NCBI GenBank assembly: GCA_030523645.1
Contig: JAUNIB010000001.1
Location: forward strand, 124,001-188,000
Origin: Selenomonadaceae bacterium
GTDB lineage: Bacteria > Bacillota > Negativicutes > Selenomonadales > Selenomonadaceae
Direction of reading: 5' to 3'
DNA: 64,000 bases
A program made the position numbers and the translations under genes. The notes under the pieces were generated by a model. The model worked only from the letters and a program-made list of their open reading frames with translations, was not told where the DNA came from and did no database searches. Of the stretch, positions 1-64,000 are shown piece after piece (position 1 is the stretch's first letter; each line of letters starts with the position of its first letter).

Positions 1-1
1 G

Positions 2-820
2 ATGCTGGCTCGTGCGCTGGTACAGGCCTTCGGTGCAAAGCCCATCATCGTCTGCCCGGAGGAGAGCGCCCGCGCTGTTGAGCAGTGCGCCGGTGTCGTC
101 GGCCTCCACTGCTACCGTGACATCAAGACTGTCATGGAGCTTCCCCTCAGCATGGGTGTAGTTGCCTTTACCAAGATTAAAAATCAGGCTCGTCAGCAGG
201 CTGAGCAGATTTTGTCTCAGGTTACTCCGGCGGCCGCTATCTCCGTAGAGTGCTCCGGCTCCAATGAGGAGGGCGTATATCACACCGCTCTCGGCTTCGA
301 TGTTACCGATCTGGAAGCAAAGAGCGATATGTTCTGGGAAGTTCTTCGCGAGAAGGGCGTTCCTACCGTCGCAATCGGCGATCTCGGCAACGAGAACGGC
401 ATGGCCGTCATCGCCGACCACATCAAGAAATATGTTCCCTATACCGATAAAGACCAGTGTCAGGACGGCTGCAAGGGCGGTATCCTCGCCCACACCGGTG
501 CTGACAATATCATTACCGCTACCTGCTCCGACTGGGGCTGCTATGCACTGATGGCCGCTATCTCCTATCTGAAGCGTGACAAGAAGGTCATGCCGCCTGA
601 GGAGATGCCGGCTGAGGTTATGCGCGTCCTCTGCCGTCACAACATTGTTGATATGACCGGCTCACTCCTGCCGGGTGTTGATGGCTTTGACATCCGACTG
701 AATGTCCTCATCATGGACCTCATGCGTCAGGTCACCCGCTATGCAATCCGCTATGAGGATCCCAATGACAACTGGTTCGGCCCCGTTCTGAAGAAGGGCT
801 TCTTCGAGAATCACAAGTAA
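2..820 (+). CDS. DUF4392 protein, D-glutamate cyclase C-terminal half (5' truncated by window edge)
   Basis: 272 residues visible; the reading frame is open to the left edge and the first residues (MLARALVQAFGAKPIIV) match an internal helix-strand of the DUF4392 domain, so the N-terminus lies outside the window. DUF4392 forms the C-terminal half of mitochondrial D-glutamate cyclase, which converts D-glutamate to 5-oxo-D-proline; the N-terminal half, DUF1445, is encoded separately at 2813-3616. Cys/Asp-rich central segment (DKDQCQDGCKGGILAHTGAD) and a following glycine-rich stretch look like the active-site region, but I cannot assign individual catalytic residues. It lies just upstream of oxoprolinase genes pxpB and pxpC, which fits a 5-oxoproline route. 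A hairpin terminator split by a repeat follows the stop codon. Family assignment is firm; the substrate is inferred from the eukaryotic enzyme and the neighbours. Confidence 0.85.
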   Translation: MLARALVQAFGAKPIIVCPEESARAVEQCAGVVGLHCYRDIKTVMELPLSMGVVAFTKIKNQARQQAEQILSQVTPAAAISVECSGSNEEGVYHTALGFDVTDLEAKSDMFWEVLREKGVPTVAIGDLGNENGMAVIADHIKKYVPYTDKDQCQDGCKGGILAHTGADNIITATCSDWGCYALMAAISYLKRDKKVMPPEEMPAEVMRVLCRHNIVDMTGSLLPGVDGFDIRLNVLIMDLMRQVTRYAIRYEDPNDNWFGPVLKKGFFENHK

Positions 821-835
821 TCACGGCATTAAAAG

Positions 836-1017
836 AAAGGCTGTTGCACAACAACTAAAGGCCCCCATTTAGGGGGGCTGTCACCGAAGGTGACTGGGGG
901 GTAATTGAAATAATGCCGACTTTAGCTGATAATGTTGAGCTTATTCAGTCACCCCTCCGCCCTTCGGGCACCTCCCCTGGAGGGGAGGCTTTAGCGTTTG
1001 TTTGTGCAATGGCCTTT
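836..1017 (+). terminator. Terminator hairpin split by an inserted repeat
   Basis: AAAGGCTGTTGCACAA (836-851) pairs with TTGTGCAATGGCCTTT (1002-1017) with two mismatches, followed by TGTTGTT. The loop is occupied by the 138-bp palindromic repeat at 857-994, so the terminator arms now sit about 150 bp apart. Inferred to be the original terminator of the DUF4392 gene. Confidence 0.55.
857..994. repeat. Palindromic intergenic repeat, copy 1
   Basis: Two GC-rich hairpin modules (861-901 and 951-989) separated by about 50 AT-rich bases, with CCCC/GGGG arms and inner stems TCACCGAAGGTGA and CCCTTCGGG. Same plan as copies at 3622-3745 and 24114-24230. No open reading frame. Resembles the short non-autonomous palindromic repeats common in gut Firmicutes. 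Confidence 0.75.
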
Positions 1018-1044
1018 TGTTGTTAAGAAGCGCGTGTTTTTGAG

Positions 1045-1809
1045 GTGAGCACCACGAATTTGAACGAAATTACTATAAAGCCGGCGGGAGACACCGCTGT
1101 GCAGGTCTTCTGCGGCAAGGAGATATCAGAGGCAGTAGGAGATAAGGTATCTGCTCTGACTGCCGCTCTCCGTGACTTCTTCGCCGCCGAGAAAATTGCC
1201 GGGATAGGTGAAGTGGTACCGGCTTTTTCTTCTCTTATTGTCCGCTATGATCCCCTTGTGACCGATTATGACGAGGTTGCCTTCCGGGTGGGCCGGGTGG
1301 CAGCCGATATTGAGATTTCTGAGGAAGGCGGCAGCCGGGGAACCATTGTGGAAATTCCTGTCTGCTACGGCGGCGAGTTCGGCGAGGACCTTGCTGATGT
1401 TGCTGCCCACAACGGCATTACGGAGCAGGAGGTCATCGACATTCACAGCGGCGGTCTTTATCGCCTCTACATGATTGGTTTCCTGCCGGGTTTCCCGTAC
1501 CTTGGCGGTCTTGACAAGCGGATATGCTGCCCCCGTCTGAAGTCCCCCCGGACGAAAATTCCCACCGGGGCGGTAGGTATCGGCGGCGAGCAGACCGGCA
1601 TTTACCCCATGGAGTCTCCGGGAGGCTGGCGGCTCATCGGCCGGACGCCGGTGACTCTCTTTGACCCGGAAGGAATACTGCCGCTTCCCTACAAGGCAGG
1701 AGATATGATAAAATTCGTGGCGATTGATAAGGCGGAGTACGACAGAATTGCCGCTGCCGAGGCGAAGCGGAAGGAAAAGCTCCGTCGGGAAAAGGGGGCA
1801 GGGGCATGA
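1045..1809 (+). CDS. pxpB: 5-oxoprolinase subunit PxpB
   Basis: 254 residues, the allophanate hydrolase subunit 1 / KipI family. With PxpA and PxpC it makes the ATP-dependent bacterial 5-oxoprolinase that opens 5-oxo-L-proline to L-glutamate in the cytoplasm. The sequence shows the family's N-terminal PAGDTAVQVFCG segment, the central GFLPGFPYLGGL signature and RVKSP-like PRLKSPRTKIPTGAVGI followed by ESPGGWRLIGRTP. GTG at 1045 is one start; GAGGTGAG at 1042-1049 overlaps it and is better placed for TTG at 1060, which would give a normal-length N-terminus, so the start is uncertain by five codons. It overlaps pxpC by 4 bp (ATGA), indicating translational coupling. Lysine/arginine-rich C-terminal tail. 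Confidence 0.93.
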   Translation: MSTTNLNEITIKPAGDTAVQVFCGKEISEAVGDKVSALTAALRDFFAAEKIAGIGEVVPAFSSLIVRYDPLVTDYDEVAFRVGRVAADIEISEEGGSRGTIVEIPVCYGGEFGEDLADVAAHNGITEQEVIDIHSGGLYRLYMIGFLPGFPYLGGLDKRICCPRLKSPRTKIPTGAVGIGGEQTGIYPMESPGGWRLIGRTPVTLFDPEGILPLPYKAGDMIKFVAIDKAEYDRIAAAEAKRKEKLRREKGAGA

Positions 1810-2816
1810 TAAGGATTATTTCCCCGGGGCCTCTTACCTCGGTACAGGACGGCGGCCGTCAGGGCTGTCAGTCACAAGGCTATCGTGAATGCGGTGCCGC
1901 TGATATGTACTCATTGGCTGCGGCAAATATTATGGTCGGCAACAACGACCTTCACGCGGCGGTGCTGGAGCTGACTCTGGCCGGCGGCGTTATGGAGTTC
2001 ACCGAAGCGACGATTTTTGCTGTCACCGGCGGCGACTTTGCCCTTACTCTTGACGGTGAAAAGGTGCCGGCGCACGGCCCTGTTTATGCGAAGGCGGGAA
2101 GTCGTCTGACGGTCGGTATGGCGGCTAAGGGGCTGAGAGGCTGTCTTGCCGTCTACGGCGGCATTGATGTGCCTGTGCTGCTGGGCAGCCGCTCCACCGA
2201 TATGACCTGTAAGCTGGGCGGCTTCAAGGGCCGGGCGCTCCAAAAGGACGATGAAATTCCGGTAGGTACTTACGCGGTAAAGGGCGAGTACGATGTGGAG
2301 AAGCGGCGGGCAGCTCTGGCAGAGAAAAATCTGCTGAATACGGCAGCCGACAGAACAAAACTTGTTAATCCCGGTGTGGGAAGATTTTTCCAGGGAAAGC
2401 GGATAACAGTACTGCGGGCAGTAAAGGGCCCTCAGGAGGAATACTTTACCGAGGCGGCTCACGCCACTCTGGAACGGTCTGTGTATACCATCACCCCCCA
2501 GTCGGACAGAATGGGCTGCCGCCTGTCGGGACCGGTGCTGGAGTCGGTAAACGGCTCCGATATTATTTCCGACGGCATTGTAGGCGGCTCCGTACAGATT
2601 TCTTCCGACGGTCGGCCGATAATCATGCAGGCCGACCATCAGACAACCGGCGGCTATGCGAAGATTGCCACGGTTATTTCCGCAGATTTGCCGGCGTTGG
2701 CTCAGCTTCGTCCCGGCGATGAGGTGGGCTTCCGCTTCGTCAGCCCCAAAGAGGCGGCTGCGGCGGCAAGAGCGATTAACGAGGGTCTATTGAGTTTGAA
2801 GGAGTGCTATAAATGA
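1806..2816 (+). CDS. pxpC: 5-oxoprolinase subunit PxpC
   Basis: 336 residues, allophanate hydrolase subunit 2 / KipA family (biotin-dependent carboxyltransferase-like fold), normal length. Signatures: N-terminal PGPLTSVQDGGRQGCQ, GSRSTDMTCKLGGFKGRAL in the centre and SDRMGCRLSGP, then DGIVGGSVQISSDGRPII. Partner of PxpB in ATP-dependent 5-oxoproline ring opening. The start overlaps pxpB, and its stop overlaps the ATG of the DUF1445 gene (2813), so three genes are translationally coupled. Function is established for the family in Bacillus and E. coli; the presence of DUF1445 and DUF4392 next to it suggests the complex here also takes up 5-oxoproline made from D-glutamate. Confidence 0.94.
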   Translation: MIRIISPGPLTSVQDGGRQGCQSQGYRECGAADMYSLAAANIMVGNNDLHAAVLELTLAGGVMEFTEATIFAVTGGDFALTLDGEKVPAHGPVYAKAGSRLTVGMAAKGLRGCLAVYGGIDVPVLLGSRSTDMTCKLGGFKGRALQKDDEIPVGTYAVKGEYDVEKRRAALAEKNLLNTAADRTKLVNPGVGRFFQGKRITVLRAVKGPQEEYFTEAAHATLERSVYTITPQSDRMGCRLSGPVLESVNGSDIISDGIVGGSVQISSDGRPIIMQADHQTTGGYAKIATVISADLPALAQLRPGDEVGFRFVSPKEAAAAARAINEGLLSLKECYK

Positions 2817-3616
2817 GCAATGAAATGAATTACGCAAAAATGTCTCCGGCAGAGGTTCGTGCCCTCATCCGCAAGCAGGAAATTACCTGTCCGACAACTG
2901 GTATGTGTGACGGCTACGCTCAGGGCAACCTTGTTATTCTGCCCAAGGCTCTCGCTTGGGACTTCCTGCTTTATTGCCAGCGCAATCCCCGTCCCTGTCC
3001 GCTACTGGAGGTCATCGATGCCGGCAGCCGCGAGTTTGCCGAGTTCGCTCCCGGCAGCGATGTAGCCACCGACCTGCCGAAGTACCGCGTCTATGAGCAT
3101 GGCGAGCTTACCGGTGAATATACCGATGTATCAAAGTTTTTTGAGCAGAGAGATGATTTGGTAAGCTTCCTCATCGGCTGCAGCTTCTCCTTTGAGAGCG
3201 CACTGTTGGAGGCGGATGTTCCGGTTCGTCAGATTGAAGAGGGCGTCAATGTTCCCATGTATGACACCAATGTTCCCTGTCGCTCTGCCGGTGTGTTCCA
3301 CGGCAATATGGTCGTAAGCATGCGGCCCATCCCTTATCGGCAGGTAAGCACCGCTGTCGCTATCACCGCGGCTATGCCGAGAGTCCACGGCGCACCGCTG
3401 CAGATTGGCTTCCCGGAGGCTATCGGGATAAAGGATATCGCTCACCCGGATTACGGCGACCCGGTCACCATCAAGGAGGGTGAGGTGCCGGTCTTCTGGC
3501 CCTGCGGTGTTACTCCGCAGAACGCTGTAATGCGCTCCAAGCCGGACTTCTGCATCACTCATGCACCGGGCCACATGTTCATAAGCGATATTAAAAATGT
3601 TTCGCTGAAATACTAA
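2813..3616 (+). CDS. DUF1445 putative hydro-lyase, D-glutamate cyclase N-terminal-type domain
   Basis: 267 residues, full length for the DUF1445 family (often annotated putative hydro-lyase). In the eukaryotic D-glutamate cyclase this domain is fused in front of DUF4392; here the two domains are separate genes on either side of pxpBC. Seen: N-terminal PAEVRALIRKQE, CDGYAQGNLVILP, IGCSFSFESALLEA, RPIPYRQVSTAVAITAAMPRVHGAP, the C-terminal FWPCGVTPQNAVMRSKP and ITHAPGHMFISD. The ATG overlaps the pxpC stop. A palindromic repeat follows, then pxpA. DUF1445 proteins are commonly found with oxoprolinase genes; the exact reaction of the free-standing protein is not settled. Confidence 0.85.
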   Translation: MSNEMNYAKMSPAEVRALIRKQEITCPTTGMCDGYAQGNLVILPKALAWDFLLYCQRNPRPCPLLEVIDAGSREFAEFAPGSDVATDLPKYRVYEHGELTGEYTDVSKFFEQRDDLVSFLIGCSFSFESALLEADVPVRQIEEGVNVPMYDTNVPCRSAGVFHGNMVVSMRPIPYRQVSTAVAITAAMPRVHGAPLQIGFPEAIGIKDIAHPDYGDPVTIKEGEVPVFWPCGVTPQNAVMRSKPDFCITHAPGHMFISDIKNVSLKY

Positions 3617-3621
3617 ACATA

Positions 3622-3745
3622 AAAGGCTCCCCTGCAGGGGAGCTGTCTGCGAAGCAGACTGAGGGGTAACAAATATAAGAATTCCTTTATTTACCCCTCC
3701 GACCTCGCTTTGCTCGGTCACCTCCCCTAGAGGGGAGGCTTTATA
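3622..3745. repeat. Palindromic intergenic repeat, copy 2
   Basis: 124 bp: AGGCTCCCCTGCAGGGGAGC, then stem GTCTGCGAAGCAGAC and GAGGGGTAA, an AT-rich centre, then TTACCCCTC, stem GACCTCGCTTTGCTCGGTC and CCTCCCCTAGAGGGGAGG. It is the reverse complement of copy 24114-24230 in arrangement. Lies between the DUF1445 gene and pxpA. Confidence 0.8.
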
Positions 3746-3768
3746 AATAATTGTAAGAGGAATAAATC

Positions 3769-4524
3769 ATGGCAACTGTAGATTTGAACTGCGATTTGGG
3801 TGAGAGTTTCGGCGCCTACACCATCGGCATGGACGCATCCCTCATGCCTTATATTACTTCCGCCAATGTAGCCTGCGGCTATCATGCCGGTGACGCCATC
3901 GTCATGGAGAAGACCGCAAAGCTTTGTAAAGAAAACAATGTAGCCATCGGCGCTCATCCGGGCTTCCCCGACCTGCAGGGCTTCGGCCGCCGCAATCTGG
4001 CGGTGACTCCTGCCGAGGCAAAGGCCTATGTCCAGTATCAGGTGGGCGCGCTGCTGGCCTTCTGCCGTGAGCAGGGACTGACCCTTCATCATGTGAAGCC
4101 CCACGGCGCTCTCTACAACATGGCCGCCAAGGACTACGCTCTCGCCGAGGGCATCTGTCAAGGCATCAAGGCCGCCGCACCGGATACGGTGATGCTCGGC
4201 CTTTCCGGCAGCGAGATGATAAAGGCGGCTGAGGCTGTAGGTCTGAAGGCAGCCAATGAAGTCTTTGCCGACAGAGCTTATCAGCCGGACGGCACCCTAG
4301 TTCCCCGCAAGCAGCCGGGAGCCATGATAGAGGATGAGGATGAGGCAATCGCCCGGGTTATCCGAATGGTCACCGAGGGAAAGGTCAAGGCCAACGACGG
4401 CAGCGATATCTCCATCAAGGCTGACTCTGTCTGCGTCCACGGGGACAATCCCAAGGCGCTTGATTTCACCAGCCGCATCCGCAAGGCACTGGAAGCTGCC
4501 GGGGTTGAAGTAAAGGCCTTCTGA
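3769..4524 (+). CDS. pxpA: 5-oxoprolinase subunit PxpA (LamB/YcsF family)
   Basis: 251 residues, exact family length. PxpA supplies the third subunit of ATP-dependent 5-oxoprolinase. Signatures: VDLNCDLGESFGAYTIG at the N-terminus, SANVACGYHAGDAIVM, GAHPGFPDLQGFGRR, HHVKPHGALYN, EVFADRAYQPDGTLVPR and SVCVHGDNPKA at the C-terminus, including the conserved Asp and His residues of the metal-binding polysaccharide-deacetylase-like barrel. Start ATG 3769 preceded by AAGAGG. It is separated from the pxpBC-DUF1445 operon by a 124-bp repeat that may have inserted into the operon. Confidence 0.95.
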   Translation: MATVDLNCDLGESFGAYTIGMDASLMPYITSANVACGYHAGDAIVMEKTAKLCKENNVAIGAHPGFPDLQGFGRRNLAVTPAEAKAYVQYQVGALLAFCREQGLTLHHVKPHGALYNMAAKDYALAEGICQGIKAAAPDTVMLGLSGSEMIKAAEAVGLKAANEVFADRAYQPDGTLVPRKQPGAMIEDEDEAIARVIRMVTEGKVKANDGSDISIKADSVCVHGDNPKALDFTSRIRKALEAAGVEVKAF

Positions 4525-4534
4525 AGAAAAGGTA

Positions 4535-4563
4535 TTGTTTATCAGGCAGGTTTGTGTTATCAT
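4535..4563 (+). promoter_or_regulatory. Predicted promoter of the cysE operon
   Basis: TTGTTT (4535-4540), 17 bp, TATCAT (4558-4563). Located just before the T-box leader, so transcription would begin near 4570. Confidence 0.5.
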
Positions 4564-4584
4564 AATCTGTATATTTTTATAACA

Positions 4585-4826
4585 ACAGGCGATGAACGGA
4601 AGAGTAAGCTGCGAGGAGACTGCAGAGAGACCCCGGTCGGTGGAAGGGGTTGTCGAGGCGAAGCCGAAGTGCATCCGTGAGCCGCAGAGCCGAAGCAACA
4701 GTAGGCTTTGCCGTAGGAAGGCGTTAACTTCCTCAAGGGGATAATTCTGCCGAACAGCAGGCGGATTTATCAAGTGGAGTGGAACCGCGCAGACGCGTCT
4801 CTATATGAGATGCGTCTGTTTTTATT
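4585..4826 (+). promoter_or_regulatory. T-box riboswitch, cysteine specifier
   Basis: A 240-nt leader with the T-box marks: stem I with the AGAGTA-type internal-loop motif (4600-4605), GAAG-TGC-ATCC specifier loop with Cys codon TGC at 4670-4672, the conserved T-box bulge AGTGGAACCGCG (4778-4789), and an intrinsic terminator whose arms are CAGACGCGTCTC (4790-4801) and GAGATGCGTCTG (4807-4818) followed by TTTTTATTTT. Uncharged tRNA-Cys would stabilise the antiterminator and turn on cysE-cysS and the genes after them, a coherent match of sensor and product. Confidence 0.93.
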
Positions 4827-4843
4827 TTACTGGGGGAAAAACA

Positions 4844-5566
4844 ATGGGTTTTATAAGCCGTCTAAAAAAAGATATAAGAGTCGTTTTTGAGCGTGACCCG
4901 GCCGCCCATAGTGTCTTTGAGGTAGTTCTCTGCTATCAGGGACTTCATGCTATCTGGATGCACCGGCTGTCACATTGGCTTTACAAGAAGGATTTAATAG
5001 TACCGGCACGACTGGTCAGCGAAATAGGACGCTTCTTCACGGGAATCGAGATTCATCCCGGTGCCACCATCGGCGAGGGACTGTTCATCGACCACGGTAC
5101 AGGAATAGTCATCGGTGAGACGGCAGAGATAGGAAAGAATGTCACTCTCTATCAGGGGGTAACGCTGGGCGGTACCGGTAAGGAGAAGGGCAAGCGTCAT
5201 CCGACCGTGGGCAACAATGTGGTTATCGCCTCCGGTGCCAAGGTGCTTGGCTCCTTCAAGGTAGGAGACCATGCGAAAATCGGTGCCGGCTCGGTGGTGC
5301 TGAAGGAAGTGCCGCCCTACGCAACGGTAGTCGGCATACCCGGCCGCGTCGTCCTGCTGGACGGCGTAAAGGTAAGCTGCACCTACGGCCCCGACGGCAT
5401 AAACTGCACACCGGTGGACGAGATGGCTGAGGAGCTGGATGTAGACCTGGAGCATGACGAGCTGCCGGATCCGGAAGCAGAAGCACTGGAAAAAATGAGA
5501 GCCGATATAGAGGCTCTGACAGAAGAAGTAAATAGATTACGCAAGGAGCTGGAGAAAAATGGCTGA
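4844..5566 (+). CDS. cysE: Serine O-acetyltransferase
   Basis: 240 residues from ATG 4844, chosen because TGGGGG at 4831-4836 precedes it and the protein then begins [19 protein letters not shown] as usual; an upstream in-frame ATG falls inside the T-box terminator. Catalyses acetyl-CoA + L-serine to O-acetylserine, the first step of cysteine synthesis. Seen: N-terminal helical domain, then left-handed beta-helix hexapeptides including [38 protein letters not shown] and [13 protein letters not shown]. Residues after about 195 form an acidic, coiled-coil-like tail ([18 protein letters not shown]) longer than in many homologues. The stop overlaps cysS by 8 bp. Confidence 0.95.
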
Positions 5567-6992
5567 GAAAATCAAAGTATTTAACACAATGTCCGGAACA
5601 AAGGAAGAATTCAAACCGCTGGAGGAGGGCAAGGTAGGCATCTATGTCTGCGGCGTTACTCCCTACAATGACCCGCATATCGGCAACGCCCGTCCCTTTG
5701 TTGTCTGGGACACCATTCGCCGCTTCCTGGCTCACGCCGGCTATGAAGTCCGCTACATTCAGAACTTCACCGATGTGGATGACAAGATTATTCGCGCGGC
5801 CAATGAGCAGAATGTCACCTGGAAGGATATTTCCGACAAGTATATCGATGCTTATTTCAAGTCTATGGATGCGCTGAACATCCGTCACGCCGATGTCTAC
5901 CCCCGCGTTTCCGACAATATGCCGGAAATCATCGAGATGGTACAGGGGCTCGTTGACAAGGGCTATGCCTATCCGCTGGACGGCGATGTCTACTACCGCG
6001 TCGAGAAGTTCGCCGAATACGGCAAGCTCAGCGACCGCAAGCTGGAGGATATGATGGCCGGTGCCCGTGTCGAGGTCGACGAGCGCAAGGAGAACCCCAT
6101 GGACTTCGCTCTCTGGAAGAGCGCAAAGCCGGGCGAGCCCAGCTGGGACAGCCCATGGGGCAAAGGCCGTCCGGGCTGGCACATCGAGTGCTCCGTCATG
6201 TCTCTGAAGTATCTCGGCCGTGATTTCGATATTCACGGCGGCGGCAGCGACCTTATCTTCCCGCATCACGAGAATGAGATAGCACAGTCTCAGGCCTATC
6301 TTGGGGATACCAACAGCTTCGCCCGCTACTGGGTACACAATGGCTTCATCACCATCAATCAGGAGAAGATGAGCAAGTCTCTCCATAATTTCTTCACCGT
6401 TACCGATATTCTGAAGGACTATCCCGGTGAGGTCATCCGCTTCTTCATCCTTGGCACCCACTACCGCAGCCCGCTGGATTTCAGCGATGCACACCTGAAG
6501 GATGCTCAGGCCGGTCTCACCCGACTGGGCAATACCAAGTCCTGCGCCGAGGAGCTGGCTCACAAGACCGGAGACAGCGATACCGCTGCCGGCCTTCTGA
6601 CAATGGCCGAGCAGATCCGCGGTGACTTCTTCATGGCCATGGCTGACGACTTCAATACAGCGTTGGCTATCAGCCATATCTTTGAGCTGGCCAAGGAAAT
6701 CAATGTATACTACAACAAGGTAATGAATGCCGGTGAAGAATTTGATGCGGCTAACTTCGCGGCTGTAAAGGTCATCTTCGACGAGCTGACCGAGATAATC
6801 GGTATCCTGGAGCAGCAGCCTGAATCGGTCGACGAGGATGAAGCCGCTGAGATTGAGAAGCTGCTGGAGGAGCGTCTGGAAGCCCGCAAGAACAAGGACT
6901 GGGCGAGAGCAGATGCAATTCGCGACGGCCTGAAGGCGCGCGGAATCATCATCGAAGATTCTGCCGGCGGCTCCCGCTGGAAAAGGGCCTAA
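5559..6992 (+). CDS. cysS: Cysteinyl-tRNA synthetase
   Basis: 477 residues, class I synthetase charging tRNA-Cys. Seen: zinc ligand in [19 protein letters not shown] with the HIGN signature, WHIECSVMS and [15 protein letters not shown] zinc-site motifs, and the KMSKS loop as [10 protein letters not shown]. The C-terminal DALR-type helical domain ends in [22 protein letters not shown]. Overlaps cysE, sharing the Cys T-box, so synthetase and substrate supply rise together. mrnC follows after 3 bp. Confidence 0.97.
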
Positions 6993-6995
6993 AAG

Positions 6996-7460
6996 ATGAC
7001 CTTTGAACATTTTTCACAGCTTGTTGACGGTATGTTTCCCTCAGACGGCAGCGAGCGGTACGACAGCCTCGATGTCCGGGAGCTGAGCCCGCTGGTGACC
7101 GCCTATGTGGGAGACGCCTACTACCATCTTTTCGTCCGGACAAGGCTCCTGGCCTATGAGCAGAAGGCTGTCCGGGTGCTGAACGAATACAGTGCCAAGC
7201 TGGTATCTGCCAATATGCAGGCTCAGGCCTACCGGGCTATAGAGGAGCATCTAACAGAGGAAGAGCGGGGGATTTTCCGCCGGGGCCGCAATGTGCACAG
7301 CCATGCACCGAGACGCTCCACCTCCGTGGCCGATTATCACGCCAGTACCGGCTTTGAGGCCATCCTTGGCACGCTCTACCTCACCAAGCGGTTTGAGCGG
7401 CTGCAGGAGGTTGCCCAGATGGCATTTGCGGCGGCAGTCGATATTATTAAGGCTAAATAA
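6996..7460 (+). CDS. mrnC: Mini-ribonuclease III
   Basis: 154 residues, RNase III catalytic domain without a dsRNA-binding domain; matures 23S rRNA in Firmicutes. Seen: [20 protein letters not shown] (the LAYIGDAVYELYVR-type signature with catalytic Glu/Asp region), [34 protein letters not shown], the second metal-binding motif. Gene order cysS-mrnC is the conserved Firmicute arrangement. Starts 3 bp after cysS. Confidence 0.93.
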
Positions 7461-7470
7461 GGATAGAACT

Positions 7471-8160
7471 ATGATAAATGTAAAGCTTTTGGAATACACG
7501 CCGAATCCGGAGCGGGTAGTGACTATGGGGGCGCGCCTCTGCTATTCCGCCCGAGGGGCAGAGGAACTGGCGGACAGCCTCACCGATGAGGAAATCGACC
7601 GCATGATAAAAATGCTGACGGAGATGGGACACGCTTCCGTCTTTGAGCATGTGAACTTCACCTTCGGCATTGAGGGAATTTCCCGGGTGCTGACTCACCA
7701 GCTGGTGCGTCACCGCATTGCCTCCTTCTCTCAGCAGTCCCAGCGATATGTAGCGGCTCACGATTTCCTCTATGTTACGCCGCCTACTATCGAAGCTAAT
7801 CCTGCGGCGAAGGCGAAGTACGATGAGCTGATGAAGCACATCCGCAGCGCCTACGATGAATTTGTGGAAGCGGGAATTCCCAAAGAGGACGCCCGCTATA
7901 TCCTCACCAACGCCGCCGAGACGAAAATCGTGGTGACGATGAATGCCCGCTCTCTCATGCACTTCTTCAATCTCCGCTGCTGCTATCGGGCGCAGTGGGA
8001 AATCAGAGAAATGGCAAAGCTGATGCTGGCCGAGGTGAAGAAGGTAGCGCCCCGTCTCTTTAAGAACGCCGGAGCCTCCTGCGTAAACACCGGCCGCTGC
8101 CCGGAGGGGAAGATGACCTGCGGTCACTTCGCCGAGATGATAAAGCTCCGTGAAAACTGA
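7471..8160 (+). CDS. thyX: Flavin-dependent thymidylate synthase
   Basis: 229 residues from ATG 7471 (preceded by AAGGA). Converts dUMP to dTMP with methylene-THF, FAD and NADPH. The ThyX motif appears as [14 protein letters not shown], preceded by [49 protein letters not shown] provides the C-terminal substrate-binding segment. Inserted between mrnC and rlmB as in several Negativicutes. Longer in-frame extension upstream overlaps mrnC and is not supported by a ribosome site. Confidence 0.95.
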
Positions 8161-8175
8161 AACAGTAGGTAAGCA

Positions 8176-9081
8176 ATGAACTTTAAGGATAAGAAAAAGG
8201 AAAAGCCGCAAGGCGACAGGCCGAAGAAGGACAGACCGGCAAAACCGCCGAAACCGGTAAAGAACGAGAGACCGGCGAAGCCGCCCCGGCCGGAGAAGCC
8301 GGTGAGAGATGCGGAGCCGGCTCAGCTGCCGGATGATATTCTCATCGGCCGCAACGCCGTTACCGAGGCATTGAAGAACACGATGCGGGTAAATCGTCTC
8401 CTCATCGCTGAGGGCGCCCAGACAAAGAACGGTGACGGTTCCATCCCGGAGATAATCGCTCTGGCGAAGGAGAAAAAGGTCAAGTTTGAGACTGTGCCGC
8501 GGGAGACTATCGAGGGCATTGCCTACGGCCATCGCCATCAGGGCGTGCTGGCCTATGTTGCCCCGGTGGAGTACGCTGACCTTGATACTGTCATCAATGA
8601 AGCGGCGGCAAAGGAAAATCCGCTGCTCATCCTGCTGGACGGTATAGAAGACCCCCACAATCTGGGAGCTATCCTCCGTACCGCCGACGCGGTGGGAGCA
8701 GACGGCGTCCTGCTGCCCCGGCATCACAGCGTGCCGCTGAACGCTACCGTAGCCAAGACCTCCGCCGGTGCCATCGAGTATGTGCCGGTGGCCCGTATCG
8801 GCAATATAGCTCAGACCTTGAAGGAGCTGAAGGATAAAGGCTTCTGGGTCTACGGCGCGGACATGGACGGTGACTGTGATTACGACAAGGCCAACTTCAC
8901 CGGCCCGGTGGTGCTGATAATCGGCAGCGAGGGTCACGGCATTGCCCGACTGACCAGAGAAAACTGCGATACTATCGTCAGTCTGCCAATGGTCGGGAAG
9001 ATTAATTCCCTAAATGCCTCGGTAGCAGGAGCAATCCTCATGTACGAGGTCAGCCGTCAGCGGAGAAACAGCAGCAAGTAA
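8176..9081 (+). CDS. rlmB: 23S rRNA (guanosine-2'-O-)-methyltransferase RlmB, TrmH/SpoU family
   Basis: 301 residues. The N-terminal 50 residues are a Lys/Pro/Arg-rich disordered tail (KPPKPVKNERPAKPPRPEKP), then an L30e-like substrate-binding domain from about 54 and a SPOUT knot domain with LLDGIEDPHNLGAILRTADA, IGSEGHGIARL and LPMVGKINSLNASVAGAIL motifs. Modifies a guanosine in the 23S rRNA peptidyl-transferase region. 15 bp after thyX, 12 bp before yacP. Confidence 0.94.
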   Translation: MNFKDKKKEKPQGDRPKKDRPAKPPKPVKNERPAKPPRPEKPVRDAEPAQLPDDILIGRNAVTEALKNTMRVNRLLIAEGAQTKNGDGSIPEIIALAKEKKVKFETVPRETIEGIAYGHRHQGVLAYVAPVEYADLDTVINEAAAKENPLLILLDGIEDPHNLGAILRTADAVGADGVLLPRHHSVPLNATVAKTSAGAIEYVPVARIGNIAQTLKELKDKGFWVYGADMDGDCDYDKANFTGPVVLIIGSEGHGIARLTRENCDTIVSLPMVGKINSLNASVAGAILMYEVSRQRRNSSK

Positions 9082-9093
9082 AAGGAGCAAATC

Positions 9094-9624
9094 ATGGCAA
9101 AGCCCGAGACACACTACCTTATCGACGGCTACAATGTTATACACTCCTGGCCGAATCTGAAGAATAAGACCGGCGACCTGGCGGAAGTCAGGGATAAGCT
9201 GGTGGATATTCTCACAGAATACGGAGCCTATGAGCATTACCGGGTAACGGTAGTGTTCGATGCGCTGTTTACTGCTGATGTGGAGCATATAGAGAACCCA
9301 ACGGCACTGGTGACGGTAGTATATACCGGTGCAGGGGAGACTGCCGACAGCTATATTGAGCGGCGGGCCTACGAGCTGGCTCACGGGGGACACGAGGTAT
9401 TCGTAGTCACCAGTGACGGAGCAGAGCAGTCGGTGATATTGGGAGCCGGCGGCTACCGCATACCGTCGCCGGAGCTGTACCGACGGGTAAAGGCCGTGAA
9501 GGAGAAGCTTCGCTCGCGGTATCTGGGCAAGGTCTCCCTGCCATACACCCGCAATGATGTGGCGGGAAGACTGGACAGCGAGACAGCCGCAAAGCTGGAC
9601 AAGCTGAGGCGGGAGCTGGAGTAA
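9094..9624 (+). CDS. yacP: NYN-domain ribonuclease, YacP family
   Basis: 176 residues. YacP/Rae1-type PIN-like endonuclease; in Bacillus Rae1 acts on mRNAs in the ribosome A site. Seen: YLIDGYNVIHSWP with catalytic Asp at the N-terminus, VVFDALFT, GETADSYIERRAYEL and VVTSDGAEQSVILGAGGYRIPS with the conserved SD/E acidic pair. Standard neighbour of rlmB and sigH. Confidence 0.92.
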   Translation: MAKPETHYLIDGYNVIHSWPNLKNKTGDLAEVRDKLVDILTEYGAYEHYRVTVVFDALFTADVEHIENPTALVTVVYTGAGETADSYIERRAYELAHGGHEVFVVTSDGAEQSVILGAGGYRIPSPELYRRVKAVKEKLRSRYLGKVSLPYTRNDVAGRLDSETAAKLDKLRRELE

Positions 9625-9652
9625 AATATAGAAGTATGCAGGGGGTGCAGCA

Positions 9653-10768
9653 GTGGCAAAAGCCGGAAAAAAAGAAATCCTGCAAAAAAATAAAATAGCG
9701 AAGAACCCTGTGAAGGAAACCTACGAAGCAGCTGAGGACGATCTGGACACGCTGGCCGACCCGAACCGGCTGGCGGACCTTCGGCGGCTGGAGCGGATAG
9801 GAGCCTATGACAGCATAGAGCAGCTTCGCCAGCTGGAGGAGCTGGCTGACGATGGAGACGACGACGGGGATGATGACGGCTTCGGCGGCATACGCGGCCG
9901 TCGGCAGCAGCCGGCACTTGCCCCTGATGACGGGGACGGCCTGCCGTCAGGCAGCGAGTTTGACGAGCGGAAGACTGAGCCGGATACAGAGGCCGAGGAT
10001 GATTTCGTCTGGACAGGTGAAGACAGCCGCTTTGCCAATATGTCCGACGAGGAAATAATCATCATCAGTCAGGAGAATAACGACTCTCAGGCACAGGACT
10101 ACATCATAAACAAATACCGAAATTTCGTCCGGGTGAAGGCCCGCTCCTATTTCCTTATCGGTGCCGACCGGGAGGACATTATACAGGAGGGCATGATTGG
10201 ACTGTTCAAGGCCATCCGTGATTATCGCCGGGAGAAGCTGTCGTCCTTCCATGCTTTTGCGGAGCTGTGCGTCACCCGTCAGATAATTACCGCCATCAAG
10301 ACGGCTACAAGGCAGAAGCATATACCGCTGAATTCCTATATTTCCATCAATAAGCCCATCTACGATGAGGACAGCGACCGCACTCTGCTGGATGTATTGC
10401 CGGGGGGGAAGGTATCTGACCCGGAGGAAATGGTCATCAGTCAGGAGGAATATTCTTCCATTGCCGCCAAGATGGAGACAATCCTCAGCGAGCTGGAATG
10501 GCGGGTGCTGATTTCCTATTTGGACGGCCATTCCTATCAGGAGATAGCCGACGACCTCCATCGTCATGTGAAGTCCATAGACAACGCTCTCCAGCGGGTC
10601 AAGCGAAAGCTGGAAAAGTACATGGGCAGCTATATGCGCGACATTGACCTGACTACGATTTACCACGGGATTACCACTATAAACCGGGAACTGCACGATG
10701 TGGATGTTCATCGTGAGAAGCCCACAGACGGAGTCCGTCACCATAAAATAAGGAAAAAGAAGAAGTAA
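9653..10768 (+). CDS. sigH: RNA polymerase sigma factor SigH with long acidic N-terminal extension
   Basis: 371 residues from GTG 9653 (GGGGGTG upstream), against about 215 in Bacillus SigH. Residues 1-128 are an extra region: basic start, then helical, then highly acidic (ADDGDDDGDDDGF at 66-78). The sigma core runs about 129-325: NMSDEEIIIISQENN, region 2 (YRNFVRVKARSYFLIGADREDIIQEGMIGLFKAIRDYR), region 4 with SYQEIADDLHRHVKSIDNALQRVKRKL. A further 45-residue basic tail follows. The place after yacP is the normal location of sigH, so identity is secure; the role of the extensions is unknown. They could be regulatory or anti-sigma-like segments. Confidence 0.9.
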   Translation: MAKAGKKEILQKNKIAKNPVKETYEAAEDDLDTLADPNRLADLRRLERIGAYDSIEQLRQLEELADDGDDDGDDDGFGGIRGRRQQPALAPDDGDGLPSGSEFDERKTEPDTEAEDDFVWTGEDSRFANMSDEEIIIISQENNDSQAQDYIINKYRNFVRVKARSYFLIGADREDIIQEGMIGLFKAIRDYRREKLSSFHAFAELCVTRQIITAIKTATRQKHIPLNSYISINKPIYDEDSDRTLLDVLPGGKVSDPEEMVISQEEYSSIAAKMETILSELEWRVLISYLDGHSYQEIADDLHRHVKSIDNALQRVKRKLEKYMGSYMRDIDLTTIYHGITTINRELHDVDVHREKPTDGVRHHKIRKKKK

Positions 10769-10784
10769 GAGGAGAGTTTCATCG

Positions 10785-12158
10785 ATGAATAGAGAAAAGC
10801 TTGGTTCACGGCTTGGTTTTATTCTTGTTTCTGCCGGCTGCGCCATTGGCCTCGGCAATGTTTGGAAATTCCCCTATATAGCAGGAAAGGGCGGCGGCGG
10901 TGCCTTCGTTCTGGTGTATCTGTTGTTTTTGACGATCCTTGCCCTGCCGATTCTCATGATGGAATTTGCCATCGGCCGCGCCAGCGCGAAAAGCCCGGTG
11001 AAGGCATATCAGGAGCTGGAGCCGCCGGGCAGTAAGTGGCACTGGCACGGTGTAGCTTCTCTCATCGGCTGCTATCTGCTGATGATGTTCTATACCCCGG
11101 TGGCAGGCTGGATGCTCTACTATTTCTACCTTACCGCCAAGGGAACATTTGCCAATATGACACCGCCGGAGGTGGTGAAGGTCTTTACCGGTATGCTTGG
11201 TGAGCCGTGGCTCATGGCTGGATGGATGGTGACTGTAGTAATCCTTGCCGTCCTTGTCTGCTCTGCGGGATTGCAGAAGGGCGTAGAGCGGGTCACGAAG
11301 GTACTGATGATTCTTCTCCTTGCGGTTATGGTGATACTGGCCGTCTATGCCGGTACTTTGCCGAAGGCCGCAGAGGGACTGGCCTTCTATCTGGTGCCGG
11401 ACTTCGGACGAATGATGCAGGTGGGCGTGCCGGGGACTTTGGCGGCAGCCATGTCTCACGCATTTTTTACTCTCGGTCTTGGCGTTGGCTCCATGCTTAT
11501 CTTCGGCAGCTATTTCGGCCGGGAGCGGACGCTTTTAGGCGAGTCGGTGAATATCACCATTCTTGATACCTTCGTTGCTATCACCTCCGGTCTGATTATT
11601 TTCCCGGTGTGCTTCAGCTACGGTATTGACCAGACCGCCGGGCCGGGCCTCATTCTTATCGCCCTGCCGATGGTCTTTGGCCCCATGCCTTACGGTCATC
11701 TCTTTGGCAGCGCCTTCTTCCTGTTCATTTCCTTTGCGGCTATGTCCACGGTAATCGCCGTCTATGAAAATCTCATCAGCTGCGATATGGAGCTGATGAA
11801 CTGGAGCCGTACAAGGTCATCTCTGTTCAACCTTGTGGCTATGCCCATACTGAGCATGCCCTGTATTCTCGGCTTCAATGAATGGGCATGGCCGTGGCTG
11901 AAGCCGCTGGGCGGAACAATCCTCGATCTGGAGGACTTCTTTCTGAGCTATCTGCTTCTGCCTATCGGCGGCATTGTCTATATATACTTCTGCACGCGGC
12001 GCTACGGCTGGGGCTGGGAGAACTTCGTGGCAGAGGTAAACACCGGCGAGGGAAGCAAGCTGGCCGACTGGACGCGAGGCTACATGACCTATGTACTGCC
12101 GCTGATTGTTTTGTTCGTATTCTTCTTCGGACTTTACGACAAGTTCATGGCAGGCTGA
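10785..12158 (+). CDS. Sodium-dependent transporter, neurotransmitter:sodium symporter family
   Basis: 457 residues with about 11-12 membrane segments. Inner-membrane Na+-coupled uptake of amino acids or related compounds. N-terminal family signature GSRLGFILVSAGCAIGLGNVWKFPYIAGKGGGGAFVLVYL carries the unwound TM1 and the PY/GG substrate site. LeuT-like length; a bacterial NSS of the MhsT/TnaT type is equally possible. 16 bp after sigH, 27 bp before the cupin gene, possibly co-transcribed. Substrate cannot be read from sequence. Confidence 0.9.
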   Translation: MNREKLGSRLGFILVSAGCAIGLGNVWKFPYIAGKGGGGAFVLVYLLFLTILALPILMMEFAIGRASAKSPVKAYQELEPPGSKWHWHGVASLIGCYLLMMFYTPVAGWMLYYFYLTAKGTFANMTPPEVVKVFTGMLGEPWLMAGWMVTVVILAVLVCSAGLQKGVERVTKVLMILLLAVMVILAVYAGTLPKAAEGLAFYLVPDFGRMMQVGVPGTLAAAMSHAFFTLGLGVGSMLIFGSYFGRERTLLGESVNITILDTFVAITSGLIIFPVCFSYGIDQTAGPGLILIALPMVFGPMPYGHLFGSAFFLFISFAAMSTVIAVYENLISCDMELMNWSRTRSSLFNLVAMPILSMPCILGFNEWAWPWLKPLGGTILDLEDFFLSYLLLPIGGIVYIYFCTRRYGWGWENFVAEVNTGEGSKLADWTRGYMTYVLPLIVLFVFFFGLYDKFMAG

Positions 12159-12185
12159 TTGTAGTAACAATATCGGAGGATTATG

Positions 12186-12833
12186 ATGCGGGATAATAAA
12201 GAAAGAAAAGAGCATGAGGCTTCGCTGGGCTTTGCCATTGGAGCAATCAATCAGGGAACGGAAGCTCATATCACAGGCAGCAGCTATGTGGCTCCGCTGT
12301 CAGACGAGCTGCTGAAAATCGACAATACTACCTTTGAGCCGGGATGCAGGACGAACTGGCACATCCATCAGGCGGAAAAGAACGGCGGTCAGGTCATCAT
12401 CTGCATTGCCGGCCGGGGCTTTTATCAGGAGTGGGGAAAAGACGCTGTGGAAGTCAATCCCGGTGACTGTATAACCATTCCCGCCGGAGTGAAAAACTGG
12501 CACGGCGCTGCCCCGGAGAGCTGGTTTTCGCATATCTGCATTGATGTGCCGGGTGAGGGGACTCACACGGAGTTTCTGGAGCCGGTATCCGATGAGGAAT
12601 ACGACCGGCTGAAGAAGTCCGAGGCGGAGATAGAAATTTCCGAGGATGCGGTAATGAACACTGCCATCATGCACATCAGCATCAATGAGCAGTGGCCTTA
12701 TGGCACCATGAAGAAATACTGGCTGGAGGGTGACCGGCTGGCAATCGAGTACGAGACCGGAAAGGCTCTCTATTATCGTCTCGAGGACGGCTACTGGGAA
12801 CCGGAGGAAGGCTGGGTAGTCCTGTCGGAGTAA
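12186..12833 (+). CDS. Cupin-domain protein
   Basis: 215 residues from the second of two adjacent ATGs (CGGAGGA spacing favours 12186; 12183 possible). A single-cupin barrel lies at about 45-115: TNWHIHQAEKNGGQVIICIAGRGFYQEWG supplies the GXHxH..E-type metal ligands and PGDCITIPAGVKNWHGAAP the second His motif. Similar cupins occur in quercetinase-like and carboxymuconolactone-decarboxylase-associated families. The last 60 residues (from NTAIMHISINEQWPYG) form an extra domain not recognised. Follows the NSS transporter; function unknown. Confidence 0.75.
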   Translation: MRDNKERKEHEASLGFAIGAINQGTEAHITGSSYVAPLSDELLKIDNTTFEPGCRTNWHIHQAEKNGGQVIICIAGRGFYQEWGKDAVEVNPGDCITIPAGVKNWHGAAPESWFSHICIDVPGEGTHTEFLEPVSDEEYDRLKKSEAEIEISEDAVMNTAIMHISINEQWPYGTMKKYWLEGDRLAIEYETGKALYYRLEDGYWEPEEGWVVLSE

Positions 12834-12867
12834 ATCCCCGGCTATGAAAATAGCATACGCTAAAAAT

Positions 12868-12910
12868 AAAAATGCTGAGCTGCAGGTCGAAGCCTGAAGC
12901 TCAGCATTTT
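12868..12910. terminator. Bidirectional terminator
   Basis: AAATGCTGAGCT with AGCTCAGCATTT, inner CAGG/CCTG, flanked by A-runs on the left and T-run on the right. Serves the converging cupin and solute-binding-protein genes. Confidence 0.8.
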
Positions 12911-12924
12911 GTATGGGGAAATAT

Positions 12925-13710
12925 TTAGTTCTTTTTTGCGCCTTCCTCGCCGAAGTAAGTGCGGCAGATGAGCTTGAAGTCAGAGGAATGACGATACTTG
13001 TTCAGAGCCTTGTTCAGCTGGTCAAGCATTTGCTTGTCACCCTTGCGGACACAGAGAGCAAGAGGAGCAGAATCAAATTCTGTATCGTTGGCAAAGGCAA
13101 TCTGGGAACGAAGGTTGTGAGCAGCGAAGAAGGAAAGGGTCAGCTTGTCAGCCATAACGGCATCTGCTTTACCGGCGATAGCCATTTCCAGAGCTTCGAG
13201 AGTGCTCTTGCAGGCGATTACTTCTTTGGCCTTTTGACGTTTGGCCTCATGCCAGGCGGTGGTGCCTTCCTCTACAGCGACCTTGAGTCCGGCGGCTGAC
13301 TTCAGATTTTTGGTATCAAGCTTGGTGTTGACAGGAACGGCAAGCTTGAGGGAAGTCGAGAGATAAGATTCGGTGAAGTCGAGATACCCCTTACGCTTAT
13401 CGGTAACGGTGATGGCAGAAATCAGCACATCAACTTTTTTGTCGGCGATAGCCTTGGGCAGGTCATTGAACTTCATGTCCACGAATTCAACTTTGTCGTA
13501 GCCCATCTCCTTGGCGAGAGCGTTGGCAAGGTCGATGTCAAAGCCGGTAAAGCTGTTGCTGGACTTCTGCAGATACTCATAGGGCGGGAAATTAGCACTG
13601 GTGCCGACCTTCAGAGTCTTGCCGGCGTTGGGATTCTGCTCCTGACCGCCGCAGCCTGCCATGAGGGTGACTAATAAGAGGCAGCAGAGCAAGGTGAAAA
13701 GTTTTTTCAA
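12925..13710 (-). CDS. Amino-acid ABC transporter solute-binding lipoprotein
   Basis: 261 residues. Signal peptide with lipobox LMAGC (Cys about residue 20), then the type-3 periplasmic binding fold: TLKVGTSANFPPYEYLQ, GFDIDLANALAKEMGY, DVLISAITVTDKRKGYLDFTESYL, AGLKVAVEEGTTAWHEA. Similar to polar amino acid, lysine/arginine/ornithine or cystine binding proteins. No permease or ATPase lies next to it, so it is an orphan subunit here. It has its own consensus promoter. Confidence 0.92.
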   Translation of the reverse strand: MKKLFTLLCCLLLVTLMAGCGGQEQNPNAGKTLKVGTSANFPPYEYLQKSSNSFTGFDIDLANALAKEMGYDKVEFVDMKFNDLPKAIADKKVDVLISAITVTDKRKGYLDFTESYLSTSLKLAVPVNTKLDTKNLKSAAGLKVAVEEGTTAWHEAKRQKAKEVIACKSTLEALEMAIAGKADAVMADKLTLSFFAAHNLRSQIAFANDTEFDSAPLALCVRKGDKQMLDQLNKALNKYRHSSDFKLICRTYFGEEGAKKN

Positions 13711-13777
13711 AGTGATTACCTCCGTTTCCCTGCACTTGTTCCGTCAGGTGCAGGCAGTTGATTTTACTATTAAATAC

Positions 13778-13805
13778 ATTATATTTGATTAAAAATATAT
13801 GTCAA
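13778..13805 (-). promoter_or_regulatory. Promoter of the solute-binding protein gene
   Basis: On the minus strand TTGACA (13805-13800), 16 bp, TATAAT (13783-13778): perfect hexamers, about 70 bp before the start codon. Confidence 0.8.
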
Positions 13806-14011
13806 TATGTTCATATAAAAATATTACAAAATATTATATTATGATATATAGTTGATAAAGGTAATCAATAGCGAATGGGATTGGTGCCGTTTTTCCTGTA
13901 AAAAAAACACGGAGGCAGTATAACTTTCGGGAAATTTTCATAGAATGATGTAACAATGTGACCAGAGCTAGCTCAGGTAGTTTTTATTTTTAGGAATGGA
14001 GGGATTTTATC
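13806..14011. other. AT-rich divergent intergenic region
   Basis: Very AT-rich from 13806 to 13860 with TATTATATTATGATATATA-like tracts that could host a Fur/PerR-type repressor, but no clear palindrome could be fixed. A ribosome site GGAGGG precedes the superoxide reductase gene. No gene seen. Confidence 0.5.
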
Positions 14012-14386
14012 ATGGAGCAAAAGTTTTTTATCTGTAAGACCTGCGGAAACATTATCGCTATGGTCAAGGAGTCCGGCGTTCCTGTCGAGTGCTGCGGCGA
14101 GCCGATGCAGGAGCTTGTGCCGGGAACAGTAGACGCTTCCCGAGAGAAGCATGTGCCTGTCTATGAGGTAGAAAATGGCAAGGTCTGCGTTCAGATTGGC
14201 GCGGAAGAGCATCCCATGGTCGAGAAGCATTTCATCGAGTGGATTTCCCTTCAGACAAATAAGGGCGTTCAGTGCAAACACCTTTGTCCGGGAGAGAAGC
14301 CTTGTGCTTCGTTCTGTATCTGTGAGGATGAGCAGGTAGAGGCGGTATACGCCTACTGCAACATCCATGGGCTTTGGAAGAAGTAA
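14012..14386 (+). CDS. dfx: Desulfoferrodoxin-type superoxide reductase (class I, two iron centres)
   Basis: 124 residues. Reduces superoxide to peroxide in the cytoplasm of anaerobes. N-terminal desulforedoxin-like rubredoxin centre: FICKTCGNIIAMV and VECCGEPM give CxxC...CC ligands. Catalytic centre: Glu-Lys-His in REKHVPVYE, then EHPMVEKHFIEW (His ligands) and the C-terminal CNIHGLWK (Cys + His). All expected ligands are visible, so it should be active. Single gene with nearby AT-rich promoter region and a downstream hairpin. Confidence 0.95.
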   Translation: MEQKFFICKTCGNIIAMVKESGVPVECCGEPMQELVPGTVDASREKHVPVYEVENGKVCVQIGAEEHPMVEKHFIEWISLQTNKGVQCKHLCPGEKPCASFCICEDEQVEAVYAYCNIHGLWKK

Positions 14387-14468
14387 GACCGGCGGGATTT
14401 GGACTGCTGAATGCAAATGATAGTCTGCTGAGCAGGTAAGTCCCACCGGAAAGCAAAATTTTATAATT

Positions 14469-14505
14469 AACGCCTCACTGCAGAAACGTGGTGGGGCGTT
14501 TCTCT
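14469..14505 (+). terminator. Terminator after superoxide reductase
   Basis: Imperfect hairpin AACGCCTCAC ... GTGGTGGGGCGTT followed by TCTCTTTC. Confidence 0.5.
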
Positions 14506-14548
14506 TTCATGAGTGATTTTTGTGAGCCGATAGATGCTGTATCAGATA

Positions 14549-14576
14549 TTGACATTGACCTAAAGTATAGTATAAT
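14549..14576 (+). promoter_or_regulatory. Consensus promoter of the ECF S-component gene
   Basis: TTGACA (14549-14554), 16 bp, TATAAT (14571-14576); 52 bp ahead of the start codon. Confidence 0.8.
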
Positions 14577-14627
14577 TTCTTGGTAAACCTTACGGATAAA
14601 TTTGGTTGACCATAGAAATGAGGATTA

Positions 14628-15125
14628 ATGATGCAGGGGAATAATGCACGGACAATTTGTTTATCAGCGGTTTTGATGGCCATAATCTGTGTGGCGACCA
14701 TGGCAATACAGATTCCAATTCCGTTGGGCTATGCTCATCTCGGTGACTGCATGGTTCTGCTGTCGGCGGTGTTTCTTGACCTGAAATATGCAGTGATTGC
14801 TGCTGCGACTGGCTCGATGCTGGCAGACTTTGTTACCGGCTTTGTGGTTTGGTGTGCGCCGACCTTTATTATAAAGGGCATGATGGTTGTCATATATGTC
14901 CATGTCGTCAGGAAAACCGACAACATTGCGGCGGCATCGTGCATGGCACTGCTCTTCATGGTGGCGGGCTATACTATTACTGGCGGATTGCTATACGGCG
15001 GCTTGCTAGTAGGTTTGGCCTCGGCTCCTGGTCTGCTCCTTAAAGCGGCCTTGAATATGGTGCTGTTCTTATTCCTGGCGAAGTATCTCACGCCGATTGT
15101 AAAGAAAATTGGTGGGACAAAATAA
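14628..15125 (+). CDS. ECF transporter S component (substrate-binding membrane subunit)
   Basis: 165 residues with five to six hydrophobic segments, the size and layout of energy-coupling-factor S components of the DUF1393/PF07155-like group. Near the N-terminus ICLSAVLMAIICVATMAIQIPIPLGYAHLGDCMVLLSAVFLD is typical (IPxPxGYxHLGD). Works with a shared EcfAAT module encoded elsewhere to import a vitamin or cofactor precursor. No riboswitch or biosynthetic neighbour reveals the vitamin. Start 14628 follows GAGGA; a second ATG directly follows. Confidence 0.85.
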   Translation: MMQGNNARTICLSAVLMAIICVATMAIQIPIPLGYAHLGDCMVLLSAVFLDLKYAVIAAATGSMLADFVTGFVVWCAPTFIIKGMMVVIYVHVVRKTDNIAAASCMALLFMVAGYTITGGLLYGGLLVGLASAPGLLLKAALNMVLFLFLAKYLTPIVKKIGGTK

Positions 15126-15136
15126 AATGAAGTAAA

Positions 15137-15187
15137 AAGAAATCGGCTGATTTTAGATTGAAACTAAAATCAGCCGATTTCTTTTTT
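15137..15187. terminator. Bidirectional terminator
   Basis: 20-bp perfect stem AAGAAATCGGCTGATTTTAG with its complement, loop of about 7, T-run after and A-run before; ends the ECF gene and the converging WYL gene. Confidence 0.85.
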
Positions 15188-16247
15188 ATCTGTACTTTTT
15201 GTAAATGTTCGTTACAGTATTTTTGATTTCTTCCCGTAAATCCTGTGGGGATAGTACCTCCACCACACTGCCGTATTGCAGAGCCCAATACAACATGGCT
15301 TTTTTGTTGCACTTTACCCTGACGATATAGTAGTCAGGATTATTATCAGGGACAACAGAAAAGTCTTTGCCGAACCAGTCAGCGACGGCATCAATAGCAC
15401 TGGGTGGGGAAACCTTCAGCTTTATATCTTCGGCCGCACCGGAAAACATATAGATATGCTCTGCTGCGTGCTTGGAAAGATTGGTACGGTCATCAAGGTC
15501 ATCGCCCTGCAGTTCCCGCAATAATCGAGTTCTTTTTGTTTTGCACAGCATTACATTTCTCATTTTATCAATGCGGAGATAGGCTTGATCAGCGTAGGCA
15601 GGGTAATTGCACAGCAGATAGTAGCGACCGTTATTGGCAAGAATATGGTACGGATTGATAATTTTGGGCATATCAATAGAGCCTTTGATTTGAAGATTTT
15701 TGTTTTTGTCGTATGAGCCGTAGGAAAAGCTGATTTGTTTTTTCTTACGGATGGCCTGACTGATGATACCTATATTCTTTTTAAGCTCGTCTTGATTTAT
15801 GCAGCTTGATTCAGGCATACTGGAAATATTTTTGTACTCCGGCTTGAAGTCAGGGCCACCGAACAGTAATCCGAGCTTTTCAATGAGCTTTCCTGACAGG
15901 CGCTTAGAAATCTCCTTAGAAAATATGATGCTGGTGGATACCATCTGCAGCTCAGCAGGTGTGAAAGGCCGTTCCTTAACATATACGCCCCGCCGGTCGA
16001 TGGACAGCTTGTAGCCGGTAACATCGCTTAGTGCATCCAAGGTCTTTAGGTTTCTGTTCAGTGTCTTCACGTCGTAGGTGACATTGTAGTGCTTGTCAAG
16101 CAGGTCATTTAGTTGCTCTCTGGTGAGTATATTTTGTGGGCTGCTGAACCTTATCATTATATCGAGAATCAGCAAAAGGCTTTCTTTAGTATGAGGCTTT
16201 ATTTCATTTTCAGAATGACTTCCAATGTGCGGGACTTCTCTTGACAC
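15186..16247 (-). CDS. WYL-domain transcriptional regulator
   Basis: 353 residues from GTG 16247 (GGAG 8 nt upstream). N-terminal helix-turn-helix region (LTREQLNDLLDKHYNVTYDVKTLNRNLKTLDALSD), then a WYL ligand-binding domain: KKKQISFSYGSYDKNK, YHILANNGRYYLLCNYPAYADQAYLRIDKMRNV, and a C-terminal WCX-like region. Divergent from the 16372 gene with a small GGGCAAAAATGCCC palindrome (16283-16296) between them that could be its operator. WYL regulators often respond to nucleic acids or nucleotides; the ligand here is unknown. Confidence 0.88.
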   Translation of the reverse strand: MSREVPHIGSHSENEIKPHTKESLLLILDIMIRFSSPQNILTREQLNDLLDKHYNVTYDVKTLNRNLKTLDALSDVTGYKLSIDRRGVYVKERPFTPAELQMVSTSIIFSKEISKRLSGKLIEKLGLLFGGPDFKPEYKNISSMPESSCINQDELKKNIGIISQAIRKKKQISFSYGSYDKNKNLQIKGSIDMPKIINPYHILANNGRYYLLCNYPAYADQAYLRIDKMRNVMLCKTKRTRLLRELQGDDLDDRTNLSKHAAEHIYMFSGAAEDIKLKVSPPSAIDAVADWFGKDFSVVPDNNPDYYIVRVKCNKKAMLYWALQYGSVVEVLSPQDLREEIKNTVTNIYKKYR

Positions 16248-16371
16248 GGTATCATCTCCAAATATAATAAATTATCCTCAATAGGGCAAAAATGCCCGAT
16301 TGACTAATCTCTTATATACTATAATAAGACTTGTGATGAGGCAAGAGTCAATAAGAGAAAGAAGGATAAAA

Positions 16372-16917
16372 ATGGAAAAGAATAACGCTGAAAATGTAAT
16401 GATGAAAAAATATACTTCCTCTGAAGCGGCCAAGCTGCTCAGAAAACTTAGTGAAGAACATGAAGCTCTGAAACGATTGGAAAATCAATGTGGTACCTTC
16501 ACCGTATCTCTCGATGAGAAGATTGAGGATGTTCGCCCTGAATATGATTTTGCCGAAGTACAGGAACGGCTTGAGACTCTTGAAAACCGTGTTCGTCGAG
16601 TAAAACACGGTATCAATATCTTTAACACAGTTACGATTGTTCCCGGCTTTGATATGACCATTGACCAAATGCTGGTGTATATTCCTCAGCTGAGTGAAAA
16701 GAAACGCCGGCTGACAACATTGGCTGAACAGCTTCCAAAGGAAAGAATTGCTGCCTCCAGCTATGTGGGACGAGCCATCATAGAATATCGTTATGCCAAC
16801 TATGATGTTGCTATGGCCAAAGTTCAGCTGGCTGCTGTATCGGACGAGCTGTCAAAGGCTCAGACCGCCCTTGATCTGGTCAATAATACTGTCGAGATGG
16901 AGCTGCCGGAATGGTGA
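16372..16917 (+). CDS. Coiled-coil protein of unknown function
   Basis: 181 residues from ATG 16372, preceded by AGAAGGA. Charged helical protein: N-terminal heptad-like stretch SSEAAKLLRKLSEEHEALKRLENQ, middle QERLETLENRVRRVKHGINIFNTVTIVPGFDMTIDQMLVYIPQLSEKKRRL, and C-terminal helix ending LVNNTVEMELPEW. No signal peptide or membrane segment. Overall layout loosely recalls DIP1984-like proteins, but I cannot claim membership. Divergently transcribed from the WYL regulator, which may control it. Confidence 0.7.
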   Translation: MEKNNAENVMMKKYTSSEAAKLLRKLSEEHEALKRLENQCGTFTVSLDEKIEDVRPEYDFAEVQERLETLENRVRRVKHGINIFNTVTIVPGFDMTIDQMLVYIPQLSEKKRRLTTLAEQLPKERIAASSYVGRAIIEYRYANYDVAMAKVQLAAVSDELSKAQTALDLVNNTVEMELPEW

Positions 16918-17214
16918 GTCAACTGTTCACTGACTAATAAACGCTATCCATGACCATTTGTTTTTCATTTTTGCAGGGATGCGGGTGCTAAGTTCAAGAA
17001 AAATAGTAAAAGTTTGTCGTTATTCTTCTTGGCGAGGTAAATGTCTAATGTTAATGTCCTGCCTTTGCATAATATGCTTTTTTACGATCGCTTCAGCGAT
17101 ACTTTTCAAATGGTCAGAAAACCTTTGTCACTATAGACATGGACGGTTGAGGTTTGGTTTTACGCCGTCATTTATTTGATATTTTATAGTTTTCATAGAT
17201 TGGAGAATACTGAT
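16918..17214. other. Intergenic region, no gene seen
   Basis: AT-rich, 297 bp. Contains a small hairpin GATCGCTTCAGCGAT near 17087. A 73-codon open frame at 16958-17179 lacks a ribosome site and family features and is not called. Confidence 0.5.
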
Positions 17215-17826
17215 ATGAAACTTTATCCTTTTCCCAATGTTGATAAAAAGCCTATCCTCGAATGGGATGATGTTATTGATGACGAAGATGAACCGCTGAG
17301 CCTTGACTGTGAAGAATTTGCTTATCCGTTCCCGGTTTGTAATTATACGGAAGGAATAGATGGAGCTAATATTGGCTATACACAAGGATATATTTGTGGT
17401 AACATTCCTTTTGAGGCGGAGCTGTTTACCAATGACCTGAATGAGGTTGTACTGAGTGTGGTTCTTCCCTGGATTGAGGAGCTTGACCCACAGCCGGAGA
17501 CGATTGTCAGGAATGGCGATAAGTCCATCGGTTGTAAGAAAGGCTCAGTAATCGGAATGATTACAGAAAAGGAATCATACGATAATTCTGTGCTGACCAT
17601 CGGAATGGTCGATTACGGACAGTGTGAAAATGTCGATGTAATGATAGCCTACAACAATTTGCTGGAAGAGACAGCCATTATTACCTTCAAAGGTCAGCTA
17701 CGAAACGGAACGCTGTTTTATCGTACTGACTGTAGAGGAAATGATTTCGTCCAAATACTGATAACACTTAAAGATGCTGACAGATTGCTGGCGACTACGC
17801 CGCTTGATTTTAAGAATTTTTACTAA
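17215..17826 (+). CDS. Hypothetical protein
   Basis: 203 residues from ATG 17215 (GGAGAA 7 nt upstream; an upstream in-frame start at 17176 has none). Acidic start (MDDVIDDEDEP-like run), no membrane segment or signal peptide, many beta-type stretches (ELFTNDLNEVVLSVVLPWIEE, GTLFYRTDCRGNDFVQILI). Not recognised. Base composition is more AT-rich than flanking housekeeping genes, like the next three genes. Confidence 0.65.
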   Translation: MKLYPFPNVDKKPILEWDDVIDDEDEPLSLDCEEFAYPFPVCNYTEGIDGANIGYTQGYICGNIPFEAELFTNDLNEVVLSVVLPWIEELDPQPETIVRNGDKSIGCKKGSVIGMITEKESYDNSVLTIGMVDYGQCENVDVMIAYNNLLEETAIITFKGQLRNGTLFYRTDCRGNDFVQILITLKDADRLLATTPLDFKNFY

Positions 17827-17908
17827 TTAATTAAAACTGTAACAAGTAATGTCTATTCGATTTGAAACAATCGAGAAGACCAATATTATGTAGAAACCGG
17901 TGGTATAT

Positions 17909-18520
17909 ATGAAGAATAAAATAATTGATTTTGTGGAACGGCTAAGTGAGATTGATTGTATTCCCGATAGCACGGCTCCGTTTGAGAATCCCTATAAGAG
18001 AGAAGCCTGTAAATACAATTTAGAGCAGTATCTCTTGTTTTTGAGCGTGGTACATCCTAAGTTCATGCTCGTTGGGGAGGCCCCCGGATATAGAGGGTGT
18101 CAGCTTACAGGTATACCGTTTACTGATGAAATACAGCTCCTAAATTCGTCAAACAATTTTGCCCTTGGGGATTGGGAGCGTCATCCAGATACCGGTAATC
18201 AAAAAGAAAACTCTGCTACTGTTATTTGGGAGGGGTTAAGGGAAAAGAGGCTTATTCCAATAATGTGGAATGCTTTTCCATTTCATCCGTATAACGAGGG
18301 CAAAGTCAAATCTAATAGAACTCCAAATGCTGCGGAAATAAAATGGGGTAAGGATATAATTAAAGAGATATGCGAATTGTTTGATATTAAGGTTCTGTAC
18401 GCAGTTGGCAAAAAGGCTCAAGGCCAGCTGGGGTTGAGTAATGATTTTGGTATAAGACATCCTTCGTATGGCGGTAAGGAAAAATGCTTGGAAGGATTGT
18501 CAGGAATATCGGTTCAATGA
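17909..18520 (+). CDS. Uracil-DNA glycosylase superfamily protein
   Basis: 203 residues from ATG 17909. Superfamily motif 1 appears as FMLVGEAPGYRGCQLTGIPFTDE (GEAPG with a following G-x-PF pocket), the middle strand as IPIMWNAFPFHP, and motif 2 as IRHPSYGG (HPS). This is the layout of the broad UDG fold family rather than classical Ung. Likely acts on deaminated or modified bases, but the substrate is unknown. AT-rich; 82 bp after the hypothetical gene, 86 bp before the HD gene. Confidence 0.8.
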   Translation: MKNKIIDFVERLSEIDCIPDSTAPFENPYKREACKYNLEQYLLFLSVVHPKFMLVGEAPGYRGCQLTGIPFTDEIQLLNSSNNFALGDWERHPDTGNQKENSATVIWEGLREKRLIPIMWNAFPFHPYNEGKVKSNRTPNAAEIKWGKDIIKEICELFDIKVLYAVGKKAQGQLGLSNDFGIRHPSYGGKEKCLEGLSGISVQ

Positions 18521-18606
18521 ATCTGATTTGCTGATTTTTACATCATTGTCATCACCAAGGGGCTGTAACAGGAAGGCGTTTTGTCGATTTAATTGAGGTG
18601 TATGTG

Positions 18607-19275
18607 ATGAAACTAATAGAGGATTTGAAAAACTTATTGAAGGACGAATTGTCTCAGGCTGGTGAAGAGAACGGCTTGGTCGATGAGGTAGATTACCCTA
18701 AAAGCTGGACAGCTGCCATGCGGCTCAAATTCAAATGGGCGGTGAAGTTTGCTCGTGAAGCCCACAGCGGAGTTGTCCGAAAAGGTACGAATATCCCGTA
18801 TGTGCTGCACCCGGTGGAGGCAGCACTTATTGTGCTGAATATCACAGATGACATAGACACGGTGGTAGCAGCGGTGCTTCATGACATCGTAGAAGACACC
18901 GAGTTTTCCGAGAATGATGTTGAGGTGCTTTTTGGTAAGAATGTAGCTGCACTGGTAGCGGCTGAAAGTGAAGATAAACGGGAGGATTTGCCCGCTGCTG
19001 ACACATGGCTGATAAGAAAAGAAGAAGCCTTGGCACATTTGGCCAAGGCCTCTAAGAATGCCAAGACGATATGTCTGGGCGATAAGCTTTCCAACATGAG
19101 ATTGTCTGTCAAAACTTATAAAGCGAAAGGGGACAAGATGTGGGACAGCTTTAATCAGAAGGACAAAAAGAAACAACAGTGGTACTACGAGGCTTTGGGA
19201 GAGATATTGAAGATGTTTAAGAATACCAAGGAATGGCAGGAGTATAGGGATTGCTGTGGTAAGGTCTTTATATAG
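18607..19275 (+). CDS. HD-domain phosphohydrolase, MESH1/SpoT-hydrolase-like
   Basis: 222 residues from ATG 18607 (TTGAGG upstream). Small alarmone-hydrolase-like: AREAHSGVVRKGTNIPYVLHPVEAA, DIDTVVAAVLHDIVEDTEF (HD plus ED motifs), FGKNVAALVAAESEDKR, and a later LGDKLSNMRLSVK metal/substrate segment. No synthetase or TGS domain. Predicted to hydrolyse (p)ppGpp or a related nucleotide; family inference. Ends in TAG, one of only two TAG stops in the window; a TGA follows nine codons later in frame. Confidence 0.82.
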   Translation: MKLIEDLKNLLKDELSQAGEENGLVDEVDYPKSWTAAMRLKFKWAVKFAREAHSGVVRKGTNIPYVLHPVEAALIVLNITDDIDTVVAAVLHDIVEDTEFSENDVEVLFGKNVAALVAAESEDKREDLPAADTWLIRKEEALAHLAKASKNAKTICLGDKLSNMRLSVKTYKAKGDKMWDSFNQKDKKKQQWYYEALGEILKMFKNTKEWQEYRDCCGKVFI

Positions 19276-19320
19276 TATTTCAATTTGATAAAATATAAAC
19301 AATGAAAAGGAGAAAAAAGT

Positions 19321-20172
19321 ATGTTAAATCTGTTTCTATCCGATTTGTTAGCTAAGGCTGGTATCGACTCTAGTGAGGTACTGTTAATTCGTCACGGCTC
19401 AAATAGTCCTGAAGGAAAAGTGTTTCTTAGAACAGGATTGATTAAAGAATGGACGCAGTGTCAAAGAGAAGACTTTGGTAATGGATTCAAGTATTGGATG
19501 GTATTTCTTTCCTGCGGAGGTACATTGTCTAGATTCTACGGACTATATGAATTTGTCGCTAATAGGCCAAATCTTCCAGAGTCTATGCCAGAAGGGTTTC
19601 CTATGCCACAGTGGTATGATGGCAAGGGAGTAGTTCACGAATTAAAAGAGATAAATCTATTTGATGAATACAAAGGTCGTTTGATAATAGATTGGGGAAA
19701 GGGCGTTGTTAGGTGGTATCAAAACGGTAAAAATGAAAAGGCCATAGCTGCTATTTTGGATGCTGATTCCTCAAAGAAGAAATTCCCTGGATATGAGAAT
19801 GTATTGCTGTCATTCAATGATATGCAAGAGATGATAAATAATCCTATCAGCTATTCAGAGTGGCACACTGCTTTGTCCGCTGTTAATGGTGTATATCTCA
19901 TTGTTAATATCAAAAATGGTGATAGGTATGTAGGCTCGGCCTATGGAATTAATGGAATTTTAGGCCGCTGGTCAACATATGCAAATGACCCATCTGGTGG
20001 AAATAAGCTTATGAAAGAAGTGCTAGAAGAATCGCCTGATGAATATTTGAATTTTCAATACGCCATATTACAAATATTGCCGCAGACATGCACGGCTGAT
20101 GAGGTTATTAAAACGGAATCTTTGTGGAAAGACAAATTACTGACAAGAGAGTTCGGATTAAATGATAATTAG
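19321..20172 (+). CDS. GIY-YIG nuclease-domain protein
   Basis: 283 residues, ATG 19321 with AAGGAG upstream. The C-terminal part contains a GIY-YIG core: NGVYLIVNIKNGDRYVGSAYG (GVY...YVG), then GILGRWSTYANDPSGGNKLMKE, and a late EVIKTESLWKDKL with a possible catalytic Glu. The N-terminal 170 residues are of unknown type (WMVFLSCGGTLSRFYGLYEF) and resemble uncharacterised proteins carrying this nuclease domain in bacteria. Ends in TAG; if read through, 24 more sense codons precede TAA. AT-rich like its neighbours. Confidence 0.82.
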   Translation: MLNLFLSDLLAKAGIDSSEVLLIRHGSNSPEGKVFLRTGLIKEWTQCQREDFGNGFKYWMVFLSCGGTLSRFYGLYEFVANRPNLPESMPEGFPMPQWYDGKGVVHELKEINLFDEYKGRLIIDWGKGVVRWYQNGKNEKAIAAILDADSSKKKFPGYENVLLSFNDMQEMINNPISYSEWHTALSAVNGVYLIVNIKNGDRYVGSAYGINGILGRWSTYANDPSGGNKLMKEVLEESPDEYLNFQYAILQILPQTCTADEVIKTESLWKDKLLTREFGLNDN

Positions 20173-20251
20173 TCGGTGAAAAGTGAGGCTGAGTGGCTGT
20201 GTCGCTTCATAGTCTATCTTTTTACGGTTTGTTCTTGTAATCCTTAACTTG

Positions 20252-20605
20252 TTACTTTGATTCCTTTGCCCTGTCCAGTTCTTCCTGACTTGGAATGTAG
20301 AAGCAGGAAAAGCTCGTACTCATAAGGGTTTTCAGTGTAGAGTACCAGTTGCTGTTCCATTGGCACCATCTGTAGACCGCGTTTTGGTCTGCAAGGGTTC
20401 GGATAAAAAGATAAGGTATCAGGAACAAAATTTTAAAAAGGGCTAAGACAAGGCCCATAAGTAAAAATATAAAGGGCATTAGCAGCATGGCACAGGAATA
20501 GCCGTACCAGTCGCGCTCGGCTGCCGGCGTATCAAATACTACGTAAGCACCTACCGCGGCAATCATGAGCCAGGCAAGAATAAACATCATCATGTTTCTC
20601 GGCAT
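20252..20605 (-). CDS. Small membrane protein of unknown function
   Basis: 117 residues. Two to three hydrophobic segments near the N-terminus (MMFILAWLMIAAVGAYVVF; MLLMPFIFLLMGLVLALFKILFLIPYLFI) then a soluble tail ending in charged residues. Lies 22 bp downstream of the DUF4127 gene on the same strand, so probably co-transcribed. Not recognised. Confidence 0.65.
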   Translation of the reverse strand: MPRNMMMFILAWLMIAAVGAYVVFDTPAAERDWYGYSCAMLLMPFIFLLMGLVLALFKILFLIPYLFIRTLADQNAVYRWCQWNSNWYSTLKTLMSTSFSCFYIPSQEELDRAKESK

Positions 20606-20627
20606 AATATAATCTCCTTTATAAGAA

Positions 20628-22331
20628 TTAATTTACTTTCGTGTTTACCTCAAAGGTTCTCGGCCAGGGGAAGTATTGCTGGATTTTCTTCCGCTGTGGG
20701 GATATTGCATCTCCGTCAATGAAATAAGGTTTTCTCCAGGCCGCTGTCTCCATGAGACGGCGGCTTCTTTCTTTCAGTGCGTAGTCGTTAAGGATGGTGA
20801 GCCAGCGATAGTCCCGGTCTAAATCAAGGTCGCCGGTATTGAAGAAGCCCCGGCGATAGAATTCACCGTTTATCCTGTCGATGGAGTCCTTTAGATAGAT
20901 ACTGTCCTCGGCAAAGTGAGCATTCAGTATTTCTTTGGCGAGGCCGGCAAGCTGCTGCCTTTGGGACTGCTGATGGCAGCGCTGTTGTCCGATGTGGGTC
21001 AGCACCGCTTCGCAGAGAGCGGTACCGATGGAGTTTGAGGCGGTGTTCCAGCCGCTGTAGGAGGTGAGCCGATGCAGTGGGAAGCCTTTGCGGCTCAGCA
21101 GGGGGAGCAGGGTTTCCTCCGTGGTGAAGCTGCGGCTCAGGTCGACCAGTGCCACATTTGTATCGGCTTCGGAAATCAGGCCAAAGAGCAGTGGGACGGC
21201 TTTTCGCCGTGCCGACATAGCCTCCGGGGTTTTGTCACCGGCGTGGATGAAAAGGGTTATGTCGGCGGCCTTTTCATCGGAGGCGGCATTGTGATGCTTC
21301 GTCAGACCAAGCAGGGAGATTTCCTCGGCAGAGGTATCGGCAAGGCTGGCGGCCATGTAGGGGAAGAATTCACTTCCATCTCTATAGACTGAGTAGGTGA
21401 CTTCTACGGAGGGGCTTATACCGGTGTGCCGGACAGCCAGCCGGGTGATGATGGAGAGGGCCAGTTCATCGGCCCCGCGTACAAGGTGGAGCCGGTCAGA
21501 GTCTCCGAAGTTTTCCATCAGATGACGGCGTTCCCGATTGCCGGGGCCGTACTTTTCTCCATCGTCCTGACCGATGAACAGCTCGGCAATGGTACCTTCT
21601 CTTGTCAGGTCGGCAAGGGCTTTGGCTGTCTTTTCGTGCGTCGGATGGATGGCCTGATAGCGTTTTAGGTTTTGGGGCTTTATGTAGTTATCGGGGTCGG
21701 TGAAGTCCTGCAGTTTTCTCAGCTGGGCGATTTCATCCGTTGTGGCTTCACCAAGTTCGGCCTTTTCTTCCAGTCTGGCGTACTTTGTTATGGCAAGCCG
21801 CTCTTCGTAGAGGGTAATCTCCGGCGGCGGCAGCAGACGGGGAAGAATGCTGAAAACATGGATTGGAATAGTGGGATTGTCCCGGTGAAGCCGTCGAAGA
21901 AAGTCCATTGCACTCTGCCGTTCTTCCGTGGTTATCAGCTTGTCACGGGAGGCCAGCAGGCCGCCGGCCATTAACTGGTCAGCAGAAATGATGATGGCAT
22001 CGGGCTTCTTCTCTGCCGCAATGGTCAGCAGAGCTTTTCTCATTTCCATGTATTGACCGGGCTGAGTGTAGTAGTCCATCAACTCTTTCGGTGGGAGAAT
22101 GACCCCTATGCCTGCCAGCCGGGAGTCCCTGACAACATAGTCTGAGCAGGGGGGACGGCTGTCCAGAGGGAGCAGGAGAACGCGGAGAAGGCTGTCCTCT
22201 TTTTCTGCCGCCGCGGCGGGAGCGGGGGACTGGGGAGAGGGGAACCGGTTGGTGATGATGGGGTAGCAGACAGCTGCAATGATGACAAACAAAAAGATGA
22301 TGATACGACCGGCAGGGAATCTCCTTGTCAT
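20628..22331 (-). CDS. DUF4127 family protein
   Basis: 567 residues. N-terminal membrane anchor or signal (IIIFLFVIIAAVCYPII), then the DUF4127 body: LLPLDSRPPCSDYVV near the N-terminus, PDAIIISADQLMAGGLLASR, IHVFSILPRL, FIGQDDGEKYGPGNRERR, ELALSIITRL, and SYSGWNTASNSIGTAL near the C-terminus. Predicted exported or membrane-attached enzyme with an alpha/beta fold; the biochemical function of the family is unknown to me. Heads a two-gene operon with the small membrane protein. Confidence 0.85.
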   Translation of the reverse strand: MTRRFPAGRIIIFLFVIIAAVCYPIITNRFPSPQSPAPAAAAEKEDSLLRVLLLPLDSRPPCSDYVVRDSRLAGIGVILPPKELMDYYTQPGQYMEMRKALLTIAAEKKPDAIIISADQLMAGGLLASRDKLITTEERQSAMDFLRRLHRDNPTIPIHVFSILPRLLPPPEITLYEERLAITKYARLEEKAELGEATTDEIAQLRKLQDFTDPDNYIKPQNLKRYQAIHPTHEKTAKALADLTREGTIAELFIGQDDGEKYGPGNRERRHLMENFGDSDRLHLVRGADELALSIITRLAVRHTGISPSVEVTYSVYRDGSEFFPYMAASLADTSAEEISLLGLTKHHNAASDEKAADITLFIHAGDKTPEAMSARRKAVPLLFGLISEADTNVALVDLSRSFTTEETLLPLLSRKGFPLHRLTSYSGWNTASNSIGTALCEAVLTHIGQQRCHQQSQRQQLAGLAKEILNAHFAEDSIYLKDSIDRINGEFYRRGFFNTGDLDLDRDYRWLTILNDYALKERSRRLMETAAWRKPYFIDGDAISPQRKKIQQYFPWPRTFEVNTKVN

Positions 22332-22392
22332 ATCATCATCTCCGTTGGTTTATTAAATACTGAACTATGAATAATATTTGACGAAAAGGAAA

Positions 22393-22487
22393 ACCTCATC
22401 CGGTGCCTTCGGCACCACCTTCCCCAGAGGGGAAGGTCTGACCCTCCCCTTTGGGGAGGGGGGACCGGCGAAGCCGGTGGGTGAGGT
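22393..22487. repeat. Palindromic intergenic repeat, variant
   Basis: 95 bp palindromic block: CCTCATCCGGTGCCTTCGGC... mirrored by ...GCGAAGCCGGTGGGTGAGG, with two inner hairpins TTCCCCAGAGGGGAA and CCTCCCCTTTGGGGAGG. Related in style but shorter and without the AT-rich centre of the 120-bp repeat. Confidence 0.7.
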
Positions 22488-22541
22488 TGAAGTGCCGGAG
22501 TTTATACGCGGCTTTCTCACAAGCATTATTCACATTAAAGT

Positions 22542-22573
22542 AAAGGCTGGGAAAATAATTTTCCCAGCCTTTT
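22542..22573 (-). terminator. Terminator of gltX
   Basis: Stem AAAGGCTGGGAAAA with TTTTCCCAGCCTTT, immediately downstream of gltX on the minus strand. Confidence 0.7.
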
Positions 22574-22582
22574 GTCATTTTT

Positions 22583-24076
22583 TTACGCCAGCTTCGCAAT
22601 ACCTGCATTAAGGCGGGTGATGGATTCATCCTTGCCCAGCAGATAGAGCAGCTCGGTTACGCCGCCGGGGGTGACGCGGCAGCCGGAGAGGGCAATGCGC
22701 AGCGGCCACATGATAGTACCCATCTTCTTGCCGGAGGCTTCGATGTAGGCATGAAGAGCGTCATTGATTGCATCCGGATTCCAGTTTGCTGCATCGATAG
22801 CAGAAAGTGCGGCAACAGCTGCCGGGATGATTTCACCGGCCAGCTCCAGAGTGACCTTGTTCTTCTTGTTGAGGAAGTCCTCAGAGGTGTACTCGTGGGG
22901 AGCCGGGAGGAAGTCAATCTTCTCGGGCACCTCGCCGAGACGGGCAACGCGGGTCTTCAGCAGAGCGGCGAGATATACCCACTTGTCGCCGAGACTGTCA
23001 GCGATTTCCTGTGCATAGGGGCGGGCGAGAGCGGCGAAATCTTCATCGCTCATAGCCTTCAGATATTCGCTGTTGAACCAGTCAAGCTTGGCGTAGTCAA
23101 ATACAGCCGGAGACTTGGAAAGTCCTTCCAGCGTGAAGGCAGCCTGCATCTCCTCCATGGAGAAGACTTCCTGAGTGGACTTGGGGCTCCAGCCGAGGAG
23201 AGCCACATAGTTGGTGATGGCCTCCGGGAGATAGCCCAAATCTACCAGCTCGGAGAAGCCGGTGGAGCCGTGGCGCTTGGAGAGCTTGGACACGGAGCCG
23301 TCTTCATTCTTGCCCATTACCGGCGGCAGATGAATGAAGGCAGGGGGAGTCCAGCCGAGGAAATCGTAGAGAAGTACATGCTTCGGGGTGGAGGTGATAA
23401 ACTCAACACCGCGAATGATGTGGCTTACATCCATGAGATGGTCATCAATTACATTGGCAAAATTGTAGGTGGGAAGCCCGTCGCGCTTGATGAGAACCTG
23501 ATCCTCCAGCTCACTGGCATCAATGGAAATATTGCCGTGAACGATATCGTAGAAGGTTACGGGGCCGGAGGGAGGCATAAGCTGACGGATGACAAAGGGA
23601 ATGCCCTCGGCAGCCTTGACATCGGATTCTTCCTTGGAGAGAGCGCGGCAGATTTCGCAGTGGCCGGGCTTCTTCTTGTATTTATCAGCTTCGTCAGCCG
23701 GCTCAGGCTCAGCCTCGGCAGCAGCGGAGCTGTCGCAGAAGCAGCGATAAGCATGACCGGAGGCGATAAGCTCATCGGCGTATTTCTGATAGATTTCCTT
23801 GCGCTCGCTCTGGACATAGGGACCGTATTCACCGCCGATGTCCGGACCTTCGTCGGCAACGATGTGGGCAGCGGCGAGGGTGCGCTTGATGAAGTCGACA
23901 GCATCGGCAACGAAACGCTTCTGGTCGGTATCCTCAATGCGGAGGATGAAGTCGCCCTGCTCCTTCTTGGCATAGAGGTATGCGTAGAGAGCGGTGCGAA
24001 GATTGCCTATGTGCATATAGCCTGTAGGGCTGGGGGCAAAGCGGGTACGAACCCGCTGTTTAAGATTGTCGGACAT
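22583..24076 (-). CDS. gltX: Glutamyl-tRNA synthetase
   Basis: 497 residues, class I synthetase for tRNA-Glu (in many Firmicutes also tRNA-Gln, followed by GatCAB amidation). HIGH motif in FAPSPTGYMHIGNLRTALYAYLYAK, KMSKS loop as SKLSKRHGSTG, and a zinc-like Cys cluster (CFCDSS...GHCEICR) in the connective domain. An Ala/Glu-rich insert (AAAEAEPEPADEADKYKKKPG) lies between the cysteines. C-terminal anticodon-binding domain complete. Single transcription unit with its own terminator. Confidence 0.96.
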   Translation of the reverse strand: MSDNLKQRVRTRFAPSPTGYMHIGNLRTALYAYLYAKKEQGDFILRIEDTDQKRFVADAVDFIKRTLAAAHIVADEGPDIGGEYGPYVQSERKEIYQKYADELIASGHAYRCFCDSSAAAEAEPEPADEADKYKKKPGHCEICRALSKEESDVKAAEGIPFVIRQLMPPSGPVTFYDIVHGNISIDASELEDQVLIKRDGLPTYNFANVIDDHLMDVSHIIRGVEFITSTPKHVLLYDFLGWTPPAFIHLPPVMGKNEDGSVSKLSKRHGSTGFSELVDLGYLPEAITNYVALLGWSPKSTQEVFSMEEMQAAFTLEGLSKSPAVFDYAKLDWFNSEYLKAMSDEDFAALARPYAQEIADSLGDKWVYLAALLKTRVARLGEVPEKIDFLPAPHEYTSEDFLNKKNKVTLELAGEIIPAAVAALSAIDAANWNPDAINDALHAYIEASGKKMGTIMWPLRIALSGCRVTPGGVTELLYLLGKDESITRLNAGIAKLA

Positions 24077-24113
24077 ATTGTTCCTCTTTCTGATGTTTAA
24101 GAAAGTTTTTTGA

Positions 24114-24230
24114 AAGCCTCTCCTTTAGGTGAGGTGGCCGAGCAAAGCGAGGACGGAGGGGTTAATAACGGTTTTTTGCGATTACCCCTCAGTCTGCTTC
24201 GCAGACAGCTCCCCTGAAGGGGAGCCTATT
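24114..24230. repeat. Palindromic intergenic repeat, copy 3 (inverted)
   Basis: 117 bp with arms AGCCTCTCCTTTAGGTGAGGT and AGCTCCCCTGAAGGGGAGCC, stems GGCCGAGCAAAGCGAGGAC and GTCTGCTTCGCAGAC, and a TTAATAACGG...TTACCCCTC centre. Reverse-complement arrangement of copy 3622-3745. Confidence 0.8.
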
Positions 24231-24244
24231 AAACCGATTATAGG

Positions 24245-25477
24245 TTACAGCTTAAGATTCTTGAAACGCTCAACGGCCCGGAGGGTGTTCTCGCGGTCGC
24301 CGAAGGCGGTCAGGCGGAAGTAGCCTTCACCGCAGGAGCCGAAGCCGGCACCCGGAGTGCCAACGATATTGGCTTCAGAGAGAAGCTTGTTGAAGAAATC
24401 CCAGCTGGGCATATTGTTGGGAGTCTGGAGCCAGATATACGGAGCATTTACACCGCCGAAGCAGGTGAGACCGGCAGCGGTGAGACCCTCGCGGATGATG
24501 CGGGCGTTCTCCATGTAGTAGCCGACCAGCTCCTTTATCTGAGCCTGGCCTTCCTTGGTATAGATGGCAGCGGCACCGCGCTGGATGATGTAGGGGGTGC
24601 CGTTGAATTTGGTGGTATGGCGGCGGTTCCAGAGGGAGCGGAGGTCGCGGGCCTCGCCGTTCCTGGTGTAGGCCATCAAGTCCTTGGGAACTACGGTGTA
24701 GCCGCAGCGGGTACCGGTGAAGCCGGCAGTCTTACTGAAGGAGCGGAACTCGATTGCTACCTCACGGGCGCCTTCGATTTCGTAGATGGAGTGGGGAACA
24801 TTTTCCTCGGTGATGTAGGCGGCATAGGCGCTGTCGTAGAGAATGACAGCCTTTTCCTTGCGGGCGTATGCTACCCATGCCTCCAGCTGCTCTTTGGAAA
24901 GAGTGGTGCCGGTCGGATTGTTGGGGGAGCAGAGATAAATCATGTCAACATGACCTTCGGGCATGGAGGGAGCGAAGCCGCTCTCAGCAGTGCAGGGGAG
25001 GTAGCTGACACCGGCGAAATGACCGTCGGCACCCAGCTCGCCGGTACGGCCGGCCATAACATTGGTATCGAGATATACCGGGTAAACCGGATCGGGGATA
25101 GCTACAACATTGTCAAGACCGAAGATTTCCTGAATGTTTGCGCAGTCGCTCTTGGAGCCGTCGCTGACGAAGATTTCATCGCTGTCGACCTTGAGACCGC
25201 GGCTGGTGTAGTTGGCCTCACGGATTGCCTCAATGAGGAAATCATAGCCCTGCTCCGGACCGTAGCCGCGGAAGGTTTCCTTTACGGCCATTTCATCGAC
25301 AGCGTTGTGCATAGCCTCGATGGATACCTGCGGCAGAGGAAGGGTGACATCGCCGATGCCGAGACGGATGATGTCGGCGGAGGGATTTGCCTCCTTGAAT
25401 GCGTTTACGCGGCGGGCAATCTCAGCAAAGAGATAACTGCCGGGGAGCTTCAGATAGTTTTCGTTGATAAGTGCCAT
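24245..25477 (-). CDS. dapL: LL-diaminopimelate aminotransferase
   Basis: 410 residues, PLP fold-type I enzyme converting tetrahydrodipicolinate to LL-diaminopimelate for lysine and peptidoglycan. Seen: N-terminal [16 protein letters not shown] and [43 protein letters not shown], and the PLP lysine in [19 protein letters not shown]. Length and motifs match DapL rather than generic class I aminotransferases. Divergent from the Dcu carrier. Confidence 0.95.
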
Positions 25478-25566
25478 TTTTATTTCTCCTTTATATTTTC
25501 ATTCCTTATTATCTAAAAGGGACACTAAAAAATAATATCACAAATATCCTGTCTGCCGCAAGACTT

Positions 25567-25586
25567 CAGGCCAAAGATTTGGCCTG
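25567..25586. promoter_or_regulatory. Perfect palindrome in dapL/dcu divergent region
   Basis: CAGGCCAAA-GA-TTTGGCCTG, a perfect 9-bp inverted repeat with a 2-bp centre. The loop is too short for a good RNA hairpin, so a DNA operator is more likely. It lies 59 bp upstream of the -35 box of the Dcu promoter. Confidence 0.45.
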
Positions 25587-25644
25587 TAAAGGTTAATGTA
25601 GAAATGTATACACACATACTTTACGGCTTTACAGTTTTTTCTAC

Positions 25645-25673
25645 TTGCATAATCATAAATACTGTAATATAAT
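25645..25673 (+). promoter_or_regulatory. Promoter of the Dcu-type carrier gene
   Basis: TTGCAT (25645-25650), 17 bp, TATAAT (25668-25673), 78 bp before the start codon. Confidence 0.75.
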
Positions 25674-25750
25674 ACCAACATTCAGAATTTTGGGTAGACT
25701 GCTCAAAATTAGGCAATTATTTTTCTGCGTTTCAGTAAGGAGGAAACATT

Positions 25751-27091
25751 GTGTCTCTAGTAGTAGGTTTCTTGGTCCTGCTGGCCTGCCTCGTTATCGG
25801 CGTTCGTCACGGCGGTATCGGCCTGGCTGTCATCAGTGCCATCGGTCTCGTCATCTATGTATTCGGCTTCCATTATAAGCCGGGTGCTCCCCCGGTAGGC
25901 GTTATGCTCACCATTCTTGCGGTTATCACCTGCGGCGGCTTCCTGCAGGCCGGCGGCGGTCTCACCGTAATGCTTCAGTACGCTGAGCGTTTCCTGCGTG
26001 CCAACCCGCGCTACATCACCGTACTTGCTCCTATTACTACCTGGTTCCTCACCGTTCTCTGCGGTACCGGCCATGTAGTATACACCATGTTCCCCATTAT
26101 CTATGATATCGCTATCAAGCAGAATATCCGTCCTGAGCGCCCGATGGCTGCTGCCTCCGTTGCTTCCCAGATGGGTATCGTTGCTTCCCCGGCATCCGTT
26201 GCCGTTGTATCTCTGGTAGGCTTCCTTGCTGCCGGCGGCTGCGAAGTTTCCGTTGCCAAGGTTCTCACCATTTCCATCGTAGCTACTCTCTCCGGCGTTA
26301 TCGCCTGCGGTCTCATCAGCCTTAACCGCGGTAAGGACCTCGATAAGGATGAAGAGTTCCAGGCTCTCATCTCTGATCCTGAGCAGAAGGCTTATGTATA
26401 TGGCAACAACGAGAGCCTTCAGGATGTTGTCCTTCCGGCTTCCAACTTCCGCTGCATGTACATCTTCTTCGTAGCTATTGCTTTCATCGCTGTATTCGGT
26501 TCCTTCCCTGAGCTCCTTCCGCACTTCAAGAATGCTAAGGGCGCTATGAAGCCGATCTCCATGACCAACGTTATCCAGATGGTAATGATGGTTGCTTCCG
26601 CTGTCATGCTCTTCCTCTGCAACATCAAGGCAAAGGAAGTCGGCAAGACTCAGGTATTCTCCTCCGGTGTTGTCGCTCTCGTATCCGTATACGGCGTTGC
26701 CTGGATGGCTGATACCTTCTTCGGCGCTCACATGGGCATGCTGAAGTCCTTCCTCGGCACCACCGTTAAGGCTTACCCCTGGGCTTATGCTCTGATTGCA
26801 TTCTTTACCTCCAAGTTGGTTAACTCTCAGGGTGCTGCAATCGCTATCGTCGTTCCGCTGGCTCTCACCGTTGGCGTTGAGCCGGTCATCATCCTGTCCT
26901 TCATCTCCGCTGCTTACGGTTACTTCTTCCTGCCGACCTATCCTTCCGATCTGGCCTGCATTGGTTTCGACCGCAGCGGTACCACCAAGATTGGTAAGTT
27001 CCTGCTCAACCACAGCTTCATGCTCCCGGGTGCTACCGGCGTTATCGTTGGCTGCTGCGTTGGTTATGTAATGGCTCACGCTGTTCTGTAA
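25751..27091 (+). CDS. Anaerobic C4-dicarboxylate transporter, DcuA/DcuB family
   Basis: 446 residues from GTG 25751, with AAGGAGG placed 8 nt upstream. Ten or more membrane segments; exchanges fumarate, malate or aspartate for succinate in anaerobes. Signatures: FLVLLACLVIGVRHGGIGLAV at the N-terminus, GTGHVVYTMFPIIYDIAI, RPERPMAAASVASQMGIVASPASVAVV, and FLPTYPSDLACIGFDRSGTTKIGKFLLNHSFM at the C-terminus. Codon choice is strongly biased, as expected for an abundant protein. DcuA versus DcuB cannot be decided. Confidence 0.92.
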   Translation: MSLVVGFLVLLACLVIGVRHGGIGLAVISAIGLVIYVFGFHYKPGAPPVGVMLTILAVITCGGFLQAGGGLTVMLQYAERFLRANPRYITVLAPITTWFLTVLCGTGHVVYTMFPIIYDIAIKQNIRPERPMAAASVASQMGIVASPASVAVVSLVGFLAAGGCEVSVAKVLTISIVATLSGVIACGLISLNRGKDLDKDEEFQALISDPEQKAYVYGNNESLQDVVLPASNFRCMYIFFVAIAFIAVFGSFPELLPHFKNAKGAMKPISMTNVIQMVMMVASAVMLFLCNIKAKEVGKTQVFSSGVVALVSVYGVAWMADTFFGAHMGMLKSFLGTTVKAYPWAYALIAFFTSKLVNSQGAAIAIVVPLALTVGVEPVIILSFISAAYGYFFLPTYPSDLACIGFDRSGTTKIGKFLLNHSFMLPGATGVIVGCCVGYVMAHAVL

Positions 27092-27120
27092 TCAATAGGG
27101 AACTAATAAAGCAATAAGAA

Positions 27121-27165
27121 AGGCGCTGCGAAAATGAGCAACATTTTCCGCAGCGCCTGTTTTTA
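27121..27165 (+). terminator. Terminator of dcu, GCAA-capped family
   Basis: AGGCGCTGCGAAAATG / CATTTTCCGCAGCGCCT with AGCAA loop, then TTTTT. Shares the upper stem and loop with terminators at 28153, 32873 and 63083. Confidence 0.85.
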
Positions 27166-27280
27166 TGCCTGCTTACATCAGCTGGGCGCAATTCATCCCG
27201 CAATTTGTCCCAAGTATGCCCGCACAGCTTCTTTATCTGCGAGCGCAAAATATGGTAAAATAGCTGTAGTGTGTGACAAC

Positions 27281-27319
27281 TTTCAGGCTGTTCACGGAAA
27301 CGCCGTGAGCAGCCTGAAA
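27281..27319 (+). promoter_or_regulatory. Long perfect hairpin in the leader of the TauE-family gene
   Basis: TTTCAGGCTG (27281-27290) pairs fully with CAGCCTGAAA (27310-27319), extended by TTCACGG/CCGTGAG with an AAACG loop. No T-run follows, so it is not an ordinary terminator. A second small hairpin CCTC-GAAAT-GGAGG (27328-27341) contains the ribosome site of the gene. Possible RNA switch or protein-binding site; no known class recognised. Confidence 0.5.
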
Positions 27320-27348
27320 GCCGGACACCTCGAAATGGAGGCTTATTT

Positions 27349-28119
27349 ATGGATTTCAATTTGCTTGGCTTTGCAGGGCTCGGCGTTTTTACCGGCGTGG
27401 TCGGTGCTTTGCTGGGCTTGGGCGGTGGCGTGGTCATCGTGCCGTTTCTGGTTTTCGCGGCACACTTTGAGCCGCAGCTGGCCATTGGAACCTCCATGTT
27501 CGTAGTGCTTCTGAATTCTGTTTCCGGCGCCTGCGGCTATATCCGCAAAAAGCTGGCCTGTACCGGTGCGGCTGTCTGTTTTTCTCTGGCTACTGTTCCG
27601 GGAGCCTTTTTGGGCAGCTATGCGGCTGCCTATCTGCAGGGACGGGTTTTCTTCGGAGTATTTGGTCTTTTCTTCTTGGGCGTCGCCTTTAATATGTTCC
27701 GCAAGGCAAATCAGAGCGGTGAAGAAAACGGAGTGACAACCGTACCGGAGCATTACGACAAGAAGCTCGGTATTATCTGCAGCATTTTCGTCGGCTTTTT
27801 GGCCAGCGTGCTGGGTATTGGCGGCGGTGTTATTCATGTGCCGTTTATGATTTATGTACTGCGCTTTCCCGTGAAGGTTGCCATTGCGACCTCTACCTGC
27901 ATCCTGGCCGTGTCGGCCATAGCAGGTGTGGCCAGTCACGCTTACCTTGGTCATATTATGTGGGTGGCCGGTCTGGCACTCGGCATCGGTGCTGCCATCG
28001 GCGCACAGATTGGTGTCCGTGTGGCGGCTGCTGTGAAATCCGCGCTGCTGATGAAGGCGGCAGGCGTATTGGTTGCGCTTACAGGGATTAGATTTCTCAT
28101 CAGTGCCCTTGGCCTTTGA
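27349..28119 (+). CDS. TauE/SafE-family sulfite/organosulfur exporter-like permease
   Basis: 256 residues, about eight membrane segments in two repeats. Family signatures FAGLGVFTGVVGALLGLGGGVVIVPFLV and, in the second half, VGFLASVLGIGGGVIHVPFMIYVLRFPVKVAIATSTCILAVSAI. Members export or import sulfite, sulfoacetate and similar anions; the substrate here is not determinable. Own leader with strong hairpin; single gene. Confidence 0.88.
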   Translation: MDFNLLGFAGLGVFTGVVGALLGLGGGVVIVPFLVFAAHFEPQLAIGTSMFVVLLNSVSGACGYIRKKLACTGAAVCFSLATVPGAFLGSYAAAYLQGRVFFGVFGLFFLGVAFNMFRKANQSGEENGVTTVPEHYDKKLGIICSIFVGFLASVLGIGGGVIHVPFMIYVLRFPVKVAIATSTCILAVSAIAGVASHAYLGHIMWVAGLALGIGAAIGAQIGVRVAAAVKSALLMKAAGVLVALTGIRFLISALGL

Positions 28120-28152
28120 TGAGGGCATGTTAAAGAGAATCATAAAAAACAA

Positions 28153-28195
28153 AGAGCTGTGAAAAGTGATTGCTCGTTTTTCACAGCTCTTTTTA
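28153..28195 (+). terminator. Terminator, GCAA-capped family (inverted)
   Basis: AGAGCTGTGAAAA ... TTTTTCACAGCTCT followed by TTTT; the loop region read on the minus strand is CGAGCAATCA. Works for the TauE gene and possibly the converging diguanylate cyclase. Confidence 0.85.
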
Positions 28196-28228
28196 TGTGT
28201 CTTTATTCGTTTGTGGGTCTGCCTTGAT

Positions 28229-29965
28229 TCAGCGGTCAATATCCTTGACGTACAGGAACAGGCTCTGATTGTCTTCGCTGTAGTCTTCGGCAAGGATAAT
28301 TTCCATCATTACCTGCTTGTAGCTGTCATCGTATTTTCTTCTGTGGAATATATGAAGGGATGTCTTGCCGTCGGCAAAGTAATTCTTCATATATTCGAGA
28401 TTTGTGACTCTGAGATACTCAGCTAAATCAACGGGATGAACCTGACCGGTTGTGCCGAAGGCTGTCAGCCATTCGGAAATCTTTTCGGAAAAACCCTTTT
28501 CCGGAGTCATTTCGCCGACATCCATGTTGATGACCTGACAGGTATCGTCGGTAATGTTTATCTTCAGGATTTTGGTATACAGCCGGCACAGTGCCTTGTG
28601 AGCATCCTGCTGGCCGCGCCTGTCAACACCTTGTTTTCGGTAGTGGGCAGTTTTTGCGGCGTACATTCTTTCTTCCGCGATAGCCCCCAGCTGTCTGACG
28701 GAGGATTCGGGGCTTTCTTCCTTGCTGACCCAGCCGTAGGCAACAGACAGACTGTCAATCAGCGAGCCTTTCCAACCGGAAATTTCCTCATCAAAGGCGG
28801 CGAGTATATCCTTTACGGGATAGACATCCTTTACGAGAATAGCGACAAATTCATCTCCGCCTACCCGGTAAATCCTGCCGTGAGGGCCGAAAATCTTCTT
28901 CATGCACTGGCAGGCGCCGGTGATTAATTCGTCTCCTGCCATGTGACCCTTTGTATCGTTGATTACCTTCAGACCGTTTACATCAATGGAGATGTAGATG
29001 AAGTCATCTTCCTCCGGCTTGTCGTTGTGCGCGTAGATATCTTCCTCGTAGGCCCGGCGATTATATAATCCGGTGAGCTCATCTGTCTGTGATTTATGAA
29101 GGAGCTGCTCCTGCTGCTTTTTCTCGGCATCATTGACGCGGGTAGTAAAAATTACCTTCGTCGGTTTGCCTTCCGCATCGGCTTCCATCATTATGAAGCC
29201 TGCAATGAACCAGCCGGTGTTTCTGCCCACAAGCTGCTTCGTTAACAGCTTTTTGTTTTTCATTCTCTCGGGGAGGGTGGACAGGTCGGTAAAAGCAAGG
29301 GCTTCCTCAAGATGGTCATCAAAGGAGACGGCGGTCATAATCTCGTGCATCATCTCGGCAGCACCATCAGTGTGATTGACAATCTTCCGTATTTCATTTT
29401 TTGTGGTATATTCGATAACTGTATCAGCGCAAAGATCAATGACATGTATGCTGTAGAAAATACCGCCGAGAGTGCCAAGAACCGAATAATATTCGTTTTT
29501 ATCGCTTATGGCGTGCTGAAGCATGGCAGCCTGAGCCTGCTGCCGGCGGACGAACTCGTCAACATCGTAGTGATAGCCTCTGATGATATAGCCACCCTCT
29601 ACCTTCTGAGAGGTGCCGCCGCAGCGGACATAGCGAACACCCTTGGTGGGATGCATCCACTGGTAGGTGTTTTCATCGTAAAAGCCCTTCTGCATTTGCT
29701 CTACACTGTGAAGTACCGAGGGAAGTGCCTCCGGCGTAATGTTGACAAACCAGTCGGTATAGGTTTTTTCCGGGGTACGCTCCTGACCGTCGATGCCAAG
29801 GAGCTTCTTCATGGTTTCGTCGGCGAACATCCGGGGTTCTTCACCGTCAAAAAGTTCAATTCGCCATATTCCCATGTGGGCAGAAGAAACAATATCGCGG
29901 ATTTCCGAAATATCGGTGAATTCGCCTCGTTCCTGTACGTTATTATTGTCCTGCATGTTAAACAC
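28229..29965 (-). CDS. PAS-GGDEF diguanylate cyclase
   Basis: 578 residues from GTG 29965 (AAGGA upstream; ATG 29956 is an alternative). N-terminal PAS-like sensor (about 20-160, SSAHMGIWRIELFDGE; YEN-type YQWMHPTKGVRYVRCGG), a second sensor-like region, GGDEF domain at about 300-460 with DELTGLYNRRAYEEDIYAH and the intact active site YRVGGDEFVAIL, then a C-terminal extra domain of about 110 residues. No RxxD inhibitory site at the usual spot. No transmembrane segments, so a cytoplasmic cyclic-di-GMP synthase with a soluble input. Gene neighbours give no hint of the signal. Confidence 0.88.
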   Translation of the reverse strand: MFNMQDNNNVQERGEFTDISEIRDIVSSAHMGIWRIELFDGEEPRMFADETMKKLLGIDGQERTPEKTYTDWFVNITPEALPSVLHSVEQMQKGFYDENTYQWMHPTKGVRYVRCGGTSQKVEGGYIIRGYHYDVDEFVRRQQAQAAMLQHAISDKNEYYSVLGTLGGIFYSIHVIDLCADTVIEYTTKNEIRKIVNHTDGAAEMMHEIMTAVSFDDHLEEALAFTDLSTLPERMKNKKLLTKQLVGRNTGWFIAGFIMMEADAEGKPTKVIFTTRVNDAEKKQQEQLLHKSQTDELTGLYNRRAYEEDIYAHNDKPEEDDFIYISIDVNGLKVINDTKGHMAGDELITGACQCMKKIFGPHGRIYRVGGDEFVAILVKDVYPVKDILAAFDEEISGWKGSLIDSLSVAYGWVSKEESPESSVRQLGAIAEERMYAAKTAHYRKQGVDRRGQQDAHKALCRLYTKILKINITDDTCQVINMDVGEMTPEKGFSEKISEWLTAFGTTGQVHPVDLAEYLRVTNLEYMKNYFADGKTSLHIFHRRKYDDSYKQVMMEIILAEDYSEDNQSLFLYVKDIDR

Positions 29966-30102
29966 AATTCCTTATCAGTATAGTAATACAGTCTATAAAA
30001 TTTCATTATAAAACCACATTATATAATATAGCTTAAATTATACTTTTATGCAATGAATAGAAAAGGAATATTTCCTTATATGAATATTACAGAAAATTGG
30101 CG

Positions 30103-30132
30103 TTGCAATTTTGAGAAGGTTGGCGTTATAAT
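30103..30132 (+). promoter_or_regulatory. Predicted promoter of alaS
   Basis: TTGCAA (30103-30108), 18 bp, TATAAT (30127-30132); about 80-nt leader before the TTG start codon, no T-box seen. Confidence 0.6.
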
Positions 30133-30219
30133 ATTCAAGTTAGAGTGTCAGCATATATCCGGCACTCGGCATAACTTTGCCGGTACCGGCGTTATATTCT
30201 TTGTTGGGGGTAGATTTTT

Positions 30220-32847
30220 TTGAAGAACTTATCGGGTAATGAGCTTCGCGAAGCCTATTTGAAATTTTTTGCAGAGAAGAAGGGCCACCTTCGTCTGGAC
30301 AGCGCCTCGCTGATTCCGGAGAATGACCCCACTCTGCTGATGATTGGTGCCGGCATGGCTCCCTTCAAGCCGTTCTTTACCGGCAAGATGAAGCCGCCTC
30401 GCACTCGTATTACCACCAGCCAGCGCTGCGTCCGCACCGGCGATATTGAGAATGTCGGCCGCACCGCTCGCCATCAGACCTTCTTTGAAATGCTGGGCAA
30501 CTTCTCCTTCGGTGACTATTTCAAGGCCGAGGCTATTCCCTGGGCATGGGAGTTCCTTACCGAAGTGCTGGAAATGCCGAAGGATAAGCTCTATGCTACT
30601 GTTTATCCCAAGGATGATGAAGCTGTAGAAATCTGGAAGCAGCAGCCCGGCTTCTTCCAGGATCATATCGTTAAGCTGGAAGACAACTTCTGGGAAATCG
30701 GCCCCGGCCCCTGCGGTCCGGACTCCGAAATCTACATCGACCTCGGTGCAGACCGCGGCTGCGGCCAGCCCACCTGCGGCGTAGGCTGCGACTGCGACCG
30801 CTATCTGGAAATCTGGAATCTGGTATTCACCCAGTTCGACCGTACCGAGGACGGCGAGTACCTGCCGCTGGCCAAGAAGAACATTGATACAGGTGCCGGC
30901 CTTGAGCGTCTTGCTTCCGTACTCCAGGGCAAGCGCTCCAACTTTGAGACCGACCTGCTTTTCCCGATTATTGAATATACCGCTAAAACCTGCGGCAAGG
31001 AGTACGGCGCAAATCCTCAGGATGATATCTCCATGAAGGTTATCGCCGACCATGCCCGCAGCATGAGCGTTATGATTATGGATGGCATCCTCCCCTCCAA
31101 TGAGGGCCGCGGCTATGTCCTCCGCCGTATTCTCCGCCGTGCAGTCCGCCACGGCCGCATGCTGGGCATTACCGGCAGCTTCCTGGCCGGTGCTGTTGAG
31201 GCCGTCATCAAGATTTATGAAGGCGCAGCCGGCTTTGAGGCTCTTACCGCCCGTCAGGACTACATCAAGAAGGTTATCAGCCTTGAGGAAGAGCGCTTCC
31301 ATGAGACTCTCAATCAGGGTATCGAAATCCTCGATGGCTACATTGCAGACATGAAGGCTGCCGGCAAGCAGGCTCTTGACGGCGAGCTGGGCTTTAAGCT
31401 CTATGATACCTTCGGCTTCCCCTGGGAGCTGACTGCCGAAATCCTCGAGGATAACGGTCTGACTCTGGATAAGGACGGCTTCGATGCCGCTATGAACGCT
31501 CAGCGTACCCGCGCCCGTGAGGCTCGTCAGGAGAACCAGCGCGTAGCTGTTCCTGACCTTACCGGTATTGATATTTCCGCGCTCCGCCGCGATGAAAAGG
31601 CCACCGAGGCAAAGGTCGTTGCCATCTGGAAGGACGGCGTTCTCGTCAACGCGCTTACCGACGGCGAGGAAGCCGGCATTATCCTCGATGTTACCCCCTT
31701 CTACGCAGAAGGCGGCGGACAGGTGGGCGATGTGGGTCTCCTGAAGAGCGAGCTTGGCCGTCTCGAGGTAGCCAATGCCAAGAAGCTGCCGGACGGTACC
31801 GTATATCATATCGCCTATGTCGCTGAGGGTCAGGTCAAGGTCGGCGACAAGGTAGAAATCGAAATCGACAGGAAGCTGAAGCTGGCTTCTGCCCGCAATC
31901 ATACTGCAACCCATCTCCTTCAGGCTGCTCTGAAGAAGGTCGTCGGCACTCAGGTAAATCAGGCAGGCTCCCTTGTAACTCCGGAGCGTCTGCGCTTTGA
32001 CTTCTCCAACTTCGAGCCGGTAACCGAACAGCAGCTGGCTGATGTTGAGGAGCTGGTAAATGAAGAAATCCTCAAGGGAACCGATGTAGAAATCGAAGAG
32101 ATGGCACAGGCCACTGCTCGCGAGAAGGGTGCTATGGCCCTCTTCGGCGAGAAGTACGGTGACATCGTCCGCGTCGTAACTGTTCCGGGCTTCTCCATGG
32201 AGCTTTGCGGCGGTTCTCATGTTAAGAATGTAGGTCAGATCGGCCTCTTCAAGATTGTCAGCGAGTCCGGTGTAGCTGCCGGTGTTCGCCGTATTGAAGC
32301 TATCACCGGTGCGGCTGCCCTCGAGTACGCTCGTCGTCAGGAAGCTGCCGTCAAGGAAGCTGCTGCCATCCTCAAGACCCGCCCGGCTGATGTCGTTGCC
32401 AAGCTGAACGCTCTCGTAGCCGAGCATAAGGAAATGGCTCAGGAGATTGCGGCTGTCAACGCTGCCCGCGAGAAGATGGATGCTCAGAATCTCGTAATGG
32501 GCATGAAGAAGTACGGTGAGACTCCGGTTGCTATGGGTAAGGTAAGTGCCGAGTCCATCGATGACATTCGCCGCATGGCTGACCTGGTACTGGAGCAGCT
32601 GGCCGGTGGTCTCGTTGTTCTGGCTGCTGTAGCCGACGGCAAGGTTACCTTCGTTGCCAAGGTCTCCAAGGAGGCCGTGAAGGCTGGCTTCCATGCCGGC
32701 AAGCTGGTCAAGGAGGCTGCTCAGGTGGTCGGCGGCAACGGCGGCGGTCGCCCGGATATGGCACAGGCCGGCGGCAAGAACCCCGAGAAGCTGCAGGCTG
32801 CCTTTGATAAGGTTACCGAGGTTATCGAGGCAACTCTTGGTCTGTAA
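30220..32847 (+). CDS. alaS: Alanyl-tRNA synthetase
   Basis: 875 residues from TTG 30220 (GGGGGT upstream). Class II synthetase charging tRNA-Ala, with editing. Seen: N-terminal LSGNELREAYLKFFAEKKGHLRLDSASL, motif 2 region RCVRTGDIENVGRTARHQTFFEMLGNFSFGDYF, zinc/editing domain HTATHLLQAALKKV and MELCGGSHVKNVG, and a C-terminal oligomerisation/DHHA1 domain ending VVGGNGGGRPDMAQAGGKNP. Strong codon bias. Flanked by its own promoter and terminator. Confidence 0.97.
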   Translation: MKNLSGNELREAYLKFFAEKKGHLRLDSASLIPENDPTLLMIGAGMAPFKPFFTGKMKPPRTRITTSQRCVRTGDIENVGRTARHQTFFEMLGNFSFGDYFKAEAIPWAWEFLTEVLEMPKDKLYATVYPKDDEAVEIWKQQPGFFQDHIVKLEDNFWEIGPGPCGPDSEIYIDLGADRGCGQPTCGVGCDCDRYLEIWNLVFTQFDRTEDGEYLPLAKKNIDTGAGLERLASVLQGKRSNFETDLLFPIIEYTAKTCGKEYGANPQDDISMKVIADHARSMSVMIMDGILPSNEGRGYVLRRILRRAVRHGRMLGITGSFLAGAVEAVIKIYEGAAGFEALTARQDYIKKVISLEEERFHETLNQGIEILDGYIADMKAAGKQALDGELGFKLYDTFGFPWELTAEILEDNGLTLDKDGFDAAMNAQRTRAREARQENQRVAVPDLTGIDISALRRDEKATEAKVVAIWKDGVLVNALTDGEEAGIILDVTPFYAEGGGQVGDVGLLKSELGRLEVANAKKLPDGTVYHIAYVAEGQVKVGDKVEIEIDRKLKLASARNHTATHLLQAALKKVVGTQVNQAGSLVTPERLRFDFSNFEPVTEQQLADVEELVNEEILKGTDVEIEEMAQATAREKGAMALFGEKYGDIVRVVTVPGFSMELCGGSHVKNVGQIGLFKIVSESGVAAGVRRIEAITGAAALEYARRQEAAVKEAAAILKTRPADVVAKLNALVAEHKEMAQEIAAVNAAREKMDAQNLVMGMKKYGETPVAMGKVSAESIDDIRRMADLVLEQLAGGLVVLAAVADGKVTFVAKVSKEAVKAGFHAGKLVKEAAQVVGGNGGGRPDMAQAGGKNPEKLQAAFDKVTEVIEATLGL

Positions 32848-32872
32848 TTAGTAAAGTAATAAGCGATATAAA

Positions 32873-32916
32873 AGAGGGGCTGTGAAAGATGAGCAATCAT
32901 TTTTCACAGCCCCTTC
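32873..32916 (+). terminator. Terminator of alaS, GCAA-capped family
   Basis: GGGGCTGTGAAA-GATGAGCAATCAT-TTTCACAGCCCC; upper stem ATGA-GCAA-TCAT identical to the other three family members. Confidence 0.85.
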
Positions 32917-32928
32917 CTTAATGTAAAT

Positions 32929-33068
32929 GCTGAGAAAAATGTCTGTAAGAAAACCGTTTATCTGCGTCGGTACTTAGCGACCTGCGAGTAAGCATACGAA
33001 GCAGGAGCTTAGTACCGTTGCGCAGATAACCGAGCGAGAGTGTGTTTTCGTCAGACTTTTTTCTCAGC
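32929..33068. repeat. 140-bp nested palindrome
   Basis: Outer arms GCTGAGAAAAA (32929-32939) and TTTTTTCTCAGC (33057-33068); then GTCTG/CAGAC, AAGAAAAC/GTTTTC, TTATCTGCG/CGCAGATAA, CGGTACTTAG/CTTAGTACCG and the tip CCTGC/GCAGG. Nearly every segment on the left has a complement on the right in order. Not an ORF. Could be a mobile palindromic repeat or a structured RNA. Confidence 0.7.
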
Positions 33069-33081
33069 TTATTTTGTGTAT

Positions 33082-33115
33082 AAAAAAAGTCTGCCAGCGT
33101 ATGCTGACAGACTTT
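33082..33115 (-). terminator. Terminator of the secreted protein gene
   Basis: On the minus strand AAGTCTGTCAGC-ATAC-GCTGGCAGACTT followed by TTTTT, 18 bp after the stop codon. Confidence 0.8.
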
Positions 33116-33132
33116 AATATTCTTGATTTTTC

Positions 33133-33720
33133 TTACTTCTGACGATTCTGTGCCGTCTTTACACGGGCAAAGCGGTGTGCGAATTTTGCAGAGGTGATGA
33201 AGTAGCTCTTGAGGACTCTGGCGAAGTCTTCAGAGGTGGTGTTGCTCATAGCGATGGCGAAAGCGAAATTGCCGCGGACCCAACGGGCTGCATAGCTGCC
33301 GTGGTCGGTGGAGCAGATATCAACAGTCACCAGATCGGAGCTGAGAAGCTGAGTGGTGGCCCACTCATAGCCTACGAAGCCGCTGATGTCATCCAGACCG
33401 CTGTCGGCGCGAAGGGCAGTGCGAACCATCAGCTCGCTGCTGTCTATCTGATTGACGAAGCGGATGTCGCTGACACGACCGGCAATAGCGGAGATGACAA
33501 CCGCCGGGTCATAGGCACGATATATATCACCGGGGAGATAGAGTACAGGGAAGCCCAAGGCACGCTGGAGGGTAGGAATATCCTCATAGGTGCTGACAGG
33601 ATTAGCCATTGAGGCAGTAGCCTGAGCGGCAGGAGCTTCCTCAGCGAAAGCAGGAGCGGCAAAGGCGAAGGCGGCAACAGCAGCTGCGGCCAAAGTTTTT
33701 TTCAGACTGGCAAATTTCAT
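33133..33720 (-). CDS. Secreted or periplasmic protein of unknown function
   Basis: 195 residues. Clear Sec signal peptide: basic N-terminus MKFASLKK, a hydrophobic Ala-rich core, and a PAFA-type cleavage site near residue 26. The mature part has no recognised domain; visible blocks are YEDIPTLQRALGFPVLYLPGD, IDSSELMVRTALRADSGLDDISGFVGYEWAT and DICSTDHGSYAARWVRGNFAFAIA, suggesting a compact alpha/beta fold. The TTPF-like Ala tract after cleavage (EEAPAAQATA) is a linker. Own terminator; function unknown. Confidence 0.75.
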   Translation of the reverse strand: MKFASLKKTLAAAAVAAFAFAAPAFAEEAPAAQATASMANPVSTYEDIPTLQRALGFPVLYLPGDIYRAYDPAVVISAIAGRVSDIRFVNQIDSSELMVRTALRADSGLDDISGFVGYEWATTQLLSSDLVTVDICSTDHGSYAARWVRGNFAFAIAMSNTTSEDFARVLKSYFITSAKFAHRFARVKTAQNRQK

Positions 33721-33832
33721 TATTATTTCCTCCGATGTATCTTTGTTAAAACAATACCATTACATTATAACGCAGTTATTCATAGAATTGCAATGCAATT
33801 CTTATCTTTAGGCTGATGAGGCTTATAAATAG

Positions 33833-33885
33833 TGTCAACCAATCTCGTTAACCTAGTTGACAATGTGAGTTGACGGTCTTATTAT
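33833..33885 (+). promoter_or_regulatory. bio promoter with BirA-like operator
   Basis: TGTCAAC (33833-33839), 16 bp, GTTGACA (33856-33862): a perfect 7-bp inverted repeat with the spacing expected of biotin-repressor BirA operators (TTGTNAACC-N14..16-GGTTNACAA type). The right arm is also the -35 box TTGACA, followed by 17 bp and TATTAT (33880-33885). Binding would block the promoter of bioDA when biotin is high. Confidence 0.75.
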
Positions 33886-33916
33886 AGAGGAAGAATTTTT
33901 ATTCAGGAGGCCTATT

Positions 33917-34603
33917 ATGGGTAAGGGAATATTTATTACCGGAACAGGAACCGATGTAGGGAAGACCTTTGTTACTGCTCTCATCGTTAAAAAGCTAAGA
34001 GATGCCGGAAAGAACGCCGGATACTATAAGGCAGCAATTTCCGGAGCCGAGAAAGCAGAGGACGGTACTCTCCTGCCGGGAGATGCCCTCTATGTAAATA
34101 AAGTGGCCGGGATAGGCGAGACTGTGGAGAACCTTGTGAGCTACACCTATTACGAGGCAGTGTCTCCCCATCTGGCGGCTCGCATCAACAGCCAGCAGCT
34201 TGACTTCCATAAAATCCGCGCCGATTACGAGCGGGCATTGGCCAAGTATGAGCTGCTTACCATGGAAGGCTCCGGCGGTATCATCTGCCCCCTGCGCTGG
34301 GATGACAAGCAGCATGTGATTATCGACGACCTTGTAAGCCGGCTGAATCTGGGTGCCATTGTGGTAGCCGACGCAGGTCTCGGCACCATAAACAGCGCGG
34401 TGCTGACTCTGGAGCATCTCTACATCCGCCACATTCCCTGCCGGGGTGTCATCCTGAACAATTGGCATCCGGGCAACATGATGGAGGAAGACAACCTCCG
34501 GATGATTGAGGAGATTACCGGCGTGAAGGTTATTGCCAAGGTTGAGCCGGGAGCCACTGAGCTGGACATTGATGCGGAGTTCCTTGCTTCGCTGTACGCC
34601 TGA
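33917..34603 (+). CDS. bioD: Dethiobiotin synthetase
   Basis: 228 residues; ATP-dependent ring closure of 7,8-diaminopelargonate with CO2 to dethiobiotin. P-loop-type GIFITGTGTDVGKTFVTALIV at the N-terminus, MEGSGGIICPLRW for Mg/substrate binding, and GVILNNWHPGN as the nucleotide-recognition strand. GGAGG 8 nt before the ATG. First gene of bioD-bioA, behind a BirA-like operator. bioB and bioF are not in the window. Confidence 0.95.
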   Translation: MGKGIFITGTGTDVGKTFVTALIVKKLRDAGKNAGYYKAAISGAEKAEDGTLLPGDALYVNKVAGIGETVENLVSYTYYEAVSPHLAARINSQQLDFHKIRADYERALAKYELLTMEGSGGIICPLRWDDKQHVIIDDLVSRLNLGAIVVADAGLGTINSAVLTLEHLYIRHIPCRGVILNNWHPGNMMEEDNLRMIEEITGVKVIAKVEPGATELDIDAEFLASLYA

Positions 34604-34636
34604 GAATAAATGAAACTGCAATAGGGAGAGATAGAC

Positions 34637-35998
34637 ATGATGAAAATGGATGAGCGCTGGGAAGAACGGGACCTTGCCCATATCTGGCATCCTTGTTCCC
34701 AGATGAAGGACTATGAGACTCTGCCCCCTATGGTCATTGACCATGCAAAGGGCGTATGGCTCTACGATGTTCACGGCAACAAGTATCTGGATATCGTCGG
34801 TTCCTGGTGGTGCAACCTTTTGGGTCACTGCAATCCCACCATCAACGATTTCGTAAAGAAGCAGATTGACAAGCTGGAGCATGTCATCTTCGCCAACTTC
34901 TCCCACGAGTCTGCAATCCGTCTCACGGAGGAGCTGCTGCAGATTGTACCGCCGGGACTTACGAAGTTCCACTATAATGATAACGGTTCCGCTGCTGTAG
35001 AGTGCGCTCTGAAGATTTCCTTCCAGTATATGTATCAGACCGGCCGCAGCGAGAAGAAGCGCTTCATGTGCCTTACCGAGAGCTATCACGGTGAGACCAT
35101 CGGCGCCCTGTCCGTAGGCAGTATGGACCTCTTTGCCAAGATGTATCAGCCAATGATGATGGACAACATCCATGTAGAGGCACCGGACTGCTACCGCTGC
35201 CCCTACGGCTGCAACCGTGACACCTGCGACTGCCCCTGCTTTGAGCATGCGGAGAAGTGCTTCGCCGAGCATGCTCACGAGACGGCGGCAATGATTGTCG
35301 AGCCGCTGCTGCAGGGCTGTGCCGGTATGCGTATTTATCCGACCAAGTATCTCCAGAAGCTCCGCAAGCTCTGCGATGAGTACGATGTACTCCTCATCGC
35401 TGATGAGATTGCCACCGGCTTCGGCCGCACCGGCGAGATGTTTGCCTGCGGAAAGGCCGGAATCACTCCGGACATCATGTGCATATCCAAGGGCCTTACC
35501 GGCGGATATCTCCCCATGTCCGTGATGGTTACTACCGATAAGATTTACGATGCCTTCTATGCCGACTACAACGAGCATAAGGCCTTCATGCACAGCCACA
35601 CCTACGCCGGCAATCCGCTGGGCTGCGCCACTGCTCTGGCTGTACAGCATATCTTCCGCACTCAGCCGATATTCTCCAACATGACCGTAAACGCCAAGTG
35701 GCTTACCAGCCGTCTGAACAGCGCACTGGGAGACCATCCCAATGTAGGCGAAATTCGCCACATCGGTCTGATCCATGCCATTGAGCTGGTAGCTGACAAG
35801 GCGAACAAGACGCCCTTCGACAGCAAGAAGCGCCTCGGCTATGAAATCTATAAGTACGGCCTGAAGCGGGGCATCGTCCTGCGTCCGCTGGGCGACATCA
35901 TCTACTTCAACCCGGCCCTCAACATCACCCAGCTTGAGCTGGAGGAAGCAGTGAAGCTCACGGTGGAGTCCATCGAGGCTATCCTGCCCAGAAAGTAA
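34637..35998 (+). CDS. bioA: Adenosylmethionine-8-amino-7-oxononanoate aminotransferase
   Basis: 453 residues, PLP class III aminotransferase. BioA signatures: DLAHIWHPCSQMKDYETLPPMV at the N-terminus, GSWWCNLLGHCNP, SYHGETIGALSVGSMD, DEIATGFGRTGEMFACGKAGI and the PLP lysine in CISKGLTGGYLPMSVMV. A Cys-rich insertion (CYRCPYGCNRDTCDCPCFEHAEKC) sits between residues about 188 and 212, typical of the Firmicute BioA branch. 33 bp after bioD. Start 34637 follows GGGAGAG; a second ATG is adjacent. Confidence 0.95.
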   Translation: MMKMDERWEERDLAHIWHPCSQMKDYETLPPMVIDHAKGVWLYDVHGNKYLDIVGSWWCNLLGHCNPTINDFVKKQIDKLEHVIFANFSHESAIRLTEELLQIVPPGLTKFHYNDNGSAAVECALKISFQYMYQTGRSEKKRFMCLTESYHGETIGALSVGSMDLFAKMYQPMMMDNIHVEAPDCYRCPYGCNRDTCDCPCFEHAEKCFAEHAHETAAMIVEPLLQGCAGMRIYPTKYLQKLRKLCDEYDVLLIADEIATGFGRTGEMFACGKAGITPDIMCISKGLTGGYLPMSVMVTTDKIYDAFYADYNEHKAFMHSHTYAGNPLGCATALAVQHIFRTQPIFSNMTVNAKWLTSRLNSALGDHPNVGEIRHIGLIHAIELVADKANKTPFDSKKRLGYEIYKYGLKRGIVLRPLGDIIYFNPALNITQLELEEAVKLTVESIEAILPRK

Positions 35999-36016
35999 TA
36001 TCCGACTGCAAAGCGA

Positions 36017-36050
36017 CCAACGGCAAGCCCTCCGCCTGCCGTTGGTTTTT
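36017..36050 (+). terminator. Terminator of bioDA
   Basis: CCAACGGCA ... TGCCGTTGG followed by TTTTTGG. Confidence 0.8.
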
Positions 36051-36145
36051 GGTGTCTGCCTTGTTTCTATGTGAGTTTTATGGTATTGTATGAGGGTTAA
36101 GAAAAGATTTTTATGACACCATTAATGGATATACGGAGGGATTTC

Positions 36146-36721
36146 ATGACCTGTGAAGAGCTGATAGCTCCCCTGACGGCGGTGCTTTTTGCTGCCGGGG
36201 AACCACAGACCGTTGAAAAGCTGACCGAAATTTTTGATTGCGGGCAGGATATGATGAAAGCAGCCCTTGTCCGGCTGGAGCGGAAGCTGGAGTCGGAGGA
36301 CAGCGGCATTATTCTTCAATCTCTGGCGGGAGGCTATCGTCTGGCCACCCGGCAGGAGTATTACCACTACGTAGAAAAGCTCAATCAGCTGAGACCAAAG
36401 AAGCTGTCGGCCGCCCTGATGGAAACCTTGGCGATTATCGCTTTCCGTCAGCCGGTGACAAGGCAGGAGATTGAGGCTATCCGCGGCGTCAGTGCCGACA
36501 ATGCGGTGAGCAGGCTGCTGGAGATGGAGCTGATAAAGGAAGCGGGACGGAAGGATGTAATCGGCCATCCGATTCTCTTCCGGACCACGGAGAACTTCCT
36601 AACCAGCTTCGGGCTGGATGACCTGTCGGGACTGCCGGAGCTGCCCGAGCTGCAGCTTCCGCCGGAGCAGGGGGAGGATTTCGTTCAGCTTAGCCTTTTG
36701 AATGAAGAGTCAAACACTTGA
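36146..36721 (+). CDS. scpB: Segregation and condensation protein B
   Basis: 191 residues from ATG 36146 (CGGAGGG upstream; an in-frame ATG at 36113 lacks a site). Two winged-helix domains as in ScpB: LTAVLFAAGEPQTVEKLTEIFD and LSAALMETLAIIAFRQPVTRQEIEAIRGVSADNAVSRLLEMELI. Partner of Smc and ScpA in chromosome condensation. scpA is not adjacent, unlike the usual scpA-scpB pair; glpK follows instead after 17 bp. Confidence 0.93.
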   Translation: MTCEELIAPLTAVLFAAGEPQTVEKLTEIFDCGQDMMKAALVRLERKLESEDSGIILQSLAGGYRLATRQEYYHYVEKLNQLRPKKLSAALMETLAIIAFRQPVTRQEIEAIRGVSADNAVSRLLEMELIKEAGRKDVIGHPILFRTTENFLTSFGLDDLSGLPELPELQLPPEQGEDFVQLSLLNEESNT

Positions 36722-36726
36722 AATAA

Positions 36727-38241
<1,515 letters not shown>

Positions 38242-38447
38242 TCTGTAAGCCGGAACACAGGATAATCTGATTGGCGGATTCGTGGGCAATATCATTCTGC
38301 TGAAAAAACTCTCATAAAGCTGCCTTTAGGGGAGCGGTGAGGGGTAATAGGGTCTGCTGACCATGTAATAACAAGACCGTCGTTGGATTTTCCCTCGGCG
38401 GTCCTGTCTGTTTGGCAGGGAAATTTAGAAAGAAGTTTTTTGGTGAA

Positions 38448-39788
38448 ATGAAATTTTCAAGCGTTATAAAAAGTGCAATGGCGACGCTGTTGACAGGGAC
38501 TGTCTGCTTTGCCGGCAGCCTGCCGGCAGAGGCAGCGGGTATCACCGGTCTGACTGCCAGCAGTGCAGAGAAGCCTGTCTCGCTGTCTCCGATTCTTCGC
38601 TGGGACAGGTATACGGATGCTGTCTGTTTCGAGCTGGAGCTTTTTGATGAGAGACCGGTACAGCTGAAGACGGACGAAACCAGTCCGGCGGCGATATGGC
38701 ACAATGAGTATATATACAAAAACGCCTGTAATGTTCCCTTGTATAAGATAGTGGGAGAGGATTTTTCCGGCCATCTCTGGTGGCGGGTGAGACCCCTGAA
38801 TTTCGACCATGAGCCCATCGACGAATTCAGCAGTCCGGCAGAAATATTCGTCAGCGATCGGGAAAAGAGGATGAATTCACCAGAGCCGATGGGCGAGGAT
38901 GCGCCGAAGCTTCTGTATCCGGTGTACAGCTGGGTAGGGCAGCATGATGCCGACAAGTACAAGGTAGAAATATACTCCGGCAACCCTGCAAAATCGGCCA
39001 AAGCAGTTCTCCTGGGTACGCTGGACGCAGACTTCTCTGAAAAGTATGATGATGTGCCGCGGCAGGATAGTCCGGAGGTATACTGGCGGGTACATGCCTA
39101 CGATAAGGACGGCGAGCCATTGGGCCAGTGGTCAGCCCCAAAGAAACTGAAAAGGCTTAAGGGAAGACAACATATAGCCGTGTACGGTGACAGCATCAGC
39201 CACGGCGGCGGCCGTATGTCATACGGCCCGGATATCCCGGAATACAGCTACCCGACCTATTTGGATTTCCGGGCGGGCAATTTGGCCTGCAGCGGCCGGA
39301 CTACAGCGGACATGGTGGAGCATTTCCGGTCGGATATACTGCCCAGCAGACCGCGGTATTTGATTATTCTCGGCGGCTCAAATGATTTGCGGGCAGAATG
39401 GGGTGAACCGGCGGAGACTATAGACAACCTCCGTCAGTTGTCCGAGCTGTGCGTTGACAATGGAATACGGCCGGTATTTCTGACGCTGCCGCCTATCAAT
39501 CCCAAGCAGATAGCCAAAGCCTTCGGGGATAAGAGTGCCGCTGACTGGCGTACCAAATTCGATACGGTAAATGAGTACATCAGAACGCTGCCTCACATAG
39601 ATGCGGCAGCTCCCCTCGAGAAGCTGTCCGAGGGAAGGGAAATGCCTGCCGAGCTGGCGGTAGACGGACTCCACGGCGATGTGGAGGCGAAGCGGATTAT
39701 GGCGGCGTCGATTAATAAAAACTGGGCGATGGCAAAGAAAGCTGCCGACCGGTGGTACAAAGCAAAAATTAAGGAGCGAAAGTCTTAA
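38448..39788 (+). CDS. Exported SGNH/GDSL hydrolase with Ig-like domains
   Basis: 446 residues from ATG 38448. Signal peptide ending near SLPAEAAG (about residue 26). Residues 30-240 look like two Ig/Fn3-like modules (PVSLSPILRWDRYTDAVCFELELFD; PKLLYPVYSWVGQHDADKYKVEIYSG, the same pattern LYPVYSW/LSPILRW). C-terminal SGNH fold: block I VYGDSISHGGG, block III GGSNDLRAEWG, block V DGLHGDVEAKRI with catalytic Asp-His. Likely an envelope esterase acting on acylated polysaccharide or lipid; exact substrate unknown. A partial repeat-like stretch (38316-38350, GCCTTTAGGGGAGCGGTGAGGGGTAA) lies upstream. Confidence 0.85.
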   Translation: MKFSSVIKSAMATLLTGTVCFAGSLPAEAAGITGLTASSAEKPVSLSPILRWDRYTDAVCFELELFDERPVQLKTDETSPAAIWHNEYIYKNACNVPLYKIVGEDFSGHLWWRVRPLNFDHEPIDEFSSPAEIFVSDREKRMNSPEPMGEDAPKLLYPVYSWVGQHDADKYKVEIYSGNPAKSAKAVLLGTLDADFSEKYDDVPRQDSPEVYWRVHAYDKDGEPLGQWSAPKKLKRLKGRQHIAVYGDSISHGGGRMSYGPDIPEYSYPTYLDFRAGNLACSGRTTADMVEHFRSDILPSRPRYLIILGGSNDLRAEWGEPAETIDNLRQLSELCVDNGIRPVFLTLPPINPKQIAKAFGDKSAADWRTKFDTVNEYIRTLPHIDAAAPLEKLSEGREMPAELAVDGLHGDVEAKRIMAASINKNWAMAKKAADRWYKAKIKERKS

Positions 39789-39894
39789 TTTTTCGTAATC
39801 ATTTAATGGAATTTTAATTTTTCTCATATATACTCAACAGTGATTTAGTGTAACCTGAATATATCTGATTTTTATAGATAAAGAGGTCGTCAAA

Positions 39895-41235
39895 ATGTAT
39901 GAGAAGTTTGTCGGGAAGACCAAAGCAAAGATTGAGGAACTAAAGCAGAAATACGACGGGCTTGACCGGCGGAGAAAGTGCATCGTCGTCGGTGTGGGCT
40001 GCCTTGTCTGCTGTGTCCTCATGTATGTGTGGTTCGGCATAAAGACTGACAAGGGCACTCGTCCGAAGCAGCGGGGCGGCGCTCCGTTGGTGGCTGTCTA
40101 CAAGGCAGACCGCCGGGACATGAGCCGCCGGGTGACTCTCGCCGGGCAGACTGTATCGGACGCCAGTATCGACCTGATACCGAAGTATGACGGCCGCATC
40201 AGTGAGGTGCTGGCTGACCTTGGCACCGTGGTTAAGAAGGGCGACATTCTCATGGTGCAGGATACGGAAAACCTCGATATCTCCATCAGGCAGAATACGG
40301 CTTCCACTAAACAGGCGGAGGCAGTAGCCGTAGAGGCTGAAGCAACATATAACGCCAACTTTATAAAGGCCGAGGCTGATTTTGCAGTAGAGTCCAGCCG
40401 CTATGAGCGAAATCTTCATCTCTACGAAATAGGAGCCATCTCCAAGGATCAGCTGGATGTGCTTCATCAGAAATATCTTGTAAGTAAGGCTGCCTATGAG
40501 CTGCTTGCCAATCAGAATGCGGACGGTGCCGCCTCAGCGGCTATTGAGGCAAAGCGACAGGCTGCGCTGAAGGAAGCCTACGGCACCGATGCGCTGAAGA
40601 AGCAGCGTGATGACCTCATCATGCGGGCCCCCAGAGACGGTGTCATCGCCTATCGAAATGCTGAAGTTGGCGGCATGGCCAAGACAAATCAGAAGGTGTT
40701 CACCCTTGTTGATAACAGCCACATGTATGTAGACTGCTCCCTGTCGGAAGCAGATGCAGCGGTTTTGGAGCCGGGTGTCCGCCTCGATGTGAAGGTGGAG
40801 TCAAAGGGTGTCACCCTGCCGGGACGGCTTATTTTCGTCAGCCCGGCTATGGAGGACGGCTCCCGCACCTACAAGGCCAGAATCGAGCTGGACAAGGGTG
40901 AGGGCTGGGAAAAGGCAAAACTCCGGGCAGGTCTCTTTGCCCGGGCTTATGCCAACATCGTCCAGCGTAAGAAGGCAATCTTCGTTCCCAAGGAAGCCGT
41001 TATCAAGCGCAACGGTAAGACCAGCATATTCATCGTCCATGAGGACCTGACCGTAGAGCGCCGCAGCGTCCGTGTCGGTCTTATTAACGACCAGATGGAA
41101 GAGATACTGGAGGGCGTCAACGAGGGCGAGACCGTCGCCGTCACCAATCAGGACAAGCTGGCCGACGGCGTGAAAATCAAGGTGGATGAGGACTACCATG
41201 ACCCCAGCCACGGAGAGCAGGGGAATAAATCATGA
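39895..41235 (+). CDS. RND efflux periplasmic adaptor subunit
   Basis: 446 residues, HlyD/AcrA-type membrane fusion protein. Basic cytoplasmic start, one membrane anchor (VVGVGCLVCCVLMYVWFGI, about residues 38-56), lipoyl halves VLADLGTVVKKGDILMVQDTENL and MRAPRDGVIAYRNAEVGGMAKTNQKVFTLVD around a helical hairpin (about 115-230), then beta-barrel and MP domain. Joins the RND pump to an outer-membrane channel. Overlaps the pump gene by 4 bp. The predicted outer-membrane factor gene is not adjacent. Confidence 0.92.
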   Translation: MYEKFVGKTKAKIEELKQKYDGLDRRRKCIVVGVGCLVCCVLMYVWFGIKTDKGTRPKQRGGAPLVAVYKADRRDMSRRVTLAGQTVSDASIDLIPKYDGRISEVLADLGTVVKKGDILMVQDTENLDISIRQNTASTKQAEAVAVEAEATYNANFIKAEADFAVESSRYERNLHLYEIGAISKDQLDVLHQKYLVSKAAYELLANQNADGAASAAIEAKRQAALKEAYGTDALKKQRDDLIMRAPRDGVIAYRNAEVGGMAKTNQKVFTLVDNSHMYVDCSLSEADAAVLEPGVRLDVKVESKGVTLPGRLIFVSPAMEDGSRTYKARIELDKGEGWEKAKLRAGLFARAYANIVQRKKAIFVPKEAVIKRNGKTSIFIVHEDLTVERRSVRVGLINDQMEEILEGVNEGETVAVTNQDKLADGVKIKVDEDYHDPSHGEQGNKS

Positions 41236-44200
41236 ACCTGACTCGCTATTCCATCAAGAGACCAATCGGCATATCCATGATAGTATCCTTCTTCGTGGTG
41301 CTGGGTCTCTACAGCTATTACCTCATCGGCGTAGAGCTGCTGCCGGCTTTGAATACCCCCTTCGTATCCATCTCGGTAAAATACCCCGGGGCCAATGCCG
41401 AATCCATTGAGCAGCAGGTCATAAAGCCTATCGAGGATGCATTGTCGGCGGTATCAGACGTCAAGAAAATGACATCCATAGCCAGCTATGAGCGGGCCCG
41501 TATCATGCTGGAGCTGGAGTTCTACGCCAATGCGGACTCGGCAGCCATCGATGCCACGAAAAAGGTAAATGCCATCCGCGGCAAGCTGCCGGACGAAGTA
41601 GAAGAGCCGGTCGTCATCAAGCGAGACCTGAACGCCACGCCTATTGTCGAGCTGGCAGTCACCTCCGACCGACCGCTGGCAGATATATACTCCAAGACAG
41701 ACAACACCTTTCAGGATATCATTCAGCAGGCCTCCGGCGTATCGGAGATAGAGCTGTACGGCGGCCGTGACAAGGAAATCGCTATCGAAGTCGACAAAGA
41801 CAAGATGGCAGCCTACAAGCTCACCATGGCGGATATTGTCACCGCGCTGAAGAATGAAAATCAGCTGCTGCCCTCCGGCAGTATCTATACGGATACGAAG
41901 CAGTCCGATGTCCGTGTCATTGCCCAATATCTGAAGGCAAGGGACATAGAGGACATCGTAGTAAAGAACAGCGACGGTATAAGGATACCCTTTACCGCCT
42001 TTGCCACTGCAACGGAGAAGGAGGCCCGCGTTGCCCGCTATGCCCGATTCAACGGACAGGACACCGTAGCGCTCCGAATTTACAAAAACAGTGATGCAAA
42101 CATCGTTGAGACGGCAAACAATATTGTAAAGCAGGTAGAAAAGCTCCGCCGTGAGTACAAGGACTACAACTTTACCATCATCCGCAACGATGCTGACTAT
42201 GTAAACCGCTCCCTTCACAGCACCATCGGTACACTTATCGAGGGCCTTATTACCACCGGTCTTACCCTCTTTGTGTTCCTCCGGGGCTGGCAGTCCACGG
42301 CGGCGGTTATGATTGCCATACCGACCTCCCTCATATCCACCTTCCTCATCATGTACATGGCGGGCTTCACCTTCAACATGATGTCCCTGATGGGTATGAC
42401 CCTCTGTATCGGTATTCTCGTCGATGACTCTATCGTAGTACTGGAGAACATCATCCGACACATGGAACTGGGTGAGGCCCCGGATGTGGCGGCGGAGAAC
42501 GGCCGTAATGAGATAGGTATGGCAGCTATCGCCATCACCCTTTGCGATGCGGCCGTATTCATGCCTATCGCCTTCATGAACTCCATGACCGGTCAGTTCT
42601 TCCGGCAGTTCGGTCTGACTATCGTCTTTGCCGGTATGTTCTCCCTGTTTATTTCCTTTACTCTCACACCTATGCTGGCCTCCCAGTTCTTCAAGAACGG
42701 CTACCATGTGGCCCGACGAAAGCTTTGGGACAGAATGGATGCCATTGAGAACTGGGCGGTGGAGACCTACGACGGCATTGTCCGCTACAGCCTTGCCAAC
42801 CCGGCGAAGATACTCTGGCCGAGTCTGGCCATGTTCATTGTATCCATAGCCTTTATCCCCCTGCGTCTGGTAGGCTCAGAGTATATGCCGCAGACTGACG
42901 AGGGAGGCTTCCAGATTATCGTTCAGCTTCCGGTATCATCAACGGCGGATGAAACCAACAAGGTAATGAAGAAGCTGGAGAACTTTGTCGGTGATATACC
43001 GGATGTTCAATACTACCTGTCCAATGCCGGCGGCCGCAACTCCTACGAAGGCCGTATGCGAGTCCAGCTCTACAAGCGGGCTGACCGTGACCACTCTATC
43101 TGGCAGGTAACAAACAGCATTCGTGCCTACGCACAGGAGATACCAAACGCTGTAATCCGTGTCATGGAGGATCAGTCCTCTATCTCCGGCGTCAGCAGCG
43201 GCGGCGGTGTCGGCTCTGTCGGCGGTATGATGCAGATGGAGCTGCGAGGCAACGACTTTGATAAGCTCATTGCCGCGTCCGACTCCGTAATGAAAATTCT
43301 CAAGGAGGATGTGAAGGGTACCACCGATGTAAACTCCTCCTATATTGAAGGTGTACCGGAGCTGCAAGTCACGGTTGACCGTGAGCGTATGAAGCTCTTC
43401 GGTGTCACTCTGCTGGATGTGCAGAACGCCGTGAAGTCATCAATCTCCGGTCGAGATGCCGGCGACCTGGCCAATGACCCCTTGAATGACGGACAGGACA
43501 CCGATATCGAAGTGCGTTTCCGTGACTCCGACGGCTACGGCATGACGGATATAGCCAATATCCCCATCAATGCCGGAGGAAAAATCGTCTACCTCTCTGA
43601 TGTGGCGAAGATTGCCAACGGCACCGGCCCGGTAATGATTCGCCGCGTTGACAAGCAGCGCTCCATTATCATCGGCTGCAACCTTGTGGGCCGTCCGCTG
43701 AACGATGTGGTTCAGGACACCAGGGCCGCCATCAGCAAAATAAAGCTGGGTGAGGGTATAACCTACCGCTTCCGCGGTGCGGCAACTCAGATGAACGATA
43801 CCTTCAAGGAACTGCTCATGGCTCTGCTGTTGGCACTGATTTTGATTTATATGCTGCTGGCGGTGCTTTATGAGTCGCTGATAACTCCCTTCATCCGTAT
43901 GTTCTCGCTGCCGCTGGGTATCATCGGTGCCATTCTGCTTCTGTTCCTGACCCACAATACTGTCAATCTTTATTCCCTTATCGGTATACTGGTCATGGAC
44001 GGTATCGTAGCAAAGAACGGTACGCTCCTTCTCGACTACACGCTTACCCTTATGGAAGAGCAGGGCATGAGTGCCTACGATGCCATCATCGAGGCAGGAC
44101 GGGTCAGGCTGAAGCCAATATTCATGACCACCATCACCATGATGATAGGTATGCTTCCGACGGCCTTCGCCATGACCGAGGGCGCCGAGACCCGCTCGTC

Positions 44201-44390
44201 CATGGCCTGGGTAATCATCGGCGGTCTTCTGACTTCTACCGTCTTTACGCTGGTAGTTGTACCCATTATTTTCCTGTTCTTTGAGAACAATCCGCCGAGA
44301 ACCTGGTGGTCGCTGATGAAAAAGGGCATAGGCAGTCTGCGTGATAAGCTCCGCAGCAGACTTGCCCCGGCGTCACAGCCTCAGAGTTAA
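41232..44390 (+). CDS. RND multidrug efflux permease (HAE1/AcrB family)
   Basis: 1052 residues. Twelve membrane segments with two large periplasmic loops. N-terminal RYSIKRPIGISMIVSFFVVLGLYSYYLIGVELLPALNTPFV, PGANAESIEQQVIKPIEDAL, proton-relay Asp residues in TM4 (GILVDDSIVVLENIIR), and the second half LALILIYMLLAVLYESLITPF ... GILVMDGIVAKNGTLLLDYT. Proton-driven export of drugs or lipophilic compounds across both membranes, supporting an outer-membrane-bearing Firmicute. Ends with a strong terminator. Confidence 0.94.
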   Translation: MNLTRYSIKRPIGISMIVSFFVVLGLYSYYLIGVELLPALNTPFVSISVKYPGANAESIEQQVIKPIEDALSAVSDVKKMTSIASYERARIMLELEFYANADSAAIDATKKVNAIRGKLPDEVEEPVVIKRDLNATPIVELAVTSDRPLADIYSKTDNTFQDIIQQASGVSEIELYGGRDKEIAIEVDKDKMAAYKLTMADIVTALKNENQLLPSGSIYTDTKQSDVRVIAQYLKARDIEDIVVKNSDGIRIPFTAFATATEKEARVARYARFNGQDTVALRIYKNSDANIVETANNIVKQVEKLRREYKDYNFTIIRNDADYVNRSLHSTIGTLIEGLITTGLTLFVFLRGWQSTAAVMIAIPTSLISTFLIMYMAGFTFNMMSLMGMTLCIGILVDDSIVVLENIIRHMELGEAPDVAAENGRNEIGMAAIAITLCDAAVFMPIAFMNSMTGQFFRQFGLTIVFAGMFSLFISFTLTPMLASQFFKNGYHVARRKLWDRMDAIENWAVETYDGIVRYSLANPAKILWPSLAMFIVSIAFIPLRLVGSEYMPQTDEGGFQIIVQLPVSSTADETNKVMKKLENFVGDIPDVQYYLSNAGGRNSYEGRMRVQLYKRADRDHSIWQVTNSIRAYAQEIPNAVIRVMEDQSSISGVSSGGGVGSVGGMMQMELRGNDFDKLIAASDSVMKILKEDVKGTTDVNSSYIEGVPELQVTVDRERMKLFGVTLLDVQNAVKSSISGRDAGDLANDPLNDGQDTDIEVRFRDSDGYGMTDIANIPINAGGKIVYLSDVAKIANGTGPVMIRRVDKQRSIIIGCNLVGRPLNDVVQDTRAAISKIKLGEGITYRFRGAATQMNDTFKELLMALLLALILIYMLLAVLYESLITPFIRMFSLPLGIIGAILLLFLTHNTVNLYSLIGILVMDGIVAKNGTLLLDYTLTLMEEQGMSAYDAIIEAGRVRLKPIFMTTITMMIGMLPTAFAMTEGAETRSSMAWVIIGGLLTSTVFTLVVVPIIFLFFENNPPRTWWSLMKKGIGSLRDKLRSRLAPASQPQS

Positions 44391-44413
44391 AGCTGACAGT
44401 ATAAAGCACTCTT

Positions 44414-44451
44414 AAAAATCCCGACTGTACTAAATACAGTCGGGATTTTTT
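44414..44451 (+). terminator. Terminator of the RND operon
   Basis: AAAATCCCGACTGTA-CTAAA-TACAGTCGGGATTTT then TTCC. Confidence 0.88.
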
Positions 44452-44488
44452 CCTGCAGCCGGCATTTACCTGTCTTTTGCGGAGAGGG

Positions 44489-44634
44489 GGTACAATTTGA
44501 CCGTAAAATAAAAAATCCCAGAGAAATCGTCAAAAATCTGTCTTACGATAGCCTTTGGCTACGGTCAAATGTAATTGTTACCCGGATACAATTTTTAATT
44601 GTACCTTTTTTGCAGTCTTCCGTTGTGTTATATT
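44489..44634 (+). promoter_or_regulatory. amt1 promoter with direct-repeat operator
   Basis: AATTGTTACC (44573) and AATTGTACC (44597-44605) are direct repeats starting 24 bp apart; the -10 box TATATT is at 44629-44634, 32 bp after the proximal repeat start. There is no good -35 hexamer (TTTTTT), pointing to activation. Inverted half-sites GGTACAATT (44489) and GGATACAATT (44584) are also present. Same architecture as upstream of amt2, tRNA-Pyl and mtmC. Confidence 0.75.
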
Positions 44635-44734
44635 TTTCTTCAGAAATAAAGAAATGCTGCTGCATAAACTAAGCAATGTCGCTCTGTTTGCCGTACTGGC
44701 GGACGGAGCTTTTTCTTTTGGAGGCAGCGAAAGG

Positions 44735-45985
44735 ATGAGTGAAATGAATGGGAGCAATGTAAATTATGTGGATGTAGGTTATGTAGCCTTTGCCACTCTG
44801 ATGGTGTTTTTTATGACGCCGGCACTTGGCTTCTTTTACGGAGGCATGGTGCGGCGCAAGAATGTACTGAATACAATTATGATGTCTATGGCGGCTATCG
44901 GAATCATAGGCCTGCAGTGGACACTTTATGGTTATTCTCTCTCGTTCAGCGGAGACTTTGGCGGCATCATTGGAGATTTCGGATGGGCGGGACTTCAGGG
45001 AGTAGGATTGAAGCCGAATCCTGACCTTTGTGCTGGACTGCCGCATTTGGAATTTGCCGTTTTTCAGATGATGTTTGCGGTAATTACGGCAGCTATTATC
45101 AGCGGCTCCATCGCGGAGCGAGTAAATTTCTATGCCTACTGTCTTGTTATTCTGTTATGGACGACCTTGGTATACGACCCTCTTTGCCACATGGTCTGGA
45201 ACAGCAATGGAATAATTTATCAGTTGGGAGCCATGGACTTCGCCGGAGGTACGGTTATCCATATATCCTCCGGCGTGTCCGGACTGGTGGCTGCCCTTTA
45301 TCTGGGGACACGCCGCAACTATGGTCGTATGAATGTGGCTCCTCATAATGTTCCTTATATTATCCTCGGCGGAAGCATTATATGGGCTGGATGGTTTGCC
45401 TTCAATTCCGGCTGTGCGCTTGGTGCAAATGAAATTATGGTATTGGCTTTGGCTAATACAGCAGTTTCCTCTATGGCCGGTATGGTTACATGGATGCTGC
45501 TGGATAAGATGGTACACGGAAACATGACACTCTTCGGCTCTCTTACCGGCGGCGTAGCCGGACTGGTAGGAGTAACGCCGGCAGCTGGCTTTATCGAAGT
45601 CTGGGCCTCCACCTTTATTGGAATTATTACTGCCATCGCCTGCTTCGTGGCTATTTCCTACGTAAAAGAGCACTTCGGCTACGACGATTCCCTTGACGCT
45701 TTTGGCTGCCACGGAGTTGGCGGTATCTGTGGTGCTATGCTGACCGGTGTATTTTCTACGAAGCTGGTAAATCCGGAAGGCTTTGACGGACTTCTCTACG
45801 GAAATCCCGGACAGCTTATTCCGCAGGGCGTCAGCGTGCTGGTAGCTATCATGATGGCGGTGGTGATGATGCCGCTGATTTTGAAGCTGGTGAGCTTCGT
45901 TGTACCGCTCAGGGTATCCGAGGAAACCGAGAAGGCAGGACTTGACCTGATACAGCATCACGAGACGGCTTATTCCAAGATGTAA
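44735..45985 (+). CDS. amt: Amt/Mep/Rh ammonium (methylammonium) transporter 1
   Basis: 416 residues from ATG 44735 (GGAGG 10 nt upstream; the longer frame would run through the promoter). Eleven membrane segments. Signatures: FFMTPALGFFYGGMVRRKNVLN, IISGSIAERVNFYAY, MDFAGGTVIHISSGVSGLVAALYLG, and twin-His pore histidines in VIHIS and GCHGVGG. Amt channels also carry methylammonium; with mtmBC in the same putative regulon I infer methylamine uptake or recapture of released ammonium. Followed after 12 bp by a PII gene. Confidence 0.94.
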   Translation: MSEMNGSNVNYVDVGYVAFATLMVFFMTPALGFFYGGMVRRKNVLNTIMMSMAAIGIIGLQWTLYGYSLSFSGDFGGIIGDFGWAGLQGVGLKPNPDLCAGLPHLEFAVFQMMFAVITAAIISGSIAERVNFYAYCLVILLWTTLVYDPLCHMVWNSNGIIYQLGAMDFAGGTVIHISSGVSGLVAALYLGTRRNYGRMNVAPHNVPYIILGGSIIWAGWFAFNSGCALGANEIMVLALANTAVSSMAGMVTWMLLDKMVHGNMTLFGSLTGGVAGLVGVTPAAGFIEVWASTFIGIITAIACFVAISYVKEHFGYDDSLDAFGCHGVGGICGAMLTGVFSTKLVNPEGFDGLLYGNPGQLIPQGVSVLVAIMMAVVMMPLILKLVSFVVPLRVSEETEKAGLDLIQHHETAYSKM

Positions 45986-45997
45986 GGGGGAGAAAAA

Positions 45998-46369
45998 ATG
46001 AGCAACGCAGGAAAGATGTACAAGGTGGATATTATCACTCGACGGGAGAAGCTGGACGACCTGAAGGAAGCGCTGATAAGCATCGGTGTCACCGGCATGA
46101 CGGTTTCTGATGTTTACGGCTGCGGATTGACCTCCGGCCATACGGAGATTTATCGCGGCAACAGCGTGGAGGTCTCCCTGATGCCGAAGATAAAGGTGGA
46201 AACGGTAATCTATGAGACTCCGCTGGAGGAGCTGATAGCTACAGCAGAGAAAGCCTGCTATACCGGCCGCATCGGCGACGGAAAGATTTTCGTCTATGAG
46301 GTAGCGAGAGCCGTAAAGATTCGCACCGGTGAGCGTGACGGTGAGGCGATAGTGGACTATCACGAATAA
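45998..46369 (+). CDS. glnB: PII nitrogen regulatory protein 1
   Basis: 123 residues. PII signalling trimer that gates Amt channels in response to ATP/ADP and 2-oxoglutarate. T-loop region TSGHTEIYRGNSVEVSLMPK and C-terminal signature TGRIGDGKIFVYEVARAVKIRTGE are present. The usual Tyr51 uridylylation site is absent (YRGNSVEV), so control would be by ligands only. 94-96% identical at the protein level to the second copy at 47822. Confidence 0.94.
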   Translation: MSNAGKMYKVDIITRREKLDDLKEALISIGVTGMTVSDVYGCGLTSGHTEIYRGNSVEVSLMPKIKVETVIYETPLEELIATAEKACYTGRIGDGKIFVYEVARAVKIRTGERDGEAIVDYHE

Positions 46370-46371
46370 AC

Positions 46372-46463
46372 GGATACAATTCCTCCTGAAAAAAGAGCAA
46401 CCATTGTTCTATAAAAAGAAAAAATAATTGTAGCTTTTGTCCGGTTACTAACATGGGTATAAT
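46372..46463 (+). promoter_or_regulatory. amt2 promoter with direct-repeat operator
   Basis: CATTGTTCT (46402-46410) and AATTGTAGC (46426-46434), 24 bp apart; TATAAT at 46458-46463, exactly 32 bp after the proximal start. An inverted half-site GGATACAATT lies at 46372-46381. Weaker repeat match than at tRNA-Pyl or mtmC, but identical geometry. The transcript would start near 46470 and lead into amt2. Confidence 0.65.
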
Positions 46464-46558
46464 CTCAACCATGGTAAATGCATTTATTAAGGACAACGGC
46501 GTCATTGGCAGCAGTCTGCTGTCAGTGGCGTCATTTTTTTTGACAGGGGGAGATAGCT

Positions 46559-47800
46559 ATGGACTATGTAGCAATGCTGACAAAAGAAAATGCTTATATG
46601 CTGAACTCAATTTGGGTTCTGTGTGCGGCGGTGTTTGTCTTCTTTATGCAGGCGGGATTCGCTTGCATGGAAAGTGGTTTTTCCCGGAGCAGGAACGCCT
46701 GCAACATCTGGCTGAAGAACTTATGTGATTTCTGTATCGGTGCACTTGTTTATTATGTTGTCGGTTTCGGTATCATGTACGGCGATGATTATCACGGATT
46801 GATAGGCATCAACGGTTTTATTGACCCGCTGGCTCAGAAGCTGCAGGTTTGGGAAGGACTCAATCTTTCCAAGGAAATTTTCCTGCTCTATCAGACCATG
46901 TTCTGTGCCACTACCGCGACGATTATTTCCGGCTCTGTAGCAGAGCGATTCAAGTTTAATTCTTATCTTGTGGTCAGTGCGGTGATGACCGGCCTTATTT
47001 ATCCGGTGGTTGGTCATTGGATTTGGGGCGGCGGCTGGTTGTCTGAACTGGGATTTTCTGATTTTGCCGGTTCCACAGCAGTCCATTTCGTCGGTGCCTG
47101 TGCAGCCTTCATGGGAGCCTATATGGTCGGTCCTCGTATCGGTAAGTACAGAGACGGTAAGCCTCGGGCCATTCCCGGACACAACATTCCCATGGGTATC
47201 CTCGGCGCACTTATTCTGTGGTTCGGCTGGTACGGCTTCAATCCCGGCTCCGAGCTTGCTCTCGATGAGACAACCTTCTACACCACTGTTACAACCACCC
47301 TTACCGCTGCCGCAGGCGGTATTGCCGGACTGGTCACAAGCTGGATAAGGTTTAAAAAGCCGGACCCCACGCTGGCGGCCAACGGTGCGCTGGCTGCACT
47401 GGTAGGAATCTGCACCGGTGTAGCAGAGGTAAGTCCTTTCGGGTCTATTGCCATCGGTCTGATTTGCGGCACGCTGATTTGCTTCACCTTGGAATTTGTT
47501 GACCACAAGCTTCACATTGATGACCCGGTAGGTGCCATTTCGCTTCATGGCGGCAGCGGTGCCGTAGGTACTCTGTTGGCAGCGCTCTTCAGCATGGAAA
47601 AAGGACTTTTCTACGGTCACGGCACTGACTTCCTAGTTTCCCAGCTCATCGGTGTCCTGTCCGTCACCGCATTCTGCGCTGTTACTACCTTTATCCTTTA
47701 CAAGGCGCTGGCGCTGACTGTTGGCATAAGGGTATCCGAGGAAGAAGAGCTTGCCGGTCTCGATGTTCAGGAGCACGGCATGAACGCTTACAACGGCTGA
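46559..47800 (+). CDS. amt: Amt/Mep/Rh ammonium (methylammonium) transporter 2
   Basis: 413 residues, GGGGGA ahead of the ATG. Signatures: FVFFMQAGFACMESGFSRSRNACNIWLKNLCDF, TTATIISGSVAERFKF, GFSDFAGSTAVHFVGACAAFMGAYMVGPR and ISLHGGSGAVGTLLAALF with the second pore His. Clearly a different Amt subfamily from amt1, so not a recent duplicate, although the PII genes after the two are nearly identical. Possible division of labour between ammonium and methylammonium. Confidence 0.94.
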   Translation: MDYVAMLTKENAYMLNSIWVLCAAVFVFFMQAGFACMESGFSRSRNACNIWLKNLCDFCIGALVYYVVGFGIMYGDDYHGLIGINGFIDPLAQKLQVWEGLNLSKEIFLLYQTMFCATTATIISGSVAERFKFNSYLVVSAVMTGLIYPVVGHWIWGGGWLSELGFSDFAGSTAVHFVGACAAFMGAYMVGPRIGKYRDGKPRAIPGHNIPMGILGALILWFGWYGFNPGSELALDETTFYTTVTTTLTAAAGGIAGLVTSWIRFKKPDPTLAANGALAALVGICTGVAEVSPFGSIAIGLICGTLICFTLEFVDHKLHIDDPVGAISLHGGSGAVGTLLAALFSMEKGLFYGHGTDFLVSQLIGVLSVTAFCAVTTFILYKALALTVGIRVSEEEELAGLDVQEHGMNAYNG

Positions 47801-47821
47801 GATTAAAGGGGGAATATGGAT

Positions 47822-48193
47822 ATGTCAAATGCAGGAAAAATGTATAGAGTTGATATTATTACCCGGCGGGAAAAGCTGGATGATCTGAAGGAGGCCCTGA
47901 TAGGCATCGGCGTTACCGGAATGACGGTTTCGGATGTATACGGCTGCGGCCTGACCTCCGGTCACACGGAGATTTATCGCGGTAACAGCGTGGAGGTTTC
48001 GCTGGTGCCAAAGATAAAGGTGGAAACAGTAATCTATGAGACTCCGCTGGAGAAGCTGATAGAAACCGCTGAGAAAGCCTGCTGCACCGGACGAATCGGC
48101 GACGGCAAGATATTTGTCTATGAGGTGGCCAGGGCAGTGAAAATCCGCACAGGAGAGCGGGATGGCGAGGCTATTGTGGATTATCACGAATAA
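47822..48193 (+). CDS. glnB: PII nitrogen regulatory protein 2
   Basis: 123 residues from ATG 47822 (GGGGGA at the right distance; the ATG at 47816 is too close). Differs from copy 1 at about six residues (for example K9R, S28G, M62V, A81E, Y88C), while the DNA differs at many silent sites. T-loop lacks Tyr51 as in copy 1. Follows amt2 and ends 42 bp before the repeats of the tRNA-Pyl promoter. Confidence 0.94.
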   Translation: MSNAGKMYRVDIITRREKLDDLKEALIGIGVTGMTVSDVYGCGLTSGHTEIYRGNSVEVSLVPKIKVETVIYETPLEKLIETAEKACCTGRIGDGKIFVYEVARAVKIRTGERDGEAIVDYHE

Positions 48194-48213
48194 ACGCAGC
48201 GGAGAGGCGTTAA

Positions 48214-48296
48214 AATTGTCACTTTGAGGATACAAAATTGTACCCCTCACATAACAGAAAATTGTACCTTGCAATTATGGCAATGGCTGATATAAT
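48214..48296 (+). promoter_or_regulatory. tRNA-Pyl promoter with direct-repeat operator
   Basis: AATTGTACC at 48236-48244 and at 48260-48268, perfect copies 24 bp apart; TATAAT at 48291-48296 (31 bp after the proximal start). TTGCAA (48269-48274) serves as -35 with a 16-bp spacer. A third partial copy AATTGTCAC begins at 48214. The inverted GGATACAA (48228) abuts the distal copy. Confidence 0.8.
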
Positions 48297-48324
48297 AAAG
48301 CTATCAGTTACCAATCCCATACAT

Positions 48325-48393
48325 GGAGGATAGATCGTAGTGATCATAAGGTCTCTAAAACCTTACAGGCGGGTGCGACTCCCGCATTCTTCG
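48325..48393 (+). tRNA. pylT: tRNA-Pyl (anticodon CUA, amber suppressor)
   Basis: Full cloverleaf drawn by eye. Acceptor GGAGGAT pairs with ATTCTTC (48386-48392, two G-U pairs), one base (A) before the D-stem, D-stem GATC/GATC with a 5-nt loop, 6-bp anticodon stem TAAGGT/ACCTTA with loop CTCTAAA and anticodon CTA at 48355-48357, 3-nt variable loop, T-stem GCGGG/CCCGC with loop TGCGACT. The single base between acceptor and D-stem, the short D-loop, long anticodon stem and non-TTC T-loop are the hallmarks of pyrrolysine tRNA. Discriminator G; CCA is not encoded (GCAA follows). Confidence 0.95.
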
Positions 48394-48405
48394 CAAGTTA
48401 CAAAA

Positions 48406-48450
48406 ACCAAAGGCGTTTTTTGAAAAATTTCGCCTTTGGTTTTTTTATTT
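48406..48450 (+). terminator. Terminator between tRNA-Pyl and the pyl operon
   Basis: ACCAAAGGCG (48406-48415) / CGCCTTTGGT (48431-48440) and a long T-run. It should separate the tRNA transcript from the next gene unless read-through occurs; no clear separate promoter for 48473 was found. Confidence 0.85.
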
Positions 48451-48472
48451 TACTCTTGAAAGAGGTCAATAT

Positions 48473-49237
48473 ATGACAGAAGAAGTTTTACGGGTAAATG
48501 TTGAAGAGTTGTACGAGAGTGCCGCTGCCTACCTGGATATTATTTGCGGATTGCAGCGAAAGGGAAAGATGGCGGCCAGAAGCCGGCAGCTGGCAGAAGA
48601 AATAAAAAATGAATTGTTCAATGGAACTCAGCTTGAGGTGCTGATGCAGCGCTTCGGCAGAGATGAGATAGAGCCGGAAGGATTCAATTTTGCCGGACAA
48701 CGTATTGCCTGCAGCTCATTGAAGACAGTCAGCCGTCAGCATATTCTGGCCGGCTATGCCGTCCTCCTGCGTTCGCCGATGCCGGATATATCTCAGCTGC
48801 CAGTCAGCAAAATGTATCTGGCCGACTCATGGGAAACAAGCCTTGTTGATGCCGGCAGGGACTATCTGAGGCCCTGGCTGCTGGAGAGAGAGACAGAAAG
48901 GCTTGGGCAGGAGCTTTACATTTCCGATACGCTGGCTCCTGGAATGGCGGGTATGCCTTCAGACTGCATCAGAAGCTTCTTCGGTTTTATGGACGGTTCC
49001 CGGGTAGGGGTCAGCCTGACCAGGAGCGGCATGATGAATCCGGTAAAGAGCTTTGTCGGTATCTATCTTCTGCTGGACAGGCAGGAGGTAATCAGAACCG
49101 CCAACTGCGGAGAATGTGCCTCTCAGGGTAAAACCTGCGCCTATTGCAAGGATTTTGCTCAGCGTCATTTCGGCGGAGATTTTGAGCCGGAGCTGCAGCG
49201 GGCAGACAAGACGCTGTTGGGCCAATGGCGGTCATAA
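48473..49237 (+). CDS. Corrinoid methyltransferase-associated protein, methionine-synthase activation-domain-like
   Basis: 254 residues. The segment DTLAPGMAGMPSDCIRSFFGFM ... RVGVSLTRSGMMNPVKSFVGIYLLL matches the SAM-binding activation domain of B12-dependent methionine synthase. C-terminal Cys-rich tail NCGECASQGKTCAYC could bind a metal or FeS cluster. Proteins of this type accompany corrinoid methyltransferases and their ferredoxin-type activators; a role in reactivating MtmC is inferred. AGAGGT precedes the ATG. First gene of the pyl operon, 13 bp before the RACo-like gene. Confidence 0.75.
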   Translation: MTEEVLRVNVEELYESAAAYLDIICGLQRKGKMAARSRQLAEEIKNELFNGTQLEVLMQRFGRDEIEPEGFNFAGQRIACSSLKTVSRQHILAGYAVLLRSPMPDISQLPVSKMYLADSWETSLVDAGRDYLRPWLLERETERLGQELYISDTLAPGMAGMPSDCIRSFFGFMDGSRVGVSLTRSGMMNPVKSFVGIYLLLDRQEVIRTANCGECASQGKTCAYCKDFAQRHFGGDFEPELQRADKTLLGQWRS

Positions 49238-49249
49238 GGAGTCAAATAT

Positions 49250-50959
49250 ATGATTACGGTAAATTTTGTACAGGAAAATAAGAAAATAGAAGCAAGACCG
49301 GGTATCAGCATTGCGGCATTGGCCCGGCGAGCAGGCGTATTCATGGAGACTCCCTGCGGAGGCGGCGGTACCTGCGGCAAGTGCAAGGTCAAGGTAGTAA
49401 GCCGGGTAGGACAGCCTAAGACGGCGCCTGTTTATGAGCGAGGCAAGTCCACGCTGCGAGGTGGCGCCTGGTCGCTGGACAGCTTTTCTGCCGCAGTTCA
49501 GGGCGGTGTCGTGCTGGCCTGTCAGACGAGAGTTTACGGTGATATAGATGTTTATACTTCTGTGGATACCGAGGCCAACAAGACAATGCAGATTCTCAAT
49601 GAGGGTACGGAGCTTGGACTGACACTGAAGAACGCCTACAGCAAGATTTACCGGCAGGAAAGCGATGTGACCGAGGTGCAGGCAGACGGGAAAGCTGTCT
49701 GTGAGGAAAGAGGTGATACCGCCGATCAGAACTACGGCGTGACAATAGATATCGGTACGACAACTCTGGTGGCGGCACTGCTTGATATGACCACCGGTCG
49801 GGAAATTACCACCGCCTCCGCTCTCAATCCCCAGTGCGCTTATGCGCAGGATGTAGTCAGCCGCATCAACTATGCGGCAAATAATGATGGCGGTCTGGAG
49901 CTTCTATATACCGCAGTTCGGGATGAGTTTAACCGGCTGATTGGAGAGCTGTGCAGGGAGACTGGAATAAGCCGGCAGCATATTTATGAGGTCTCCTATG
50001 CCGGCAATACCACCATGCTGCATCTGGCTACAAATACTGATCCGTACTCATTGGGACGGTACCCGTACACTCCGGCAATTACCGGCGGAAATACGATTCC
50101 TGCGGCAGAGGCCGGACTTGATATATCTCCTGCCGGCCGCGTTTACCTGCCGCCGGTTATTTCAGCCTATGTAGGGCCGGATATTACGGCAGGTGTGCTG
50201 TCATCGGGACTTTATCAGGCAAAGAAAAAAATATTGTTCCTCGATATCGGTACAAACGGAGAGATGGTTCTGGCGGCGGATGGGAAAATGACTGCCTGCT
50301 CCACAGCAGCCGGCCCGGCCTTTGAAGGAATGAACATTACTTTCGGTATGCGGGCAGGAAACGGAGCCATAGAATATTTTTCTTTAAATGATGATAAGGT
50401 CGAGCTGCGGACCATTGGCGGCAAAGCACCGAAAGGAATCTGCGGCAGCGGACTGTTTGACATTGCCGGCGAGCTGGTTAAGGCCGGAATAATCGAGAAG
50501 AGCGGCCGCCTGCAGAAAAAGGAAAAATGTACCTCGGCACTGGCGGAGCGTCTGACAAAATACGAAGGAAAAAGTGCCTTTATGGTCGCAGAGGGAGTCT
50601 ATTTGACTCAGGCCGATATTCGGCAGATTCAGCTGGCAAAGTCAGCTATCCGGGCCGGTATAGAGGCCATGCTTGGACTGAATGAGCTGCGGACTGATGA
50701 CCTGGATGAGGTTTATATTGCCGGAAGCTTTGGTTATCATCTTCGTCCGCAGAGTCTGGTGAACATAGGAATAATTCCGCCGGAGCTGCAGGAGAAAATA
50801 AAATTTGTGGGCAATACTTCAAAGACCGGCGGAAATGCCTTCCTCATAAACACGGATACCCGAAACTTGATGAAGGAGCGGGTACAGCAGATACAGTCAC
50901 TTGAGCTTTCGGATTACCCCGGTTTTGAGGCCCTGTTTGTAGAGAAAATGAGTTTCTGA
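49250..50959 (+). CDS. RACo-type reductive activator of corrinoid proteins (2Fe-2S ferredoxin + ASKHA ATPase)
   Basis: 569 residues. N-terminal 2Fe-2S ferredoxin domain: Cys36, Cys42, Cys45 in ETPCGGGGTCGKC and Cys91 in GGVVLACQTRV. A linker, then the ASKHA (DUF4445) ATPase: GVTIDIGTTTLVAALLDMTTG phosphate 1, SYAGNTTMLHLAT, KILFLDIGTNGEMVLAADGKMTACSTAAGPAFEG phosphate 2, GICGSGLFDIAGELV and VYIAGSFGYHL. Members use ATP to reduce Co(II) of inactive corrinoid protein, the bacterial counterpart of RamA. Its target here is almost certainly MtmC. Stop lies 18 bp before pylB. Confidence 0.9.
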   Translation: MITVNFVQENKKIEARPGISIAALARRAGVFMETPCGGGGTCGKCKVKVVSRVGQPKTAPVYERGKSTLRGGAWSLDSFSAAVQGGVVLACQTRVYGDIDVYTSVDTEANKTMQILNEGTELGLTLKNAYSKIYRQESDVTEVQADGKAVCEERGDTADQNYGVTIDIGTTTLVAALLDMTTGREITTASALNPQCAYAQDVVSRINYAANNDGGLELLYTAVRDEFNRLIGELCRETGISRQHIYEVSYAGNTTMLHLATNTDPYSLGRYPYTPAITGGNTIPAAEAGLDISPAGRVYLPPVISAYVGPDITAGVLSSGLYQAKKKILFLDIGTNGEMVLAADGKMTACSTAAGPAFEGMNITFGMRAGNGAIEYFSLNDDKVELRTIGGKAPKGICGSGLFDIAGELVKAGIIEKSGRLQKKEKCTSALAERLTKYEGKSAFMVAEGVYLTQADIRQIQLAKSAIRAGIEAMLGLNELRTDDLDEVYIAGSFGYHLRPQSLVNIGIIPPELQEKIKFVGNTSKTGGNAFLINTDTRNLMKERVQQIQSLELSDYPGFEALFVEKMSF

Positions 50960-50977
50960 CGGGATGAGGGAATGAAA

Positions 50978-52066
50978 ATGAATGAGCTGAGCAATATACT
51001 GAGCCGGGCAGAGGCGGGAAATGCACTCACCGATGAAGAATTGGGTCTGCTTTTGGAGCTGACGGACGAAGGAGAGCGGGAGCTGCTTTTTCAGGCAGCC
51101 CGTCGCCTCCGTGAGAAGAATTTCGGGCAAAAGGTTTTTCTCTACGGCTTTGTTTATTTTTCAACATACTGCCGCAATAAATGCCGGTTTTGTTATTATC
51201 GCTGTGCCAACGGGCAAAGTCCCCGCTATCGGAAGAGTTTGCCGGAGATTTTGGAAATCGGAACGGCACTGAAGGAGTCGGGCATTCATCTCCTTGATTT
51301 GACGATGGGTGAAGACCCCTTGTATCTGTCAAATGGAGATGAGGGGCATGAAAGACTGATAGAGATATTCCGGGAAGTAAAAAAGGCGACTAATCTGCCG
51401 CTGATGGCATCGCCGGGTGTAGTACCGGATGATGTGGTGCTGAAGCTGAAGGAGGCAGGAGCAGACTGGTACGCACTCTATCAGGAGACACATTCCCGTA
51501 CTCTGTATGATACTTTGCGGACGGAACAGCCTTATGAAGACCGCTGGCACGCCAAGTGCTTTGCCCGGGATAACGGGATGCTGATAGAAGAGGGACTGCT
51601 GACGGGGATAGGGGACAGCACGGCTGACCGGGTTTATTCTCTGAGGGAAATGCAGAAGCTGGGTGCTTCTCAGGTACGCACCATGACCTTTGTGCCGCAG
51701 GCGGGTACGCCGCTTGGCAGCCTGATTCCTCAGGGCAGTACCCGGGAGGTAAATCTTATTGCGGTACTTCGGCTTCTTTTCCCCGATGCTCTTATTCCGG
51801 CTTCTCTCGATGTAGAAGGAGCAGGCGGCCTGAAGGCGCGGATGCAGGCAGGGGCTAATGTCGTAACTTCTATAATCCCCCCTCAGGCCGGATTGGCGGG
51901 AGTCGCTCAGGCGGAGCAGGATATCGCTGACGGCGGACGCACGGTGGCAGGAGTGAAGCCTCTGCTTGAAGAGGTGGGTCTGGAGCCGGCGTCGGCAGGA
52001 GAATACGCCGATTGGATAGCTCGCAGGAAGGCACTCATGATGGAAAGGGGGAGCGGGAGTCTATGA
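50978..52066 (+). CDS. pylB: 3-methylornithine synthase PylB
   Basis: 362 residues from ATG 50978, favoured because GAGGG (50966-50970) is 7 nt away; the ATG at 50972 is too close. Radical SAM enzyme that rearranges lysine to (3R)-3-methyl-D-ornithine, the first step of pyrrolysine synthesis. CxxxCxxC cluster in YFSTYCRNKCRFCYYRCANG (Cys65, 69, 72), then a TIM barrel: LLDLTMGEDPLY, DWYALYQETHSRTLYDTLR, VRTMTFVPQAGTPL, ASLDVEGAGGLKARMQAGANVVTSIIPP. The biotin-synthase-like family includes BioB, but the neighbours settle it. Overlaps pylC by 4 bp. Confidence 0.95.
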   Translation: MNELSNILSRAEAGNALTDEELGLLLELTDEGERELLFQAARRLREKNFGQKVFLYGFVYFSTYCRNKCRFCYYRCANGQSPRYRKSLPEILEIGTALKESGIHLLDLTMGEDPLYLSNGDEGHERLIEIFREVKKATNLPLMASPGVVPDDVVLKLKEAGADWYALYQETHSRTLYDTLRTEQPYEDRWHAKCFARDNGMLIEEGLLTGIGDSTADRVYSLREMQKLGASQVRTMTFVPQAGTPLGSLIPQGSTREVNLIAVLRLLFPDALIPASLDVEGAGGLKARMQAGANVVTSIIPPQAGLAGVAQAEQDIADGGRTVAGVKPLLEEVGLEPASAGEYADWIARRKALMMERGSGSL

Positions 52067-53223
52067 AAAAAGTATTGGTTTTGGGCGGAAAGCTGCAGGG
52101 TGTGGAAGCGGCTTACCTTATGAAGAAGGCTGGCTGGCATGTGACGATAGCTGACCGCAATGCCCGCTGTCCGGCAGCTCAGCTGGGAGATGCCTTCCTG
52201 CAGATGAATTTTATGGAGGATGACAGGCTGGAGACCGCGATGAAAGAGGCAGATTTCATCATTCCGGCCCTTGAAAAGCTCTATGTGCTTGAGCGAATAG
52301 CGAAGGCTGCGGAGGAATGCAAGGTTCCAATCATGTTCAATCTGGATTCCTTCCGGATATCTCATTCCAAGCTGCGTTCGGACAGGCTCTTTGCGAAGAT
52401 TGGGGTACCGGCTCCGAAGCCGTGGCCGGAATGCGGACTGCCGGTAATCATAAAGCCTTCGGGCCGAAGCGGCAGCGAAGGCGTGCGCCTTATGAGCACG
52501 GAGGAAGAACTGCAGAAATGGAAGCAGGCGGCCCTTACCAGAGCCGATTGGGTGGTACAGGAATATCTGAGCGGCCCGTCCTATTCCATCGAAATAATCG
52601 CCAAGAAGGGCGAGATGAAAACCTTTCAGGTGACAGAGCTGGAAATGGACCGCCGTCACGACTGTAAGCGAGTCCTCTGTCCCAGCCTGCTGCCTCGGGA
52701 AAAGGAACTGGAATTTACAGAGATTGCCGGTCAGCTGGCCGCTGCTGTGGAGCTGGACGGAATCATGGATGTAGAAGTAATTCTGAACAAAAATCAGCTG
52801 AAGGTATTGGAGATAGACGCCCGACTTCCCAGTCAGACACTTACCGCCGTGTACAACTCAACCGGAGTGAATGCACCTGCTGTTTATGCCGATGGCCTGC
52901 CGCCGGGAGAAATGGCCATGTTCACGCAGTCTGAAGGAGTGGGCGTGATTTATGAGCATATCGAGGTTCGGGGCCGTCGCCTGCGTACTGCCGGTGAGCA
53001 TATTATGGGCGGTCACGGCCCCCTGAGCCTGGTAGAAAATTTCTTCGGTGCCGATGAGGCTATCACCAATTACAAGCCGGGGAAGAACAGCTGGGTAGCA
53101 ACCCTGATAATGAAGGATACAGACCGGAAGGCCGTCTGGGCAAAGCATGAGCGGGTAATAAAGAACATCATGGAAGCAAACGGCTTGTGGGACTATGATG
53201 ATTACGGACTGGAGGAGATGTGA
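52063..53223 (+). CDS. pylC: 3-methylornithine--L-lysine ligase PylC
   Basis: 386 residues from ATG 52063, 4-bp overlap with pylB (ATGA) and GGGGGAGCGGGAG upstream. ATP-grasp amide ligase joining 3-methylornithine to the epsilon-amine of lysine. N-terminal Rossmann-like VLVLGGKLQGVEAAYLMKKAGW, FNLDSFRISHSKLRSDRLFAKIGVPAPKPWP, ATP-binding IKPSGRSGSEGVRLMS, VQEYLSGPSYSIEII, and metal-binding VEVILNKNQLKVLEIDARLPSQ. Ends just before pylD. Confidence 0.95.
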   Translation: MKKVLVLGGKLQGVEAAYLMKKAGWHVTIADRNARCPAAQLGDAFLQMNFMEDDRLETAMKEADFIIPALEKLYVLERIAKAAEECKVPIMFNLDSFRISHSKLRSDRLFAKIGVPAPKPWPECGLPVIIKPSGRSGSEGVRLMSTEEELQKWKQAALTRADWVVQEYLSGPSYSIEIIAKKGEMKTFQVTELEMDRRHDCKRVLCPSLLPREKELEFTEIAGQLAAAVELDGIMDVEVILNKNQLKVLEIDARLPSQTLTAVYNSTGVNAPAVYADGLPPGEMAMFTQSEGVGVIYEHIEVRGRRLRTAGEHIMGGHGPLSLVENFFGADEAITNYKPGKNSWVATLIMKDTDRKAVWAKHERVIKNIMEANGLWDYDDYGLEEM

Positions 53224-53225
53224 TC

Positions 53226-54062
53226 ATGAGCAGACTGACACCGCAGGATATAGAGCATGTAAAGGCAATGCTGAAAAAGCATGATGAGGAGTTGAGAGCT
53301 CAGACCGGCACGGGATTGCTGGGTATCGCAGCCGAAGCGGCAGGACTCTCTGAGAGCCAGCTTGCAGCGATGGTAGCGGAGACTCGTATAGGAGTGGTTC
53401 CGCTTACTACCGGATTGGGAATTATAAGCGGCTTCAGTGACACGGTACAGGCGATTCTGTCTTTTGTCGGAGCGGACGCTTTTGTCACCGCAGCCACTGA
53501 TGTAGCCGGCATAAATGAAGCCATGGCCGCCGGTGTAAAGCAGATATTTATGGCCGATGACCTTACCTGCAGCCTGATGGATTTGCAGACCCGCTGCACC
53601 GCCGACAACGGAATCGCTACCGGACGCGGCTTCGGGGCAGCACTGGCATTGGCGGCTAAGGATATAAAGGGGAAAAAGGTGGTTGTACTGGGTGCCGGGC
53701 CGGTCGGCCGGTCGGCTGTCTATTTCTTCCTCAGCAAGGGAGCCGAGGTGGTTCTCTACGATAAAAATCCGGTCTGCCTCGCCCGGATGAAGGATGTGCC
53801 GGGGGTGACACTGGCCGCTGACGGCAGCGAAGCACTGGCTGCCGGGAATCTGTACTTTGAGGCAACTACTGCCCGGGATACCATAACTATGGCAGACATG
53901 AGCGAGGATACCATTGCTTCGGCACCGGGGATTCCGCTTGGCATTAGCGATGATGCAATGAAAAAATACGGGCAGCAGGTCATTCAGGATCCGCTGGAGC
54001 TTGGCGTAGCGTCAATGCTTTCCTGCCTTTTGGCAAAGGCGGCAGGCAAAGCCCTGAAATGA
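53226..54062 (+). CDS. pylD: Pyrrolysine synthase PylD
   Basis: 278 residues from ATG 53226 with GGAGGAG upstream (a GTG at 53220 overlaps pylC but is less well placed). NAD-dependent dehydrogenase that oxidises the ornithine end of the dipeptide, after which it cyclises to pyrrolysine. Rossmann motif KKVVVLGAGPVGRSAVYFFLSKGAEVVLYDKNP, N-terminal LTPQDIEHVKAMLKKHDEELRAQTG, and VPLTTGLGIISGFSDTVQAI. Followed by pylSn after 10 bp. Confidence 0.95.
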   Translation: MSRLTPQDIEHVKAMLKKHDEELRAQTGTGLLGIAAEAAGLSESQLAAMVAETRIGVVPLTTGLGIISGFSDTVQAILSFVGADAFVTAATDVAGINEAMAAGVKQIFMADDLTCSLMDLQTRCTADNGIATGRGFGAALALAAKDIKGKKVVVLGAGPVGRSAVYFFLSKGAEVVLYDKNPVCLARMKDVPGVTLAADGSEALAAGNLYFEATTARDTITMADMSEDTIASAPGIPLGISDDAMKKYGQQVIQDPLELGVASMLSCLLAKAAGKALK

Positions 54063-54072
54063 GGTGTTGGCT

Positions 54073-54393
54073 GTGTCTGAACAAAAGAAGCGGTATGTCT
54101 ATAAAAAGCAGGATTTGTTTCAGCTAATTGACAAAATTAAGCTCTGGCCGGCTCGTTCGGGACTGCTCCACGGAGTCAAAAGTATCGAATACCGGGGAGA
54201 ATCCATGATTATCACGACTCATTGCGGCGAAAGCTTCGTCCAGTGGGATTCCCGCCACAGCAGGAGCGCCCGTTGGCTGCGAAACCGCTGGTGTAAATGC
54301 CCCTGTCCCAGGTGCAAGGTGCCGGACTGGAAGCTGGAAAAATATTCCCACACAGTATTTTCCGATAGCAGGAGGTACGCAAATGGAAAATGA
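54073..54393 (+). CDS. pylSn: Pyrrolysyl-tRNA synthetase N-terminal subunit PylSn
   Basis: 106 residues from GTG 54073 (GAGG 54061-54064, 8 nt ahead). tRNA-Pyl-binding domain, a separate gene in bacteria and fused in methanogens. Zinc-binding cluster WCKCPCPRCKVPDW and Arg-rich DSRHSRSARWLRNRWC are visible. It overlaps pylSc by 11 bp, indicating coupled synthesis of the two subunits. Confidence 0.92.
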   Translation: MSEQKKRYVYKKQDLFQLIDKIKLWPARSGLLHGVKSIEYRGESMIITTHCGESFVQWDSRHSRSARWLRNRWCKCPCPRCKVPDWKLEKYSHTVFSDSRRYANGK

Positions 54394-55243
54394 ATACGGA
54401 CTGAAATATATATATACAGCAGCACAGAAAAACCGGCTGTCAGAGCTGGGCATAGACCGGAGCATTCTGGAGAGGGAATTCAGTACGACTGCCCGCCGTG
54501 ACGGAAGCTTTCGGGAGCTGGAGAGCAGGGCGGTAAAGGAAAACCGGACAAGACTCAGCAGACTTATGCAGGAGACTCACAGACCATCGCTCTGCAGTCT
54601 GCAGGAATCTTTGGCAGCGGCCCTCTGCCAGGCGGGTTTTACTCAGGTGGTTACGCCGACACTGGTTTCGGCTCAGATGCTGGAAAAGATGACCATCACC
54701 CCGGACAATCCGCTTTACGAGCAGGTCTTCTGGGTGGACAAAAAAACAGCGCTGCGGCCTATGCTGGCACCCAATCTCTACGAGGTGTCCCGACAGCTTA
54801 TTCAGAGTCAGAGCCTTCCCCTGCGAGTTTTTGAGATAGGCTCCTGCTTCCGCAAGGAATCTGAGGGACGCTCTCATCTGAAGGAATTTACCATGCTGAA
54901 TCTGGTAGAATGGGGGACTCCTCTGGAGAAACGGAATGAGGTGCTGAAGGAGTTTGCCGACCTGGTGATGAAGGCGGCAGGTATTGATGACTACCGTCTG
55001 GAGGAGGAAAACTCCGTAGTATACGGCGATGGACTGGATGTAGTCACTCCTGACGGACTGGAGCTGGCCTCCACCTCGATGGGCCCTCATCCGCTGGATG
55101 ATGCGTGGAGAATAACCTGCAGCTGGTTTGGTCTCGGCACCGGACTGGAGCGCCTGCTGATGCACCGGGAAAAGACTGCCGGCATTCACTGCTGGGGCAG
55201 GAGTACGGTGTTTTTGGACGGAGCCTGTATGAAACTGAAATGA
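54383..55243 (+). CDS. pylSc: Pyrrolysyl-tRNA synthetase catalytic subunit PylSc
   Basis: 286 residues, class II synthetase core charging tRNA-Pyl with pyrrolysine. Substrate-pocket segments: RPMLAPNLYEVSRQL (motif 2 loop), ESEGRSHLKEFTMLNLVEWG (conserved Asn; Cys348 of the archaeal enzyme is Val here as in other bacterial enzymes), VVYGDGLDVVTPDGLELASTSMGPH and motif 3 GLGTGLERLLMHREK. Confirms the island decodes UAG. Next gene, the regulator, starts 25 bp later. Confidence 0.95.
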   Translation: MENEYGLKYIYTAAQKNRLSELGIDRSILEREFSTTARRDGSFRELESRAVKENRTRLSRLMQETHRPSLCSLQESLAAALCQAGFTQVVTPTLVSAQMLEKMTITPDNPLYEQVFWVDKKTALRPMLAPNLYEVSRQLIQSQSLPLRVFEIGSCFRKESEGRSHLKEFTMLNLVEWGTPLEKRNEVLKEFADLVMKAAGIDDYRLEEENSVVYGDGLDVVTPDGLELASTSMGPHPLDDAWRITCSWFGLGTGLERLLMHREKTAGIHCWGRSTVFLDGACMKLK

Positions 55244-55268
55244 TACCCTTAGACAAGGGGAGAGAACG

Positions 55269-56687
55269 ATGATAAAGCTGGATAAAAATAAACGGGTACC
55301 GTTATACGAGCAGCTGTATCGCGAGCTTCGGAAAAATATTATCTCCGGCACTTATGAAAAGGATTATCGTCTGAAACCTATCCGGGTGTTTGCAAAGGAG
55401 CTTTCCGTAAGCATCAATACAGTAAATCGGGCATATCAGCAGCTGCTGGAGGAGGGCTACATTACCTCCAGTCAGGGCAGCGGCTTCTATGTTGAGGAAA
55501 TGTTTACCATCAAGGGTGACAAAAAGACTCTGTATAAGCAGAACGGAACGGCAGAGGAGAGCAGGAAAGCGGCAGATGTGCGGTTCGATTTCAGCCGCAA
55601 AAAGCTGGGAGCGGAAAGCTTTCCCTGGGGGAAATGGCTTCGCTATGTGCAAAACGCTATTGTTGATCTTGCCTATAAGGACTCCATCAAGGACGGCACC
55701 AGCAAAGGCAGTCGGAAGCTGCGTCAGGCCATTGCGGACTACATAAGGGGAACCAGAGGTGTTAAATGCACGGCTGACCAGGTAATAGTCTGCCCCACCA
55801 CCGAACACGCAATGGAAATCATCACCCATGTCCTGCCGGCGGATAAACGCAAGCTGGGGATGGAGGAGCCGGGCTCCGTGAAAATGCGGCAGCTGTTCAG
55901 CTCCCGGGGGATGGAGATTCAGCCGGTGCCGGTAACTAATCACGGGATAGATGTGAACGCTTTGGAGCATATGGACTGCGACTGTCTTTATGTGACACCG
56001 TCCTTTCAGTTTCCAACCGGAGTGCAGCTGCCGCTGGTGAAGCGCCTGCAGCTTATAGAGTGGTGCCGCCGCCGCGGAGCGTACTGTATAGAAAACGACT
56101 ACGAAAACGAATTCCTTTTGGGCAGCGAGCCGGTGATGTCTCTCCAATCGCTGGACAGCAATGAGCGGGTCATCTTCGTCAGTACCTTTTCCACCGTGCT
56201 TTCGCAGGAGATTAAAAGCGCATTTTTAGTTCTTCCTTTACCGCTGGTAAAGGTCTACGAGGAAAAATACAAGTATTACCGCTCGGCGATATCCGACTAC
56301 GAGCAAAAGGCATTGACCGCCTTTATCAAAGACGGACAGCTGGAACGCCAATCCCGTAAGGCGGCGGTACTAAACCGCCGAAAGAAGGAATTCTTCTTCC
56401 GCTATGCAGAGGAAAACATGACGGATATAGCCGCCTGTCTGCCCTGTGAGTCCGGCAGCCATTATCTGCTGGGACTCTATGACTGCGTTGACGCAGACGG
56501 CGTCGTGCGCCGGCTGGCAGATAGGGGTATTATCATCGCCTCTGTTACGGAGTGTTGGCAGGACAGGGAATCAGCTCCCCGCAACCTCGTTATGCTCAGC
56601 TTTAACAGCATAAGAGAGAATGAGCTGGAAAAGGCCTGCCGCTACATGGAAACGGAATTGCGGAGCGTTCTCAGGCGCAAGGGCTGA
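55269..56687 (+). CDS. MocR-like GntR/aminotransferase-fold regulator lacking the PLP lysine
   Basis: 472 residues. N-terminal GntR winged helix: VPLYEQLYRELRKNIISGTY, RVFAKELSVSINTVNRAYQQLLEEGYI, SSQGSGFYV. Residues about 105-465 are an aminotransferase-like fold: VIVCPTTEHAMEIITHVL, LYVTPSFQFPTGVQLPLVKRLQLIEW, IENDYENEF. The PLP-lysine segment of MocR proteins (GTFSKxL) is STFSTVL here, with Thr309 instead of Lys, so the covalent PLP link cannot form; a His in the TPSxQFPTG motif is also Phe. Likely senses another ligand. It is the only regulator in the island and MocR proteins bind direct repeats, so it is my candidate for the 24-bp-spaced AATTGTACC sites. Confidence 0.85.
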   Translation: MIKLDKNKRVPLYEQLYRELRKNIISGTYEKDYRLKPIRVFAKELSVSINTVNRAYQQLLEEGYITSSQGSGFYVEEMFTIKGDKKTLYKQNGTAEESRKAADVRFDFSRKKLGAESFPWGKWLRYVQNAIVDLAYKDSIKDGTSKGSRKLRQAIADYIRGTRGVKCTADQVIVCPTTEHAMEIITHVLPADKRKLGMEEPGSVKMRQLFSSRGMEIQPVPVTNHGIDVNALEHMDCDCLYVTPSFQFPTGVQLPLVKRLQLIEWCRRRGAYCIENDYENEFLLGSEPVMSLQSLDSNERVIFVSTFSTVLSQEIKSAFLVLPLPLVKVYEEKYKYYRSAISDYEQKALTAFIKDGQLERQSRKAAVLNRRKKEFFFRYAEENMTDIAACLPCESGSHYLLGLYDCVDADGVVRRLADRGIIIASVTECWQDRESAPRNLVMLSFNSIRENELEKACRYMETELRSVLRRKG

Positions 56688-56706
56688 AACAAGTGAAAAC
56701 ATGAAA

Positions 56707-56768
56707 CACTGTACCCTGAGTAAAATTCGGAATTGTACCTTTACCCAGGTTCATTTCCCCGATATAAT
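56707..56768 (+). promoter_or_regulatory. mtmC promoter with direct-repeat operator
   Basis: CACTGTACC (56707-56715) and AATTGTACC (56731-56739), 24 bp apart; TATAAT at 56763-56768, 32 bp after the proximal start. Weak -35 (TTTACC) suggests a need for an activator at about -40. Confidence 0.78.
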
Positions 56769-56824
56769 TCAGCCATAGCTTGAAACAACTCCAAGCAAAA
56801 CTAGATAAGTCAGGACAAAGACGT

Positions 56825-56858
56825 CCCATACGGCCTTAAGGCTGTATGGGATTTTATT
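56825..56858 (+). promoter_or_regulatory. Leader hairpin before mtmC, possible attenuator
   Basis: CCCATACGGCCT (56825-56836) / AGGCTGTATGGG (56839-56850) with TTTT-rich downstream (ATTTTATTGTT). It lies inside the transcript that starts near 56775 and ends about 38 nt before the start codon, so it could terminate early or protect the mRNA. Confidence 0.5.
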
Positions 56859-56887
56859 GTTACTGAACAAAAAGGGAGGAAAACATA

Positions 56888-57547
56888 ATGACTAAGGAAG
56901 AAATTTATGAGCAGCTGAAAACGGCAGTAACAGAGATGGATTCTGATATGGCTGAGGAGGCAGCAAATGCCGCTCTCGAGACTGGTCTGGATCCGCTGGA
57001 GTGCATCTCTGAGGGCCTCTCTGCAGGAATGCAGGTAATGAGTGACCTCTTTGATGAAGGTGAAGCTTTTGTACCGGAGCTCCTGATGGCTGCTGAAGCA
57101 TTTGAGTCCGCTACCGGCATTCTTACCGGCAGCCTCTCCGATGAGGAAAAAGCCAGTGTTAAGGAAGGCAAGGTCATCCTTCACACTGTTGAGGGTGACA
57201 TCCACGATATCGGCAAGAACATCGTTAAGACCCTGTTTGTTGCCAATAACTTCGAAGTATTTGACCTCGGCCGCGATGTTCCTGTAGAAGAAGTCATCAA
57301 GCAGGCTGAGAAGAACAGCGTAGACATCATCGCCGGCGCTGCTCTCATGACCACCACGATGCCCTCCCAGCGTGATGAAATCAAGCTGCTTAAAGAGGAC
57401 GGCATCCGCGACAAGTACATCTGCATGTACGGCGGCGCTCCGGTTTCTGCCGAGTGGTGCGAGTCCATCGGTGCTGATGCTTATGCAGATACCGCTACCG
57501 AGGCTGTAGTCATCGCCAAGAAGCTTCTGGCAGAGAAATCCGCCTAA
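56888..57547 (+). CDS. mtmC: Methylamine corrinoid protein MtmC
   Basis: 219 residues. Carries the methyl group from methylamine on its corrinoid. N-terminal helical cap about 1-90 (LLMAAEAFESATGIL), then a B12-binding Rossmann domain with the DxHxxG signature at Asp104-His106-Gly109 in EGDIHDIGKNIV, later IIAGAALMTTTMPSQRDEIKLL and CMYGGAPVSAEWCESIGADAYADTATEAVVIAKKLL. GGAGG is 9 nt before the ATG. Followed by mtmB after 64 bp, as in Methanosarcina. Confidence 0.94.
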   Translation: MTKEEIYEQLKTAVTEMDSDMAEEAANAALETGLDPLECISEGLSAGMQVMSDLFDEGEAFVPELLMAAEAFESATGILTGSLSDEEKASVKEGKVILHTVEGDIHDIGKNIVKTLFVANNFEVFDLGRDVPVEEVIKQAEKNSVDIIAGAALMTTTMPSQRDEIKLLKEDGIRDKYICMYGGAPVSAEWCESIGADAYADTATEAVVIAKKLLAEKSA

Positions 57548-57611
57548 AAGGTTTATCCTTCGGCTGTAATGCCGTACAGATAAAATAATAGAGAGAAAGG
57601 AAGTACATCTC

Positions 57612-59003
57612 ATGAATGCGGTTGCAAGAAATGTGACGGTATACGATGTATACGACCGAGCAAAAAGCGGCCCAAAGATGGATGAAAAGAAGTGGGACTT
57701 TGAAGTAATCCCTCAGACCGCCAAGGCACTGAAGAAAAAGTATGGTATCAAGATGGACAAGAAGACCATTATCCCTGAGGATAAAGACCTCATCGATAAG
57801 CTCTTCCAGGCCGGTCTGGAAATGCTGGAGACCTGCGGTGTCTACTGCATTGATACTGGCCGTGTTATCAAGTACACCCGTGATGAAATCCTCCATGCCA
57901 TTCATTCGGCACCGGATCACTTCACCTACGGCGAAGGAGCAGAGGCTCACTACATCACCCCGCGCTCCTATGATTCCAAGAAACCTCCTATTATTCAGGG
58001 CGGCCCCACCGGCTCCCCCTGCTCCGAGGAAAACTTCCTCGCTATCCATCAGGCCTATGCTCAGGAGCCTATCGTTGACACTATCGTTGACGGTGTCCTC
58101 CAGACTGTAAACGGCCATGATCCCCAGCCCGGCACCCCCTGGGAGCTGATGGCTGTACGCTCCGAAGCCCTGCAGATTCGCGAGGCTATGATGAGGGCCG
58201 GCAGAACCGGCATGGGCCTTTAGGGGAATGAAACCAGCCTGAGTGCAGCAGGTGTCATCGAAGCCGATTTCAACGGCGGTATGAGACCTGATGACTCCCA
58301 CGAGGTTTCGCAGCTCAACGAGCTCAAGATCGACGTAAGCGCATTGTGTGTAGGTGCACACTATGCTCTTGCAGGCGTAAATGTCATGGTAGAGCAGATG
58401 CCTATCTACGGCGGCTACGCTGGCGGTCTTGAGGAGACTACCATCGTTGATATTGCTACAACCTTGAACTCCTTCGTCATGATGCAGGGAACCTGGCATC
58501 TGGACGGCCCGGTACACGTTCGCTGGGGCATTACAACTTCGAGAGAGGCTCTTGCAGTTGCTGCTCACGCCTGCCGTGCAGTTGAGGCCAACACCCACTT
58601 GATGCTTGGCAACCAGTATTATACGATGGCTGGCCCCTGTACGGTAATGTGCCTGCTTGAGACTGCTGCTCAGGCAATCACCGATACCTGCTCCGGCCGT
58701 GAAATCCTTTCCGGCGTTGCTGCCTGCAAGGGCGTAACCACTGACCTCTTCACCGCCATGGAGGCACGCATGATGGGCGAGACCGCTCATGCCTGCGCCG
58801 GCATGGACACCCATGAGGCCAATGTACTGCTGGATAAGCTGGTAAGCATGTACGAGAAGGATTACAAGACCGCACCTCGCGGCAAAACCTTCCCTGAGTG
58901 CTACGATGTAAAGACTCTCACTCCCTCTGAGGAATATGTAGAGGTTTACAACGAAGCAGTGAAGATTCTTACAGACCTCGGCTTGACCTTCTGGAATAAA
59001 TAA
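57612..59003 (+). CDS. mtmB: Monomethylamine methyltransferase MtmB with in-frame UAG (pyrrolysine)
   Basis: 463 residues when UAG at 58221 is read as pyrrolysine (residue 204; archaeal MtmB is 458 residues with pyrrolysine at 202). Before: QGGPTGSPCSEENFLAIHQAY and GRTGMGL. After: GNETSLSAAGVIEADFNGGM, SHEVSQLNELKID, EQMPIYGGYAGGLEETTIVDI, TWHLDGPVHVRWGITT, LGNQYYTMAGPCTVMCLLETAAQAITDT and ECYDVKTLTPSEEYVEVY to TAA. Both halves align with MtmB and the frame does not break. MtmB moves the methyl of monomethylamine to Co(I)-MtmC, releasing ammonia. AAGGAAG precedes the ATG. It is MtmB, not the dimethyl- or trimethylamine enzyme, whose UAG sits much nearer the C-terminus. Confidence 0.95.
58221..58223 (+). 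other. Recoded amber codon in mtmB
   Basis: TAG between GGC-CTT and GGG-AAT in frame; residues on both sides match MtmB without a gap. No special hairpin needed in bacteria was identified after it. Confidence 0.92.
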
Positions 59004-59022
59004 TCTGATTTTGGCAACGATG

Positions 59023-59055
59023 GCCTCCTCCTTTTCGGGGGAGGCTATCTTTAAA
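59023..59055 (+). terminator. Hairpin between mtmB and the mtbA-like gene
   Basis: GCCTCCTCC (59023-59031) / GGGGGAGGC (59037-59045) with a weak TATCTTT tail. May be a partial terminator reducing read-through or stabilise the mtmCB mRNA. Confidence 0.5.
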
Positions 59056-59100
59056 ACAGGCTGAAGCCGGGAAACACCAAGCCGCAAAGGAGCGATTGAT

Positions 59101-60120
59101 ATGTACTTTAATATGGATGAATGGTCACAGGAAATTATTGACGCTAAGGATAGAAGGGTGCTGCCGGTTTTATACTTCCCCTGTCTGCCGCTTACTCCCT
59201 ATGGCGTAATTGAGACCGTAAACGACGGTAAGAAGATGGCTGAGGCCATGAAGGCTACCGTTGACAAATACCCCACCATGATTTGTGCTATGACCGGCAT
59301 GGATCTTTCCGTAGATTCCGAAGCCTTCGGTGCCAAGGTCAGCTTCAAGGAAACTGAAGCTCCCTGCGTCCGTGATGCGCTCATTTCTACGGAAGAGGAC
59401 ATCGGTAATCTGGTAGTGCCTGATGTTCATGCAGGCCGTGTAGATGTATTCCTTGATGCTATTGTTGAAGCTCAGAAGCTCATAACCGACCGTCCTATCT
59501 TCGGCGGACAGTTTGGCCCCTTCTCCCTTGCGGCTAACCTGCTGGAGGTACAGTCGGCTCTCATGATGAGCATTAAGAACCCGAAGGCTATGCTCAAGCT
59601 TTTGGATAAATGCACCGACTTCCTCATTAAGCGCGCACTGGAGTACAAGAAGGCCGGCGCAAACGGCATCTTCATGGCAGAGCCTACTGCAGGCCTGCTG
59701 GCTCCGCGTATGCTGGAAAAATTCTCCTCTGTATTTGTAAAGAAGATTGTTGACGCTGTACAGGACAGCTCCTTCTATGTCATTCTTCACGACTGCGGCA
59801 ATGTAACCAAGTCCGTCAAGTCCATGTACAACACCGGTGCTAAGGGTCATCACTACGGCAATGCTGTAAACATGGAGGACATTCTCCCGCAGATTCCGCC
59901 CGACATTCTCGTATTCGGCAATATCGACCCCTCCACTGCATTCTTCTCCGGCACTCCGGAAAGCATGCGTGAAAAGACTATGGCACTGCTTGAATCTATG
60001 AAGGACTACCCGCACTTTGTTCTCTCCTCCGGCTGTGACCTGGCTCCGATGGTAAAGATGGATGTCATCGACGCATTCTTCGATGCCTGCAAGGAGTACA
60101 ACGATAAGCTCGGCGTCTGA
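59101..60120 (+). CDS. MtbA/MtaA-like corrinoid methyltransferase (uroporphyrinogen decarboxylase fold)
   Basis: 339 residues. Zinc ligands of the methylcobamide methyltransferase group: His230-x-Cys232 in VILHDCGNVTKS and Cys312 in VLSSGCDLAPMV. Other blocks: PIFGGQFGPFSLAANLLEV and FGNIDPSTAFFSGTPE. In methanogens such proteins methylate coenzyme M. This bacterium has no CoM pathway in view, so the acceptor may be tetrahydrofolate or another thiol; I cannot tell. Located last in the mtmC operon, so it should accept the methyl from MtmC. Confidence 0.85.
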   Translation: MYFNMDEWSQEIIDAKDRRVLPVLYFPCLPLTPYGVIETVNDGKKMAEAMKATVDKYPTMICAMTGMDLSVDSEAFGAKVSFKETEAPCVRDALISTEEDIGNLVVPDVHAGRVDVFLDAIVEAQKLITDRPIFGGQFGPFSLAANLLEVQSALMMSIKNPKAMLKLLDKCTDFLIKRALEYKKAGANGIFMAEPTAGLLAPRMLEKFSSVFVKKIVDAVQDSSFYVILHDCGNVTKSVKSMYNTGAKGHHYGNAVNMEDILPQIPPDILVFGNIDPSTAFFSGTPESMREKTMALLESMKDYPHFVLSSGCDLAPMVKMDVIDAFFDACKEYNDKLGV

Positions 60121-60167
60121 TAATTTGTGAACGGCCAATCAGACAGCTGAAATAACCCCGCAAAAAA

Positions 60168-60212
60168 TAATCCTCCTTAAATAACAAAGCGTATTTAAGG
60201 AGGATTTTTTGA
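60168..60212 (+). terminator. Terminator of the methylamine operon
   Basis: ATCCTCCTTAAAT ... ATTTAAGGAGGAT followed by TTTTTT. Confidence 0.85.
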
Positions 60213-60218
60213 TTGCGT

Positions 60219-61625
60219 TTATCTGATTTTTTCGTAGGCTTTGCCGTAGGGCTGGCCGGGGATGAATTTTCCGTCGCCCTTCTGCCCGATGTACTGAGCG
60301 TTTTCCACGATGACCTTTCCCCTGAGCAGTACCGTATCGGGGCGGCCCTTCTGCTCCATGCCTTCGTAGATGCTGTAGTCTACACCCTCGAGGCAGGAAG
60401 CTACGCCCATGACTCCGGTGTAGTCGGGGTCGAAGATTACGATGTCCGCATCATAGCCGACAGTAATGCTGCCCTTGGAAGTCAGACCGTTGTTCCTTGC
60501 CGGATTGGTGCACATGATTTCTACGAATTTCTGTCGGGAAATTTTGCCGGTGCAGACACCGTAGGTCCACACGGCATTCATGCGGTTCTGCACCGAGGGA
60601 GCGCCGTTGGGAATGTCCGCAAAGGAGCAGCCTTCGCCCATACCGAGGTGCTTCTGATACTCCCAGTCAAAGCCGCAGTGGTCGGAGCTGACGGCATTGA
60701 GCCAGCCGTTGCTCAGAGCCTCCCACAGAGGCTGCTGGTGATCCTTCGTCCGCAGGGCAGGGGAGCAAACGAATTTCGCGCCCTCCTCATTGGGCAGGGC
60801 AAGAACCGACTCGTCAAAGAGAAGATAGTGGGCGCAGGTCTCACCGTACACCGGCAGTCCCCGCTGCTGAGCTTCCTTTATGGCCTTTAATGCTTCCTTG
60901 CAGGTCACATGAACAATATAGATAGGGGCACCGATAAGCTCCGCAAGATAAATCGCCCGACTGGTGGCTTCGCCTTCTACAATAGGAGGACGGGAGTCGG
61001 CGTGATAACGAGCAGCGGTTTTCCCCTCAGCAATCAGCTTCTTGGTGAGATAGTCCACCATGTCGCCGTTCTCGGCGTGAACCATGACGGTGATGCCGGC
61101 TTCCTTACCCTTGGTGAGAGCCTTGATGATTGCTTCATCATCCGCATGGAAGAATTGTCCCTTGTAAGCCATGAACAGCTTCATGGTGGGATAGCCGGCA
61201 TCAGCCAGCTTCGGGATTTCCTCCACTACTTCCGGCCTTGGGTCGGTCATTACCGGGTGGAAGGCATAGTCCACCATGGCAATGCCCTCGGCATCGGTCT
61301 TTTTGTATTCTTCCAGAGACTCCAGCAGCCCCTTGCCCTTCACCTGATTGACGAACTCCACCACCGTGGTGGTGCCGCCCACAGCACAGGCGTCGGTGGT
61401 TTCAAAGCCCCGAACCTTGCTGCCTTTGTACACGAAGGAATAATGAACATGCTGGTCTATACCGCCGGGCATGACATATTTCCCTGCGGCATCGATGACT
61501 TTGTCTGCATCGTCTGTCGGGAGATTATGCCCGATGGCGGCAATCTTCTCTCCCTCCACCAGCACATCGGCGGTGAATTCATTCTCTGCCGTCAGGACAG
61601 TTCCGTTTTTTATCAGAGTTTTCAT
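60219..61625 (-). CDS. Dihydropyrimidinase / hydantoinase
   Basis: 468 residues from ATG 61625 (AAGGAGG upstream; a longer frame to 61658 is not supported). Amidohydrolase fold with two metal sites: GGIDQHVHYSF, carboxylated-Lys region PTMKLFMAYKGQFF, VHAENGDMV, IYIVHVTCKEAL, VSSDHCGF. Opens the ring of dihydropyrimidines or 5-substituted hydantoins. Pairs with the downstream-in-reading M20 hydrolase gene (13 bp apart), which finishes N-carbamoyl products. Substrate not fixed: reductive pyrimidine degradation and hydantoin use are both possible. Confidence 0.9.
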   Translation of the reverse strand: MKTLIKNGTVLTAENEFTADVLVEGEKIAAIGHNLPTDDADKVIDAAGKYVMPGGIDQHVHYSFVYKGSKVRGFETTDACAVGGTTTVVEFVNQVKGKGLLESLEEYKKTDAEGIAMVDYAFHPVMTDPRPEVVEEIPKLADAGYPTMKLFMAYKGQFFHADDEAIIKALTKGKEAGITVMVHAENGDMVDYLTKKLIAEGKTAARYHADSRPPIVEGEATSRAIYLAELIGAPIYIVHVTCKEALKAIKEAQQRGLPVYGETCAHYLLFDESVLALPNEEGAKFVCSPALRTKDHQQPLWEALSNGWLNAVSSDHCGFDWEYQKHLGMGEGCSFADIPNGAPSVQNRMNAVWTYGVCTGKISRQKFVEIMCTNPARNNGLTSKGSITVGYDADIVIFDPDYTGVMGVASCLEGVDYSIYEGMEQKGRPDTVLLRGKVIVENAQYIGQKGDGKFIPGQPYGKAYEKIR

Positions 61626-61638
61626 GGTGAAAGCCTCC

Positions 61639-62907
61639 TTACAGACCTTTTTCGTCACATTTCAGCACTGCGTTCAGCATGACGCTGGCAGCCTTAGTGC
61701 AAAGCTCGTCGGATGTATGCTCCGGCTCACAGTGGGAAAGACCTTTCTCCGAGGGAGCAAAAATCATGGTGGTGGGAATCACATAGGAAATGTATTGGGC
61801 GTCGTGACCGGCACCGGAGTTTATATCCATATTGCTGTAGCCAAGCTCGTTGACAGCCTCCCGTACATAGCCTACCAGCTTCTTGTTCCAGTACACGGTG
61901 TCCCGGTTCCAGCCGAGAACGACCTCGCAGTCGCACTGCTGCCACTTGCGCTTGGGCAGCTCAAAGAGAATCTTTCTGACTTCATCCAGAACGGCAGGGT
62001 CTTCGTGACGGACATCTATGGAGAAATCGAAGAAGTCGGGAATAACCGTATTGACACAGGGATGGATTACTACCTCGCCGGTGGTATAAACAAGGTCATC
62101 ATGGCCCAGCTTGTCGATTTCCTCATGGAGCCAGCAGAGAGCTTCCGCCGCTGCGTGGAATGCATCGTGCCGCTTCTTCATGGGGAATGTTCCCGCATGG
62201 GCGGCAAAGCCGGAGAATTTTACCCGGTAAAGCATCTGACCAAGTACGCAGGTGACGACACCGATATCCTTTCCGGCATCTTCGAGAATCGGTCCCTGCT
62301 CGATGTGTGTTTCAAATAGTGCCTCATATCGGTCGGGGGAGAGGCGGTTGGCGGCATCCCCCTTGTACTTGAAAGCCGCCAGCTTCTCTCCGAAGGTGGT
62401 CTTGCAGTCCACGATGGATACGGACTGCATCATCTTATCGTAGGCGAAATTGTCCCGGAACCGCTCCGGCATATAATCGTGGGCAAGTATTCCCGAGCAC
62501 ATCATGCAGGGAGGGAACTCCGAGCCTTCCTCATTGGTAAATATCATAGCGGTCAGGGGGTGCTTGTGGGGAATGTTCTCGGTGACGACAGTCTCCAATA
62601 CCTCCATGGCACTCATTACTCCCAGGATGCCGTCGTAGTTGCCGCCGTTCTTCACCGAGTCGCAGTGGGAGCCCATGACGATTCGCTTAGCATTGCTGTC
62701 GGTGCCGGGGATAGTGGCATATATATTGGCCAGGTCATCGTACTCGATGACTGCTCCGATGGCGGTCATCCGCTTTACAAACTCATCCCGGGCCTGTACA
62801 GCCGCCTCGGAAAGAGAGTATCTGGTGATACCGCCGTGACCGGCGTCGCCAAACTGTGCAAAGGTCTTAATCTTGTCACTCATTCGCTGAATACTGCATT
62901 GATACAT
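61639..62907 (-). CDS. N-carbamoyl amino acid hydrolase / beta-ureidopropionase-type M20 amidase
   Basis: 422 residues, M20 di-metal family (hydantoinase/carbamoylase). Signatures: GGITRYSLSEAA, VMGSHCDSVKNGGNYDGILGVMSAMEVLE with metal His/Asp, IFTNEEGSEFPPCMMCSG with the Glu-Glu base, ETHIEQGPILEDAG, FAAHAGTFPMKKRHDAFHAA and SGAGHDAQYISY. Removes carbamoyl from N-carbamoyl amino acids made by the hydantoinase. AAGGTGG before the ATG. First gene of the two-gene operon; lies next to, and opposite, the methylamine island. Confidence 0.92.
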   Translation of the reverse strand: MYQCSIQRMSDKIKTFAQFGDAGHGGITRYSLSEAAVQARDEFVKRMTAIGAVIEYDDLANIYATIPGTDSNAKRIVMGSHCDSVKNGGNYDGILGVMSAMEVLETVVTENIPHKHPLTAMIFTNEEGSEFPPCMMCSGILAHDYMPERFRDNFAYDKMMQSVSIVDCKTTFGEKLAAFKYKGDAANRLSPDRYEALFETHIEQGPILEDAGKDIGVVTCVLGQMLYRVKFSGFAAHAGTFPMKKRHDAFHAAAEALCWLHEEIDKLGHDDLVYTTGEVVIHPCVNTVIPDFFDFSIDVRHEDPAVLDEVRKILFELPKRKWQQCDCEVVLGWNRDTVYWNKKLVGYVREAVNELGYSNMDINSGAGHDAQYISYVIPTTMIFAPSEKGLSHCEPEHTSDELCTKAASVMLNAVLKCDEKGL

Positions 62908-63082
62908 ACGAAGACCACCTTCAAAAACATAAAATCATAATATGACGGATAGTAAACTGTTAATTAATTATATCATATTAAAGATTGCACAGGTATAGTT
63001 TCAGGATAAAAAATCTATCAGAACAAAAATGAAAATGTGTCATCGGGGACGGTTCTCTCTGACACAATTTGAAGCATACGAA

Positions 63083-63128
63083 AAGGGACTTTGAAGAATG
63101 AGTAGTCATTTCTCAAAGTCCCTTTTGG
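63083..63128. terminator. Terminator, GCAA-like-capped family
   Basis: AAGGGACTTTGA-GAATGAGTAGTCATTC-TCAAAGTCCCTT type hairpin, bidirectional T/A tracts; upper stem matches the family with GTAG instead of GCAA. Confidence 0.8.
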
Positions 63129-63160
63129 CGGCACACTGCCGATTAAGTCTTTTGGAATTT

Positions 63161-64000
63161 TTACAGCCGGCACACCCGGTTCTTCCCGGCCTCCTTGGCG
63201 ATGTACAGAGCCTTGTCAACTCGGGAAATGATGCTGGAGTCGGTGTCGCCCTTCTTGTATTCGGTGATACCGAGACTGATTGTCTGACGGCTGCCGTCGG
63301 CGAAGACAGCCTGTGCAAACTCCGTTCGGAGCTTTTCGGCGATTTTCCAGCTCGTCTCATGGGAGGCGCCAGGCAAAAGCAGCATGAATTCTTCGCCACC
63401 CCAGCGGCCGGGAGATGAGCCATCGTAGTCGTTGGCTGCGTCTTTAAGGATGGAACTGAGCTTGAGTATGACCTCATCACCTGCCTGATGGCCGTATGTG
63501 TCATTTATGCTTTTGAAGTTGTCGATATCCATCATGATGAGGGAGAATGAATGTGAATGGTTGTTATTGGAGCAGCCGTTTACGGCCTCCTCGATGCGAT
63601 GCTGGGTTTCTTTCCTGTTGCAGAGCTGAGTCATGCCGTCAGTGATAGCCATGTGCCGAAGCTGCTTTACAGAATCCCCCAGCTCCTGTGAGGCAACGCT
63701 GATGAAGTGGCTCAGCCGCAGATTGTAGTTGCGGCGGTCAATGAAGTGCTGCAGCTTGTCGGGGTCGATCGGCTCGCCCTCAGGCCCTTCGCGGAATGCG
63801 GCAATGACCATCAGCTCGTTGTAGTTCAGCAGGGTACGGCCGGTGCGAATGATTTCGCCGTGACCGAAAAATCCGGTAGTGGTAGCAATCGTGTTGAAAT
63901 GGCGGGATTCCTTGCTGACCATATCATCTCCCCAGAAGGCCAGGCGGGCACCGCAGGAAAACAGGTCTATATACTGGGGGGTGAAGGGAGCAATGTTTCG
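63161..64000 (-). CDS. Diguanylate cyclase, GGDEF type (5' end outside window)
   Basis: 279 residues visible; the frame stays open from 63922 to the right edge, so the start and more of the sensor region lie beyond the window. N-terminal unknown sensor (YIDLFSCGARLAFWGDDMVS, IATTTGFFGHGEII), then GGDEF: QLRHMAITDGMTQLCNRKETQHRIEE, LIMMDIDNFKSINDTYGHQAGDEV and active site GRWGGEEFMLLLPG (GGEEF, catalytically competent), LGITEYKKGDTDSSIISRVDKALYIAKEAGKNRV. No inhibitory RxxD. Makes cyclic di-GMP from GTP; second such gene in the window. Confidence 0.88.
   Translation of the reverse strand, partial: RNIAPFTPQYIDLFSCGARLAFWGDDMVSKESRHFNTIATTTGFFGHGEIIRTGRTLLNYNELMVIAAFREGPEGEPIDPDKLQHFIDRRNYNLRLSHFISVASQELGDSVKQLRHMAITDGMTQLCNRKETQHRIEEAVNGCSNNNHSHSFSLIMMDIDNFKSINDTYGHQAGDEVILKLSSILKDAANDYDGSSPGRWGGEEFMLLLPGASHETSWKIAEKLRTEFAQAVFADGSRQTISLGITEYKKGDTDSSIISRVDKALYIAKEAGKNRVCRL

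Follow-up and report, generated by a model that had tools for sequence, protein, structure and literature searches.

Which regulator, acting at which DNA sites, could switch on a bacterial gene cluster that carries both pyrrolysine genes and the enzymes of monomethylamine use? In Acetohalobium arabaticum, pyrrolysine decoding depends on the carbon source, UAG being read only on a methylamine (Prat et al. 2012, according to PMC8211752), and PMC8211752 proposes a trans-acting factor, without naming it, for methylamine-dependent UAG decoding. We analyzed a window of 64,000 nt from a Selenomonadaceae bacterium (GCA_030523645.1, contig JAUNIB010000001.1, forward strand, positions 124,001–188,000; genome size 2.3 Mb), in which paired boxes upstream of four promoters point to a MocR-type protein, encoded from position 55269, as the probable switch, since these boxes are confined to the cluster and recur in two other bacteria beside the same regulator gene.

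Paired boxes at four promoters

According to the original prediction, the promoters of amt1, amt2, tRNA-Pyl (pylT), and mtmC share direct repeats set at a fixed distance from the -10 box. Positions and spacing stood: the two 9-bp AATTGTACC-like boxes of each promoter start exactly 24 bp apart, and the -10 hexamer (TATATT at amt1, TATAAT at amt2, pylT, and mtmC) starts 32, 32, 31, and 32 bp, respectively, after the proximal box start. Uniformity of the repeats did not, as only four of the eight boxes are perfect AATTGTACC and the other four match it at 6–8 of 9 positions (Table 1). In 9/9 promoters from three genomes, the -35 hexamer follows the proximal box without a gap (offset 9 from the box start), and the box-to--10 distances of 31, 32, and 33 bp thus reflect spacers of 16, 17, and 18 bp. 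A fixed register of box and -35, with the box upstream of or overlapping the hexamer, is a feature of class-II-type activated promoters and was found at all nine. In the window, the -35 hexamers of amt1, amt2, pylT, and mtmC match the consensus at 2/6, 2/6, 4/6, and 4/6 positions, and a third, inverted box accompanies three of the four promoters.

Table 1 Boxes, promoters, hairpins, and genes of the methylamine/pyrrolysine cluster (window coordinates).
Feature	Position	Strand	Remark
amt1 distal box AATTGTTAC	44573..44581	+	7/9 match to AATTGTACC
inverted box between amt1 boxes	44584..44591	-	reads GGATACAA on +
amt1 proximal box AATTGTACC	44597..44605	+	9/9, abuts -35 TTTTTT
amt1 -10 box TATATT	44629..44634	+	32 bp after proximal box start
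amt1 leader hairpin, terminator-like, with T-run	44681..44719	+	upstream of GGAGG ribosome site
amt1, ammonium/methylammonium channel	44734..45985	+	start approximate, inferred after GGAGG site; listed ORF from 44555
glnK1 (P-II)	45998..46369	+
inverted box upstream of amt2 boxes	46372..46379	-
amt2 distal box CATTGTTCT	46402..46410	+	6/9, weakest of the boxes
amt2 proximal box AATTGTAGC	46426..46434	+	8/9
amt2 -10 box TATAAT	46458..46463	+
amt2 leader hairpin, terminator-like, with T-run	46498..46541	+	16 pairs
amt2, ammonium/methylammonium channel	46559..47800	+
glnK2 (P-II)	47816..48193	+
inverted box abutting pylT distal box	48228..48235	-
pylT distal box AATTGTACC	48236..48244	+	9/9
pylT proximal box AATTGTACC	48260..48268	+	9/9
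pylT promoter TTGCAA-16-TATAAT	48269..48296	+	TG before -10
tRNA-Pyl (pylT)	48325..48394	+	anticodon CTA
hairpin after tRNA-Pyl, terminator-like, with T-run	48407..48446	+	directly after tRNA, before pyl genes; same place in relative L080
orf254	48473..49237	+	resembles MetH activation domain; conserved in relatives
RamA/RACo-like corrinoid-protein activase	49250..50959	+
pylB	50972..52066	+
pylC	52060..53223	+
pylD	53220..54062	+
pylSc	54383..55243	+	pyrrolysyl-tRNA synthetase, catalytic part
mocR, MocR-type regulator	55269..56687	+	GntR wHTH + aminotransferase-like domain, Thr309 replaces PLP lysine; proposed activator
mtmC distal box CACTGTACC	56707..56715	+	7/9
mtmC proximal box AATTGTACC	56731..56739	+	9/9
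mtmC promoter TTTACC-17-TATAAT	56740..56768	+
mtmC leader hairpin, terminator-like, T-rich tail	56823..56856	+
mtmC corrinoid protein	56888..57547	+
mtmB monomethylamine methyltransferase	57612..59003	+	in-frame TAG at codon 204
mtbA-like methylcorrinoid methyltransferase	59101..60120	+

Chance is excluded for this four-site set. A box matrix trained solely on the two other genomes, combined with a generic -10 and scored over the window, ranked exactly these four sites at the top (39.3, 32.2, 31.3, and 26.3 bits, versus 16.9 bits for the runner-up), and none of 15.3 million Markov-2 positions reached the weakest of the four (26.3 bits). Taken by itself, the amt2 pair does not stand out from background (~3.6 expected per genome) and becomes significant only with its TATAAT, which might suggest a fortuitous set of AT-rich promoter sequence; against this out-of-sample recovery of all four sites, their genome-wide exclusivity, and their recurrence in two genomes, the probability of such a coincidence is negligible.

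Exclusivity and conservation across genomes

Genome-wide scans were run as pattern searches, to which the -10 was added because the box pair without it, at 3 mismatches, is no better than background (140 matches versus 320 for the reversed control). In the bacterium's own genome, the composite (box pair plus TATAAT at 31, 32, or 33 bp, ≤3 mismatches) matched these four promoters only, and its reversed controls matched nothing, which supports the proposed union of channel, tRNA, and methyltransferase genes in one regulon. Matches scattered through the genome, named at the outset as the refuting outcome, were looked for in three genomes and did not occur, the composite being essentially confined to the methylamine/pyl cluster in each. 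A one-mismatch pair at C9:487034 was rejected, as it lacks a -10 and is flanked by propionate-pathway genes encoded on the other strand; isolated three-mismatch composites on G473 contigs C17 and C22 and G423 contig C105 were taken as chance. The C17 composite precedes a YihY-like gene.

Among 1,979 genomes searched in total, two relatives, both Lachnospiraceae (G423 and G473), held the same cassette and boxes. These boxes, located using the window's consensus with neither offset nor exclusivity selected for, mark pylT, mtmC, and mtbA as well as the promoter of a divergently oriented methyltransferase gene. G423 (3.2 Mb) has just two pairs with ≤1 mismatch, at pylT and mtmC, and two perfect composites, both with TATAAT at 32 bp, lie in the divergent mtmC/methyltransferase region of G473. 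This cross-genome conservation is not fully independent, since the three pyl cassettes are related (PylS 68–73% identical). Each relative carries an orthologous MocR gene after pylS (54% and 43% identity), and these orthologues form one clade with the 55269 protein (support 100/100), so that the boxes co-occur with this clade in 3/3 genomes. Across 42 pylS loci (646 kb) in which searches found no such MocR, box scores reached at most 18.2, versus at least 25.9 for true sites, and at two further loci (44 in total) neither that MocR nor the boxes were found. G473 has a variant box, TTGTATC, and the recognition helix of its MocR reads NTVSKVY as against NTVNRAY.

A terminator-like hairpin lies downstream of all nine promoters, which suggests a second layer of control. 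By a strict intrinsic-terminator criterion, such hairpins occur in 5/7 protein-gene leaders versus 5/145 control upstream regions. Comparison of the leaders revealed neither a shared RNA motif nor a conserved UAG leader peptide, and Rfam gave no convincing family for the amt1, amt2, and mtmC leaders. At the gathering threshold, the only Rfam match in the window is a T-box at 4583.

A MocR-type protein as candidate activator

The 55269 protein couples an N-terminal GntR winged helix-turn-helix (PF00392, E 2.6e-12, residues 12–75) to a C-terminal class I aminotransferase-like domain (PF00155, E 1.8e-9) that also aligns with GabR, the same two-domain architecture as in GabR/MocR activators. Its best solved relatives are the MocR-type protein 7pq9 (E 9e-66) and GabR 4n0b (E 3e-57). 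Unlike these activators, it has lost the PLP-aldimine lysine, a usual but not an architectural trait of the subfamily (the GabR FSK aligns with FST, Thr309), and an arginine in this segment is also changed; among the orthologues, the position is Asn in G423 and a retained Lys in G473. Judged from sequence, the protein belongs to the MocR/GabR subfamily by architecture only, and not as a PLP-aldimine regulator. A plasmid search for the gene yielded only paralogues (29% identical), and an AlphaFold model (pLDDT 38) was too poor to use.

We consider it probable that the 55269 protein activates a monomethylamine/pyrrolysine regulon via the paired boxes and, via the pylT operon, itself. The boxes would be its operator, with a head-to-tail dimer on the two direct boxes, centered near -40 and -64, recruiting RNA polymerase as a class-II-type activator to promoters with poor -35 hexamers. 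The predicted regulon comprises the monomethylamine pathway, i.e., the mtmCB-mtbA genes, the tRNA-Pyl operon including ramA and pylBCDS, and two Amt-GlnK pairs that would serve to import methylammonium. As mocR is the last gene of the operon that starts with pylT, its own level would rise upon activation, in a positive feedback. We infer binding by this protein, methylamine as the signal, and this feedback, and, from box placement relative to the -35 and the weak -35 hexamers, activation rather than repression. Direct boxes with a TGT core (TGT/TGG across MocR operators), whether or not an inverted box accompanies them, are typical promoter-adjacent MocR operators, and most of the characterized members in PMC5320631 are activators. 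Several features depart from known members of the family. The 24-bp spacing, ~2.3 helical turns at 10.5 bp/turn in all nine promoters, differs from the whole-turn repeats described in PMC5320631; mocR is codirectional with its targets, whereas many MocR genes are divergent from theirs; and these targets are pyrrolysine and methylamine genes rather than GABA, taurine, ectoine, or vitamin B6 genes.

The same protein might instead bind the boxes as a repressor, sitting against the -35 and leaving when methylamine or a product binds. This fits the abutting proximal box and the pylT promoter, fairly good unaided (TTGCAA-16-TATAAT with TG), and some MocR regulators, such as EnuR, do repress (PMC8739950). 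We nonetheless regard repression as unlikely, as the boxes are located entirely upstream of the -35, the amt1 and amt2 hexamers are poor, and all three genomes keep the box/-35 register despite differing spacer lengths, as expected for polymerase contact. The boxes could also be bound by an unlinked regulator, e.g., a nitrogen- or methyl-sensing factor, with mocR travelling along in the pyl operon as a passenger. Nitrogen control is usual for Amt-GlnK operons, and binding of the boxes by MocR is itself a prediction. Even so, such a regulator appears distinctly improbable given that the boxes occur with this MocR clade in 3/3 genomes and are absent from the 44 pylS loci in which searches found no such MocR, that the own genome has no further site beyond the cluster, and that the box style fits MocR (PMC5320631). 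Finally, the protein scores 390 against the PdxR equivalog NF052282 (NCBIfam cut-off 320), which would cast it as a regulator of vitamin B6 genes. This reading is largely refuted and, to us, very hard to credit: in the own genome the composite marks four methylamine/pyl promoters and no vitamin B6 gene, the PLP lysine is absent, and the orthologues travel with pyl genes.

Activation by the 55269 protein could also be one of two layers, although we hold this fuller scheme to be rather unlikely. A lysine-less MocR would sense methylamine, a primary amine that could form a PLP imine in place of the missing lysine, and activate the four promoters, while the terminator hairpins would silence leak, so that expression of tRNA-Pyl and the UAG-containing genes would additionally require an antitermination step.

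Implications for UAG decoding

With pylT and the pyl genes under MocR, cells would decode UAG as pyrrolysine only when they turn to methylamine use. As in A. arabaticum, bacterial UAG-to-pyrrolysine decoding would here be tied to methylamine use; the present case concerns other bacteria and monomethylamine, and offers a candidate regulator and operator, neither of which is named in PMC8211752. The switch of UAG from stop to pyrrolysine thus gains a candidate named protein, a predicted operator, and a full gene set, and is now testable. A methylamine-responsive promoter with its regulator would be useful for expanding the genetic code in a controlled way, and the consumption of monomethylamine by these bacteria is relevant to the turnover of methylated amines in anaerobic communities.

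Paired boxes and promoter geometry

The promoters of amt1, amt2, pylT (tRNA-Pyl) and mtmC each carry two 9-bp boxes whose starts lie 24 bp apart, as the original prediction held, and direct reading of the sequence likewise bore out the predicted distances from proximal box to -10 element (32, 32, 31 and 32 bp, respectively, start to start). The proposed shared repeat, AATTGTACC, stands only in part: four of the eight boxes are perfect, while the remaining four match at only 6-8 of 9 positions, amt2 having the weakest pair. Across nine promoters from three genomes (these four and those of the two Lachnospiraceae genomes described below), the -35 hexamer always begins immediately after the proximal box, and -10 offsets of 31, 32 and 33 arise from spacers of 16, 17 and 18 bp. 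Since the -10 offset varies with the spacer while the -35 hexamer abuts the box, the conserved distance is that from box to -35. Window hexamers match the -35 consensus at 2/6 (amt1, amt2) or 4/6 positions (pylT, mtmC), and such poor hexamers in a fixed register fit an activator contacting polymerase. An inverted box, GGATACAA, is found at amt1, amt2 and pylT, which account for three of its four copies in the window; in PMC5320631, the commonest MocR operator comprises one inverted and two direct boxes.

A box matrix trained solely on the two other genomes, with training boxes located via the window's consensus so that only the -10 offset and exclusivity are independent, was joined to a generic sigma-70 -10 element at 31-33 bp and placed the four sites on top in the window (39.3, 32.2, 31.3 and 26.3 bits; runner-up, 16.9). 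Among 15.3 million Markov-2 positions, no score attained 26.3 bits. The genome-wide scan proposed earlier, run for the composite of box pair and -10 (≤3 mismatches; offsets 31, 32 and 33), yielded precisely these four promoters in the bacterium's own 2.3-Mb genome, all in the methylamine/pyl cluster, and reversed-pattern controls gave 0 matches in each of the three genomes.

A pyl-linked MocR regulator

A protein search with the window's MocR-type regulator recovered a 54% identical protein in a Lachnospiraceae MAG, G423 (loci L024 and L080), with the gene order mtmC-mtmB(TAG)-pylT-orf254-ramA-pylBCD-pylS-mocR-mtbA. Only two box pairs with ≤1 mismatch occur in its 3.2 Mb, at pylT and mtmC; a weaker pair precedes mtbA. 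The third genome, G473 (locus L103), found through a PylS search within the same family, encodes a 43% identical MocR after pylS, and its divergent mtmC/methyltransferase region contains AATTGTATC pairs in both orientations, 24 bp apart, each with TATAAT exactly 32 bp downstream. The three MocR proteins form a single clade (support 100/100), separate from the other MocR proteins compared. With flanks searched up to ~10 kb per side, 42 pylS loci (646 kb) without a detected pyl-type MocR gave no composite above 18.2 bits, whereas the nine sites scored 25.9-40.0 bits, and two additional pylS loci showed neither this MocR nor the boxes. Box geometry, exclusivity, conservation and co-occurrence with this MocR clade are established.

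The window's regulator combines GntR and aminotransferase-like domains and aligns with GabR and with a second MocR-type protein of solved structure. Its NCBIfam name, PdxR, was rejected as an identity, since the proposed operators are missing at all other genes of its own genome. In the alignment, the PLP-holding lysine (FSK in GabR) is Thr309 in this protein and Asn in its G423 orthologue, is retained in G473, and is present in all other aligned MocR proteins except one; within this segment, the window's protein (EIK) has lysine where SLR has arginine. Because this PLP lysine is replaced, the customary internal aldimine is unlikely to arise in the lysine-less proteins. Aminotransferase Lys-to-Ala mutants can regain activity when supplied with small amines, methylamine among them, which makes a lysine-less PLP pocket a plausible candidate methylamine receptor.

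Terminator-like hairpins in the leaders

Every regulon promoter is followed by a terminator-like hairpin ahead of the first reading frame; for pylT, in the window and in L080 alike, it lies 3' of the tRNA and ahead of the pyl genes. The leaders of amt2, amt1 and mtmC, from promoter to start codon, hold the top three plus-strand structures of this kind in the 16-kb region. In G473 both leaders also carry such hairpins; in G423 the mtbA leader has one as well, and the mtmC leader a bulged one. Under a strict hairpin criterion, 5 of 7 protein-gene leaders qualified, versus 5 of 145 upstream regions at other pyl loci.

Features in the window and in the two Lachnospiraceae genomes
Feature	Sequence	Position (strand)	Remark
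Terminator-like hairpin	window	44681-44719	before first reading frame
Terminator-like hairpin	window	46498-46541	before first reading frame
Terminator-like hairpin	window	48407-48446	after tRNA
Terminator-like hairpin	window	56823-56856	before first reading frame
Terminator-like hairpin	L103 (G473)	5065-5096 (-)	
Terminator-like hairpin	L103 (G473)	5339-5375 (+)	
Terminator-like hairpin	L080 (G423)	10055-10084 (-)	
Terminator-like hairpin	L080 (G423)	1130-1160 (-)	
mocR	window	55269-56687 (+)	lysine replaced
mocR	L024 (G423)	10001-11458	lysine replaced
mocR	L103 (G473)	about 15363-16772	lysine kept
Inverted box, amt1	window	44584	
Inverted box, amt2	window	46372	
Inverted box, pylT	window	48228	
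orf254	window	48473-49237	
Short ORF	window	54064-54393	between pylD and pylSc
T-box leader	window	4583-4805	RF00230

Hairpins in such positions could mark the ends of upstream transcripts; yet the two hairpin-bearing G473 leaders are divergent, and the gene upstream of amt1 has its own separate terminator-like hairpin before amt1, which argues that the leader hairpins are not simply such ends. They suggest attenuation or antitermination; neither a shared antiterminator motif nor a UAG leader peptide was found in the leaders. Long terminator-like hairpins also lie upstream of mtmC at L112 and L118, loci of other bacteria without this MocR, and the mtmC leader terminators may be older than the regulon. 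A T-box leader is also present in the window.

Cluster function and relation to known systems

By its gene content, the cluster encodes the machinery for using monomethylamine. MtmB (PF05369, E = 1e-217) has an in-frame TAG at codon 204, and the other products are its corrinoid protein, an MtbA-like protein, two Amt-P-II pairs, the pyl gene products and a RamA/RACo-like activase. The orf254 product, conserved together with this pyl cassette, falls below the Pfam threshold, with a weak match to PF02965 (methionine synthase activation domain) and a fold match to 1j6r (E = 6e-4; predicted model of moderate confidence); given this likeness, a role in reactivating the corrinoid protein is probable. 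A short cysteine-containing ORF probably encodes a separate N-terminal PylSn protein. Amt-type channel genes also adjoin mtmC at L105, L107, L112, L116, L118, L119, L121 and L122, loci of other bacteria of the same class without this MocR, so the linkage of channels to monomethylamine genes is wider than the boxes.

The system resembles known MocR systems in operator style and protein architecture, but differs in its new targets, its unusual box spacing and the absence of the PLP lysine from two of the three pyl-linked members. The MocR regulons reported in PMC5320631 have to do with PLP, GABA, taurine, ectoine and transporters, with neither methylamine nor pyrrolysine named in that text, and none of the literature matches listed links MocR to either. 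Acetohalobium reads UAG as pyrrolysine on trimethylamine only, and a trans-acting factor has been proposed for this conditional reading (PMC8211752). By analogy with the family, a head-to-tail MocR dimer would occupy the direct boxes. It would activate the promoters, mocR as the last gene of the pylT operon would create positive feedback, and methylamine would be the inducing signal, a mechanism that we consider, taken as a whole, to be probable.
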